Positions 1 through 36,217 of a stretch of DNA of 36,217 nucleotides are shown here, one piece after another. Both the position numbers and the translations under genes were made by a program. The stretch covers positions 1 through 36,217 of the IMG/VR virus record IMGVR_UViG_3300009285_000790; one strand, written 5' to 3'. Position 1 is the stretch's first letter. Each line of letters starts with the position of its first letter. Source of the stretch: a virus. The notes below the pieces were generated by a model. The model did not search any database, had not been told where the DNA came from, and saw nothing but the letters and a program-made list of their open reading frames with translations.

Positions 1-2
1 CA

Positions 3-77
3 TGGGGGGAAGCTAAGGCTAACGCCTTCTGGGATTTATTTGCAAACCCCGAAAACAGGGCAGAAGGATGGAGGTAA
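3..77 (+). CDS. 3' end of a gene cut by the window edge
   Basis: An open frame enters from the left edge and stops at TAA 75-77, giving 24 residues that end in the pattern FWDLFANPENR. That acidic-aromatic pattern resembles the short tails seen on some ssDNA-binding and organellar-type SSB proteins; this is a resemblance only. The Shine-Dalgarno site of ssb lies inside its last codons, which is the usual phage operon arrangement and suggests co-transcription. The gene itself cannot be identified from so little. Confidence 0.4.
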   Translation, partial: WGEAKANAFWDLFANPENRAEGWR

Positions 78-78
78 T

Positions 79-447
79 ATGCTAAATAAGGTAATGATAA
101 TCGGTAATTTGGGGAAGGAGGTGGAAATGCGCTTCACCCCGCAAGGAAGCCCTGTAGCATCCTTTAGCGTAGCCTGTAATTCCAAGTTTGGGGAAAAGGA
201 AACTACCGAGTGGTTCTCTATCGTGACTTGGGACAAACTGGCTGAAACCTGTAACCAATATCTACAGAAGGGGCAGCAGGTGTTTGTTGAAGGCCGTCTC
301 CAAACCCGAACATGGGAAAGTGATGATGGAGTTAAGCACTATAAGACCGAGGTTATCGCGAATAGAGTGCTGTTTCTAGGCAAACGAAACAGCGAGAAAA
401 GTGAAACAGAACCACATGAAATAGACCCGGAAGATTCACCATTTTAA
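79..447 (+). CDS. ssb: Single-stranded DNA-binding protein (SSB)
   Basis: Binds and protects ssDNA during replication and recombination. The 122-residue product starts MLNKVMIIGNLGKEVEMRFTP and has the OB-fold landmarks of bacterial SSB (VASFSVACN, a TEWFSIVTWDKLAE-type segment, GQQVFVEGRLQTRTW). It ends in the acidic tip DPEDSPF, the classical C-terminal tail that recruits partner proteins. I chose ATG 79 rather than an in-frame upstream ATG at 40 because GGAGGT at 70-75 sits at ideal spacing. It is somewhat shorter than cellular SSB because the disordered linker is short. It lies 10 bp ahead of the ERF annealing gene, a common phage recombination pair. Confidence 0.93.
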   Translation: MLNKVMIIGNLGKEVEMRFTPQGSPVASFSVACNSKFGEKETTEWFSIVTWDKLAETCNQYLQKGQQVFVEGRLQTRTWESDDGVKHYKTEVIANRVLFLGKRNSEKSETEPHEIDPEDSPF

Positions 448-457
448 GGAGAATAAT

Positions 458-1165
458 ATGAGAAGCGACACAGTAAAAGAACTTGTAACCGCACTAACCG
501 CCTTTCAGGGCAAAATGACAGCCGTCAAGAAGGACTCTACCAACCCGTTCTATAAGTCCAAATACGCTTCACTTGATACCATCTGGGAAACTATCCGTAA
601 ACCGCTATCAGAGAACGGATTAAGCGTAGCCCAGACGATGAACTTAGTTGAGGGTAAAAGCGTATTGGAGACTACACTATATCACACGTCCGGGGAATGG
701 ATTAGCGGCACACAGCTAGTCAACCCGGTAAAAGACGACCCCCAGGCTCTAGGCTCTGCCATTAGCTACGCAAGGCGGTATTCATTGTCAGCTCTCCTAG
801 GGCTAGTATCAGACGATGATGATGCTGCTGAGGCAGCCACACCTAAGGCAGTAAAACCCACTACAACCGCAGTAAAAGATACAGCAAAGCAACCCCCCAA
901 ACCACAACCCGAAAAGGAATTAGAACCCAACTGGCCGATTACGGAAGCCCAAACCAAGAAAATCTATGCTCTCGCTAAAGAGAAACGGCTCTCCCCGGAA
1001 GAAGCCAAAGCCTATATCAAGAAAACCTTTAAGAAAAACTCTACCAAAGAGTTAAGCAAAGAAGAGGCTTCTACTATGATAGGGTTTCTTAACGAGATTA
1101 AACCCGGTGAACCTCCACTGGTAAGGGCTGCTAAAGAGTTAGGGGCACAGGAAACTTTGCAATAA
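458..1165 (+). CDS. erf: ERF-family single-strand annealing protein
   Basis: Predicted phage recombinase that anneals complementary ssDNA, probably working with the adjacent SSB. The N-terminal half (about residues 1-125) carries the ERF family pattern: NPFYKSKYASLDTIWETIR, then GLSVAQ, then a TTLYHTSGEWI-like strand and DDPQALGSAISYARRYSL followed by LGLVSDDDDA, which is characteristic. A proline/lysine linker (about 128-155) leads to a C-terminal region with EAQTKKIYALAKEK and paired helices, similar to the small domain appended to many ERF proteins. A GGAG site lies just upstream of ATG 458. No exonuclease partner is seen in the window. Confidence 0.9.
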   Translation: MRSDTVKELVTALTAFQGKMTAVKKDSTNPFYKSKYASLDTIWETIRKPLSENGLSVAQTMNLVEGKSVLETTLYHTSGEWISGTQLVNPVKDDPQALGSAISYARRYSLSALLGLVSDDDDAAEAATPKAVKPTTTAVKDTAKQPPKPQPEKELEPNWPITEAQTKKIYALAKEKRLSPEEAKAYIKKTFKKNSTKELSKEEASTMIGFLNEIKPGEPPLVRAAKELGAQETLQ

Positions 1166-1175
1166 CATGCGAACC

Positions 1176-1204
1176 TTGACAAGTCCCCAAAGGGGGACTA
1201 TAAT
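1176..1204 (+). promoter_or_regulatory. Perfect consensus sigma70 promoter
   Basis: TTGACA at 1176-1181 and TATAAT at 1199-1204 are separated by exactly 17 bp, a full consensus match on both hexamers. The predicted start is near 1211. There is no gene for about 700 nt downstream, so the transcript is expected to begin with a long untranslated or functional RNA. This is the strongest promoter in the window by sequence. Confidence 0.85.
1182..1199. promoter_or_regulatory. Palindrome filling the promoter spacer (candidate operator)
   Basis: AGTCCCC at 1182-1188 and GGGGACT at 1193-1199 form a 7-bp perfect inverted repeat with a 4-nt loop that occupies the spacer between the -35 and -10 boxes and touches the first base of the -10. 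A dimeric repressor bound here would block RNA polymerase. No obvious cognate repressor is encoded next to it; the small HTH-like protein at 2163-2312 and the ribbon-helix-helix protein at 10689-10895 are possible candidates (inference). Confidence 0.5.
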
Positions 1205-1210
1205 TAATTT

Positions 1211-1697
1211 GCTGGTGTCTTGAGAGGCTGGAAAATGCCAAAGGCAAACGCCATATCGGTCACGCTGGGGCGGCTGCAACCCGCCCGAACCTTGACAAGC
1301 AAGCCTTCATGGGGTTAGTAGAAGACCGAGCCAGTGAGATTAACAACTGAATATTGCTGGTGTCATGTAAAACTAATGGTAGAAGGCACTATTTAGTAGC
1401 TGCATGCGGTAAGAGCTTCTAGCATCCGAGCTACCAGCCAGCAAGCCAACCACCCGAAAGGGCAGGAGACCAGAATGGGCTGTAAAACGGACGGTAGCAG
1501 TCGGCAGGACTCAGTGAAATGAGTTACAAGATTACACCTTGCTACTGGTTGGCAAAGCCGGTGTCCTGTATATCGGTCACAATAGAAGCGGGAAGCAGTA
1601 GCTCTGTGAGAACCGCCTTCGGTAGCGCCGGAGAATAGAGACTGACAGGCAGCGCTGCAAGTTCCGGTTAGGGACAAGCAGTAAAAGACCGAGCCAG
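1211..1697 (+). repeat. Interspersed short repeats inside the candidate RNA
   Basis: The 12-mer GCYGGTGTCNTG occurs at 1211-1222, 1356-1367 and 1557-1568. ATATCGGTCAC occurs at 1253-1263 and 1570-1580, and GACCGAGCCAG at 1324-1334 and 1687-1697. Because TCGGTC is the complement of GACCGA, each copy of one can pair with the following copy of the other, which suggests two structural modules built alike. GAACCTTGACAAG, which carries the -35 hexamer, occurs at 1171-1183 and again at 1287-1299. Spacing is irregular, unlike CRISPR or iterons. Confidence 0.6.
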
Positions 1698-1838
1698 CAA
1701 GCCAGCCACTCCAAAACAGGAGTATATGCTAGGTAGAGACAACAAGGGGCTACCGGCTGGCGAACTTGGGCCGAGGGGTAGTAGTCGACTGGGGAAAGCT
1801 ACCATCAGGAACGGGTGTAGGCCCAGATTGAAGGGCTA

Positions 1839-1896
1839 GGGTGGGGGTAGCAAGTTGCTTGCTAGTGGAGGCCCAAAACGCCTTCCGCCCCCACCC
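1839..1896 (+). other. Three-way junction hairpin at the 3' end of the candidate RNA
   Basis: GGGTGGGGG (1839-1847) pairs perfectly with CCCCCACCC (1888-1896). Inside it sit two hairpins: TAGCAAG/CTTGCTA (1848-1864, 7 perfect pairs, TTG loop) and GGAGGC/GCCTTCC (1867-1886, one bulged T). No T-tract follows, so this is not an ordinary intrinsic terminator; it lies 12 nt before the Shine-Dalgarno of the next gene and could also affect its translation. Confidence 0.6.
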
Positions 1897-1918
1897 GAAG
1901 CCTGAATAGGAGGTGAAG

Positions 1919-2170
1919 ATGAACTGGAGACCTGATGGATGGAAAAATCCTTATGATGGAGGGAAAGAAATAATAAATGAGGGTTGGAGAGTTACATATG
2001 CGCTCAAACCTCAAAAGTATTATCTTTATGAAGCCGGTGCTGATGCTATGCTGGAGGCATTGAGCCAACAGAATGTAACCTTACCAGATATAATACATCA
2101 TTACACAACTTCACGGCTAGGGAAGTTGGCTGTTATCCCCGACGATGAGAATGAGGTAACGGATGTATAG
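1919..2170 (+). CDS. Hypothetical small protein
   Basis: An 83-residue protein starting MNWRPDGWKNPYDGGKE and ending in an acidic tail (PDDENEVTDV). I chose ATG 1919 over an in-frame GTG at 1913 because AGGAGG at 1908-1913 has correct spacing to the ATG. The opening with Trp, Asn and Pro is common in small phage early proteins of unknown role. It is the first gene after the candidate RNA and overlaps the next start by 8 bp, so translation is likely coupled. I do not recognise a family. Confidence 0.75.
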   Translation: MNWRPDGWKNPYDGGKEIINEGWRVTYALKPQKYYLYEAGADAMLEALSQQNVTLPDIIHHYTTSRLGKLAVIPDDENEVTDV

Positions 2171-2312
2171 CTTGAGAGAGAAACGCAAGCGGAACGAAGA
2201 GCTGCTGAAATACTACCACGACCATCCCGAAGCGAACTACGCCGAGATAGGTGAGAAGTTCGGCGTTTCCAATTTGGGGGGTAAAGCAGGCAAATGGTTC
2301 TTAAAAGTCTAG
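2163..2312 (+). CDS. Very small HTH-like protein
   Basis: A 49-residue basic protein that overlaps the previous gene by 8 bp (start ATG 2163, stop TAG 2310-2312). The central part, HPEANYAEIGEKFGVS, has the spacing of a helix-turn-helix recognition unit as found at the N-termini of small terminases and regulators (Y-x-E-I-G-x-x-F-G-V-S). The N-terminus is strongly basic (REKRKRNEELLKYY). DNA binding is inferred from this pattern only. It could be a regulator of the promoter at 1176, which lies 1 kb upstream. Confidence 0.55.
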   Translation: MYSLREKRKRNEELLKYYHDHPEANYAEIGEKFGVSNLGGKAGKWFLKV

Positions 2313-2368
2313 GAAAAGCAGATAGTAGGAGAATATTGTTCACTTACTTCAAGTGTCTGGGGTGGCAA

Positions 2369-2557
2369 ATGCCTATCTTTATAAGTAAACCAGGCTTCAA
2401 GGCGCTTGATTTCGGTAATCTGGAAATCACTTTGTATAAGGTGGATAAAAAGAATCTCAAATCTTCATGTTGTGATATGCCGGTTGATATTGGCGGAGAT
2501 AGAAGCACTCACTATTATATTTGTTCTAAGTGTAGACAACCTTGCGATACAAAATGA
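2369..2557 (+). CDS. Small zinc-ribbon-like protein
   Basis: Starts at ATG 2369 (MPIFISKPGFKALDFG), 62 residues. An upstream in-frame ATG at 2294 would overlap the previous gene and has no ribosome site, so the shorter form is preferred. The second half has SSCCDMPVD followed by YYICSKCRQPC, the paired cysteines expected for a zinc knuckle. It overlaps the next start (ATGA type). Role unknown; likely nucleic acid or protein binding. Confidence 0.55.
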   Translation: MPIFISKPGFKALDFGNLEITLYKVDKKNLKSSCCDMPVDIGGDRSTHYYICSKCRQPCDTK

Positions 2558-2832
2558 TTACTTGCGCCGAGTGTATAGATAGATTCAAATCATGGGGAGA
2601 CGACCCTAGGGTGAGATGCGGGAAATATCATATGAGCGCTTGTGAATCATATTGCAGCAAGCCCGATTATTTCAGACAGATAGAACTCCCCAAACCCGAA
2701 CCGGAAATACCCGACCTTCCAGAAGTTAGACAACTAAAACACCAGGTAGACCAAGCCAAGGCGGGATATTTGCATCTTCAAAACAAACTAAACGAACATA
2801 TAAAAAATAGTAAAACTAAGGATAGGATTTAA
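2554..2832 (+). CDS. Cys-rich small protein with C-terminal coiled coil
   Basis: The start ATG 2554 overlaps the upstream stop as ATGA, indicating coupled translation. The 92-residue product opens with MITCAECIDRFKSWGDDPRVRCG and further cysteines (C-x2-C, CGKYH, CESYCSKP), a likely zinc-binding head, then a proline/glutamate linker (PKPEPEIPDLPE) and a helical segment VRQLKHQVDQAKAGYLHLQNK that looks like a short coiled coil. No family recognised. Confidence 0.65.
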   Translation: MITCAECIDRFKSWGDDPRVRCGKYHMSACESYCSKPDYFRQIELPKPEPEIPDLPEVRQLKHQVDQAKAGYLHLQNKLNEHIKNSKTKDRI

Positions 2833-2911
2833 AATATTTAAATTATTTAACAAATGGGGAAAATGTTTAACTGGTTTAACGGAATTTAACAAATATTTAA
2901 ATATTTAAATG
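2831..2911. repeat. AT-rich block with repeated TTTAAC boxes
   Basis: This 80-bp intergenic stretch is almost all A/T and contains TTTAAC at 2846-2851, 2866-2871, 2875-2880 and 2885-2890, flanked by palindromic ATATTTAAATATTTAAAT-like runs. It immediately precedes the ATPase gene. It could be a DNA-unwinding element with binding boxes (replication origin) or an operator array. The sequence alone does not decide. Confidence 0.45.
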
Positions 2912-2921
2912 TGAGGCTAGA

Positions 2922-3920
2922 TTGGAAGATTCCACGTATAAAAAAGTCTCCGCAATAGTAGATACATGGCTGGAAATTCATAAAGGCGAGACATTTGACC
3001 TTGATTTAGTCTGCCGCCAGCTACAAATTACAGAACGAGAAAACCGTCAACTCGTAGCTATAAAACTAGCCCATGAGGTCAAACAGCAAAAACTTGAAAA
3101 GTTAAACCGTATATATAGATATATAAATAAAGATAAAGATATAATAGACTGGTATAATAGTGATACTAATAAGACTATAGATATTAAATGGCCTCAAGGC
3201 AGAGACGGAACTAAGTTTGGCTTTGATGGCTGTGTCTGCATATCACCGGGGGACATTATCGTGGTAGCTGGGGTCAGCAATATGGGAAAGACGACCTTCG
3301 CCCAAAACTTCCTCTGGGAAAACATGGACTCATTCCCCTGTGCCCTTATGGGAAACGAATACACCCCGGTTAAATTCAAGCGCCGTATCTCAAGAATGAA
3401 CTGGAATAATCCCATTGATGAGAACGGGAAACCCAAATTTGAACTCATTAAACGATTAGAAAACTGGGCTGACATAGTAGAACCTGATAAGATTACCATT
3501 ATTGACTGGATAGCTCTGCCGGCGAATGAGCTTTATAATATCGGACACGTCATTCAGGGGATACAATCCAAGCTGGGGAATGGAATAGGGTTGATAGTTC
3601 TCCAAAAAGATGAGGCATCTAACCTTGGTAGGGGCAGAGCCTTCTCCGAGGAATTAGCTTCTCTTTACTTGACTGTTGATAAGGGCAGAATGACTGTTCG
3701 AAAAGCTAAAGAATGGTTTGAACATGACCCTAACAGGGAAGTTTATGGCTTTGATATAACTAACGGCGGTGTAGAATTTAGAAACATCAGACCGCTAACC
3801 AAGTGTTTTGAGTGTAAGGGCTCTGGCCAATATAAAGGCAATGAGTGTTTTACCTGTTATGGGACGGGGTATATTGAAAAGTCAAAACCTAAAGTCATAG
3901 AACCAGATGAACCATTCTAG
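2922..3920 (+). CDS. RecA/DnaB-like ATPase with N-terminal winged helix and C-terminal DnaJ-type zinc motif
   Basis: Predicted replication ATPase (helicase or loader). Residues 1-75 look like a winged-helix DNA-binding domain. The RecA-like core has Walker A GVSNMGKT (117-124) after the typical ISPGDIIVVA strand, and a Walker B strand ITIID (191-195); the later GLIVLQKDE strand fits motif 3 of DnaB/RAD55-type ATPases. The C-terminus carries two CxxCxGxG units (Cys295/298 and 309/312), the arrangement of a DnaJ zinc centre with half the usual repeats. Start is TTG 2922, preceded by GAGG at 2913; no ATG is suitable. It follows the AT-rich repeat block, consistent with a replication role. No polymerase or primase is visible nearby. 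Confidence 0.75.
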   Translation: MEDSTYKKVSAIVDTWLEIHKGETFDLDLVCRQLQITERENRQLVAIKLAHEVKQQKLEKLNRIYRYINKDKDIIDWYNSDTNKTIDIKWPQGRDGTKFGFDGCVCISPGDIIVVAGVSNMGKTTFAQNFLWENMDSFPCALMGNEYTPVKFKRRISRMNWNNPIDENGKPKFELIKRLENWADIVEPDKITIIDWIALPANELYNIGHVIQGIQSKLGNGIGLIVLQKDEASNLGRGRAFSEELASLYLTVDKGRMTVRKAKEWFEHDPNREVYGFDITNGGVEFRNIRPLTKCFECKGSGQYKGNECFTCYGTGYIEKSKPKVIEPDEPF

Positions 3921-3922
3921 TC

Positions 3923-3951
3923 TTGACAAAATAAAAAAATAGGGGTATAGT
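3923..3951 (+). promoter_or_regulatory. Sigma70 promoter giving a leaderless transcript
   Basis: TTGACA (3923-3928), 17 bp, TATAGT (3946-3951). Only six bases separate the -10 box from ATG 3958, so the expected start of transcription coincides with the A of the start codon. There is no Shine-Dalgarno site before this ATG. Confidence 0.8.
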
Positions 3952-3957
3952 AGAGAT

Positions 3958-4254
3958 ATGAATCAATCTGATAAGGTAATTCTCTTAAAGAAAGCCGTTG
4001 ATACATGGGGGCAAGCATTACAATTAACCATGGTGCTAGAAGAAACGGCTGAACTTCAAAAGGAAGTTTGCAAGATATTGCGAGGTGATTGGTCTAGTAG
4101 TCGCATGGATAGTCTCTCCAGTGAAATTGCCGATTGTTCTTTAATGTTAGAGCAATTAGTATTTATGACTGGCACAGCATCTAAAGTTGAACTAGAAAAA
4201 GAAATAGGCTATTCGGCAAGTAGTGAGGAAAGAGAAAATGGACAAGCAAAATGA
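3958..4254 (+). CDS. MazG-like nucleotide pyrophosphohydrolase
   Basis: A 98-residue all-helical protein with the MazG/dUTPase-like metal-binding signature: EETAELQKEV (residues about 28-37) followed by EIADCSLMLEQL (about 60-71), i.e. ExxE..ExxD. The family hydrolyses NTPs or dNTPs to monophosphates; phage versions are thought to tune nucleotide or alarmone pools. It is transcribed from its own promoter and appears to be translated from a leaderless mRNA, which is unusual among its neighbours. Length matches the small single-domain phage type. Confidence 0.75.
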   Translation: MNQSDKVILLKKAVDTWGQALQLTMVLEETAELQKEVCKILRGDWSSSRMDSLSSEIADCSLMLEQLVFMTGTASKVELEKEIGYSASSEERENGQAK

Positions 4255-4564
4255 TACTTCGGCGAGGGGCGTGGGAAAGATAGCAACGGTAAGTGAGGTA
4301 TTCTGGTATAAAACGAAGCATGGTAAGTGCCCTCAATGCGGACGTGAGCGTGATTTAGGACAGGTCAACGATAAATTCCAAGACCAATTCACTGACCGTT
4401 GTATAGACTGTTGTTTTGGCCCGCCAATGGAATACTGGGATATATGCGATGCTTGCGGGCAGCTCTATGTTGGCGAGCATTGTGATAACCCTAAATGCGC
4501 CGAGGGGTCACCCGCTCCCCCGCCATCCACTGAGAGCGTAAAGCCAAGACAACGTATTTGCTAG
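4238..4564 (+). CDS. Multi-cysteine zinc-ribbon protein
   Basis: Starts at ATG 4238 (MDKQNDTSARGV) with AGGAAAGA ahead of it, overlapping the MazG-like gene by 17 bp; an in-frame GTG at 4223 is a weaker choice. The 108-residue product has four Cys pairs: CPQCGRE, CIDCCFG, CDACGQLY and CDNPKC, consistent with two zinc ribbons, then a Pro/Ser-rich tail. Such proteins often bind nucleic acid or act as small adaptors. Function unknown. Confidence 0.65.
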   Translation: MDKQNDTSARGVGKIATVSEVFWYKTKHGKCPQCGRERDLGQVNDKFQDQFTDRCIDCCFGPPMEYWDICDACGQLYVGEHCDNPKCAEGSPAPPPSTESVKPRQRIC

Positions 4565-4601
4565 GCACGTATTTACTGAATGAAAACGGAGCGTATTTGC
4601 T
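4553..4601. repeat. Three direct repeats CGTATTTRCT
   Basis: CGTATTTGCT at 4553-4562 and 4592-4601 and CGTATTTACT at 4568-4577 lie across the end of the previous gene and directly before the methyltransferase start. The spacing (15 and 24 bp) is irregular. Possible operator for the methyltransferase gene. Confidence 0.4.
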
Positions 4602-4604
4602 GGA

Positions 4605-5324
4605 ATGAGCTTACCAACGCCTTACTACGATAGAAATGGCATTACCATCTACTGTGGGGATTGTAGGGAGATATTGCCTGAGCTTGGGCCCGTGGAAAGT
4701 GTCATCACTGACCCGGTGTGGCCGAATGCGGCGGTCGCCCTTATCGGGCGCGATGACCCCGCCGGCCTGTTTCTTCAAATGTGCAACGCCTTGCCGTCCG
4801 CGGAGCGTCTTGTTGTTCAACTCGGCTGCGACTCTGACCCACGCTTTCTGTCATCCGTCCCTTCAAAGTGGCCCTTCCTCCGTGTGTGCTGGCTGGATTA
4901 CGCCAGACCGTCTTATAAGGGGCGTCTCCTTTACACCGGAGACGTGGGCTATATCTTTGGAGTTCCGCCCGCATTTGTTCCTGGCAGACAAGTTATGAGT
5001 GGAATGTGCCGCAGCTCGAAGTCAGACCCAAATAACCTGCGCCATACCCACAAGCCTGGTTCTGGTGGCGGCCGATGGACAGCCCGAGCAGAGCAAGACG
5101 AGTTACCCCACCCCTGCGCCCGCCGGCTACAGCATGTGGAATGGTTAGTGCATCAGTTCAGTGACCATCAGGTGTGCGACCCTTTCATGGGAAGCGGGAC
5201 AGCGGCCGTTGCCGCCAAATACCTGAATCGTCAGTTCATCGGTATAGAAATTAACGAGGAATTCTGCAAACTGGCCGTCAAGCGGTTAGCACAAGAAGTC
5301 ATGTCTTTTCCACACTCTCCGTAA
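4605..5324 (+). CDS. Site-specific DNA methyltransferase (N4/N6 amino type)
   Basis: Methylates the exocyclic amino group of adenine or cytosine using S-adenosylmethionine. The order of motifs is that of the beta class: motif IV TDPVWPN (36-39 DPVW in place of the usual DPPY/SPPY) near the N-terminus and SAM-binding motif I DPFMGSGT (192-199) near the C-terminus, followed by FIGIEINEEFCKLAVKRL. The replaced catalytic motif could mean altered activity or a recognised variant. The gene is visibly more GC-rich than its neighbours and uses different codons, suggesting separate acquisition. It may protect phage DNA from host restriction. Confidence 0.8.
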   Translation: MSLPTPYYDRNGITIYCGDCREILPELGPVESVITDPVWPNAAVALIGRDDPAGLFLQMCNALPSAERLVVQLGCDSDPRFLSSVPSKWPFLRVCWLDYARPSYKGRLLYTGDVGYIFGVPPAFVPGRQVMSGMCRSSKSDPNNLRHTHKPGSGGGRWTARAEQDELPHPCARRLQHVEWLVHQFSDHQVCDPFMGSGTAAVAAKYLNRQFIGIEINEEFCKLAVKRLAQEVMSFPHSP

Positions 5325-5348
5325 TTTAGAAAAGGAGCTAAAGAGTGA

Positions 5349-5429
5349 ATGATTACACATCAAACGCCGGAAAGCCAAGAAATAAAACTTAATAGACTGA
5401 GTAAGCGGCTAGAGGCAATAGAGATATGA
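5349..5429 (+). CDS. Possible 26-residue peptide upstream of ninG
   Basis: MITHQTPESQEIKLNRLSKR begins a short frame that stops at TGA 5427-5429, overlapping the ninG start as ATGA. A GGAG site lies upstream, slightly far from the ATG. The overlap suggests translational coupling, but a frame this short can occur by chance. Confidence 0.3.
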   Translation: MITHQTPESQEIKLNRLSKRLEAIEI

Positions 5430-5872
5430 AGGCTACATTATCATCTACCAAGAAACTGCGAAAAAAAGGATTAAGAACAACAAAGGCGCACGCTTGGCGG
5501 TTATTTAGTAAATATATCCGCCTCCGTGATGCCCTTAAAACCACAGGCGATATTAACTACTGTAAATGCTTCACCTGCGGGCGGATAGAACCTATCAAAA
5601 ATATGGATGCCGGCCACTTTGTATCGCGCCGGTTTAACTCAACGCTATTTGATGAGCGGAATGTTCACTCTCAATGCACCTACTGTAATTGCTTTCTCAG
5701 TGGCAATCAATTAGAATACCGCCGCCAATTAATCAAACTCTATGGCGAGGGGATAGACATAGAGCTGAAAGATAAAGCCACCGAAATTAAGAAATACACT
5801 ATCCCCGAACTAGAAGAATTCATAGAGGAACTAAAGGGGAAAATCAGAACTTTGCAGGACGTGCAAACTTAA
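5426..5872 (+). CDS. ninG: NinG-type recombination protein
   Basis: A homologue of lambda NinG (Rap), a structure-specific nuclease involved in phage recombination and Holliday-junction processing. The 148-residue protein has the family hallmarks: basic N-terminus, Cys46/48/51 in the CFTCGR segment, MDAGHFVSRRF (60-70), FDERNVHSQC (75-84) and a second Cys cluster CTYCNCF followed by LSGN. These form a zinc-stabilised HNH-like core. The C-terminus is a helical, Lys/Glu-rich segment. It belongs functionally with SSB and ERF although they are 4 kb upstream. Confidence 0.88.
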   Translation: MKATLSSTKKLRKKGLRTTKAHAWRLFSKYIRLRDALKTTGDINYCKCFTCGRIEPIKNMDAGHFVSRRFNSTLFDERNVHSQCTYCNCFLSGNQLEYRRQLIKLYGEGIDIELKDKATEIKKYTIPELEEFIEELKGKIRTLQDVQT

Positions 5873-5881
5873 GGAGGCATA

Positions 5882-6064
5882 ATGGATATAAAAGACCTTA
5901 ATTCAGAACCAACGGAGTGGGAGATTTGCATGTTTGATTTGGATAATGCCATCAGGCATTTGCAAGAGTGCCAACACAATTTCAGGAAGGCATTGAATAA
6001 TATCAGGGAGCTAAAAGGAGAGGTGATGAGTATGATGAGCGGGATAACCCATTCCCTGAAATAG
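5882..6064 (+). CDS. Small helical hypothetical protein
   Basis: 60 residues, start ATG 5882 with AGGAGG at proper spacing. Sequence is mostly amphipathic helix (DNAIRHLQECQHNFRKALNNIRELKGEV), suggesting a coiled-coil adaptor. A second frame, shifted by -1, stays open from within this gene to 6135 and looks protein-like; see the finding on this region. Confidence 0.55.
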   Translation: MDIKDLNSEPTEWEICMFDLDNAIRHLQECQHNFRKALNNIRELKGEVMSMMSGITHSLK

Positions 6065-6121
6065 ACGCCTTTGAAACCTGCCGCGGGGCTATACTAAAGA
6101 TGTTAGGAGGGGAGCAATCTA

Positions 6122-6271
6122 ATGGGGATGAATAAAGCGGTTGCTTTGAGCTTTCGCTGTAGACTCGGTATTCATTCTTATAGCGCATGGTTTACCCACC
6201 CCTTTAATGCCAGGTTTGTATCAAGAAGGTGCAAGCGGTGCGAGAGATTGACTGATAGGAGATTGTTTTAA
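6122..6271 (+). CDS. Tiny CxxC protein resembling DUF1660-type phage proteins
   Basis: 49 residues starting MGMNKAVALSFRCRLGIHSY and containing RRCKRCERL. The pattern C-x2-GxH-x-Y ... C-x2-C is that of small zinc-binding phage proteins of the DUF1660 kind; this is a pattern match by eye. GGAGGGGAG lies upstream of ATG 6122, and the stop (TAA 6269-6271) overlaps the start of the phosphoesterase gene. Confidence 0.6.
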   Translation: MGMNKAVALSFRCRLGIHSYSAWFTHPFNARFVSRRCKRCERLTDRRLF

Positions 6272-7107
6272 TGGAAGTTATTATAAAAGAAATAGAATAC
6301 AACCGGCCTGACATATTTTCTCTTTATCCTTTCTTTGACTCGCATCTTGGGGCAAGGGAATCGTCAGAATCAACATTAGGAAGGAAGGTAGAAGAATGTG
6401 CTAATCTTGGAAGATTAGGATTGGCGATAGGTGGTGGAGATTGGCTTGATTGCATTACTCATAACGATAAAAGATTCTCTATGAATGGGTTAGCATCTTG
6501 GGTAGAAAGGTCAAATATCGTGAACTCCCAGAGGCGAAGGGCTAAAGATATATTTAACCCATTGGTAGAACAGGGGCAACTCATGGGGCTAGGAACAGGC
6601 AACCATGAAGAATCTATCCATGCCTTTCACGATGATGATGTAATACGGGAACTAAGCTTTGATATGAAAGTGCGTTATGCTGGATATCAAACATTCTATA
6701 TTTTGAAATTCAAGAGGGCGGGTAAATTCACCCATACGGTCACAATTCATTCATGGCATGGGGCGGGAGCCGCCCAGACTGAAGGGGCGAGGTTAGCAAG
6801 GCTCACACGATTAGTCAATGATATACAGGCTGACATCTATCTCATGGGACATCTTCATACTATCACTACATACACACCTGATAGGCTTACTATACAAAAT
6901 GGCAGGGTTAAAAGTGTAAGGTTAGCGGCAGCTATCTGTGGCTCGTGGCTCAAGACTTATAATCAGCCAAAGAATGGCGAGGCGCAAGACCCTACTTATG
7001 GTGAAAAGGCGGGCTATCGTCCTAGTAGAATAGGTATGCCGATAATCAAACTCTACCCTGATAATTATAATAACCCTCATGAAAACCAATTTGAGGTAAT
7101 ATCATGA
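6271..7107 (+). CDS. Calcineurin-like metallophosphoesterase
   Basis: A 278-residue binuclear-metal phosphoesterase. The five family motifs are present in order: D-x-H (Asp23, His25), GGGDWLD (Asp57), GTGNHEE (Asn111, His112), an HSWHG metal His (160/163) and GHLH (193-196). This set defines DNA-repair-type and nucleotide phosphoesterases; substrate cannot be told from sequence, but phage versions usually act on DNA ends or nucleotides. It lacks an obvious capping domain. Its start overlaps the preceding gene (TAATG) and its end overlaps the next (ATGA). Confidence 0.85.
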   Translation: MEVIIKEIEYNRPDIFSLYPFFDSHLGARESSESTLGRKVEECANLGRLGLAIGGGDWLDCITHNDKRFSMNGLASWVERSNIVNSQRRRAKDIFNPLVEQGQLMGLGTGNHEESIHAFHDDDVIRELSFDMKVRYAGYQTFYILKFKRAGKFTHTVTIHSWHGAGAAQTEGARLARLTRLVNDIQADIYLMGHLHTITTYTPDRLTIQNGRVKSVRLAAAICGSWLKTYNQPKNGEAQDPTYGEKAGYRPSRIGMPIIKLYPDNYNNPHENQFEVIS

Positions 7108-7277
7108 TAGACGACTGCATAATAGAAGCGATTGTGAAGATTGCAAACGATGCAAACTTTATCAAGCGGGTAGAGCCTGAAGTATGTTTCCCTTTTCAGG
7201 TTCAATCGTGGATGGTTAAAAGAGTTATTTTAGCAGAGGGGTTATTGAGAGATGAGCATACAAAAGATACCGGATGA
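7104..7277 (+). CDS. Small hypothetical protein
   Basis: 57 residues (MIDDCIIEAIVKIANDANFI...), opening with an ATGA overlap on the phosphoesterase stop and running 26 bp into the next gene. Mixed helix with a hydrophobic core; no motif recognised. The tight overlaps on both sides support it as a real gene. Confidence 0.55.
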   Translation: MIDDCIIEAIVKIANDANFIKRVEPEVCFPFQVQSWMVKRVILAEGLLRDEHTKDTG

Positions 7278-7500
7278 AAAATACCAAAAAGCTATTGGTC
7301 AACTTCGCCTGCAAGTGACCGGTATATTTGACTTCATGCGGGTTGATGAGAAGCTGCCAGCGAGGTATATGTATGGGTTGGGGGATTATATCCCCAAAGC
7401 GGTGGAGGAGATTGTCAAACTAGCGGAGGACTTCGGGCTTAGAATCAGGGGCGTAGATAAACAAATTTCATTAGAGCACGTAAGGAGGCGCAAGAAATGA
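7252..7500 (+). CDS. Hypothetical protein
   Basis: 82 residues, predicted helical, with YGLGDYIPKAVEEIVKLAEDFGLRI and a basic C-terminus (HVRRRKK). It overlaps both neighbours by a few codons, so it is part of the same transcription unit. No family recognised; the basic tail could bind nucleic acid. Confidence 0.6.
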   Translation: MSIQKIPDEKYQKAIGQLRLQVTGIFDFMRVDEKLPARYMYGLGDYIPKAVEEIVKLAEDFGLRIRGVDKQISLEHVRRRKK

Positions 7501-7817
7501 GAGACTTTGAACAGCTTACCATGCAGGAACTTAGCCTATACAAATCCAAGAATAAGGATTATACTCAGGGAGGTTCAGCTTATGGGAACTTTGAGAGGGT
7601 ATCTGCAATCTTCGCCTTATATCCTAACTTAAAACTATCTGACCCCAGAGTAGTATGTCTGGCATATCTGATGAAACAACTTGACGCAGTATGTAATATG
7701 CTCAGCATGAGTTATGAGGGTAAAATAGAAGGTATAGAAGACCGTGCGAGAGATATAAGTATTTACGCTAAAATTTTGATATTATTACACCAAGAGAATA
7801 AAAATGTGGCAACTTAA
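7497..7817 (+). CDS. Nucleotide-modification-associated protein (Nmad1/DUF1599-like)
   Basis: 106 residues with the features of the small helical family annotated as nucleotide modification associated domain 1: KSKNKDYTQGGSAYGNFERVS near the N-terminus, a central RVVCLAYLMKQLDAV helix and a C-terminal IEDRARDISIYAKIL helix (D-x-x-x-D-x-x-x-Y). The family occurs in phages with modified bases and next to thymidylate-type enzymes. AGGAGG precedes ATG 7497. No base-modifying synthase is visible in this window, so the role is inferred from the family only. Confidence 0.6.
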   Translation: MRDFEQLTMQELSLYKSKNKDYTQGGSAYGNFERVSAIFALYPNLKLSDPRVVCLAYLMKQLDAVCNMLSMSYEGKIEGIEDRARDISIYAKILILLHQENKNVAT

Positions 7818-8295
7818 AACAATAAAACATCAATGTATTAAATGCGGCAAGGAAAGGACACTGCCAATATACAGGTTGAAGAAACCAACGTTTACTGGTT
7901 TATGTAATGTTTGTATTGGTAATCGCAGGGGCAGTAGCCAACAACTAGAAAAACATCCGATGTGGAATGGCGGTATCCAAATAGAAAAAGGTTATATAAA
8001 TATTAAATGCCCCAAAGATTTCCCCTTTAATGCAATGATTACTACTAATGGATATATAAGGGAACATCGGTTGGTTATGTCTAAATATCTGGGTAGAGAA
8101 TTGCAATCTAATGAAATTATACATCACTTAAATGGCAAAAGGGATGATAATAGATTAGAAAACCTAGTGTTAACGACATGGCATGAACATGAACACAAAA
8201 CAATAGTAAAGGCATTAAAAAATAGGATTGTTGAATTAGAGAGTAAACTAGCTGGTGTATGCAAAGATATGTCGGCTCTTGACAAATACCGATAA
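7804..8295 (+). CDS. HNH endonuclease (homing type)
   Basis: A 163-residue protein with an N-terminal zinc ribbon (CIKCG ... CNVC, residues 11-37) and an HNH core: EHRLVMSKYLGREL followed by IIHHLNGKRDDNRLENL (105-121), which is the H-H-x-N-G-x-x-x-D-N-R-x-x-N-L signature of phage HNH homing enzymes. A helical tail follows. Such genes move independently between phage genomes; this one overlaps its upstream neighbour by 14 bp, and lies just before a promoter, a typical free-standing insertion point. It does not appear to interrupt a gene. Confidence 0.85.
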   Translation: MWQLKTIKHQCIKCGKERTLPIYRLKKPTFTGLCNVCIGNRRGSSQQLEKHPMWNGGIQIEKGYINIKCPKDFPFNAMITTNGYIREHRLVMSKYLGRELQSNEIIHHLNGKRDDNRLENLVLTTWHEHEHKTIVKALKNRIVELESKLAGVCKDMSALDKYR

Positions 8296-8307
8296 ATAGT
8301 TTAGAAT
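8279..8307 (+). promoter_or_regulatory. Sigma70 promoter for the protease gene
   Basis: TTGACA (8279-8284), 17 bp, TAGAAT (8302-8307), overlapping the end of the HNH gene. The predicted start near 8314 leaves a 10-nt leader that contains the CGGAGGT ribosome site for ATG 8324. Confidence 0.8.
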
Positions 8308-8323
8308 AGATACGGAGGTTTAG

Positions 8324-8929
8324 ATGTTGTATCCGAGAATTACCGAGATAGACGGTTGTGATGTATTAGTCGACGATGGCCAGATGTGCGGTTTCAAAGA
8401 GCACATGACCAAAAACCACAGGACTTTATTCTTCAGCGGGCCTATCACGGGGGAGACTGAATCAAGGCATCTTCTGTTGGCGTTAGATACCTTATCACAT
8501 GACCCGATAACGATTCATATTACTTCACCGGGCGGAGAACTTGACACTACGTTTCTAATGATTGACACCATGAAGCTAATCAAATCGCCCGTGATAACAA
8601 TAGGTGAATACTGCGCCTCGGCAGCCTGTTTAATTCTCGCTTCTGGCGACAAGAGATATTTATACCCCCACGCTAAAACCATGCTACATCTTGCCACTGG
8701 CCAGATGGGGGGGGATTATAAGGACTTCGCCATCCAGCATCAACAGATGGTAAGTTATCAGGACAAGATTGTTGACATCCTGAAAGATGCAGGCGTAAAG
8801 AAATGTAAAGAGGAAATCTTGAATGATATTGACCGGGATTATTGGATGGAGCCCCCGGAGGCCATCTTATACGGCATAGCCGATGAAGTTCTAACTAAAG
8901 AAACATGGGGGGGAATGATAAAATGTTAA
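8324..8929 (+). CDS. ClpP-like serine protease
   Basis: A 201-residue ClpP-fold protease. It has ITSPGGELDTTFLMIDTMK, the nucleophile in YCASAACLILASGDKR (Ser99), the catalytic His in TMLHLATG (His122) and the acidic member in DRDYWMEPPEA (Asp172), so the Ser-His-Asp triad looks intact. Phage ClpP-like enzymes usually process capsid proteins and sit next to portal or scaffold; here the gene is in the opposite-strand early region with its own promoter, so it may instead act on host proteins or as an early regulator (inference). No ClpX-type partner is encoded nearby. Confidence 0.85.
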   Translation: MLYPRITEIDGCDVLVDDGQMCGFKEHMTKNHRTLFFSGPITGETESRHLLLALDTLSHDPITIHITSPGGELDTTFLMIDTMKLIKSPVITIGEYCASAACLILASGDKRYLYPHAKTMLHLATGQMGGDYKDFAIQHQQMVSYQDKIVDILKDAGVKKCKEEILNDIDRDYWMEPPEAILYGIADEVLTKETWGGMIKC

Positions 8930-9333
8930 TTTGTAATAAAGCAAACGAGTGTGATTATGGTATGTGTTTTCATGAAGAACCTCATGCACATATAGATTAT
9001 TGCGATGCGCCTCGGGATGGTTATGTTGGTTGCCAATTCCCAGACAGTAAATGTATCGGGCGGGAGGATAAAATGACAACCCTATATGAAATCAATACCC
9101 GGAATAGCACTCCCCGTATGGAGACATGGTGGGAGTGTTATGTAGAAGGAACAGACGGCGGGAATCATTATCACCACTTGACTCTACAAGGCGCAAAAAC
9201 AGAAGCCGAGAGATTAGCCCGGCTGACAGATAAACCAGTTTATATATTTGAATGTGTAGGTAAATGCAAATCAGATATTAAATGGGAGACCCCGGTATTA
9301 TGGGAACCCCTACAAAAAAGCGTATCCTGGTAG
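8923..9333 (+). CDS. Cys/His-rich protein fused to a duplicated small domain
   Basis: The preferred start is ATG 8923 (MLICNKANECDYGMCFHEEP), downstream of a G-rich ribosome site; an in-frame ATG at 8905 is less likely. 136 residues. The first 50 have at least six Cys and several His, suggesting zinc binding. The C-terminal 60 or so (WWECYVEGTDGG ... EAERLARLTDKPVYIFECVG) is clearly related to the whole protein at 10204-10410. Function unknown. Confidence 0.6.
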   Translation: MLICNKANECDYGMCFHEEPHAHIDYCDAPRDGYVGCQFPDSKCIGREDKMTTLYEINTRNSTPRMETWWECYVEGTDGGNHYHHLTLQGAKTEAERLARLTDKPVYIFECVGKCKSDIKWETPVLWEPLQKSVSW

Positions 9334-9821
9334 ACGTGGACGGAGTTATCGTAAGCTACGACTTCGCATCCCTGACCCTGAAATACTTCGGCGTCAGTAT
9401 AGACCCCACCGAAATAAAAGCCTATAATCTGGCCGATGAGCTGGGCGTTTCCTCCAAAGAGATTGATAACATGTTCCATGACCAGGTATGGGGGCGACCG
9501 GATTTTATCAAGGGTTCCGTGGAAACAATGAAAGCCTGGGAACGCAGATACGAAATCATTATCTATTCCAACAGGGTTAAATACATGGGATACGAGGGGC
9601 TTGCTAGGTGGCTGATTGACTGGGGCATCCCCTTTGACGGCATAGACGGGGGTTTGGGCGAATACGAGTATCACATTGATGACAGGCCGGAGAAACTCTG
9701 CGATACCAATTCTAAGGTCAAGCTCCTGTTTACCCAACCCTGGAATATGAGGTGCAAGAATATCAAAACCAGGCTCAAAAGAGTGGATACATGGGAAGCG
9801 ATAAGAGAGGCCGTATGTTAG
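9300..9821 (+). CDS. HAD-family 5'(3')-deoxyribonucleotidase-like phosphatase
   Basis: Starts MGTPTKKRILVDVDGVIVSY; the DVDGV motif (nucleophile Asp12, acid Asp14) is HAD motif I, IIIYSNR (about 89-95) is motif II, and YHIDDRPEKL (about 124-133) fits motif IV with paired aspartates. About 173 residues, the size of phage NT5C-type deoxyribonucleotidases that trim dNMP pools. ATG 9300 is preferred to ATG 9282; it lies inside the end of the upstream gene. With the MazG-like protein it suggests nucleotide-pool control. Confidence 0.75.
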   Translation: MGTPTKKRILVDVDGVIVSYDFASLTLKYFGVSIDPTEIKAYNLADELGVSSKEIDNMFHDQVWGRPDFIKGSVETMKAWERRYEIIIYSNRVKYMGYEGLARWLIDWGIPFDGIDGGLGEYEYHIDDRPEKLCDTNSKVKLLFTQPWNMRCKNIKTRLKRVDTWEAIREAVC

Positions 9822-10000
9822 ATTACACAGAGCCTAGACCCTGCCGGATATTCAGGGCAACGGGGATTAAAGCACCCGCTAAAGGGGAGTGTGCGGTATG
9901 TCCATTCTCCCATTCCTGCCCGCAGGATATGCTGGATGATATTACAGCCAAGATAATGGCCATGCTTGGAGATTACTTTTATGAACGTAACCATACTTAA
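9815..10000 (+). CDS. Small Cys-containing protein
   Basis: The start ATG 9815 overlaps the HAD gene's last codons and follows GAGAGG at good spacing; 61 residues. It contains CRIFRATG and CAVCPFSHSCP, reminiscent of an Fe-S or zinc knuckle. A longer in-frame start upstream would lie entirely inside the HAD gene and is rejected. Unknown function. Confidence 0.5.
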   Translation: MLDYTEPRPCRIFRATGIKAPAKGECAVCPFSHSCPQDMLDDITAKIMAMLGDYFYERNHT

Positions 10001-10202
10001 GGAAGAAGGCCATCCCTCATATATGACCGGAGGCGGGTGTGCCATATCTGAATTAACAGTAATCATAGACCCCTCTTTACCCTTGCCGTCTCAACGGGAA
10101 ACAATAATCCACGAGATTGTAGAAGGGTTCTTGCCCTGCTTATCGCATGACAAAGTAGATGAATTAACCGAGATACTAAATAAAGCATTGGAGGAGTTGT
10201 AA
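9981..10202 (+). CDS. Small zincin-like hypothetical protein
   Basis: 73 residues from ATG 9981. The segment ETIIHEIVEGFLPCL resembles the active-site helix of short phage zincin-like proteins (HE-x-x-x), but the second metal His of HExxH is replaced by Gly, so catalysis is doubtful. Overlaps the previous gene by 20 bp. Predicted cytoplasmic. Confidence 0.5.
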   Translation: MNVTILKEEGHPSYMTGGGCAISELTVIIDPSLPLPSQRETIIHEIVEGFLPCLSHDKVDELTEILNKALEEL

Positions 10203-10203
10203 A

Positions 10204-10410
10204 ATGGAAAGGCACTGGATTTGTTATGTAAAGGGGACAGGCGGCGGCATAAGCTGCCCGCATAATCTAGAGATATCTGCCGTTGAGGAGGCGGAAAGGC
10301 TGGCGAGGAAGACAGGCAAGCGAGTCCACCTTTACGAATGGAAGGGAGTTTGCCGAGTTACGGCGCCGCCGGAACCACCGATAGCATGGGAAGTGGCGCA
10401 GGAAGCGTAA
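10204..10410 (+). CDS. Stand-alone copy of the W-CYV-GT-GG domain
   Basis: 68 residues starting MERHWICYVKGTGGG after a GGAGGAG site. It aligns along its length with the C-terminal half of the protein at 8923-9333 (shared W-x-CYV-x-GT-x-GG, EAERLAR-x-T-x-K-x-V, E-x-x-G-x-C and a closing WE). This is a small domain I do not know by name, apparently duplicated within the phage. Confidence 0.65.
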   Translation: MERHWICYVKGTGGGISCPHNLEISAVEEAERLARKTGKRVHLYEWKGVCRVTAPPEPPIAWEVAQEA

Positions 10411-10411
10411 A

Positions 10412-10654
10412 ATGGAAAGGCAGGAAGATAACCCGGATGATTACCTTGACGATGATATCGGGAAACACCGGAACGTAAAAAGAGGCCCGCAATATGAAAT
10501 AGCCTGCATCAAGAATGTCATTGTAGACAAAGAGGCCAGGGGCATGGATGCCAGCTATGAGAGGGAACTATTAAAAGCATGGGCGAAACATCCCGGATAC
10601 GAGGGGGCTAAACAAGCCCTCGCCAGTTGCGGGAAGCCCCCTGTAACGCATTGA
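10412..10654 (+). CDS. Acidic small hypothetical protein
   Basis: 80 residues, start ATG 10412 one base after the previous stop. N-terminus is acidic (EDNPDDYLDDDIGKH), the rest helical (YERELLKAWAKHPGYEGAKQAL). No family recognised; likely in the same operon as its neighbours. Confidence 0.55.
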   Translation: MERQEDNPDDYLDDDIGKHRNVKRGPQYEIACIKNVIVDKEARGMDASYERELLKAWAKHPGYEGAKQALASCGKPPVTH

Positions 10655-10688
10655 GATGGCTGTTACAGCGCCTTAAAAGTTTTATCCG

Positions 10689-10895
10689 ATGCCAGATACT
10701 CGGAGTATGGAAAACCTAGCAAGAGAGCCATCTGGCAGAAAATCATACAGGCCGAGTCGCATAACCAGAGTAATAGCCGTCAGGCTGCCTCTCAATGTAT
10801 ATTCCATATTAGAAAGGAGGGCAGGGAAACAGAAGATTAAACCATCAAGTTACCTCAAGAAGCTAATCTCAAATGATGCTTTAAGAAGGAGGTAA
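10689..10895 (+). CDS. Ribbon-helix-helix DNA-binding protein
   Basis: 68 residues, strongly basic. The stretch TRVIAVRLPLNVYSILERRA followed by PSSYLKKLISNDAL has the beta-strand-helix-helix layout of Arc/CopG proteins: alternating residues in the strand (VIAVRLP), a first helix, then a short turn and second helix. These act as dimers on palindromic operators. The start is uncertain: ATG 10689 has no clear ribosome site, and ATG 10707 is the alternative. It is the last gene of the rightward module and a candidate repressor of the palindromic promoter at 1176 (inference). Confidence 0.65.
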   Translation: MPDTRSMENLAREPSGRKSYRPSRITRVIAVRLPLNVYSILERRAGKQKIKPSSYLKKLISNDALRRR

Positions 10896-10912
10896 AACAG
10901 AATAAAAAAAGA

Positions 10913-10938
10913 GAGGGCAGGGAATCAACCCTGCCCTC
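10913..10938. terminator. Bidirectional intrinsic terminator
   Basis: GAGGGCAGGG (10913-10922) and CCCTGCCCTC (10929-10938) form a perfect 10-bp stem with a 6-nt loop. Rightward it is followed by ATCTTTT; leftward by a run of seven T (the AAAAAAA at 10904-10910). It lies exactly where the rightward and leftward modules converge. Confidence 0.9.
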
Positions 10939-10961
10939 AATCTTTTAAGCCCCTGAATAGG

Positions 10962-11129
10962 TCATTTATTTTTTAGCCAGTTCTCGCAATTCCCTTGCAG
11001 CTCAAGGTTTTTCACAATCCCAGACAAGATAAAGTGGATAACCTCAAACCTGATACCTGCGTAGTGCATCCGGGAAATAGTCTCAAGTATCTCCAGTTCA
11101 AACTCCGCAATCTGGTCTGCGTTGTCCAT
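10962..11129 (-). CDS. Small helical hypothetical protein
   Basis: 55 residues, MDNADQIAEFELEILETISR then GIRFEVIHFILSGIVKNLELQ. The ATG directly follows the stop of the upstream membrane-protein gene (TAAATG), which supports coupled translation. It is the last gene of the leftward module before the terminator. No family recognised. Confidence 0.6.
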   Translation of the reverse strand: MDNADQIAEFELEILETISRMHYAGIRFEVIHFILSGIVKNLELQGNCENWLKNK

Positions 11130-11312
11130 TTACTTATCCGTGTCTTTAGGCGGAGAACGTCTAAAGTAGAACTGGATTACCAGAGTAAAACCTACTGTGA
11201 AGAGCGCCCCCAGGATAAACTCGGAGATGTTTAGCAAACCTAATCCCTGCCCGATAGCCACCAGGAAACACCCTGAAACCACACCCGCAGCTAACCGATT
11301 ATTAAATTTCAT
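11130..11312 (-). CDS. Small two-helix membrane protein (holin-like)
   Basis: 60 residues with two hydrophobic segments, about 7-27 (AAGVVSGCFLVAIGQGLGLL) and 31-50 (EFILGALFTVGFTLVIQFYF), and a basic-polar C-terminus (RRSPPKDTDK). Size and topology fit a class II holin, but many phage membrane proteins look alike. AAGGGGGG precedes the ATG. Together with the protein at 12929-13174 it is a lysis candidate; no endolysin is visible near it. Confidence 0.55.
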   Translation of the reverse strand: MKFNNRLAAGVVSGCFLVAIGQGLGLLNISEFILGALFTVGFTLVIQFYFRRSPPKDTDK

Positions 11313-11321
11313 ACACCCCCC

Positions 11322-11600
11322 TTAAAATATTGTCCCAACCGATACCCATAAGATTTGGTGGGGATACACCCTGTATGGGTCTTTCACGCTGTTGTTATCA
11401 CCCTTGAAAGTAAAATACCTTCCCGTATTATCGTAGTTTGTTTCTATAATTCTATGGATAGCATACGCCACATGAGCCTTTGAAAAGTCCCAGGGTTCAT
11501 CGTTCGGATTTGCCATAATCCTGTAGACAGCTATATCTCCCACCTGAAGATACTCAACTATTTTGGGCTTTCCGGCGAATAGCGTGTAACGTTCATTCAA
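11322..11600 (-). CDS. S26 signal-peptidase-like protein lacking the catalytic serine region
   Basis: 92 residues. VGDIAVYRI (20-28), AIHRII (47-52) and FTFKGDNNSVKD (63-74) match, in order, the conserved boxes of S26B-type (archaeal/eukaryote-like) signal peptidases, including the His-Arg pair that carries the general base and the GDNN box. The serine box that should sit about 10 residues before the GD is absent; residues there are KIVEYLQ. The start is TTG 11600 after a GGGGAGG site, and there is no room for a longer N-terminus because of the stop at 11603-11605. Probably inactive, a fragment or a repurposed fold. Confidence 0.55.
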   Translation of the reverse strand: MNERYTLFAGKPKIVEYLQVGDIAVYRIMANPNDEPWDFSKAHVAYAIHRIIETNYDNTGRYFTFKGDNNSVKDPYRVYPHQILWVSVGTIF

Positions 11601-11602
11601 AA

Positions 11603-11854
11603 CTATACCTCCCCTAACATCTCGTAGAGTGTGGAAAACTTGACTCCGTAGTCCTTAATTTCCCCCAGTGTGGTGAATGGTAGTCGTTCCTTCAATGACC
11701 TGTCAAAAACAGGGCGGTGAAAGGTAGGCAGATTAGAGTAAAGCAGCTTTGCCCGTATCGCCTTGAACGAGTAGCCCCTGCCTGTATGATTGGTTAACTT
11801 CACAAGCCCTGCTATCGCCTCGGTGTAGGCGTTTGTTATCGGATGGTCCCACCA
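11603..11854 (-). pseudogene. C-terminal remnant of an ISL3-family transposase
   Basis: The open frame of 83 residues reads WWDHPITNAYTEAIAGLVK, then TGRGYSFKAIRAKLLYS. This is the C-terminal hallmark of ISL3 (IS204/IS1001/IS1165) transposases (N-x-x-T-E-x-I-N-x-x-I-K ... GRGYSFxxxRAK-ILY), here with INGL replaced by IAGL. Nothing upstream encodes the DDE core; a stop at 11855-11857 opens the frame. The last 35 residues do not look like the family. It could be translated from GTG 11803. No terminal inverted repeats were found next to it. Confidence 0.6.
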
Positions 11855-11888
11855 TTAAGGGTCGGGGGTAGAGGGTGACCCTATGCCT

Positions 11889-12560
11889 CTATTCGCACAA
11901 TCGCAATACCTCCAAGATATACTTGGCTATAAAGTATGTATAAGCCCAGGGGATAGCTTGGCTCAATCCATCTTGACCCATCCAATCTATGCCCATAGCT
12001 TCTTGTGCATCAGCTACACAGAAATTATGCCCAGCGACAGAGATAAGTCTAGCTCCATTTGCAAAAGAGCTAAACCCACTAGAAGAATTGGTGAATCCTG
12101 CCTTACCCTTGCAGGCGCAAGTAGCCGGTGCAAAGTTTATCTCGAAACCATGTAGCTCAAACCATCTATGACGGCGAACTTTCAAACCAAACATAGTCCC
12201 ACATAGCATTATAGGATTTATAAGTTGATTTCTCGCCAGCGGCACATTCTCGATAACAAACGGCTTGCCGATTCCTAGTAAACGCTCACGGGTTGGTTTG
12301 ATAAGGCGGGGATAGCCCGCTCTCAATATATCTCTTTCCGGTCTGCAAAGAATAGCCTGGTTATCTGCTTTGCATGGCGGACTAGCATGGTAAGCATCAA
12401 AGCCTGAAAGCGGATAGGTCAATGCGTCTGCTTGGTGAAACTCAAAGGGATAGTTAGGCTGTGGCTCTATATCAACGCCTATCACCTCAAAACCAGCTCG
12501 GTAGTAGCCCATAGAAGCGCCGCCTTCTTTACAGTATAAATCCAACAACCTCGGTTTCAT
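11889..12560 (-). CDS. DNA (cytosine-5) methyltransferase
   Basis: A compact 223-residue C5 methyltransferase. It starts MKPRLLDLYCKEGGASMGYY (SAM-binding motif I), has the catalytic PPC in HASPPCK (61-63), ENV (104-106) and the RRHRWFEL box (129-136, equivalent to QxRxR). The target-recognition region is very short. Phage enzymes of this type protect DNA from restriction. ATG 12560 is chosen because the promoter at 12568-12596 puts the transcript start on it; upstream in-frame starts lie inside the promoter. There is no Shine-Dalgarno, so it is probably a leaderless gene. Confidence 0.85.
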   Translation of the reverse strand: MKPRLLDLYCKEGGASMGYYRAGFEVIGVDIEPQPNYPFEFHQADALTYPLSGFDAYHASPPCKADNQAILCRPERDILRAGYPRLIKPTRERLLGIGKPFVIENVPLARNQLINPIMLCGTMFGLKVRRHRWFELHGFEINFAPATCACKGKAGFTNSSSGFSSFANGARLISVAGHNFCVADAQEAMGIDWMGQDGLSQAIPWAYTYFIAKYILEVLRLCE

Positions 12561-12567
12561 TACTTCC

Positions 12568-12596
12568 ATTCTACACACTGTTTGCCTATTTGTCAA
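12568..12596 (-). promoter_or_regulatory. Sigma70 promoter giving a leaderless methyltransferase mRNA
   Basis: On the minus strand, TTGACA (12596-12591), 17 bp, TAGAAT (12573-12568), then seven bases to ATG 12560. The architecture is the same as that of the promoter at 3923-3951. Confidence 0.8.
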
Positions 12597-12634
12597 TACC
12601 CCTTACTTGCTATTTCAGGGGGGTATGTTCTATA

Positions 12635-12925
12635 CTACTTGCCGAATAGCCCTATTTTGTTATGGTCTAATCCGGTTAATCCCGCTATCAGGAGATTATT
12701 ATGCTCATGCGAGAAGTTTGGCAACATGGAGCCGGTAGACGGGTCTTTATATTCCGGGACTGGGGGTATCCAATGCCGGGGCAGGTTGCCCAGGGATAGT
12801 TGCCTCTTGACATCTTCCAGTAATGGCGTGACGTCAAGCCTGTTAGCAGCCTCAACGGACACCCAATCGGAGGGGCTAAGTTCTAAATTAGAGGGTCTAT
12901 TGAAAAGGCGGGTTAGCCAACTCAT
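12635..12925 (-). CDS. Hypothetical phage protein
   Basis: 96 residues, MSWLTRLFNRPSNLELSPSD..., with a central HWIPPVPEYKDPSTG and a C-terminus ending GLFGK. No motif recognised. The ATG follows AGGGGGT at good spacing and lies three bases after the upstream stop, so it belongs to the late operon. The opening amphipathic stretch is similar to that of small phage proteins near lysis genes. Confidence 0.55.
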   Translation of the reverse strand: MSWLTRLFNRPSNLELSPSDWVSVEAANRLDVTPLLEDVKRQLSLGNLPRHWIPPVPEYKDPSTGSMLPNFSHEHNNLLIAGLTGLDHNKIGLFGK

Positions 12926-12928
12926 AGT

Positions 12929-13174
12929 TTACCCCCTGAAGAAATTTAATATCAGGTAAAACACACCAGCGAAAACAGCCCCTATTCCCGCCCCTATTCC
13001 AACCCAACGTCTATCCCTGTTTTCAAGAGCCGTGATTCTTTTGGAGTGTTTACTTACCATATTACAGGTATCGTAAACAGTCAGGGCGGTAAATTCTGAC
13101 AGCTCCCTGTCCTGCATGGTTTTAATCTTGCCCCTGAAGTCCATTTCATTGATTAAATCAAGGCCACCAGACAT
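12929..13174 (-). CDS. XhlA-like membrane protein (holin accessory)
   Basis: 81 residues. A coiled-coil-like N-terminal part (ELSEFTALTVYDTCNMVSKHSKRITALENRDRR) is followed by one transmembrane segment (about 56-77, IGAGIGAVFAGVFYLILNFF). This layout is that of hemolysin XhlA/bacteriophage holin-accessory proteins of Gram-positive phages. The family link is by pattern only. Position after the tail genes suits a lysis role. Confidence 0.6.
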   Translation of the reverse strand: MSGGLDLINEMDFRGKIKTMQDRELSEFTALTVYDTCNMVSKHSKRITALENRDRRWVGIGAGIGAVFAGVFYLILNFFRG

Positions 13175-13232
13175 TTTTATGCACCTCCTCGTAGAGTCAC
13201 TTCTTGCATGGGGATTTCTGGATTGCCCCTAA

Positions 13233-13580
13233 TTAACCCCCGATAGTTGTCTCAAACCAGTCTTTGAAAGCCACCGTCCCTATATCTCCTATCTGGTAAT
13301 ACCAGTTGGCTGGCACACAGAAAGAGACTGGAACATCCAGTGTCCCCCCGCTCCCATTCAAATATTGAATAACAAGGACAGCAGGAGTAGCGTCGTTCTC
13401 TACATATATGTAGAACTCCTCGCCATTATCCACAGTAATCGTAACATTCACAAACGTAGGGTATGACGTGCTGGGTCTGTAGGCAGTATCTATCGCTCTT
13501 GAAGCCTTCACGTCCGTTTGGGTAGTTTTCAGGCCCGTGATATTCTTACTATTGACATCCAGGTCAGCCCCTCCCTTCAA
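13233..13580 (-). CDS. Small beta-rich virion protein
   Basis: 115 residues, rich in Thr, Val and Tyr with NVTITVDNGEEFYIYVEND and NWYYQIGDIGTVAFKDWFE, as in receptor-binding or decoration proteins. The best start is TTG 13580, which overlaps the previous gene's end by 17 bp; a clear ribosome site is missing. Probably a tail-tip component (inference from place in the operon). Confidence 0.5.
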   Translation of the reverse strand: MKGGADLDVNSKNITGLKTTQTDVKASRAIDTAYRPSTSYPTFVNVTITVDNGEEFYIYVENDATPAVLVIQYLNGSGGTLDVPVSFCVPANWYYQIGDIGTVAFKDWFETTIGG

Positions 13581-15657
13581 CTTCGTTGTAGTAATTCAGC
13601 CACTTCTCAATGTCGGGGTATATCCTGATGAGGAAAGCATAGAGGTCATAGATGCCGAATACCTCCTCATCTTTGCCCCTGCCGCCATACCAAATCCAGT
13701 TGAGACGTTCCTGCCACCAGTCAACCAGAGCACCCCATCTTACTACTGCATTGGCATCGGTGGCTTCCTCCGGTATGACTTCATCAAAAGCTGATGGGGC
13801 TGCGCCCTGAACCGCTTTCCTTTCGCCCTTGCCGAACGAGAAGCTCATGCGCCAAGTATTAGCGTTGGGATTATAAGACCGCCTTACTATGTGTAGATTG
13901 CCAGTCCTGCTATCGGACTGCCTGCTATCCGTGACCTTCACATAGTCCCATACCTCGGCCCCTACATTGATAGGCACGGAAACGGAGCCTCTTGAGGCAG
14001 CACGTTCCGCCTGGGAAATCAAGGCTTCAGCAATAGAGGTGGCCTGGGCATTGGAGACTAGCTTGCGTGAGACAAATTCAGACTTGGGAAGCAGGGCATA
14101 GCTAGCTGCGCTGGTGGCAGAACCTGTATACTGGTCGTCATCATCCTCGTAGCTAGAGACTACTACCTTGTTTGGTATCACAAGGGCCTCACGCTGGGAC
14201 TTGCTGAAGAACTTGTGGTCAGCAGTTTCTAGGCTATATTCATAATCGTAGGTAGAACCGGTCGTGGTCGGGGTAAAGATGTGCATCTTGCCGTCATCTT
14301 CAAACCTCTTGACACATGCAGTATATCCGAGCAACCGGTTAATGACGCTAATCCTATTATCATTCTTTTGTATCCTGAGGGCATCCTTCGGGAGGTATGT
14401 GTCAATGAGAGAGTCCTCACTGTCATAGACAACCACGTATGCCGTGCAGTGGGCAAAGACATCAATACCATCGGCGATGTATTTGTAGCGATAGGCGCAA
14501 TCCTCATCTGTGTGCCCCAAGTCGTCAGCACCGGCTGAAGCGTGAACATATAGCCCCCACTCGTTAGCCTTAACGCCGTAGGAGTTATAGGAGACGGAGA
14601 CATAGTTGCTTGCATCTCCATCTTGATACTCACAATAAATCCAGACGCCGCCGGAGGGGGTAGAGCCTGCATAGGTTATCTCATGGTCTACTTTGCAGCC
14701 GAACAGGGTAGAGTTAGCTGTATCGGCCCCATCATCACCGGCATCAGCGTTTGCGGTTAAGGTAAGGCTTGTGTCATTAGTAATAGAAGATACCGTATAC
14801 CAGCTTGTTCCGGTTGACTTCCTGATAATATCCCCTGCTTTTAATTCTGTTGAGAACGCAGTCCCTGAACCCGTTACAGCAGTAGAGCTACCATTGAAAG
14901 TAACCGTGCCCGTAAGGGTCAGCGTAGCCTCGCACCATGCGGGGGAAGTGCTTATGCTGGCAATCGGGAATACCTTGCTGGCCAGAATGTTGTTAGATTC
15001 AACATCTCTGATGACAAAAGTTACATTCGTTTCGGTAGGTAGGCCCGTCTTTTTGAGCCGGAAGGACACTTTGGTAATCAACCTGTCGGGGACACTCACC
15101 CTTTGCCCTACTCCGTCCAGTGGGTCGGCCTGAGTCCCGTCAAGGTCAACGTATCCGTCAGAGGTCGTCTGTTCCTCGGTAATCTCGGTGTCAACAGGCT
15201 GCCCATCCATTACCTCGGTTATCAAATCCTTGACCGTCTTGGTATCAGACCAGTGATGATTGTATTTTGCGCTGGCTTTATCATCCTCCATTTGGTTAGG
15301 GATACCCGTCATGGTTAGGTAGCAGAGCAAGGCGGAAGGGTCAGAGGACAGGCTTTGAGACATCACCTTGAGGGGTGCGCAGGCGGAGTATTCATTTCCG
15401 GCAGAAGTTACTAGCCCCCACTCAAGAACGGCATCCCACCCTTGTAATGTCAGGCTGGTAAAATATCCGTCAGAATTGTTGCAGACTACCTGGAGGACCT
15501 GGCTGTCCTCCCGTTCCTCATGGCTGGGTATCTGCCTTATGCGGTCATACTCAAGGACAATATCGGACTCACCAGCCTTTGAAAGCGTGAGGCGGGGGCG
15601 AGGTTCCAGGGACATCGTTTTCTGTTTTGCGTTGAGTGTAGACGATAATGTCCTCAA
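13564..15657 (-). CDS. Large tail-associated protein
   Basis: 697 residues. The N-terminus (EPRPRLTLSKAGESDIVLEYDRI, then VLQVVCNNSDGYFTSL) resembles phage tail proteins that begin with a beta-sandwich hub domain. Residues about 247-318 are an inserted module GTVTFNGSSTAVTGSGTAFS ... DTSLTL found also in the next gene upstream. A long helical-beta C-terminal part follows, ending ALVDWWQERLNWIWYGGRGK. Possibly a central tail hub or needle protein; baseplate-like function is inferred. The start is TTG 15657 after AAGGGG; ATG 15615 is the alternative. Confidence 0.6.
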   Translation of the reverse strand: MRTLSSTLNAKQKTMSLEPRPRLTLSKAGESDIVLEYDRIRQIPSHEEREDSQVLQVVCNNSDGYFTSLTLQGWDAVLEWGLVTSAGNEYSACAPLKVMSQSLSSDPSALLCYLTMTGIPNQMEDDKASAKYNHHWSDTKTVKDLITEVMDGQPVDTEITEEQTTSDGYVDLDGTQADPLDGVGQRVSVPDRLITKVSFRLKKTGLPTETNVTFVIRDVESNNILASKVFPIASISTSPAWCEATLTLTGTVTFNGSSTAVTGSGTAFSTELKAGDIIRKSTGTSWYTVSSITNDTSLTLTANADAGDDGADTANSTLFGCKVDHEITYAGSTPSGGVWIYCEYQDGDASNYVSVSYNSYGVKANEWGLYVHASAGADDLGHTDEDCAYRYKYIADGIDVFAHCTAYVVVYDSEDSLIDTYLPKDALRIQKNDNRISVINRLLGYTACVKRFEDDGKMHIFTPTTTGSTYDYEYSLETADHKFFSKSQREALVIPNKVVVSSYEDDDDQYTGSATSAASYALLPKSEFVSRKLVSNAQATSIAEALISQAERAASRGSVSVPINVGAEVWDYVKVTDSRQSDSRTGNLHIVRRSYNPNANTWRMSFSFGKGERKAVQGAAPSAFDEVIPEEATDANAVVRWGALVDWWQERLNWIWYGGRGKDEEVFGIYDLYAFLIRIYPDIEKWLNYYNEVEGRG

Positions 15658-15660
15658 TAT

Positions 15661-16701
15661 CTAACCCCTTGAGTAACCCCGGCTTACTTTCCTTTTTACA
15701 ATGGTCTTGAGTGCTGTCCGGTATTCAGCCTGTGCCCTGTCAACGTAAGCCTGATACTGCCTTATCTGGCTTCCCATCGAGAGGTATTGCTGGGACTCTC
15801 TGAGAAAGGCCCCGGTCTCGTTAGCCATAGCCGTAGCGTTCTGAATTTCCCGCATTGAGGTGGCTATGTAGTCCGCCTGTGGCCTCCCTCCAACGGCTAT
15901 GGTATTGATGTGGGTTCTGGCAGTAGTCAGGTCTGTTATGGCTTGAGTAATCCTGCCAGCCATCTGCTCAATCGTGGAGTTATCAGTCAGCCTTTCCTCG
16001 GCGGATTTAATCAGTTCCTTTGTCTTGTTCAGCCACAGGGAAGCAGCTCTAGCCACAGAGCCTAACATGACAACGTGTTCCTCTTTGGCATCAAGGGTGG
16101 AAGTGGCGGCAAGGGTGTGTAGCTTATCGCAATAGATACGAGCCACGTAATCACGGTATTTGGTTGAGTCAAGAGTATCAGCACCGGCATCCCCGCTCTT
16201 AACTGTTTCCTCTAGGGTGAGAGAGGTATCGCTGGCGATGGAGTAAATTCGATACCACCTTGTCCCACCCGAAGGCATGATAAATTCTTCTGCGGCCAGT
16301 TCAGTGGAAAATGCGGTGCCGGAACCCGTCACCGTTGCGCTGCCCGAAGTGAAGGTAACTGTGCCGGTGAGAGTCCCCGCCTCCCCTGTATAAGGGAAGG
16401 CAGAGTCTATGTCAAGTTCAATCGTCTCGTTATCAATCTTCTCAAAGTTGCGGTATTCTCTGGGGGAACTGCCGACAGGATACTCTACCGTGTCTATCTC
16501 CAACAGATTTGAGATACCGCTAATGTCCAGCAGTTTAGAATTGGCAACAGTGAGAGCAGTCTCCACTACCTGGTAGGGCGCAACATCAGACACCTCAACG
16601 ACTATCTGTTCAATAATATCTTCCAGTTCATCGTCGGTATAGTCAGTGGTTTTCAGGTCTCGCTTGACCGCAGCTACCATTTGCGTCATCGTTAAAGCCA
16701 T
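15661..16701 (-). CDS. Head-tail adaptor-like protein
   Basis: 346 residues, ATG 16701 after GGAGG. The N-terminus (MTQMVAAVKRDLKTTDYTDDELEDIIEQIV ... LLEIDTVEYPVG) follows the pattern of phage adaptor proteins that attach to the portal in short-tailed phages. Residues about 113-178 carry the GTVTFTSGSATVTGSGTAFS module shared with the 697-residue neighbour. The C-terminal 130 residues are helical, with AYVDRAQAEYRTALKTIVKRK at the end, again adaptor-like. Overall assignment is moderate. Confidence 0.6.
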   Translation of the reverse strand: MALTMTQMVAAVKRDLKTTDYTDDELEDIIEQIVVEVSDVAPYQVVETALTVANSKLLDISGISNLLEIDTVEYPVGSSPREYRNFEKIDNETIELDIDSAFPYTGEAGTLTGTVTFTSGSATVTGSGTAFSTELAAEEFIMPSGGTRWYRIYSIASDTSLTLEETVKSGDAGADTLDSTKYRDYVARIYCDKLHTLAATSTLDAKEEHVVMLGSVARAASLWLNKTKELIKSAEERLTDNSTIEQMAGRITQAITDLTTARTHINTIAVGGRPQADYIATSMREIQNATAMANETGAFLRESQQYLSMGSQIRQYQAYVDRAQAEYRTALKTIVKRKVSRGYSRG

Positions 16702-16713
16702 GTTACGCCTCCG

Positions 16714-17070
16714 CTAGGTTTCACAGATTATATATTCAACCAGAACTGCCGCGGTATTAGCTTTGGCAAAAACGCTGGCGCTGTTATGCCTCCATAAAGC
16801 TATCTCGCCAGCCTTGAGCTTAATATCATACACGCCGGTTGTGCTTCCAATCTCAACGTAATTGGCCGAGTCTAGATTTATTGCCAGCACATAACCCGGC
16901 GTTCCGAGGTCAGCCCCCTGGGCTAATTCTTCTTCGCTAGTCCCTACGCTCTGGACTTCGTGCGTGAAAGCATCGCCGGTAATATCAATGAGGTCGGTTA
17001 TCGCTCTAGTAACTTTAGCGCCGCCCTTACTGAAGCGCAGCTTAGCTGTTACCGAAAGCTCGTTGCTCAT
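16714..17070 (-). CDS. Small beta-rich phage virion protein
   Basis: 118 residues of a beta-rich type seen in many phage late operons: YVEIGSTTGVYDIKLKAGEI followed by a short Asn/Ser loop and AAVLVEYIICE. The ATG is preceded by GGAGATAT. The family is structural but its exact virion site is not known to me. Confidence 0.6.
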   Translation of the reverse strand: MSNELSVTAKLRFSKGGAKVTRAITDLIDITGDAFTHEVQSVGTSEEELAQGADLGTPGYVLAINLDSANYVEIGSTTGVYDIKLKAGEIALWRHNSASVFAKANTAAVLVEYIICET

Positions 17071-17073
17071 AGC

Positions 17074-17340
17074 TTATATCTCCTTCTGGGGGCTACACGG
17101 CTGGTTAATGTCGTGCCTACAGATTTCATATGTAGCTGTAACAGATATTTCCTCGTTATCAGCACCCTCATTTATCTTGACAGAGTAGGACTTCCACTTC
17201 TGGATTTTCTTAAAATAGTCAACAATGATGTCCTGAAGCTCGGAAGGCAGAGCATTCTTAATCTGCACTGGCGTTGCGTTATCTGGTAAGTCATTTGCCA
17301 GTAGTATTGCTGTGTCTTGCTTTATTCTCAGGTATGGCAT
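17074..17340 (-). CDS. Hypothetical small phage protein
   Basis: Starts MPYLRIKQDTAILLANDLPD at ATG 17340, which follows GGAGG eight bases upstream; an ATG 15 bp earlier is in frame but lacks a site. 88 residues, mixed helix and beta. It is packed four bases from each neighbour in the late operon. Function unknown. Confidence 0.55.
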   Translation of the reverse strand: MPYLRIKQDTAILLANDLPDNATPVQIKNALPSELQDIIVDYFKKIQKWKSYSVKINEGADNEEISVTATYEICRHDINQPCSPQKEI

Positions 17341-17342
17341 TA

Positions 17343-18029
17343 TTAATACCTCCATTTGGTTGACATCTGGTGATACTGTATTTCCGGCAAGGTAAGTGTC
17401 CGGTTATATATCAGGAATTCGCCAATCTTACCAGTCAAGTATCCAGTGGTAGATGGACTTCCCGCCGTGCTGACATAGTTACCCAGCATTAACCTTGAAC
17501 TAGACAGGTCAGCAAACGTAGTAGAAGTGCTATCGGGGGCGAGTTTCTGCACACCATCAACATAAGCAGACTTACCAGTGGCGTCAGATATTACAGCAAA
17601 GTGGTGGAAGGTATCCATAGTAATCGTGCCAAGATTATTGGCTATGTTAGCATCGTTTATATCATCGTAAAGCTGTAGGGTTGGAGCTGACTGCGGGGTG
17701 ATAACATTTAGCTGTATACGGTCGTTAACAGCCCCGCCATAACCCCAGATGCCTATTGTCGCATCACCTTGTGTCTGCGTGGAGTTAGCATAGAACCAAC
17801 CCATCACGGTAACTATCGGAAGTTGAAATACCGTTGTAGCATTATTAATGATGTCATCCGTTCCATCAAAACTCCTGCCATCTGGCCTCCAGGTTGCGCC
17901 GGTAATCAGGTAGAGCCGGCCATAGTGGTCATCTGACATGAAACTAGAGCCATCATGCTTGGCAAAGTCAGTGTTGAATACCAAGGAGGGGTCAACAATA
18001 GGGCTTCCGGCATTATAATTATATCTCAT
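17343..18029 (-). CDS. LamG/concanavalin-type lectin domain protein
   Basis: 228 residues forming a single jelly-roll of the laminin-G/concanavalin type: SFDGTDDIINN, a VTVMGWFYANSTQ strand, HFAVISDATGKSAYVDGVQK, and GKIGEFLIYNRTLTLPEIQY at the end, all in the order usual for LamG_3 proteins. Such phage proteins bind carbohydrate on the host surface or decorate the capsid. No signal peptide, as expected for a virion protein. Confidence 0.8.
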   Translation of the reverse strand: MRYNYNAGSPIVDPSLVFNTDFAKHDGSSFMSDDHYGRLYLITGATWRPDGRSFDGTDDIINNATTVFQLPIVTVMGWFYANSTQTQGDATIGIWGYGGAVNDRIQLNVITPQSAPTLQLYDDINDANIANNLGTITMDTFHHFAVISDATGKSAYVDGVQKLAPDSTSTTFADLSSSRLMLGNYVSTAGSPSTTGYLTGKIGEFLIYNRTLTLPEIQYHQMSTKWRY

Positions 18030-18038
18030 GCCACCCCC

Positions 18039-18506
18039 TTATGTAGTCGGATAGACTATTTTCACGTAGCTGGAACTCTTTGTCTTGCCCTTTGCAGTCT
18101 CTCCACCGGCACCACCTGATTTTATTACCAGGCGCACATCTATCGGCAGTTGGTCTAGTAACCCTGCAACAGCCTCAATACGCCCGGAGTAGGTGTATTC
18201 TGCTAGGGCAGATGCGTTGGCAGCACGGGTGACTTCCGTGTGTAAATCCTGATATGTCCCACCCTTGTTCCTTGCCTGCCACTTGAACAGAACGCTCTCC
18301 GTGGTTGAACTGGACTGTATAGAGCAGGTTAAGCCAACCTCCAGTTCAAAGAACTTGACCGCGGGTCTGGGTTCAATGGTAACTGTCTCCACTGCCTCGT
18401 AATCATCGGTAGTGGTAGTATGCAGGTCTGAATACTGCACACCATCGGATGTCAAGTCTCCTTTCCCAAACGGGTGTTCAACATGTTCCATCACTAGTAA
18501 CGACAT
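18039..18506 (-). CDS. Hypothetical virion structural protein
   Basis: 155 residues of beta-rich, Thr/Ser-rich sequence (LHTTTTDDYEAVETVTI, LFKWQARNKGGTYQDLHTEV). It resembles decoration or tail-fibre-associated proteins; the region ends YVKIVYPTT. The start ATG 18506 follows a GGGGAGG site inside the end of the upstream small gene. No family recognised. Confidence 0.55.
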   Translation of the reverse strand: MSLLVMEHVEHPFGKGDLTSDGVQYSDLHTTTTDDYEAVETVTIEPRPAVKFFELEVGLTCSIQSSSTTESVLFKWQARNKGGTYQDLHTEVTRAANASALAEYTYSGRIEAVAGLLDQLPIDVRLVIKSGGAGGETAKGKTKSSSYVKIVYPTT

Positions 18507-18507
18507 T

Positions 18508-18675
18508 TTATTCCTCCCCTACTTTACTTTCGCAGAAGTCTTTTAGTTGTTCTTCTGTCATGCTCTCGGCCATACTAGCCGCCTCCTTGGAAAAAGAGGC
18601 GTTAGTCTCGCCACGCTTAATGCTCAAGGCAATACAAGATAATCGCCTCTGTGTTTCCGAAACTGCCGGGCTCAT
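18508..18675 (-). CDS. DUF3008-like small protein
   Basis: 55 residues beginning MSPAVSETQRRLSCIALSIK and containing RGETNASFSKEAASMAESM followed by TEEQLKDFCESK. The order of pieces (start with Q-x-R, A-x-A-x-K-R-G-E, S-A-x-x-M-A-E-S-M, E-E-x-L-x-D-F) matches the small phage family DUF3008. The usual C-terminal KHKGLP is replaced by VGEE. The gene lies between the zinc-finger protein and the 155-residue virion protein, in a 180-bp space. Confidence 0.65.
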   Translation of the reverse strand: MSPAVSETQRRLSCIALSIKRGETNASFSKEAASMAESMTEEQLKDFCESKVGEE

Positions 18676-18685
18676 ATCTCACCCC

Positions 18686-18973
18686 CTACTTGTGTTTCCT
18701 CATGTGTGACTTTAACCCGAACTCCGACTTGCAAACCCGCCCGCAGGCTTCACACTTAAACCCCCCGTCTATCTCTGCGGGGGAGTCTTCGGCTGTCTCC
18801 GTGGTCGCTGTAACGGCCTCTATAGGTTCTTCCTTGACTTCCGCTACCCGTGGCTCGTCAAGCGGCTTAAAATTCTTTGGTGATTTCTCCATTGCTTCGG
18901 GTAATTCGTATATATCACCCTCCCTCCACAGGCGGTCGTTGACGTAGCAATCCCTTAGTGTCAGATACCTCAC
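18686..18973 (-). CDS. Phage protein with a classical C2H2 zinc finger
   Basis: 95 residues. The N-terminal 40 (RYLTLRDCYVNDRLWREGDIYELP ... KNFKPL) are like the short phage domain found in head-assembly operons. A Glu/Thr-rich linker follows, then a perfect C-x2-C-x12-H-x3-H finger: Cys74, Cys77, His90, His94 with the aromatic and Leu core positions in place (FKCEACGRVCKSEFGLKSH). GTG 18973 is chosen as start since GGAGG lies four bases upstream; it overlaps the upstream stop. Likely DNA or protein contact in virion assembly; unusual in phages. Confidence 0.65.
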   Translation of the reverse strand: MRYLTLRDCYVNDRLWREGDIYELPEAMEKSPKNFKPLDEPRVAEVKEEPIEAVTATTETAEDSPAEIDGGFKCEACGRVCKSEFGLKSHMRKHK

Positions 18974-19602
18974 CTTACCTCCTTCCAAAAGGCTACATAT
19001 TTCTCTATATCAAGAAGCAGGCGTTCCATAAATGCCTGATACCTTGCTTCTTTTCGTGCATCATCTTTGGGGGCGTCACCGGGATTTGTCCTGATAGTCT
19101 CATATCGTTTCATAAGCCTATCGTGGTTCACTCTGATTTCGGCTTCTATCTGGCACCGAATGTCTAATGGTATCTTGTCCCATAATGGAGAGTCCGGTCT
19201 GTTCACTGCCGGAAGTTCCCAACCCCTCAACAGCATCTGGCCCACGAACCAGTCCATGAATGTCTTGTAGAGCGAGTCAAAGCTGTGCTTCATAATAAAG
19301 TAGTTATAGAATTTTACCAAAATATTGAATAGCCACCTGAATATCGGGGAATAGGGCTGGCAATTAAAGTGCCTGAAGAAGTCATCCCGGATATCAAGCA
19401 GAAGACGGGAGTTATGTTCAAAGACATTATCCTTCGTAGGCTCCGGCATTTTCTTTATTGACCGGTATATCCTGATTAGCTCTAGCAAATGCCAGAAACG
19501 AAGCCTGTGTTCACCGGACAGACGTATGAGCACTTTGGCGGGGTTTTGCACGTTCTCAACCAGGTAGTTCTGCCATTCGGTTGAGCAGTAAATTGACCTC
19601 AT
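18970..19602 (-). CDS. Late helical protein, paralogue B
   Basis: 210 residues from ATG 19602, which overlaps the stop of its paralogue (ATGA). The C-terminal half shares the pattern WF-G-x-M-L-x-R-G-x-x-x-P-x-x-NRP-x-S-x-LW, GD-A/S-P, and a final helix LLLDIEKYVAFWKE with the gene upstream. Helical throughout, with no signal peptide. No database family recognised. Tandem placement in the late operon suggests both are assembly or virion proteins. Confidence 0.6.
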   Translation of the reverse strand: MRSIYCSTEWQNYLVENVQNPAKVLIRLSGEHRLRFWHLLELIRIYRSIKKMPEPTKDNVFEHNSRLLLDIRDDFFRHFNCQPYSPIFRWLFNILVKFYNYFIMKHSFDSLYKTFMDWFVGQMLLRGWELPAVNRPDSPLWDKIPLDIRCQIEAEIRVNHDRLMKRYETIRTNPGDAPKDDARKEARYQAFMERLLLDIEKYVAFWKEVR

Positions 19603-20201
19603 TCCCACGCCTTTACTGCCCTTTCAAAGTCAGTTAGTATCCTGTTTATAAACTGCTCAAACCGGCTGGCTTTATGCTGTCTGGCTTCAGGACTGTCACC
19701 CAACTTTTCCTCAATCACCTTGAGCCTGTCCTGCAAGATATTATACGAGTTTTTAATTGAAGCTGAAAGACTTTCCCTCGTTTCAGGCTTGATAGTGTGC
19801 CATAACTGGGAAGACGGCCGGTTGTGTCCAGGGAACTGGAAACCCCTGCGCAGCATCTCCCCTAGAAACCAATATGCTAAACCTTTATAGAATTGGTCGT
19901 AGTCAATTTTGGAAGCGCAGAAGTTGATAACAGGGTCAAGCACATTCTCATAGCTCGCAAGGAACCCGAAGGACAGATGCTTTTTAGCATCTTCCCAGAT
20001 GTCAAGCAGTATTGCAGTATTGGGGTCGGATACCTTCCCCCTCTCAAGTTTGGGAAGTTCCTGTATCTCTTTCAGCAGGGTAATCAAGACCTTGGCATCA
20101 TCCTCTGAAAGCTTTCCCAACCCTATTTTCCTTAGAACAAACTTCAGGGGCTCTTGTATGCCTATCATTTTCTTTACCCAACCACCTCCGTAGAAGCCCA
20201 T
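19599..20201 (-). CDS. Late helical protein, paralogue A
   Basis: 200 residues, ATG 20201 after AAGGAGAA. Similar over the second half to paralogue B (see that entry): FYKGLAYWFLGEMLRRGFQF, HNRPSSQLWHTI, GDSPEARQHKASRFEQF and a C-terminal ILTDFERAVKAWE helix. The N-terminal 60 residues differ between the two. The duplication is old, as identity is low. Position between the cement-region genes and the connector genes suggests a structural or assembly role. Confidence 0.6.
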   Translation of the reverse strand: MGFYGGGWVKKMIGIQEPLKFVLRKIGLGKLSEDDAKVLITLLKEIQELPKLERGKVSDPNTAILLDIWEDAKKHLSFGFLASYENVLDPVINFCASKIDYDQFYKGLAYWFLGEMLRRGFQFPGHNRPSSQLWHTIKPETRESLSASIKNSYNILQDRLKVIEEKLGDSPEARQHKASRFEQFINRILTDFERAVKAWE

Positions 20202-20220
20202 TATGATATTCTCCTTAGAA

Positions 20221-20248
20221 AGTGGGGGCAGATTAATCTGCCCCCACT
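20221..20248. repeat. 28-bp perfect palindrome (downstream copy)
   Basis: AGTGGGGGCAGATT (20221-20234) is followed directly by its complement AATCTGCCCCCACT (20235-20248). It lies between paralogue A and the gene at 20255. In leftward RNA it would make a very stable hairpin followed by TTCTAAGG, a weak terminator signal at most. It shares the core GATTAATC and the G5/C5 arms with the palindrome at 20847-20874. Confidence 0.85.
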
Positions 20249-20254
20249 ACCACA

Positions 20255-20821
20255 CTAGGTTGCCGAGGTCAGCGGCACTTTGAACTGAATATCAATGGTG
20301 AAACTAACATCGTCCGTAACATCGTCAAAGGTTACATTGATATAGTCTCCGGCGGAGAGGGCATACGGGGTTGTCAAGCTATTAACATCAGACCCGTTCA
20401 GGTTATCAGCACAGGAGTCAATAACATCTGTGCCACTCCCATCAGTCGCCCCATCAACAATGTCTATCCCCAGACTTGTCCCCAATGCGGCATTGGTGAA
20501 GTAGACAACCCTGACAATAGTTCCCGCACTCCATAGCTTTGTGAGCTTAACAGTCTCGTTGTCAAAGTCATTCGTGTTTCCCGTTAAGATGATATGCTCA
20601 ATGGTATAGACTTCAGAGTTGAGCATCGCTTTCGTGACAACGCTGCTTGCAATCTTACCTGCCGCAATATTGCCGCTGGTATCTGTGAGCGGGTAGGCCC
20701 GGAAGTTGGAGCCGTCAAAGTCAACGTATGCATCCTCATCCGTGCCGAAATAGAGCTTGATAGAGTCCAGGAATGTCTGCTGGGACTTAAAAATTCCCTT
20801 CCATTTAGTGAATACTGCCAT
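20255..20821 (-). CDS. Virion structural protein of unknown family
   Basis: 188 residues, ATG 20821 after AAAGGAGG. N-terminus MAVFTKWKGIFKSQQTFLDS, then beta-rich sequence with many Asp, Ser and Thr (DEDAYVDFDGSNF, VTFDDVTDDVSFTIDIQF). Closely follows the cement-protein gene. Composition and place fit a head decoration or fibre protein. It is bracketed by twin 28-bp palindromes. Confidence 0.6.
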   Translation of the reverse strand: MAVFTKWKGIFKSQQTFLDSIKLYFGTDEDAYVDFDGSNFRAYPLTDTSGNIAAGKIASSVVTKAMLNSEVYTIEHIILTGNTNDFDNETVKLTKLWSAGTIVRVVYFTNAALGTSLGIDIVDGATDGSGTDVIDSCADNLNGSDVNSLTTPYALSAGDYINVTFDDVTDDVSFTIDIQFKVPLTSAT

Positions 20822-20846
20822 GACAAAAACCTCCTTTAGTTCTTGA

Positions 20847-20874
20847 CAGGGGGAGAGATTAATCTCTCCCCCTG
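20847..20874. repeat. 28-bp perfect palindrome (upstream copy)
   Basis: CAGGGGGAGAGATT (20847-20860) is followed directly by AATCTCTCCCCCTG (20861-20874), a perfect inverted repeat with no spacer. It sits between the cement-protein gene and the 20255-20821 gene. In leftward RNA no U-tract follows, so it is not a classical terminator. An mRNA-stabilising or processing hairpin is plausible. Confidence 0.85.
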
Positions 20875-20895
20875 ACATGGCTTATTTTATTTTAC

Positions 20896-21321
20896 TTACG
20901 GGTTCAACGGTGACTGTAATGCCACAAATGCGCTTACAGTTCCTGCTGTGGTGGTAGCAGCGCCAATGGTATACTTGAGGCCGAGATACTGCTGCGTGAT
21001 GATGCCAGCGGGGAGTGGGATGACAAGTATCTTGCCAACACCTATTTGGGTATCATCATAGGCAAAGGCTTTTGTGCTTAGAATAACTACCGAGCTGCCA
21101 TCAAGGGTAGCATCTTCCTCGTCAATCACTTCAAACTTGACAGTAGCGGAGCCCGCAGACGTGAAGGCCGCATCTATGCAGATTACCACGTAGAGTGGAG
21201 TGCCGGAGCCGATGTCCCCCACTACGCCGCTCAGATTGATAGCATTGGTTGAGTAGTAGCTACCAGCGGTCTGGCTCAAGTCCTGGCTATCGCTGAGTCT
21301 CAAATCTTTATCAACGTACAT
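20896..21321 (-). CDS. Bbp16-like capsid cement protein
   Basis: 141 residues, with LRLSDSQDLSQTAGSYYSTNAI near the start, VVGDIGSGTPLYVVICIDAAF, AGSATVKFEV and the C-terminal YLGLKYTIGAATTTAGTVSAF. This order matches the Bbp16 family of trimeric jelly-roll cement proteins of short-tailed phages such as BPP-1. The gene directly follows the major capsid gene, as expected. It should clip onto the outer capsid at the threefold axes (family knowledge). Confidence 0.75.
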   Translation of the reverse strand: MYVDKDLRLSDSQDLSQTAGSYYSTNAINLSGVVGDIGSGTPLYVVICIDAAFTSAGSATVKFEVIDEEDATLDGSSVVILSTKAFAYDDTQIGVGKILVIPLPAGIITQQYLGLKYTIGAATTTAGTVSAFVALQSPLNP

Positions 21322-21349
21322 TTTATCCTCCTTATCCTTTATTTTTACC

Positions 21350-22351
21350 TTAGCTTACCGTTGCTTCCGCCACCGTGATGTTATCGCAGACCCGGATTGG
21401 TGCGTCAAGGAAACTGACAATCGGCTTACCGGCCGGGGAATCAATCGTCAGGTTGACGTTGCTCTTATTCTGCGCCTGTTTGTGCAGGAACTTGGCGACC
21501 GTCTTGTTGCAGTAGATAAAGGTTTTTGCCATATTCCCCAAGTCAACTGACGGGCGGGCATAGTAAGCATCGGTCATCTTGTCCAGAAGGTCAGCGCCGG
21601 AAGCCGCATCGGCAGTCAGGTCGGAGTTGTCAATATTGCAGATGCGGATAGCGTAGCGATAGTCCAGCAGGGCAAGGCCGAGTTTCCACTGGAACTTGGT
21701 TACAAAGGCAGTGTAGAGCAGTCCGGCCGAGTCGGTAACGAGTTGCTTACCCATGTCTTCAGAGGTCAGTCCAGCTGTAGTGCCTTTCGGGTAAATCAGG
21801 GAAACTGTTTTAGGCCCCCAAGTGATAATCCAGACGGAGGTATTGTCAGAATCGGAGCCTCCGCCCGAAATTATCTGGCTGGCATAATCCCCCGTAGTGG
21901 AGTTGTAGCGTGGGGAAAGCCCCTGTATCTGTTCCGGGTCGGTTCCCTGATTGCCATAGAATATTGCCGTAGCTGCGGTGCTGTTAAGCCCCATGACGAA
22001 GGCATCATCTTCCGATGCCCTGAAAGCAGCTTCGTTCCCGCCGAGTGCGGCAACGTCAACGTCAACCTTGCTGTAGGCTTCAAGAATACCACAGACATCA
22101 TCCCTCTGCACGGTGGTGCTTTTCTCTGGTGAGACACCGTAGTTCAGAAGCCTCCATGAACCGGTGGGTTGAGTCGCCCTCTGGGTGCTGCGGTGTCCGG
22201 TGGGCAGGTTTCCCTCCAGAACATTGGCATCGGCGAGAATGGGGTTAGAGGCTGCCAATACCTCAATTACCTGGTCAATTCCGCCGCCGGGCTTCTCACG
22301 TTTCGCATAGTCAAGTAAAGTCAAATAGGTAGAACCTATTGCAGTAGCCAT
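21350..22351 (-). CDS. Major capsid protein
   Basis: 333 residues, size and pattern of the HK97-fold capsid of BPP-1/epsilon15-like podoviruses: IDQVIEVLAASNPILADANVLEGNLPTGH, WRLLNYGV, EAYSKVDVDVAALGGNEAAFRASEDDAFVMG and FYGNQGTDPEQIQGLSPRY, which are the blocks I associate with that family. ATG 22351 follows AAAGGAGG. It lies directly after the scaffold gene and before the cement gene, a standard head-assembly order. Confidence 0.85.
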   Translation of the reverse strand: MATAIGSTYLTLLDYAKREKPGGGIDQVIEVLAASNPILADANVLEGNLPTGHRSTQRATQPTGSWRLLNYGVSPEKSTTVQRDDVCGILEAYSKVDVDVAALGGNEAAFRASEDDAFVMGLNSTAATAIFYGNQGTDPEQIQGLSPRYNSTTGDYASQIISGGGSDSDNTSVWIITWGPKTVSLIYPKGTTAGLTSEDMGKQLVTDSAGLLYTAFVTKFQWKLGLALLDYRYAIRICNIDNSDLTADAASGADLLDKMTDAYYARPSVDLGNMAKTFIYCNKTVAKFLHKQAQNKSNVNLTIDSPAGKPIVSFLDAPIRVCDNITVAEATVS

Positions 22352-22373
22352 TTAACTTAATCCTCCTTTAAGG

Positions 22374-23051
22374 TTATTTATACATAGTTGGATAGCGTGC
22401 CTTGAGACCATCTTCATCAGTCCCGCCCCCGATTGTCCTGCCAGAGTCACCCTGCGGGATTTTCTTTTTATCCCCTTCGGGCTGACCGGCCAACGTTTCC
22501 GCCATCTCGGATATTTGCTCATTGGTAGTAAGCCCTAATTTCTGGACTTTCTCCTTGAGCTTACCGATGTCAACGTGGTGCTCTACGGCTGCGGAGACTA
22601 TCGCCATTTCGGTCTTAGCCTCTTTAGCCGCAGTAAGTTCGGCAGCGTTCTCGTTGGCCTTCCTGTCAACTTCTCGCTCTTTGGCTAATATAGCAGCCTC
22701 TTTTTCTCTGAGGGCCTTCTGCTTCTGGTAGAGCTTCAGCGCATCCGGGGAGCCTTTGGCATCCTCTTCGTCAGCCTCGTCAATCCTTCGCTGGATTTCG
22801 CTCATCCTGTTTCTAGTCTCGGTTAGTTCCGAATCCAGTTTGGCTTGCGAGGTTTTGTAAGACTCCGCTTCGGCCCTTGCAGCCTTTAGCTCCCGGCCAG
22901 CTTTAGCCCTTTCGTCAGAGATTAGTTTCTGCACCTGCTCCCTGGTAAGAGTTTCGGGTATGTCCTGTGAAGTCCCCTCAGTTCCCTGAGAGGTCTGCCC
23001 AACAGTTCCCTGCTGAGGTTCGCCCTGCTTCGTTCCCTTTAGGTCGTCCAT
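22374..23051 (-). CDS. Scaffold-like protein
   Basis: 225 residues from ATG 23051 (MDDLKGTKQGEPQQG), with GGAGG upstream. Gln/Gly/Thr-rich N-terminus, then a long charged coiled coil (about 55-150: KLISDERAKAGRELKAARAEA, LREKEAAILAKEREVDRKAN), then a short C-terminal tail ending LKARYPTMYK. This is the composition of phage scaffolding proteins, and it sits immediately upstream of the capsid gene. The long in-frame extension to 23162 would run into the giant gene and is not needed. Confidence 0.75.
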   Translation of the reverse strand: MDDLKGTKQGEPQQGTVGQTSQGTEGTSQDIPETLTREQVQKLISDERAKAGRELKAARAEAESYKTSQAKLDSELTETRNRMSEIQRRIDEADEEDAKGSPDALKLYQKQKALREKEAAILAKEREVDRKANENAAELTAAKEAKTEMAIVSAAVEHHVDIGKLKEKVQKLGLTTNEQISEMAETLAGQPEGDKKKIPQGDSGRTIGGGTDEDGLKARYPTMYK

Positions 23052-23067
23052 TGTGTAAAGCCTCCTT

Positions 23068-26000
23068 CTATTTCGGTTTCTGTATTCCTTTTTCTGCTCC
23101 CCTAGCTTCTTGTTCGGCACGTTCCTTTGGGGTAAGTGTAGTGCGCCTGCGCTTCTCTGCAATGGGGGTAAACCCCTTCACATCCGCCAACCACTTATCA
23201 AGGTCTTTGTTATCCCACCGGAAGTCGTCTTTTGCTACGCTGTCAAGGGAGAGATACGCAACATATTTTGCCCAAACTTCACGGGTGGGAACATTGGAGA
23301 AGTCCCTTTCCTTTAGCCCAAAGTGGTCAAGGTAAATGTCCGCATAGAAAGCGGGGTGCTCCTGAAGATACCAGTCATCCTCATACCAGATTTCACCTTC
23401 AGGCCAATCGGCAGGCGTTCCCTCTCTAATCAGCATTATCCAGTCAGCATAGCGGTTGACGAAGTTATCCTGCACAAAGGATTTGTAACCCTCCATCATC
23501 ACCAAATCACGCTCGGTTTTATCAGGCTTCTCAAGCAGGTCATCATACTTTTCAGACGGCACTTTATCAGGAACTTGAACCCCCATATCTTCAGCCAGCT
23601 TGGGGTTCTCTTTCAGCATCCGCTCTCGCCGGTATCCCGTAACCGGCAGTTCCCAATATTCTACGAATGGCTCTACGAGCTCATCGGCAAAGCCCTTTTG
23701 ATATGCCTCTCGCCTGCGCCTGTCTTTGCGGTAATCCTCATTGGCTTCAAGGTAATCAGTCCTTGAGGTTGTCGGCAGGGCGTTGTATTCAGTGTCCTGC
23801 TCCGCCCACTTAACATCAATTCTCAAGGCGGGGACATTCCACTTTAAGCCATCATCAGTAAGTAGTTCATTGTCTAGTGCCCACCTGTAAACTTCTGGGT
23901 TATCAGTAAGCCAAACCTTTTCCTCGGCATTAAAGCCAGTAACTCTGTCGGCTATCCGCCCATGCTCTACCCATAACTCAGCCACGTTGTCATCAGCCTT
24001 GTTCTGATATGCCTCAATGCGGCGGATGTCAGCAGCGAACTCAGCATTGCCTATTCTGAATTGCCTCTTATCTTCAACAAGCTTATATTCGTCCCAGGTC
24101 TCTCGGTTCTTTACAAGAAGTTCCAATGCTTGCCTCGGAATATCTATCGGGTTGCGTCCCAAAAACTCCAACAAGCCGTTATCATCCAGTAGAAGTAATT
24201 GAACCTCCCAACTATTAGCAGAGCGTTCTTGAAGTAAATCAAGATAACTAAAGTAATTATCTATTGAGGCTTCAGGCGGTAATGTCTGTGGGGGGAGACC
24301 ATCATCGGGGATGTCAAGTTCTTCAACCAATCGCTTAAATTCATTATATGCTTCTTTGGTAAGTATCTTAGCTTGTCCCCAGATAGCGAGTAGAGCGTTC
24401 TCTTTTGGGTTAGACACAAGCCAGTCCCTTTGCGGGTTGAGAGATAGTTCAGGATTGTCCTCCACAAACTGCTTCTTCTGTTCATCATCAAGGCGGTTAT
24501 ATTCTCGGAGTAGTTCTAGTTGCCTGCGTGAGAGAGTATCAAAGGTCTCATTCTTGGCAATGCCATCTTTCCAAGATTGATAGTATTGCTCAAAAGTAAC
24601 CCCTTCCCTCAAGTCAGGCTTTATCTCGTATATTTTCTTATTCGGCATATGAGCCATTGTATTTTCTACCTCTTTAACCTGAAGATAAGAAGTAGCGCGT
24701 GAGTCTATATCAGTTAGCTGTGCCAATTCATCAGGTTTTATCGCCTCAAGGATATTAGCTAATTTACCGTGCAGAGTTCTGGTAGTGTAAATGTCCGGAT
24801 TCTCCAAAGACAACAACGGCACATCATCAATCAGTTCCCCCAACCTATTGACTTCGGCGTTGATAGCATCTTGCAATACCATCGGCTCTTTACCGAGCAG
24901 AAGGTCAAGCGCTTTCTGCGCCGTTTCGGTTTTGAGAATATCAATCTCATCAATAAGCCGACGCTTCTCATCGGGACTCATATTTTTGTCCTTAAATATC
25001 TCATCCTGCTTTTTGCTAAGTTCGCTCATGTCTCTGGCGACTCTGCGAAGAAAACGAGCGGAGGCTGAGTAGAACACGCCCTCCTTTTCAGGACCATCAG
25101 GGAACTGGTAAAAGAACAGGAGTTCGGGATGCTTCGCTTTGTAATCCTCAAACTTCTGTTCCTCATTGAGCTTGAGCATTTCCTTTAGATATTGTTCGCC
25201 CTGCTCATATTTTTCAAGAGTATTGTAAAAAGTTTCAATCGTCTGCCCTGATGAGCCGTAGGGGTTGCGGACTACAAAGGCTTTAGTTACCGGCAAATCA
25301 GCCAATGTCGGAGATGGTTGCGGTATGTCAGGACTGATACCAGTTCTCTTGAGAATAATATCCAGACTATCTATCAAATAACTGCCAAGCCCAGCAGTAT
25401 AGCCGCTTAAAAGATTGTCTAACTTTGCTGGCGATAACTGCAACAGTTCACCTAGTTTCTTTGATACCTCCGAAGTATAGCGGGTATATTGAAGTTCGGG
25501 GGGCATTTTCCCACGACTCGCCGGGACAATAGGCCCCCCCCTAAAGAAACTATAGTTTGTCATCCATTCAATTATAGGCTCTGCTATTGTTGGAATGTAG
25601 CCGGGATTGCCAGCTTCGGCTAGATTCAGAAGCGCATCCTTAAAAAGTTCCGGGTCTTTATTATCAAGCCACTCCATGAATCGCTCCGGCAGTGAGCCGA
25701 AGATAATACCTAGCTCAAACGGCTTGGGTATGCGGTAGATATTGTCCGGTGTCAGGATAATCCAGAATAAGTCTTTCTGCCATTGAGGGATTTCTTTCCA
25801 CCTGTCATCATCACGGTTGGCTAGATAAAGCAGGATTGAAGGTAGAGTAATACCCATAAATACTTTGGCTGAGGTTCTTCCCGGATGCTCCTTGAATGAA
25901 CTTAACATCCGCCCCCAGCCACGAATATTAGCGTTCCAGAAAGCTATCATAGTATTGATGGCTTTAGCAGTAGTACCCATTTGAGAGAAGTCAAGAGTTA

Positions 26001-29000
26001 CAGCCCGTGCAGAATAACCCGCCTCTAATGGAGTAGCCCCCCTACGGATACCAGCTTTGAACTCACCAAGCCTTGTGCCTTTTTCGCCGAGTTCGCTGAT
26101 GATTCTCAAAAGTTCCATCGGGTGTTTCACATAAGTTAGAGCATCCCTGCCAGACATTAGTTCCTTCCATGTCTTTTGCAAGTAATCTCTATCCATTGAA
26201 ACCAGCATAGAGTGTTCTGCCCCTGATTGCCTGAATAAATGGTAATCCGCATCTTTAGATATAATACTAGCCAACCCCCTCAGGAAATCTATACCAGGAA
26301 TGAAGCCATAATTTGAGTAGGCGAAAGCTGTCATCTGGTCTCTGGCAGGGTTTCTCACCATGAAGTCGGGGCTTAATGTAGCACCAGCACGAAGCCACCT
26401 GGCGGGGGCGCCGAGTATTCTGCCGAGCATACCGATTGATTCCCTGTCAAGGTGAAGCAGCGCTTCCCTTAAATCAGCATCAACCTTGAAATACTTTTTC
26501 TTACCATCAATCAGGACTGTAACCTCATCGCCTTTGGTGAAGAATGAGGGGCGGAATATGTCTATCACTGCTTCCGCATCGGCATCGGTCATCCCCTCAA
26601 TCTCAACCCCAAGTTCTTTTGCAGTTATGCCAGCCACTCTTGCTATCGGGGTTTTCACCCGCTCAAAGACTTCAGTTACCTGCGGGAATTTGTCAGCAAG
26701 GTTCGCCAGCATAATGCCAACCTGATTGCGCTCCGCAGCATCCATCAAGACATATGTATTCTTAACGATGCTTTCAAGTGGATTGATTATCTCACGCTCG
26801 GAGCCTTTAATCTTTTTAATCGGCTGGGCTATGTTTGCCATCTTCTTGCCCATCAAGCCTTTTGCTTGAAGTTCATTGAACACACGATAGAATGGCACGT
26901 AGCTACCATACTTGCGAAGTTTAGTAAGCATATCCTCGCTGATTAGCCCCATCTCACGGCTATAGACAAGCAGTCTGTCCTGATACTGATATATTCTATC
27001 AGCAAGTCCGGGGAAGTTAGAGTATTTAGCTTCAAGGGCAGCGAGAGCAGCGGCAGATTCAGCCTGGCTGATACCAGTCTTAATATCACGCATGGATAAT
27101 TCAAAAGCTCGTTTAGCGACAAGGTAAGTTGAGAAATCCCGCCATACTTCGGGGTCTTTAGCTTCCTTAAGGATATTCTCAAGGGACTCGCCAGTGAAAT
27201 TAGGCTTAGCTTTCCCCTTTTCTACTTTCCAAAACTGCTTGCCGAATGTGCCAGTCTCAAGGAATGTGTTAGTTTTGCCGGTGATACCCCTCTGAAGCCT
27301 TGCTAGCAAGTAGGGATTTTCATCAATGGATAATTCAACGCCTTGCTTTTTAAGTTGGTCAGTTAGCTTCTTAATGGCGAACAGGTCATCAACCATCTTG
27401 ACATTGAACTTATGCCAACCACGTCTTATCTTGTCAGTGAAGCCTTCTTGCTCGGGCTCAAACTGTATTCTGTCATGGACTAGCCTTACAGCATCCCCCT
27501 GTGGAGGCGGGACTGCGGGTTGCTCTGGCACAGTAGGAATTTTACCAATTGCTTCATTGGGGGGTTGCAGCCCAAGTTCAGGCATACTAGGTTCGGGGGT
27601 GGGAAGTTTTTCAATGTTATATCGCCCAATCTGTGATTTTTCAACAGAAGTTCGGCTACCATCAGGCCACTCAACAAGAAACGCAGGTTCCCCTGTTCGA
27701 ACCATTGTAGTCTCATTGACTATCTTCCCCATAGGCTGACCAGGAACAGGCGCTGTAACAGCCGTCTCACGGGCTACGAGAGGCTTCTCGGCCATGATGC
27801 CCGCCGCCTCTACCTCATCAAACACCTTGTCAGTGATATTATCTTTAATGTCTTCGTAGACAGGGTTGTCACTCGCCTCTTGTTTCAGTGACTGTTTTAT
27901 CCTGTTGACAGATGATACGCCTATCTGCCCGACTCCACCGAGTATAGTCGTCAACAGGAATGTCTGCGGGGCAATCTCCTTGAAAGCCTCTACCCAACTT
28001 ATTTTGCCTTCACGCAGCCCGGCCTGAACTTCTATATCAGATTGCCCCTTCTGGGTTATCGTTTCAGTCAAAAACTCCTCTCCGTATAGAGAGGCAAGTT
28101 TAGCTATTATTCTGACGGCTATTGATTTCCCTACCATTCTTCCTAGCGGGGCAGTCAGTATCTTGGCGAAAGCCAGATTGCTGATAGCCTCCGGCACGGC
28201 CTCCCACAGGCCATACTTAATCGCCAGGTTAGAAAAGTCCTGCTTCAACTGCCCTTCTTCCTGAAGGGTAATTTCTCTCCCCAGTGTAGCCTTCATTTCC
28301 TCATTCTTGGCTTCAAGGTAAATCTGCATTATCTGATAGCTGCTCATATTGAAAGCGACGGCGCCGGAAGCTGCCGTGCCAGCAGTCCAAGCTGCTATTC
28401 TGGATAACGGTGTTGGTTCTGGTATTAAAGCGATAGGGACGCCGACAGCTAAACCTGCACCCATAGAAGTCAAGGAGAAAGACATGGATTGGGGCAAAGT
28501 GGCCAGGTCACCCAGGGGAATAGGCAGGCGGATACCAGAATATTTTTCGGTAACATCATTGGCAAATGCGTTTATATCCTCATTGGCTTCGCTGATTAGA
28601 TTGTCAGCCCAATCTTTATTTACGGCACTTGCCCCCCAGTACCCCTGGGTAGCGCTAAGAATAGATGCGGCTAACTGCCTGGGGAGCTTGGTTAATGACT
28701 CCCCGAATATCTTGAATACATGCCAGTAATTTCTGCCAGTTTCAGTAGTTAATCGCCATTGATTAAGTTCTCCCTCATAACCCTTGGGATACCTTTTGTC
28801 AAGTTCAGATTTGGTTATGACTTCGCCTGTTTTGACATTTTCCCATTCCGGCTCTGGTTGCAATACTGTCTCCGCACCAACTGCCTGCGCCTCTGCGAAG
28901 AACTCCTGCACGGTTGCTTCGGAAGCCCCCAGCGCCTTCAGCAGGTTCTCCGTTTCCGATGTCCTGCCTCTTTGCTGGAGCATGGTTACAAAGTCGGATT

Positions 29001-29664
29001 GGAATTTATCATCGGTTTCAATATTGGTAAGCCACGTATCAACAATGCCTTCGCCAAGCTGTTCATACTCCGGGAAAACATCAAAGAAAGCCCGATTGAG
29101 ATTAGCCCTGCGTTCCTCAAGTGGCGCAAAGTATTCCTGCACCTGGAGAACAAAATCTTCTATAGGGATATTCGCATACTGCGCCCTGATGTCCTGGGGA
29201 AGTTGAGGCAAGATGGTTTGTTCAAATTCTCTCAGGTCAGTCTGTCTCTTTTGCTCCAATTCCTCTGGCGTAAACAGTTCATTGGCGGGAGACTTCAGGA
29301 ACCCCTCATCAGTAACCTGCCACCCTTCGGTAGTCATTGTCTCCGGTAGTTCAACCCTTGTAGGGGGGATTTTCTCGGCAGGCGGGATTTCAGAGAACCG
29401 ATAGCCTTCATCGCCAAGCTCTACACGTAGCTGCGAGCCTTCGCCGATTCCCATCTCAAGCCCGGCATCTCGCAGAAAGTCGGGGGTAAAGAAGACCTCG
29501 CCAAGTTCGGTTAGCCGCCTCTGCACTCCGGGCATCTCGGTCAGCTTGCGGAACTGCATAGTCAGCTCATCTTCAGTTTCTATCTCTGGTTCTTGAGGCA
29601 CACGGATAAGTTTAGGCTTCCGTATCCCCCTCTCTGGAGTGAAACGCTCGATGCTGGTTGGCAT
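23068..29664 (-). CDS. Giant (2198-residue) virion or ejection protein with LPD38-like region
   Basis: The largest gene in the window. Residues about 390-600 hold hydrophobic Gly/Ala-rich stretches (GAGLAVGVPIALIP, FLLTTILGGVGQIGV) like membrane-active regions of ejection proteins. Residues about 740-1260 (SPDFMVRNPARDQMTAFAYS near 1103, SARAVTLDF and IAFWNANIRGWGRM near 1243) resemble large polyvalent protein-associated domain 38. The last 700 residues are charged and contain a recurring hydrophobic-x-x-NP/HP motif (near 1735, 1750, 1917, 2016, 2100). Place between portal and scaffold fits an internal protein ejected with DNA. No peptidoglycan hydrolase motif is evident. Confidence 0.65.
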   Translation of the reverse strand: MPTSIERFTPERGIRKPKLIRVPQEPEIETEDELTMQFRKLTEMPGVQRRLTELGEVFFTPDFLRDAGLEMGIGEGSQLRVELGDEGYRFSEIPPAEKIPPTRVELPETMTTEGWQVTDEGFLKSPANELFTPEELEQKRQTDLREFEQTILPQLPQDIRAQYANIPIEDFVLQVQEYFAPLEERRANLNRAFFDVFPEYEQLGEGIVDTWLTNIETDDKFQSDFVTMLQQRGRTSETENLLKALGASEATVQEFFAEAQAVGAETVLQPEPEWENVKTGEVITKSELDKRYPKGYEGELNQWRLTTETGRNYWHVFKIFGESLTKLPRQLAASILSATQGYWGASAVNKDWADNLISEANEDINAFANDVTEKYSGIRLPIPLGDLATLPQSMSFSLTSMGAGLAVGVPIALIPEPTPLSRIAAWTAGTAASGAVAFNMSSYQIMQIYLEAKNEEMKATLGREITLQEEGQLKQDFSNLAIKYGLWEAVPEAISNLAFAKILTAPLGRMVGKSIAVRIIAKLASLYGEEFLTETITQKGQSDIEVQAGLREGKISWVEAFKEIAPQTFLLTTILGGVGQIGVSSVNRIKQSLKQEASDNPVYEDIKDNITDKVFDEVEAAGIMAEKPLVARETAVTAPVPGQPMGKIVNETTMVRTGEPAFLVEWPDGSRTSVEKSQIGRYNIEKLPTPEPSMPELGLQPPNEAIGKIPTVPEQPAVPPPQGDAVRLVHDRIQFEPEQEGFTDKIRRGWHKFNVKMVDDLFAIKKLTDQLKKQGVELSIDENPYLLARLQRGITGKTNTFLETGTFGKQFWKVEKGKAKPNFTGESLENILKEAKDPEVWRDFSTYLVAKRAFELSMRDIKTGISQAESAAALAALEAKYSNFPGLADRIYQYQDRLLVYSREMGLISEDMLTKLRKYGSYVPFYRVFNELQAKGLMGKKMANIAQPIKKIKGSEREIINPLESIVKNTYVLMDAAERNQVGIMLANLADKFPQVTEVFERVKTPIARVAGITAKELGVEIEGMTDADAEAVIDIFRPSFFTKGDEVTVLIDGKKKYFKVDADLREALLHLDRESIGMLGRILGAPARWLRAGATLSPDFMVRNPARDQMTAFAYSNYGFIPGIDFLRGLASIISKDADYHLFRQSGAEHSMLVSMDRDYLQKTWKELMSGRDALTYVKHPMELLRIISELGEKGTRLGEFKAGIRRGATPLEAGYSARAVTLDFSQMGTTAKAINTMIAFWNANIRGWGRMLSSFKEHPGRTSAKVFMGITLPSILLYLANRDDDRWKEIPQWQKDLFWIILTPDNIYRIPKPFELGIIFGSLPERFMEWLDNKDPELFKDALLNLAEAGNPGYIPTIAEPIIEWMTNYSFFRGGPIVPASRGKMPPELQYTRYTSEVSKKLGELLQLSPAKLDNLLSGYTAGLGSYLIDSLDIILKRTGISPDIPQPSPTLADLPVTKAFVVRNPYGSSGQTIETFYNTLEKYEQGEQYLKEMLKLNEEQKFEDYKAKHPELLFFYQFPDGPEKEGVFYSASARFLRRVARDMSELSKKQDEIFKDKNMSPDEKRRLIDEIDILKTETAQKALDLLLGKEPMVLQDAINAEVNRLGELIDDVPLLSLENPDIYTTRTLHGKLANILEAIKPDELAQLTDIDSRATSYLQVKEVENTMAHMPNKKIYEIKPDLREGVTFEQYYQSWKDGIAKNETFDTLSRRQLELLREYNRLDDEQKKQFVEDNPELSLNPQRDWLVSNPKENALLAIWGQAKILTKEAYNEFKRLVEELDIPDDGLPPQTLPPEASIDNYFSYLDLLQERSANSWEVQLLLLDDNGLLEFLGRNPIDIPRQALELLVKNRETWDEYKLVEDKRQFRIGNAEFAADIRRIEAYQNKADDNVAELWVEHGRIADRVTGFNAEEKVWLTDNPEVYRWALDNELLTDDGLKWNVPALRIDVKWAEQDTEYNALPTTSRTDYLEANEDYRKDRRRREAYQKGFADELVEPFVEYWELPVTGYRRERMLKENPKLAEDMGVQVPDKVPSEKYDDLLEKPDKTERDLVMMEGYKSFVQDNFVNRYADWIMLIREGTPADWPEGEIWYEDDWYLQEHPAFYADIYLDHFGLKERDFSNVPTREVWAKYVAYLSLDSVAKDDFRWDNKDLDKWLADVKGFTPIAEKRRRTTLTPKERAEQEARGAEKGIQKPK

Positions 29665-29811
29665 TTATAGTTTCTTTCCCTCTTTAGCACAGATTATATG
29701 CCAGCAAAGCCTGAGGCGAGCTTTAAGCGGCCACTGTCCCACGGCTTTAATATACTCAATCCAGTTCCGTTTGCTGTATTTTCTAATCTTCTTGGAGACT
29801 CTGCCGTTCAT
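29665..29811 (-). CDS. Tiny basic protein
   Basis: 48 residues, MNGRVSKKIRKYSKRNWIEY then IKAVGQWPLKARLRLCWHII. Strongly basic with an amphipathic helix and a WHI segment. ATG 29811 shares its A with the previous stop (TGATG), and the stop TAA abuts the ATG of the giant gene, which argues for a real coupled gene. Unknown function. Confidence 0.6.
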   Translation of the reverse strand: MNGRVSKKIRKYSKRNWIEYIKAVGQWPLKARLRLCWHIICAKEGKKL

Positions 29812-29993
29812 CACATTCCCCTTGCCTTCAGGTCAACTTTCTGTCCGTCAGTCATCTTGGCTCCAGGAGCACGCCTCTGCCTGGCTTTTTGCATAAGGCT
29901 CTCCATAGTATTTGGAGCAAGCCCCTGTTGTATCGGGGCAGTCATCGCCGCACGGACACGGGAATTTATTTGTTCATTTGAAAGTCTGGGCAT
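29811..29993 (-). CDS. Small helical protein after the portal gene
   Basis: 60 residues (MPRLSNEQINSRVRAAMTAP ... GAKMTDGQKVDLKARGM). ATG 29993 follows a GGAGGGG site inside the portal's end. Charged and helical. Small portal-adjacent genes are common but this one matches no family I know. Confidence 0.6.
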   Translation of the reverse strand: MPRLSNEQINSRVRAAMTAPIQQGLAPNTMESLMQKARQRRAPGAKMTDGQKVDLKARGM

Positions 29994-29995
29994 TT

Positions 29996-31753
29996 TTATT
30001 CCCCTCCGGTTGCCGTCTGTCTGCGAACCACAGACTCACGGCTTTCACTTCTTTCCTCTAACTCATCGGGGGTAACTTCTTCTTCACGCTCCGATTGGCT
30101 ACCACCGCCACCAGCCATAAGGGGAACCATCGGCTTTGATGAACTACCCTCTGTTTGCTTGCCTTCCATATTCAATCCTGTAAGCTGCCCCGCAGCCCTT
30201 TGCCGCAGGATAGTCTCTAGCTGTTGGAGTGTAAGTTCAGACTTCAAATAGAACTTCTCCTGTTCTTTCTTATCATCCAGCGAGTCTCCCCTGTCCCTGT
30301 AAGCGTAAACCTGGTCGTAAAGGACATTCCCCGCATCCATTCTGTCCGCCAGCTCCTGTTTTTCCATCGCTAACTCACCGGCTACATCCTGGACTTTCAG
30401 GGTATTGGTCAGGATACTCCGCCATGAAAGCCCCAAAGCCCTCTGCTGCTGGGCAACGGCGGTGTTGGATATATCCTGCTCCGGCGAGGTCGGCGTGAAG
30501 TCGTAGAAGATAGCGAACTTCTTGTCAATGTCTTTAGTATCATATTCCCTTTCCAACCCCGGCTCCCCAAGTTCAGCTTTAATTCCACCCTTAACATATT
30601 GCCGTAACAGCATCTTGGCCGTCTGGCGGTAGTAGAGAGCCATATCGTGCAGTCTCATCATTACTATGGCATCCCTTGTTCCCATCATCTTTGAAATTGC
30701 TACCGCTGACAAAGGCATGGTGAGCGTGCCGTATTCCAGGTTGGAGAAGGTAGCCCTCTGAAGCGCCGATAGTAGAAGATACTGCAAACTCCGCGAGGCG
30801 TTCTTAATATCATTTATAGGCAGGGCCTTATAACCACCGCCCTTTTCTACCGGTATGACTTTTCGTGTGCCCCTTATCGGCTGCTCCGGCTTCTTCGCCT
30901 GTTCCCCCATTTCGCTATGATATTCCCACCCGCCAAGGAAGGACATCATATCAAGAGTCGTGAGGATAGAGGCGTGGCGGTTTATTTCAGGATAGAGGTC
31001 TCTGACAACAGCATAGATGCTCTCGCCACGATACTTGAAAAAGTCGTCATCCATGAGCATGGGGCCAGTTGCACTTTCCACAACCACATAGGGCACATAG
31101 CCGAGAGTGTTTTCCGCCTCCCATATTTTCTTGCCAGCCACGTAAGTCTCCAGCACTTCCGTATCAGCAAACGGCTGAACGGGAATATTCTTTCCGGCTG
31201 GTATCTTCCCCGCAGCACTGGGGTACTCGCTTTCAATCATGGCTTTGGTGCGGAAGAACTTTGGGGAAGCCCAAAGCAGCCCGTCAGCACCGAACTCGTA
31301 GACGGTATGCCTCGCATCGCAGGGGATAATGTCCGGCACATAAGTCCCGCCAACTTCCCTGAGTAAGTTTTGGGTTATAATCGTTCCCCTGATACAGTCC
31401 TGTTCAATGATAAATGGTTTTAGTATTCTTGACCCTTTAGCCATAAGACGGACATCAACACTGGTAAACAGGTCATCAATGCAGCCTTCAATCAGGGCGG
31501 TTTCCCTGTCAGATAGCCCTTTACCTACGACTCTTGACTGCATGTGAGATGAGTTAATAATGGCAAACACCTTCTCCGCAAACATCCTGGGTTCCGGCAT
31601 GGTAACACTGATGGCATCAGGAATACTCTTTGAGTTCTCATCCTTCAGGGTGTATTTTTCCAGGATATAAAGCGCCCTGTCATTCGTCTGGCGGGTGAAG
31701 CGGCCACTGAATATTTCTTCCATCTCTTTGATTTTAGCTAAATTATCTGCCAT
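29996..31753 (-). CDS. Portal protein
   Basis: 585 residues, the size of a dodecameric phage portal. It follows terL and precedes internal and scaffold genes. N-terminal half is mixed (CDARHTVYEFGADGLLWAS, TYVAGKKIWEAENTLGYVPYVV), the central region has long helices (ASRSLQYLLLSALQRA, RLHDMALYYRQTAKMLLRQY, as in portal stem and crown), and the C-terminal 100 residues are charged and probably disordered (EEEVTPDELEERSESRES). The assignment rests mainly on size, operon place and helical pattern; no enzyme motif is present. Confidence 0.8.
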   Translation of the reverse strand: MADNLAKIKEMEEIFSGRFTRQTNDRALYILEKYTLKDENSKSIPDAISVTMPEPRMFAEKVFAIINSSHMQSRVVGKGLSDRETALIEGCIDDLFTSVDVRLMAKGSRILKPFIIEQDCIRGTIITQNLLREVGGTYVPDIIPCDARHTVYEFGADGLLWASPKFFRTKAMIESEYPSAAGKIPAGKNIPVQPFADTEVLETYVAGKKIWEAENTLGYVPYVVVESATGPMLMDDDFFKYRGESIYAVVRDLYPEINRHASILTTLDMMSFLGGWEYHSEMGEQAKKPEQPIRGTRKVIPVEKGGGYKALPINDIKNASRSLQYLLLSALQRATFSNLEYGTLTMPLSAVAISKMMGTRDAIVMMRLHDMALYYRQTAKMLLRQYVKGGIKAELGEPGLEREYDTKDIDKKFAIFYDFTPTSPEQDISNTAVAQQQRALGLSWRSILTNTLKVQDVAGELAMEKQELADRMDAGNVLYDQVYAYRDRGDSLDDKKEQEKFYLKSELTLQQLETILRQRAAGQLTGLNMEGKQTEGSSSKPMVPLMAGGGGSQSEREEEVTPDELEERSESRESVVRRQTATGGE

Positions 31754-31764
31754 ATCTTAGTCCT

Positions 31765-33183
31765 CTATAAGTCCCAGACTTGCCCGGCCCCCGTCCTCAA
31801 TATCTGCTTGGGTAACATTACCGTCGCACCATACCTCATGCAAGCAGACGCCAGGTGATACTTAGCCTCATCCTTTATCTTGTTCAGAGGCTTTTTTGTC
31901 TGCGGGTCTATCTCCCACATCATGTCATGTATCTGCCCCAGGAGTTGGTGCAAGTCCTCAAAGACATAGAACTGGTTTTGTTCCACAATAGCCAGAAGCC
32001 TGTCTATCTGCAACTTGACCCTCGTTATCTCCGGGGCCATGATATTCCAGCCAAGCCTCCGGTATAACTGCCTCGTTTGTTCCTCGGTAGTTACGTTCCC
32101 ACCTACCGCCCTCTCAAGCCTCAGTCTGAGAGTCCCGTCATCCTTCCTCCCCATGATGTCCTTGTAGTTCTCAATATGCCTTTCCGCCGATGAACCTGAC
32201 CCAGGCACATACTCGGCAAAGGCTACATAATCACCCACCCTTAAATAGTTCGGGGCTTGCGGGGGCAGGGGCAACCTTACCTGTGCCACGAACAGCGCCG
32301 CATGATTGGCCTCTCCGAAGTCGTGAAACGTAAGCACCGGCCAGTTATCGGGTATGGGAAACCTTTTAATCCTGGATAAAGTATCATCAAACTTCCCGTA
32401 AACCAGCCAGCTTTGCTCAATCTCATCATCCTGGGCTAAAATCTCACGGCGGTAGGAGTCATCCGACATGTCCCCACTGGTAGTCAGTTCCTTCAACGCT
32501 TCCTGCGATAGATACGGATTATCATAACTAGTGAAATGGAATGTCTGCCACCTCCCCGTTTTATCCAAAAGAGCTTTGTTGAATAACTTGGTAGCATGCC
32601 GCGGGTCTTTGGCCTTGCTGATACCCTCTGACTTCAAGGACGGCGGCGTGAAGATAAATATCGCCGTGCCGTTAGTGTCTAGTAACATCGGCTGAACTAC
32701 GTCCTGCCACGCATCCTCATTCCATAACTGGTACTCTTCCATCGTAACAATGTCACCCCAGTCCCCCCTCATCGTAGATGCGTTCCATGCAGTCTTCGCC
32801 TTTATCCTTATCTCTGTCCGGGGTATCTCTATAATATGCTCCGTCTCATCCTTCTTAAATGCTCCAGCCTCTATCCCAGGACTTAGGGCATTGACTACCT
32901 CAAACCAGAACTTCCCCACCTGCTCCGTAGTCGGCGCCGCATATAATGACCGCTTGGGCTTCGTCCTTCCTGTATTGTCACATAATACACACCCCCCTCC
33001 CATACAAGCCCAGCATTGACCAAGAAATGACATCACATGCTTTATAGCTACCCCATACGTCTTCCCCCCCCTCCGCCCAGCCTTTACCGCTTGCCTTAAG
33101 GCTACACTCCGAACAAACTCATCCTGCTTGCCTTCGTATGGCTTCGGTATCTTGATTTTTACCTTAGTTTCTTCTGCAATCAA
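31765..33183 (-). CDS. terL: Terminase large subunit with a zinc-knuckle insert
   Basis: Packaging ATPase and nuclease, 472 residues. Walker A is AGRRGGKT (35-42); a strand ending GDIVTMEEYQLW (Walker B aspartate with catalytic Glu near 149-150) follows; the nuclease domain begins near LTFHDFGEANHAA (metal Asp288). Between Walker A and the adenine region is CWACMGGGCVLC (Cys57/60/65/68), a probable zinc knuckle that is not part of the usual terminase core. The start is TTG 33183; a stop lies four codons upstream and no ATG is available. The ribosome site is weak. Confidence 0.9.
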   Translation of the reverse strand: MIAEETKVKIKIPKPYEGKQDEFVRSVALRQAVKAGRRGGKTYGVAIKHVMSFLGQCWACMGGGCVLCDNTGRTKPKRSLYAAPTTEQVGKFWFEVVNALSPGIEAGAFKKDETEHIIEIPRTEIRIKAKTAWNASTMRGDWGDIVTMEEYQLWNEDAWQDVVQPMLLDTNGTAIFIFTPPSLKSEGISKAKDPRHATKLFNKALLDKTGRWQTFHFTSYDNPYLSQEALKELTTSGDMSDDSYRREILAQDDEIEQSWLVYGKFDDTLSRIKRFPIPDNWPVLTFHDFGEANHAALFVAQVRLPLPPQAPNYLRVGDYVAFAEYVPGSGSSAERHIENYKDIMGRKDDGTLRLRLERAVGGNVTTEEQTRQLYRRLGWNIMAPEITRVKLQIDRLLAIVEQNQFYVFEDLHQLLGQIHDMMWEIDPQTKKPLNKIKDEAKYHLASACMRYGATVMLPKQILRTGAGQVWDL

Positions 33184-33422
33184 TTGATGGCTTTACTTTC
33201 TGATTTTTACCCATAAAACTTTGGGGCATCAGTAAATCCCAGCACACAGGTGATAATTGGACACCGGGGGTATCTCCCCCACTCGCACCAAGGGCGCACA
33301 ATAAAGGTTACGTCAACCCAGGCACGAATTGCGGCCCAGGGCCTCCGGGTTCCCGGCGCAGACTTACTCCCAAGCCGGGACTGTGTGTGCCTGTATGCCC
33401 CCCTGGGGCATTATTCCCCATA
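33184..33422. other. Terminase intergenic stretch (no convincing gene)
   Basis: A 239-bp space between terS and terL, unusually long where most neighbours overlap. It is GC-rich and contains short inverted repeats: GGGGG/CCCCC near 33266-33280 and GCCCC/GGGGC near 33388-33400. A 40-codon Gly/Pro-rich frame exists but does not look real. Candidates are a packaging (cos/pac) site or leader elements. Confidence 0.5.
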
Positions 33423-34022
33423 TTACGCATGAATGTCTGCATCCGGCCGGTGGGGAAAGTTACTATTTGAGTGTAATATGCCCCCCTCCCTTGGCCTCTC
33501 TACATACTCAATCTCAAACTGGACTCGCTGTGCTACCAGGTGCTTGCTCGGTGCATAACTGCCATCCATCTTGTTTAGCTCTTGAATGGCCGATATCGGG
33601 TCATTGAGCTTGATTGACTTGGAGATTACGGGATTGCCATCCCGGTCTAATCGCTGCTTGTGATAAAACTCCTTCGCAGCTCTATTATTCGGAATGTCCT
33701 TTGAGAGTTTAGGCTGGCCACCCTCGTCTGTGAAGTCTATCAGCCTGGCACGGAGTATCTCGGAGAGTATCTGTTGACGCTCAAGGGGGGATGCGATTGT
33801 TTCAGCCAGAGCCTTTGTTGCTACTCGTTCTTTACGTTCAATCAGCTTATTATAATAATCCCTCACGCATTGATTATGATTAAAAAGGGTTGCGGCGTTA
33901 GAGCCTGCCTCGGTGGCATCGTAGCCTGCCTTAATATAGGCTTCGGTGAGGGTCATACCGGAGGCGTAATTAATAGCGAAGTGAGCTTGTCTGGCGTTAA
34001 GTTTATTTTTGGGTTGTTTCAT
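33423..34022 (-). CDS. terS: Terminase small subunit
   Basis: 199 residues. Begins MKQPKNKLNARQAHFAINYA and contains GMTLTEAYIKAGYD, the helix-turn-helix DNA-binding unit typical of terminase_2-type small subunits (N-A-R-Q-x-x-F, T-x-A-Y-x-x-A-G-Y). The C-terminal half includes the helix DPISAIQELNKMDG and ends in a His/Asp-rich tail, presumably contacting TerL. I chose ATG 34022 over GTG 34028. It is preceded by a 370-nt leader that starts from a likely promoter at 34396. Confidence 0.85.
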   Translation of the reverse strand: MKQPKNKLNARQAHFAINYASGMTLTEAYIKAGYDATEAGSNAATLFNHNQCVRDYYNKLIERKERVATKALAETIASPLERQQILSEILRARLIDFTDEGGQPKLSKDIPNNRAAKEFYHKQRLDRDGNPVISKSIKLNDPISAIQELNKMDGSYAPSKHLVAQRVQFEIEYVERPREGGILHSNSNFPHRPDADIHA

Positions 34023-34268
34023 CTTCACCCTTTAATAGTTGAGGCGCTCTACGATTGAAATCTGACGGCGATAGCGGCCCGGCCTGATACTTAGAAAGTA
34101 GGCACCTAAGCCGAGCATCTAACCTACATGGGCAAGGCCTACGACAGCGACATATACAAGTCAAAGCAACGGATAACGGACTGGGAAAGTATCCTGCACA
34201 TGAACTCCACCGGATATTTAGTTGCTGTCAATCCGACTCTGCCAATAGAAACAGTGGCAATGTCGGCG

Positions 34269-34302
34269 GGTTGCTGGCGGGTAGCTACCCCAGCCAGCAA
34301 CC
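34269..34302. repeat. Nested perfect inverted repeat in the terminase leader
   Basis: GGTTGCTGGC (34269-34278) pairs with GCCAGCAACC (34293-34302), and the loop holds a self-complementary GGGTAGCTACCC (34279-34290). The whole forms an almost continuous 16-bp stem. The surrounding 400 bp (34023-34432) contain no convincing gene. A second inverted repeat, CCCCGAA/TTCGGGG, lies near 34322-34370. Confidence 0.8.
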
Positions 34303-34395
34303 AATTACCCGACTCGCTTACCCCCGAAGGGATAACGGAATTCTTTGCCGGTCTTGGCCGGCGTTCGGGGCGGGTTATTACACCTTCCCACAATA

Positions 34396-34407
34396 AGTAT
34401 ACCACAC
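34396..34407 (-). promoter_or_regulatory. Extended -10 promoter for the packaging operon
   Basis: On the minus strand GTGTGG then TATACT (TATACT at 34401-34396), an extended -10 (TG-x-TATACT). The -35 region is not consensus. The transcript would start near 34389 and lead through the hairpins at 34269-34302 into terS. The same TGTGGTATA word occurs at the promoter at 34801. Confidence 0.5.
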
Positions 34408-34432
34408 CTGCCCCGGCATCTATATATAAGGG

Positions 34433-34783
34433 TTATTCATTAGTCTTGCGGTTCAACACCCTCGCCATAGCCCCGTATGCCCGGCCTAAGAGCTGGGGGG
34501 CGTAGTTTATTTTTATTGGCAGTCCGTAGATATCCGATATGATTAACCGCTGGAACTTCCCGAAGCCTCTTAGTTTCTCCGGGTATCCTCTCCATTTACC
34601 ACGCCCTATCTCATTAAGGGCATGGTCAAAATCCGCTTTGAACTCTGCTACACTATTAGGGTTAGTCACTACTTGTGTAAGCGATACCGGCAGACCATCG
34701 GAATATAATGTCTCGTAATTCTCGGCTATTACCTGCAATAGTTTCCGTGAATAATAGAAGTCTAGTATATTTACCCAGGGCAT
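34433..34783 (-). CDS. Hypothetical protein
   Basis: 116 residues. Starts MPWVNILDFYYSRKLLQVIA after an AGGAGGT site. Contains PEKLRGFGKFQRLIISDIYGLPI and ends ARVLNRKTNE. Mixed helix and beta, soluble. No family recognised. It has its own extended -10 promoter. Confidence 0.6.
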   Translation of the reverse strand: MPWVNILDFYYSRKLLQVIAENYETLYSDGLPVSLTQVVTNPNSVAEFKADFDHALNEIGRGKWRGYPEKLRGFGKFQRLIISDIYGLPIKINYAPQLLGRAYGAMARVLNRKTNE

Positions 34784-34800
34784 ATAACACCTCCTGGGTA

Positions 34801-34812
34801 ATTATACCACAC
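34801..34812 (-). promoter_or_regulatory. Extended -10 promoter
   Basis: On the minus strand GTGTGG followed by TATAAT (34806-34801), a perfect extended -10 (TG-x-TATAAT). No good -35. The predicted start near 34794 yields a leader containing the AGGAGGT site of the gene at 34433-34783. Confidence 0.65.
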
Positions 34813-34824
34813 TCTAATATCCCC

Positions 34825-35079
34825 CTAGGGATAAAAAGTGCCATAGGAAGCCTGCTGTTGATTTATCGGCTTTCCGGCGTAACTGATATACGTGCAAGGC
34901 GGATGCGCTATTATCAAATCCCATCCATCATCAAGGTGTTTCAAAACATCATCCTGTATATGCCACTCAGGATGCCCGCCAGAACAATCTTGTGTGTCGC
35001 AAGAATATGCCTCGTGCCCACGCTCACGAAACGCCTTACAAACAGTTTGGCTTTCTTCACACGCTACTAATACTCTCAT
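34825..35079 (-). pseudogene. Truncated DNA-methylase-like protein
   Basis: 84 residues starting MRVLVACEESQTVCKAFRER, then GHEAYSCDTQDCSGGHPEWHIQDDV and WDLIIAHPPCTYIS. This is the N-terminal half of a widespread phage family (about 200 residues) related to cytosine methyltransferases, with the PPC motif intact. It ends abruptly after the PPC with a short unrelated tail. The rest is missing, so it looks like a broken gene or a minimal variant. The -10-like TAGAAT (35091-35086) is six bases before ATG 35079. Confidence 0.6.
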
Positions 35080-35085
35080 ATCCTT

Positions 35086-35091
35086 ATTCTA
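35086..35091 (-). promoter_or_regulatory. -10-like element for the gene at 34825
   Basis: TAGAAT on the minus strand with AAGGAT between it and ATG 35079. No consensus -35 is visible. The geometry equals that of the leaderless promoters at 3923 and 12568. Confidence 0.4.
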
Positions 35092-35122
35092 TACTAATTC
35101 TACCTATTAAACCCGTGGGGAA

Positions 35123-35332
35123 TTATCTCCTTAAAGTCCATTTTAAGTAAAGCACTAACCCGGCTCCAATAAGTAATGTAAAGATACCAGCCATGACAGC
35201 TTCTGTAATAGCTATCCAGGTTACAGGTTCATAGATGTGGCCGTTATTGGCGAACAATACGAAGGCAATTACCCACATAACCATACCGTAGAGTCCTAAA
35301 ATTAAAGAGGAAAGGATAATAAGTTTACTCAT
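35123..35332 (-). CDS. Small two-helix membrane protein
   Basis: Start ATG 35332 (MSKLIILSSLILGLYGMVMW) with GGAG at good spacing; a start at 35371 is weaker. 69 residues with two transmembrane segments (about 3-24 and 38-62) and a basic end (KWTLRR). Unknown role; could be a membrane-located early protein. Confidence 0.6.
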   Translation of the reverse strand: MSKLIILSSLILGLYGMVMWVIAFVLFANNGHIYEPVTWIAITEAVMAGIFTLLIGAGLVLYLKWTLRR

Positions 35333-35352
35333 TCTATCTTCTCCACCTGGCT

Positions 35353-35577
35353 TTACGGCCATTTGCTCCAAACAATCCAGTATTCCTTGAGGGCAAGGTC
35401 AGTAGGGAGCCATTGAATTCTACCTTCGCCAAAATAATGACCGGAGATTTCCTCAACCTTGACCTGGTTGTGGGCTTTGGCAAGAACTTTAACCTCAATC
35501 ACCTTCCCATATTCCCAGTCATTACGCCAGATTAAATAATGGTTCCCGATGTGCGTTCTAATTAGATTGCTATTCAC
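35353..35577 (-). CDS. Hypothetical protein
   Basis: 74 residues starting MNSNLIRTHIGNHYLIWRND from GTG 35577, with GGAGGT five bases upstream. Beta-rich (HYLIWRNDWEYGKVIEVKVLAKAHNQVKVEEI), possibly a small beta-barrel. It is the outermost leftward gene and shares a divergent control region with the partial gene at 35623. Confidence 0.6.
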   Translation of the reverse strand: MNSNLIRTHIGNHYLIWRNDWEYGKVIEVKVLAKAHNQVKVEEISGHYFGEGRIQWLPTDLALKEYWIVWSKWP

Positions 35578-35597
35578 TGTTCACCTCCATTTTCTCT

Positions 35598-35621
35598 ATA
35601 CTATCCTATATACTATCCTAT
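35598..35621. repeat. Tandem 12-bp repeat in the divergent region
   Basis: ATACTATCCTAT occurs twice in direct succession (35598-35609 and 35610-35621), between the divergent starts at 35577 (minus) and 35623 (plus). Each copy contains a TATACT-like box. It may be a tandem operator or the -10 region of the rightward gene. Confidence 0.75.
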
Positions 35622-35622
35622 T

Positions 35623-36217
35623 ATGGCTACGGGGAAAGAAACTGAAGGTAAAGCTGTTTTTGAATATTCTTTAGGTAATTGGTTAACTGTTGCAGCGCCT
35701 GCAACAGTGGCAAACCTTGGTGTTGGTTTTGACGTTATGGGAGTCTCAATCCTTAATATTGAAGATGTTGATGCAGATGGTAGCATGACCGTCACGCAAG
35801 GAGCGAAGATTCTCCGTACTGCGATAGGTCTTGTAACCGCGCAACAGCAGCTTCAACAGTTTGACGGTTTCCTTGATACGTTCGCTTCACGTCCAGAAAA
35901 GCAGGGAATGTTGATTACTCCTAAGAGGGCCGTCGCGCTTGTCCGGCCTCATCTTGCCAATAATCCACAAGCAAAACTCTCGATTCTTCAAGCTCCAAAC
36001 CCACACTACGTCATCTATAAACTCGCACAGGAACTACAGACCTTATCTGATTTAGATATGGATGAAAATGTGGATTCAGAGCCCGTTACGGTAAATCGTC
36101 CTCCCTTAATAACTACAACTCAAGTATCTACCCCTGGCGTAACCGTGCACCCCTCTTCAAAAGGAAGAACTGCCCGGGAACTCGCCAATAACATGACGCA
36201 CGAATCCTTAAACGCTC
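35623..36217 (+). CDS. Partial protein with homoserine-kinase-like N-terminal motif, cut by window edge
   Basis: An open frame of 198 codons from ATG 35623 runs off the right edge. Residues about 23-41 read VAAPATVANLGVGFDVMGV, a strong match to the substrate-binding motif of GHMP kinases such as homoserine kinase (PATxANLGxGFDxxG). The ATP-binding PxxxGLGSS motif expected about 50 residues later is absent, and the remainder (DGFLDTFASRPEKQGMLITP, KRAVALVRPHLANNPQAKLS) matches nothing I know; the tail is Pro/Thr-rich. Codons favour T-ending forms, unlike the phage genes. No Shine-Dalgarno; a TATACT box sits eight bases before ATG. Could be a host or foreign gene, a chimera, or a phage virion protein. 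Confidence 0.5.
   Translation, partial: MATGKETEGKAVFEYSLGNWLTVAAPATVANLGVGFDVMGVSILNIEDVDADGSMTVTQGAKILRTAIGLVTAQQQLQQFDGFLDTFASRPEKQGMLITPKRAVALVRPHLANNPQAKLSILQAPNPHYVIYKLAQELQTLSDLDMDENVDSEPVTVNRPPLITTTQVSTPGVTVHPSSKGRTARELANNMTHESLNA

Follow-up and report, generated by a model that had tools for sequence, protein, structure and literature searches.

An exchangeable late gene and the covarying three-way RNA junction over its start codon in uncultured phages of one clade

What do two perfect palindromes do on either side of a single gene in a phage late operon? The window analysed here, a viral IMG/VR record of 36,217 bases, contains the perfect 28-bp palindromes AGTGGGGGCAGATTAATCTGCCCCCACT at 20221-20248 and CAGGGGGAGAGATTAATCTCTCCCCCTG at 20847-20874. 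A sequence-only reading had reported that they flank the 20255-20821 gene, and this proved exact: no other perfect palindrome in the window exceeds 16 bp, and about 0.0001 of their length would be expected by simple arithmetic (36217/4^14). Both are real and far beyond chance. The core GATTAATC, which is common to both, was unremarkable when taken alone (2 observed versus 0.94 expected from shuffles).

The palindromes in the late operon

The flanked gene, hereafter gene 3, belongs to a minus-strand late operon in which the terminase gene is followed by a portal-position gene, the gene for a 2198-aa protein, gene 22374-23048, the capsid and cement genes, gene 3 and gene 19599-20201 (Table 1). 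Each palindrome lies in an intergenic gap, and a Shine-Dalgarno sequence and then a start codon follow it. The list of open reading frames extends gene 3 to 20878; the Shine-Dalgarno fits the ATG at 20819-20821. RNA folds of both palindromes gave z values of -4.4 to -6.5, and none of the 12051 windows of 66 nt on the coding strand was more stable than the 20847-20874 element.

The capsid protein is E15/BPP-1-like, and 178 residues of the large terminase were 58.6% identical to that of the Methanosarcina virus MetMV, which could point to an anaerobic and possibly archaeal host. BPP-1 carries nothing but short genes at the position of the 2198-aa protein, of which diverged copies occur in relatives of the window.

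Table 1. Genes of the late operon and parts of the two RNA elements, in window coordinates
Feature	Position	Strand	Remarks
Large terminase	31765-33183	-	
Portal-position gene	29996-31753	-	No family match
2198-aa protein	23068-29664	-	Between the portal-position gene and the 22374-23048 and capsid genes
Gene 22374-23048	22374-23048	-	Directly before the capsid gene in the operon
Major capsid protein	21350-22351	-	Pfam GP7, E 1.3e-116; 45.8% to BPP-1 Bbp17
Cement-type, Bbp16-like protein (upstream gene)	20896-21321	-	Pfam Bbp16, E 5.3e-19
Whole three-way junction before gene 3	20817-20881	-	Model match 20819-20881; MFE fold -37.5 kcal/mol
P1 5′ arm, GCCATG	20876-20881	-	MFE pairing with CATGGC; covaries across relatives
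P2, 12-bp RNA hairpin with UUAA loop	20847-20874	-	Palindrome of the sequence-only reading
P3 hairpin, CAAGAAC-(UAAAGGAG)-GUUUUUG	20824-20845	-	MFE fold, arm-swap test, covariation
Shine-Dalgarno, AGGAGG	20830-20835	-	Mostly within the P3 loop
P1 3′ arm, CATGGC	20817-20822	-	Contains the start codon, 20819-20821
Gene 3, 188 aa	20255-20821	-	Without a Pfam or PHROG family; N-terminal ~40-75 aa related to L135, L137 and L138
Second, weaker element before gene 19599-20201	20202-20256	-	P2 is palindrome 20221-20248
Candidate P1 of second element, TGTGGT with ATCATA	20249-20254 with 20202-20207	-	
Gene after gene 3	19599-20201	-	Preceded by palindrome 20221-20248

A conserved three-way junction over the start codon

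The upstream palindrome is the P2 arm of a three-way junction, a compact RNA of about 65 nt, that lies over the start codon of gene 3. P1 is formed by the segment just 5′ of P2 paired with the start-codon region, and P3 is a weak hairpin; in the window, the unpaired probability of the start codon was 0.00. The layout recurs across loci 3′ of the cement gene as a G/C hairpin, a weak hairpin at AAAGGAG and the start codon, and folding showed that the outer helix in relatives joins the start-codon region to the segment before the G/C hairpin. The arms of P1 vary, being GCCATG/CATGGC in the window, TCGCTA/TAGCGA in L123, AACATA/TATGTT in L124 and GACAT/ATGTC in L165, while in L154 CAC pairs with a GTG start codon. 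The stability of P2 ranged from about -16 to -26 kcal/mol across relatives, and in the 24 first-position elements a distance of 5-39 nt separated the cement stop codon from the P2 that follows it.

A single-sequence scan with gene 3 returned zero relatives. Relatives were collected through the capsid, which gave 21 loci by scan and, by alignment search, 80 kept of 158 confirmed in viral contigs and 8 in genomes. A covariance model, R1, was made from four loci with the structure written by hand and was run against 60 sources (519,142 bases). It returned 42 matches at E<=10, the four trained loci included; at the junction of the cement gene and gene 3 it found 17 untrained loci at E<=0.004, namely the window (34.1 bits, E 6.3e-7) and 16 others. 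Also among the matches were the second palindrome, at E 0.0035, and some that were weaker or antisense. A second model, R2, was built from the 22-row alignment A8, which contains the window (52.1 bits), and detected three loci outside its training (L123, 7e-7; L137, 4e-6; L126, 8e-6).

Clade loci were defined as those with a capsid at least 56% identical to that of the window and with DNA holding the junction, which left 27 non-redundant loci (the window, L123-L128, L131-L137, L139, L140, L142, L146, L149, L154, L157, L162, L165, L166, L169, L171 and L214). Identical or near-identical contigs (L129, L130, L138, L141, L147, L148 and L155, as well as re-fetched stretches) were merged on visual inspection. 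L122, L152, L159, L164 and L170, which end before the junction, were left out. R2 matched the junction of the cement gene and gene 3 at E<=1e-5 in 24 of the 27, 21 of these being in its training, so the element occupies a fixed position before the start codon. L139 had a match in the right place with a three-way fold (E 0.061), and L162 and L171 had no R2 match at this junction.

Among 59 distant or control loci (capsids about 39-47% identical, plus 8 named phages and 2 others) there was no R2 match at E<1e-3, the best being E 0.0012, and the 8 named E15/BPP-1-like phages gave none at E<=1. At the junction of the cement gene and gene 3, L192 of this set had a hairpin (E 0.025); in several other loci of the set one lay before other genes, without visible P1. 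Second elements in L157, L123, L139 and L162 likewise consisted of a hairpin and a ribosome site without convincing P1. G/C hairpins directly before other late-gene ribosome sites, again with no visible P1, were seen in near and distant capsid relatives at L162:3656-3713, L188:2525-2576, L194:5791-5847 and L199:5728-5787. Hairpins before late-gene starts may be a wider trait of this virus group. The window has a further strong hairpin at 10905-10946, GAGGGCAGGG AATCAA CCCTGCCCTC, with a weak R2 match (E 0.07). A search of window 19500-21500 against Rfam 15 gave 7 matches at E<=10, the best of 20.1 bits and none near the gathering score.

Short motifs were also scanned for. At least 120 viral stretches matched GGGG..GATTAATC..CCCC, and the GATTAATC core was dropped as a family mark because this number is estimated to be near chance for the size of the collection and because the relatives of the window use other loops. 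All 10 clade stretches among the 34 that matched CCCC..ACTAAAGGAGGT carry the element; the remaining 24 were without it by fold and R2 (best E 0.006, poor stems). An 18-mer of P3 was found in 9 stretches, of which two, L222 and L223, lie outside the clade and have the same sequence. In this different phage the P3 sequence GTAACTAAAGGAGGTTAC surrounds a Shine-Dalgarno before another gene, with no G/C hairpin (L222:2242-2296, L223:11511-11565).

The secondary structure was supported by covariation beyond controls. In A8, 95.8% of cells were paired, 20 of the 21 pairs had changes on both sides, and covariation was 0.651 compared with 0.240 (sd 0.019) in shuffled and at most 0.149 in slid alignments. 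The MAFFT alignments A3 and A4, which misplace stems of unequal length, were excluded from counting, as was A5 from the model. Because A8 was fitted to the model and leans towards pairing, we used an arm-swap test independent of it, in which the 10 nt before P2 and the 12 nt after P3 were paired either natively or after swapping between elements, with the boundaries of P2 and P3 set by hand. Native P1 arms paired at -5.06 kcal/mol and swapped arms at -2.83 kcal/mol (0/20000 permutations), and the outcome was also 0/20000 when limited to 20 non-redundant elements; for P3 the same test gave z -9.4. In a shuffle test per element, P1 reached p<0.05 in 12 of 25 elements (combined p 5e-14). P1 was weak or absent in some, with none in L169 and about -0.4 kcal/mol in L133 and L166. 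The same fitted alignment A8 contained 31 G-U cells compared with 3 A-C cells; it is therefore the coding-strand RNA that is conserved.

Linkage of the element to gene 3

Gene 3 falls into kinds that are unrelated to one another or related only distantly; complete frames span 125-573 aa once the short ones in L124, L126, L127 and L171 are set apart. The kinds include one beginning MLWRG..KFK, one with MA...W...LYFG, to which the window belongs, and others. Within the MLWRG..KFK kind, L123 had a weak beta-helix match below the Pfam cut-off, and L123 and L134 weakly matched PHROG tail families. The structure model of L134 gene 3 was predicted to be beta-rich (pLDDT 66, pTM 0.70); its matches to beta-helix structures were weak (best E 0.0099; E 0.04 for the tailspike HK620) and may serve as a lead only. 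A model of the window's own gene 3 was useless (pLDDT 31). The gene behind the element is 104 aa long in L124 (6517-6831) and 313 aa long in its close relative L149 (5550-6491), a gap that possibly reflects a frame break or an assembly error.

A partial Mantel test across 23 loci tied the similarity of elements to that of the gene 3 N-terminus (r 0.42, p 0.0004) and not to that of the capsid (0.16, p 0.14). With the 8-nt P1 arm alone the values were 0.30 (p 0.0004) and 0.17 (p 0.05), respectively. Part of the correlation with gene 3 is expected, because P1 must match the first codons of the gene. Since the element follows the gene 3 N-terminus rather than the capsid, RNA and gene look like one exchangeable module.

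A hairpin below the 5% level of controls was present upstream of gene 3 in 22 of 23 loci and downstream of it in 11 of 23. When whole loci were scanned for 17 places, the first element of the window among them, the element ranked as most stable in 9, and in the remaining 8 it was equalled by one to six distinct sites. In L165 a long, perfect 18-bp hairpin lies within 95 nt after the gene 3 stop (6471), with a best local fold of -31.0 kcal/mol.

The second palindrome of the window comes directly after the gene 3 stop. R1, which was untrained on it, scored this second element at 22.3 bits (E 0.0035 in 519 kb), and R2, which is not independent here, at 40.6 bits. The three-way fold was the MFE structure in one context and was absent in others, and the P1 shuffle test gave p 0.12. 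The second palindrome is probably the same kind of hairpin placed before the following gene, with a weaker P1 or none.

A proposed gate for translation initiation

A structure that is conserved, belongs to the coding strand and is linked to the downstream gene could act in several ways. We hold it to be reasonably probable that the palindromes are RNA features and that the upstream one, as P2, is part of a cis-acting junction that would form the translation-initiation gate of the next gene. Start codons of 24 elements were less accessible than 126 other start sites in the same loci (0.33 versus 0.49, p 0.005) and their Shine-Dalgarnos were more accessible (0.58 versus 0.43, p 0.0005), a modest difference; a strongly hidden start together with a strongly open Shine-Dalgarno occurred in 5/24 elements and 4/126 controls. 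In many elements the cement stop is, by geometry, near enough to P2 for a terminating ribosome to disturb P1. These accessibilities and the distance between stop and P2, together with the lack of a terminator and of a conserved DNA palindrome, therefore favour a translational gate.

From this pattern we infer a translational role, a folding order and a coupling as follows. The junction would form the translation-initiation region of gene 3 on a polycistronic late mRNA. P2 should fold first and brace the weak helices P1 and P3; P3 would display the Shine-Dalgarno in its loop, where a 30S subunit could dock; and P1 would hold the start codon or its neighbours, so that committing to initiation would require the opening of P1. 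Ribosomes terminating on the cement gene may help to open it. Such a gate would set the translation rate of the variable virion-type gene apart from those of the upstream capsid and cement genes, and the junction probably sets the amount of gene 3 protein made. In a bolder version, which we regard as doubtful, junction and virion gene would make up a portable RNA gate that moves between phages as one module, P1 would evolve to pair with the first codons of each new gene, and whatever gene came to stand behind the capsid-cement pair would be made at a preset dose, perhaps sensed by a capsid or cement protein.

P2 might instead mainly protect or define mRNA ends, by blocking exonucleases or by being cut in processing. 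The capsid-cement part would then outlive the rest, and P1 and P3 would do no more than prevent misfolding of the ribosome site. The sequence-only reading had named such processing or stabilising hairpins. The great stability of P2, its constant position just after the cement stop and the similar hairpins after gene 3 in the 11 of 23 loci mentioned above would suit this role. We nevertheless consider it unlikely, as it leaves unexplained the covariation of P1 with the start-codon region, the retention of the Shine-Dalgarno in the P3 loop and the tracking of the downstream gene rather than the capsid.

Less likely again is an aptamer-like operator at which a phage protein, for example the cement protein, or a host protein would bind and repress or activate gene 3. 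Three-way junction operators over ribosome sites do exist: the uS15 operators on the rpsO mRNA of B. stearothermophilus and T. thermophilus are described as three helices meeting at or near the ribosome site and thought to block initiation when stabilised (PMC10931766). They share with our element a three-helix junction at the ribosome site, but theirs is in a host rpsO mRNA, the gene of their own ligand, with rRNA mimicry and a known protein ligand, whereas ours is in a phage late operon, with the Shine-Dalgarno in a hairpin loop and the start codon in the closing helix. Phage T4 also offers a parallel in its gene 43 hairpin operator and gene 32 pseudoknot, mRNA structures just 5′ of the ribosome site or overlapping it that gp43 and gp32 bind near their start sites and that control translation (PMC3014915). 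Unlike the junction, these are a single hairpin or a pseudoknot in autoregulated replication genes, with no start-codon junction. In the aligned elements, however, neither the P2 loop nor the sequences of P1 and P2 were conserved, and there was no conserved unpaired motif except the Shine-Dalgarno loop.

We know of no phage late operon with a three-way junction whose closing helix takes in the start codon and whose Shine-Dalgarno lies in a hairpin loop. A search of the open-access literature found no description of the element, which is not proof of its being unpublished. Kinds that work similarly are known, namely the uS15 operators, the T4 operators and coupling by unfolding. The hairpin of T4 gene 25 sits between the Shine-Dalgarno and the start codon, unlike the hairpin here. 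To go by reference titles in PMC3014915, that intercistronic mRNA structure was reported to enhance initiation at a phage gene junction. In coupling by RNA unfolding, which PMC12548453 describes for phage f1 VII/IX and MS2 coat/lysis, ribosomes translating the upstream gene open a structure that covers the next ribosome site. In those cases the upstream gene reaches the hairpin or its vicinity, whereas here it stops short of P2 by the distance given above and coupling is proposed from geometry.

A role of the palindromes as DNA, either as protein binding sites or as scars of a mobile cassette, is very improbable. The exchange of gene 3 between phages and the core common to both palindromes would agree with it, but among 25 equivalent elements only the two of the window are DNA palindromes (0/23 others), loops differ while stems compensate, and G-U exceeds A-C on the coding strand. 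A hairpin whose loop happens to be self-complementary can thus show up in DNA as a perfect palindrome. The sequence-only reading had offered cassette-insertion footprints as one possibility; gene 3 can in fact be exchanged, and its RNA moves along with it, but the hairpins, whose sequences differ and covary, are not insertion repeats. Its other suggestion, hairpins tied to expression of the flanked gene, holds as RNA structure and is sharpened by the R1 and R2 matches, the arm-swap test and the covariation to a junction at the start codon. It had staked both on the palindromes being present in relatives, where they are absent as DNA and present in nearly all as an RNA hairpin. Intrinsic terminators or attenuators between the late genes, which the G/C-rich intergenic hairpins might suggest, are the least probable of all, as there is no U-run (1-4 T in the 8 nt after P2 in 25 elements) and a terminator scan listed neither palindrome.

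A phage has to produce its virion parts in set ratios from a single late transcript, and sequence seldom reveals how the dose of one particular gene is adjusted. In this clade of uncultured phages, an exchangeable late gene has its start codon covered by a covarying RNA. If the proposed translational gate is true, the junction would be a naturally occurring device for setting expression, one that keeps its tuning when another gene takes the place behind it.

Follow-up and report, generated by a model that had tools for sequence, protein, structure and literature searches.

The window, the whole stretch of 36,217 nt analysed here, carries its late genes on the minus strand from ~11.3 to 34.8 kb. 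Their order is terS, terL, presumed portal, giant, scaffold, MCP, cement protein, several small unknowns, and p346 and p697. The giant gene starts with an ATG, has a GAGGG element upstream, and is flanked by the gene for the 585-aa presumed portal and by the scaffold gene. The initial annotation had placed a 2198-residue ORF of ~18% of the window between portal and scaffold. The frame is exactly 2198 aa long and takes 6597 of 36,217 nt (18.2%); the gene order was confirmed, the identity of the portal being presumed, and the strand, unstated there, is minus.

33423-34028, minus strand: terminase small subunit (phrog_51, 3e-18)
31765-33183, minus strand: terminase large subunit (phrog_2, 1e-26)
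29996-31753, minus strand: presumed portal, 585 aa, assigned from its position between terL and MCP; weak phrog_64 match in 1 of 27 homologues
23068-29664, minus strand: giant LPD38 protein, 2198 aa, single uninterrupted frame
22374-23051, minus strand: presumed scaffold, start revised to ATG 23051
21350-22351, minus strand: major capsid protein, epsilon15 gp7 family (PF20911, 1.3e-116)
20896-21321, minus strand: Bbp16-type capsid cement protein (PF21190, 5e-19)

The presumed portal gave no match by hhalign to the connectors of epsilon15 (gp4), HTVC034P or MW202898, and other profile comparisons were negative too. The mechanical ORF of the scaffold (22374-23162) overlaps the giant gene. ATG 23051 has a strong ribosome site (GAAGGAGG) and is probably the true start; the scaffold and giant genes are therefore without overlap. 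As judged from its two Pfam matches, the capsid module (GP7 and Bbp16) is of the podovirus epsilon15/BPP-1 type. No tail tube, tail chaperone or tape measure was recognised in the late region with Pfam or PHROGs, and the earlier remark that no tail tube is seen holds for these two collections.

Adjacent genes of 200 and 212 aa (18970-20201, minus strand) are apparent diverged duplicates, and both match one place in a related locus, L002. p346 and p697 (13564-16701, minus strand) have in common a fibre-like motif of ~60 residues (GTVTF..GS..VTGSGTAFSTEL); by eye, p697 resembles a tail hub and p346 a head-tail adaptor. The gene at 17343-18029 (minus strand) encodes a Laminin-G/concanavalin-like protein (PF13385, 5e-14), a candidate host-binding protein. 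At the right end, a plus-strand frame (35623-36217) has a homoserine-kinase-like motif, VAAPATVANLGVGFDVMG, at its start but diverges beyond it, possibly as a chimera or by chance.

Pfam LPD38 (PF18857) matched the giant at aa 1286-1459 (E 3.6e-49, 167.9 bits, cut-off 27), and an LPD38 match was found in 20 of 20 sequences scanned. This match puts the giant in the LPD38 family, an already known class. The Pfam scan revealed no model besides LPD38, and the NCBIfam scan gave no match at E ≤ 1, PLxRFG model included. PHROGs matches were to large phage families of unknown function, with a marginal transposase match. One matched family is that of a 'DNA methyltransferase' giant, but the matching part lies in the LPD38 core. 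The initial reading of an LPD38-like region in a protein with no recognised enzyme was thus upheld in Pfam, PHROGs and NCBIfam.

A tblastn search with the giant returned 59 phage records, every one below 60% identity and mostly over aa ~745-1600. IMG/VR yielded 24 loci with the whole giant as query, ~170 with the core profile and 87 with the N-terminal profile. The best 80 of 170 and the best 80 of 87 were retained. Profiles for three modules (380-610, core and tail) were run against all open frames of 202 loci. A genome scan for the core gave distant homologues only, in unrelated MAGs and in Sporomusa. The giant is laid out as follows.

28720-29664, minus strand: variable N-terminal region, aa 1-315, weakly common to L031, L032, L036 and L040
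27835-28527, minus strand: Gly/Ala-rich all-helical module, aa 380-610, strongly conserved, N-terminal in all carriers, weakly hydrophobic
27493-27834, minus strand: near-empty cargo slot, aa 611-724, 114 aa
24895-27492, minus strand: LPD38 core, aa 725-1590 (~870 residues), conserved, in ~170 viral contigs
25288-25809, minus strand: Pfam LPD38 (PF18857) match, aa 1286-1459
23071-24894, minus strand: acidic tail with degenerate repeats, aa 1591-2198, net charge -41

The module order 380-610, core, tail was observed in 32 of 32 proteins having at least two modules. In most relatives the LPD38 core is the C-terminal end, and the N-terminal parts vary. The tail is limited to a subgroup, mostly with the portal-giant-scaffold gene order where flanks were covered; this order was also found, where covered, in L005, L007, L018, L031, L032, L036 and L040.

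Two sequence features named in the initial annotation, membrane-active stretches and a repetitive tail with NP motifs, stood in part. The giant alone showed no excess of hydrophobic 19-mers (3, versus a shuffle mean of 7.6; region p 0.07-0.42). However, the stretch 390-440 is hydrophobic across 65 homologues, with a mean best KD19 of 1.50 versus 0.69 after shuffling. Hydrophobic stretches in the helical module are short, and 38% of homologues reach KD 1.6. In the tail, the repeat pair 1872/1974 scored 54 against a maximum of 42 in 20 shuffles, and profile comparison revealed internal repeats in most homologous tails. The NP motifs belong to these repeats, which are degenerate, and the repetition is weaker than had been stated.

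The core and the 380-610 module were modelled separately. The AlphaFold model of the core (725-1590) had pLDDT 82 and pTM 0.80, and matched predicted viral LPD38 proteins at TM ~0.8 (E 5e-46). The model of the 380-610 module, which covers the 390-600 region singled out earlier for structure prediction, is all-helical with one 43-residue helix (pLDDT 76). PDB searches (profile, Foldseek and VIA-align) gave no convincing match for the core or the helical module; for the core there was none at E ≤ 0.001, and the best Foldseek E value was 0.98. The best VIA match of the core was a BAR domain (Z 6.7, 103 residues aligned, rmsd 4.5); that of the helical module had Z 4.8 with 145 residues aligned and rmsd 4.9. 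T7 gp16 and the N4 CTD were not among the structure matches listed, an absence that excludes nothing. A BFVD search with the helical module returned nothing at E ≤ 0.001.

The segment between the 380-610 module and the core has 114 residues in the window giant, the smallest of 21 measured. In the other 20 proteins it has 482-2407 residues, a figure that includes the alternative core where the LPD38 core is absent. Slot domains in relatives are GNAT (L040), ART (L032), methyltransferase (L031), ParB (L033, marginal), pyrophosphatase (L168) and GHKL ATPase (L193). Relatives with the LPD38 core and different N-termini carry N6_N4_Mtase, MTS methylase, zeta (kinase) and ART-PolyVal domains. Enzyme domains in relatives thus sit between the modules or ahead of them. 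This slot comparison with relatives suggests that the window giant is a cargo-poor copy; aa 1-315 or the tail could conceal unrecognised enzymes.

Several giants lack the LPD38 core but still have a 380-610 module and a tail of detectable identity. Seventeen alternative middles, including those of four giants sharing the tail only, form six clusters by phmmer, none of which matched the LPD38 profile by hhalign (probability ≤0.8%). Viruses with the same gene order appear to keep both ends, the core being LPD38 or one of at least six seemingly unrelated sequences. L002 is 80% identical to the window in the capsid protein and 79% in the LPD38 core; L036 is 82% identical in the capsid protein, whereas the centre of its giant is unrelated. 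This contrast suggests that close relatives have recombined at module borders. The alternative cores may be one fold diverged beyond recognition. The core of L037 was considered as an LPD38 homologue because single-sequence hhalign gave 89%; the cluster profile gave only 0.3%, and since the signal vanished there, homology of the alternative cores is not claimed. In L010 and L014 a relative (~7360-7840) of the HNH-like window gene 7804-8295 lies directly upstream of the giant gene; it may encode a homing endonuclease associated with module swapping.

Known LPD38 proteins bear on the role of the giant. Mass spectrometry of purified virions detected JC1 gp69, an LPD38 giant of a Burkholderia phage, with 51 unique peptides (PMC9144972). 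A survey of polyvalent proteins (Iyer et al. 2017) found up to 35% of them in phages or prophages and considered them likely packaged (PMC5512222). Of the traits of this class, the packaging-gene context is present in the window, where terS, terL, presumed portal, giant, scaffold and MCP are all on one strand. Multiple enzyme domains are another such trait; none was recognised in the giant, and relatives carry enzymes in the same slot. With LPD38 polyvalent proteins (PF18857, PMC5512222), JC1 gp69 included, the giant has in common a C-terminal-side core, late location, giant size and modularity. It differs in having no recognised effector, an extra C-terminal repeat tail, a gene between portal and scaffold, and a core that is exchangeable in its lineage.

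Pelagibacter phage HTVC034P gp44 has a homologous core (31% identity, profile E 1e-258); however, it is 1229 aa long and is without the tail or the 380-610 module. Bacillus phage Page, likewise a cultured phage, has a homologous core too. The HTVC034P order is tail tube A, tail tube B, an internal-virion-B-like gene, gp45, giant gp44 and tail fibre. The gp44 gene is thus in the position of T7 gp16, after the tail tubes and internal virion proteins, whereas the window gene is not. The likeness to T7 gp16 (internal virion protein D) lies in proposed role and in gene position in relatives; sequence homology was not detected (no hmmsearch match at E ≤ 1; hhalign probability 0.1), nor did the other T7, epsilon15 and BPP-1 ejection proteins tested show homology to the giant. 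Unlike T7 gp16, the giant has no transglycosylase domain by Pfam. Among gp16-type proteins, this N-terminal domain is absent from P22-type members. The domain make-up of T7 gp16 varies among phages, and ejection proteins are mosaic (PMC8954989). N4 virion RNA polymerase gp50, which is ejected, has a membrane-associating N-terminus, a middle payload and a large C-terminal domain, and its N-terminal domain enters nanodiscs (PMC12633501). The likeness of the giant to gp50 is one of layout; Pfam and PHROGs revealed no single-subunit RNA polymerase domain in the giant. The 4433-aa protein of Klebsiella phage LASTA (DarB-like / PLxRFG) carries the 380-610 module (E 1e-75).

The giant is probably carried inside the head of a podovirus-like phage and ejected with the DNA. 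Packaging and ejection are likely because of the JC1 gp69 virion peptides, the polyvalent-protein survey, the position of HTVC034P gp44 and the N4-like layout; membrane contact is inferred as well. The initial annotation had proposed an ejection protein. That proposal is favoured by the LPD38 class, the late position by the packaging genes in the relatives checked, and the two phage precedents, and is regarded here as likely. The giant would lie close to the portal in the head and would enter the host before the DNA or together with it. On ejection, its N-terminal helical module (380-610) would associate with the host membrane. The LPD38 core would act as a constant delivery or assembly domain, and enzymes, where present, would ride between or before the helical module and the core. 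The acidic repeat tail would be an extension specific to this lineage, with a possible role in docking to portal or scaffold. With its slot nearly empty, the window copy probably serves mainly for delivery itself (DNA entry or anchoring), with no effector carried.

A bolder form of this role, in which the giant alone stands in for T7 gp14/15/16 by forming a trans-envelope DNA conduit, seems rather unlikely to us. It supposes that these phages encode no other large internal virion protein: among the genes covered, the portal-giant-scaffold relatives checked by ORF size have one giant and, besides terL and portal, no more than one further ORF above 500 aa, the extra one being p697-like or a similarly placed protein of 695-915 aa. 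The window has no recognised gp14- or gp15-like gene, and the helical module, with its conserved hydrophobic stretch, is predicted to be all-helical. However, the brevity of the hydrophobic stretches and the lack of homology to channel-forming ejection proteins argue against a conduit, and the small unknown late genes could provide other channel parts. The trans-envelope channel put forward initially stays conjectural, given modest membrane propensity and no homology to T7 gp16 or to the epsilon15 ejection proteins tested. For the LPD38 family, delivery of effector domains is no less well known, and the giant might instead be an effector or anti-defence protein injected in the manner of P1 DarB, its activity lying in aa 1-315 or the tail and the protein being dispensable for DNA entry. 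The methylase, ART, zeta, GNAT and other enzyme domains of relatives favour this, as does P1, in which the DarB ORF is listed beside the portal ORF (PMC9024508). Unlike P1 DarB, an adenine methylase fused to an SF2 helicase, the giant has no methylase or helicase by Pfam; no enzyme of any kind was found in it, and its cargo slot is the shortest of those compared, so that we consider an effector role unlikely.

A tape-measure protein of a long-tailed phage, suggested by the large size and by the tail-fibre-like motif common to p697 and p346, is highly improbable. The gene is upstream of that for the capsid protein and is flanked by presumed portal and scaffold, the late region has no tail-tube, tail-chaperone or tape-measure family match, and the capsid module is that of a podovirus. 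In addition, homologues in HTVC034P and in a 'Podoviridae sp.' record stand beside separate T7/P22-like tail genes.

These findings place the giant among the LPD38 proteins, most probably as an internal head protein ejected with the DNA. New here are the near-empty cargo slot, the lineage-specific acidic repeat tail, the portal-scaffold location and the exchange of the core between constant ends. A wider reading, which we regard as speculative and unlikely to hold in full, is that a single-polypeptide delivery chassis replaces the usual three-protein ejection set. Its ends, a membrane N-end and an acidic repeat C-end, would be constant, and its centre of ~1000 residues (LPD38 or one of at least six unrelated sequences) would be exchanged when close relatives recombine; the window copy would be a stripped form, free of cargo. 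LPD38 giants are widespread, yet the sequence and fold searches made here gave no solved homologue. The natural part swaps (same ends with another core; same core with other cargo) could separate the packaging, membrane-crossing and host-acting parts of these proteins, and the compact, cargo-poor copy in the window is a candidate from which a minimal phage protein-delivery unit could be defined.
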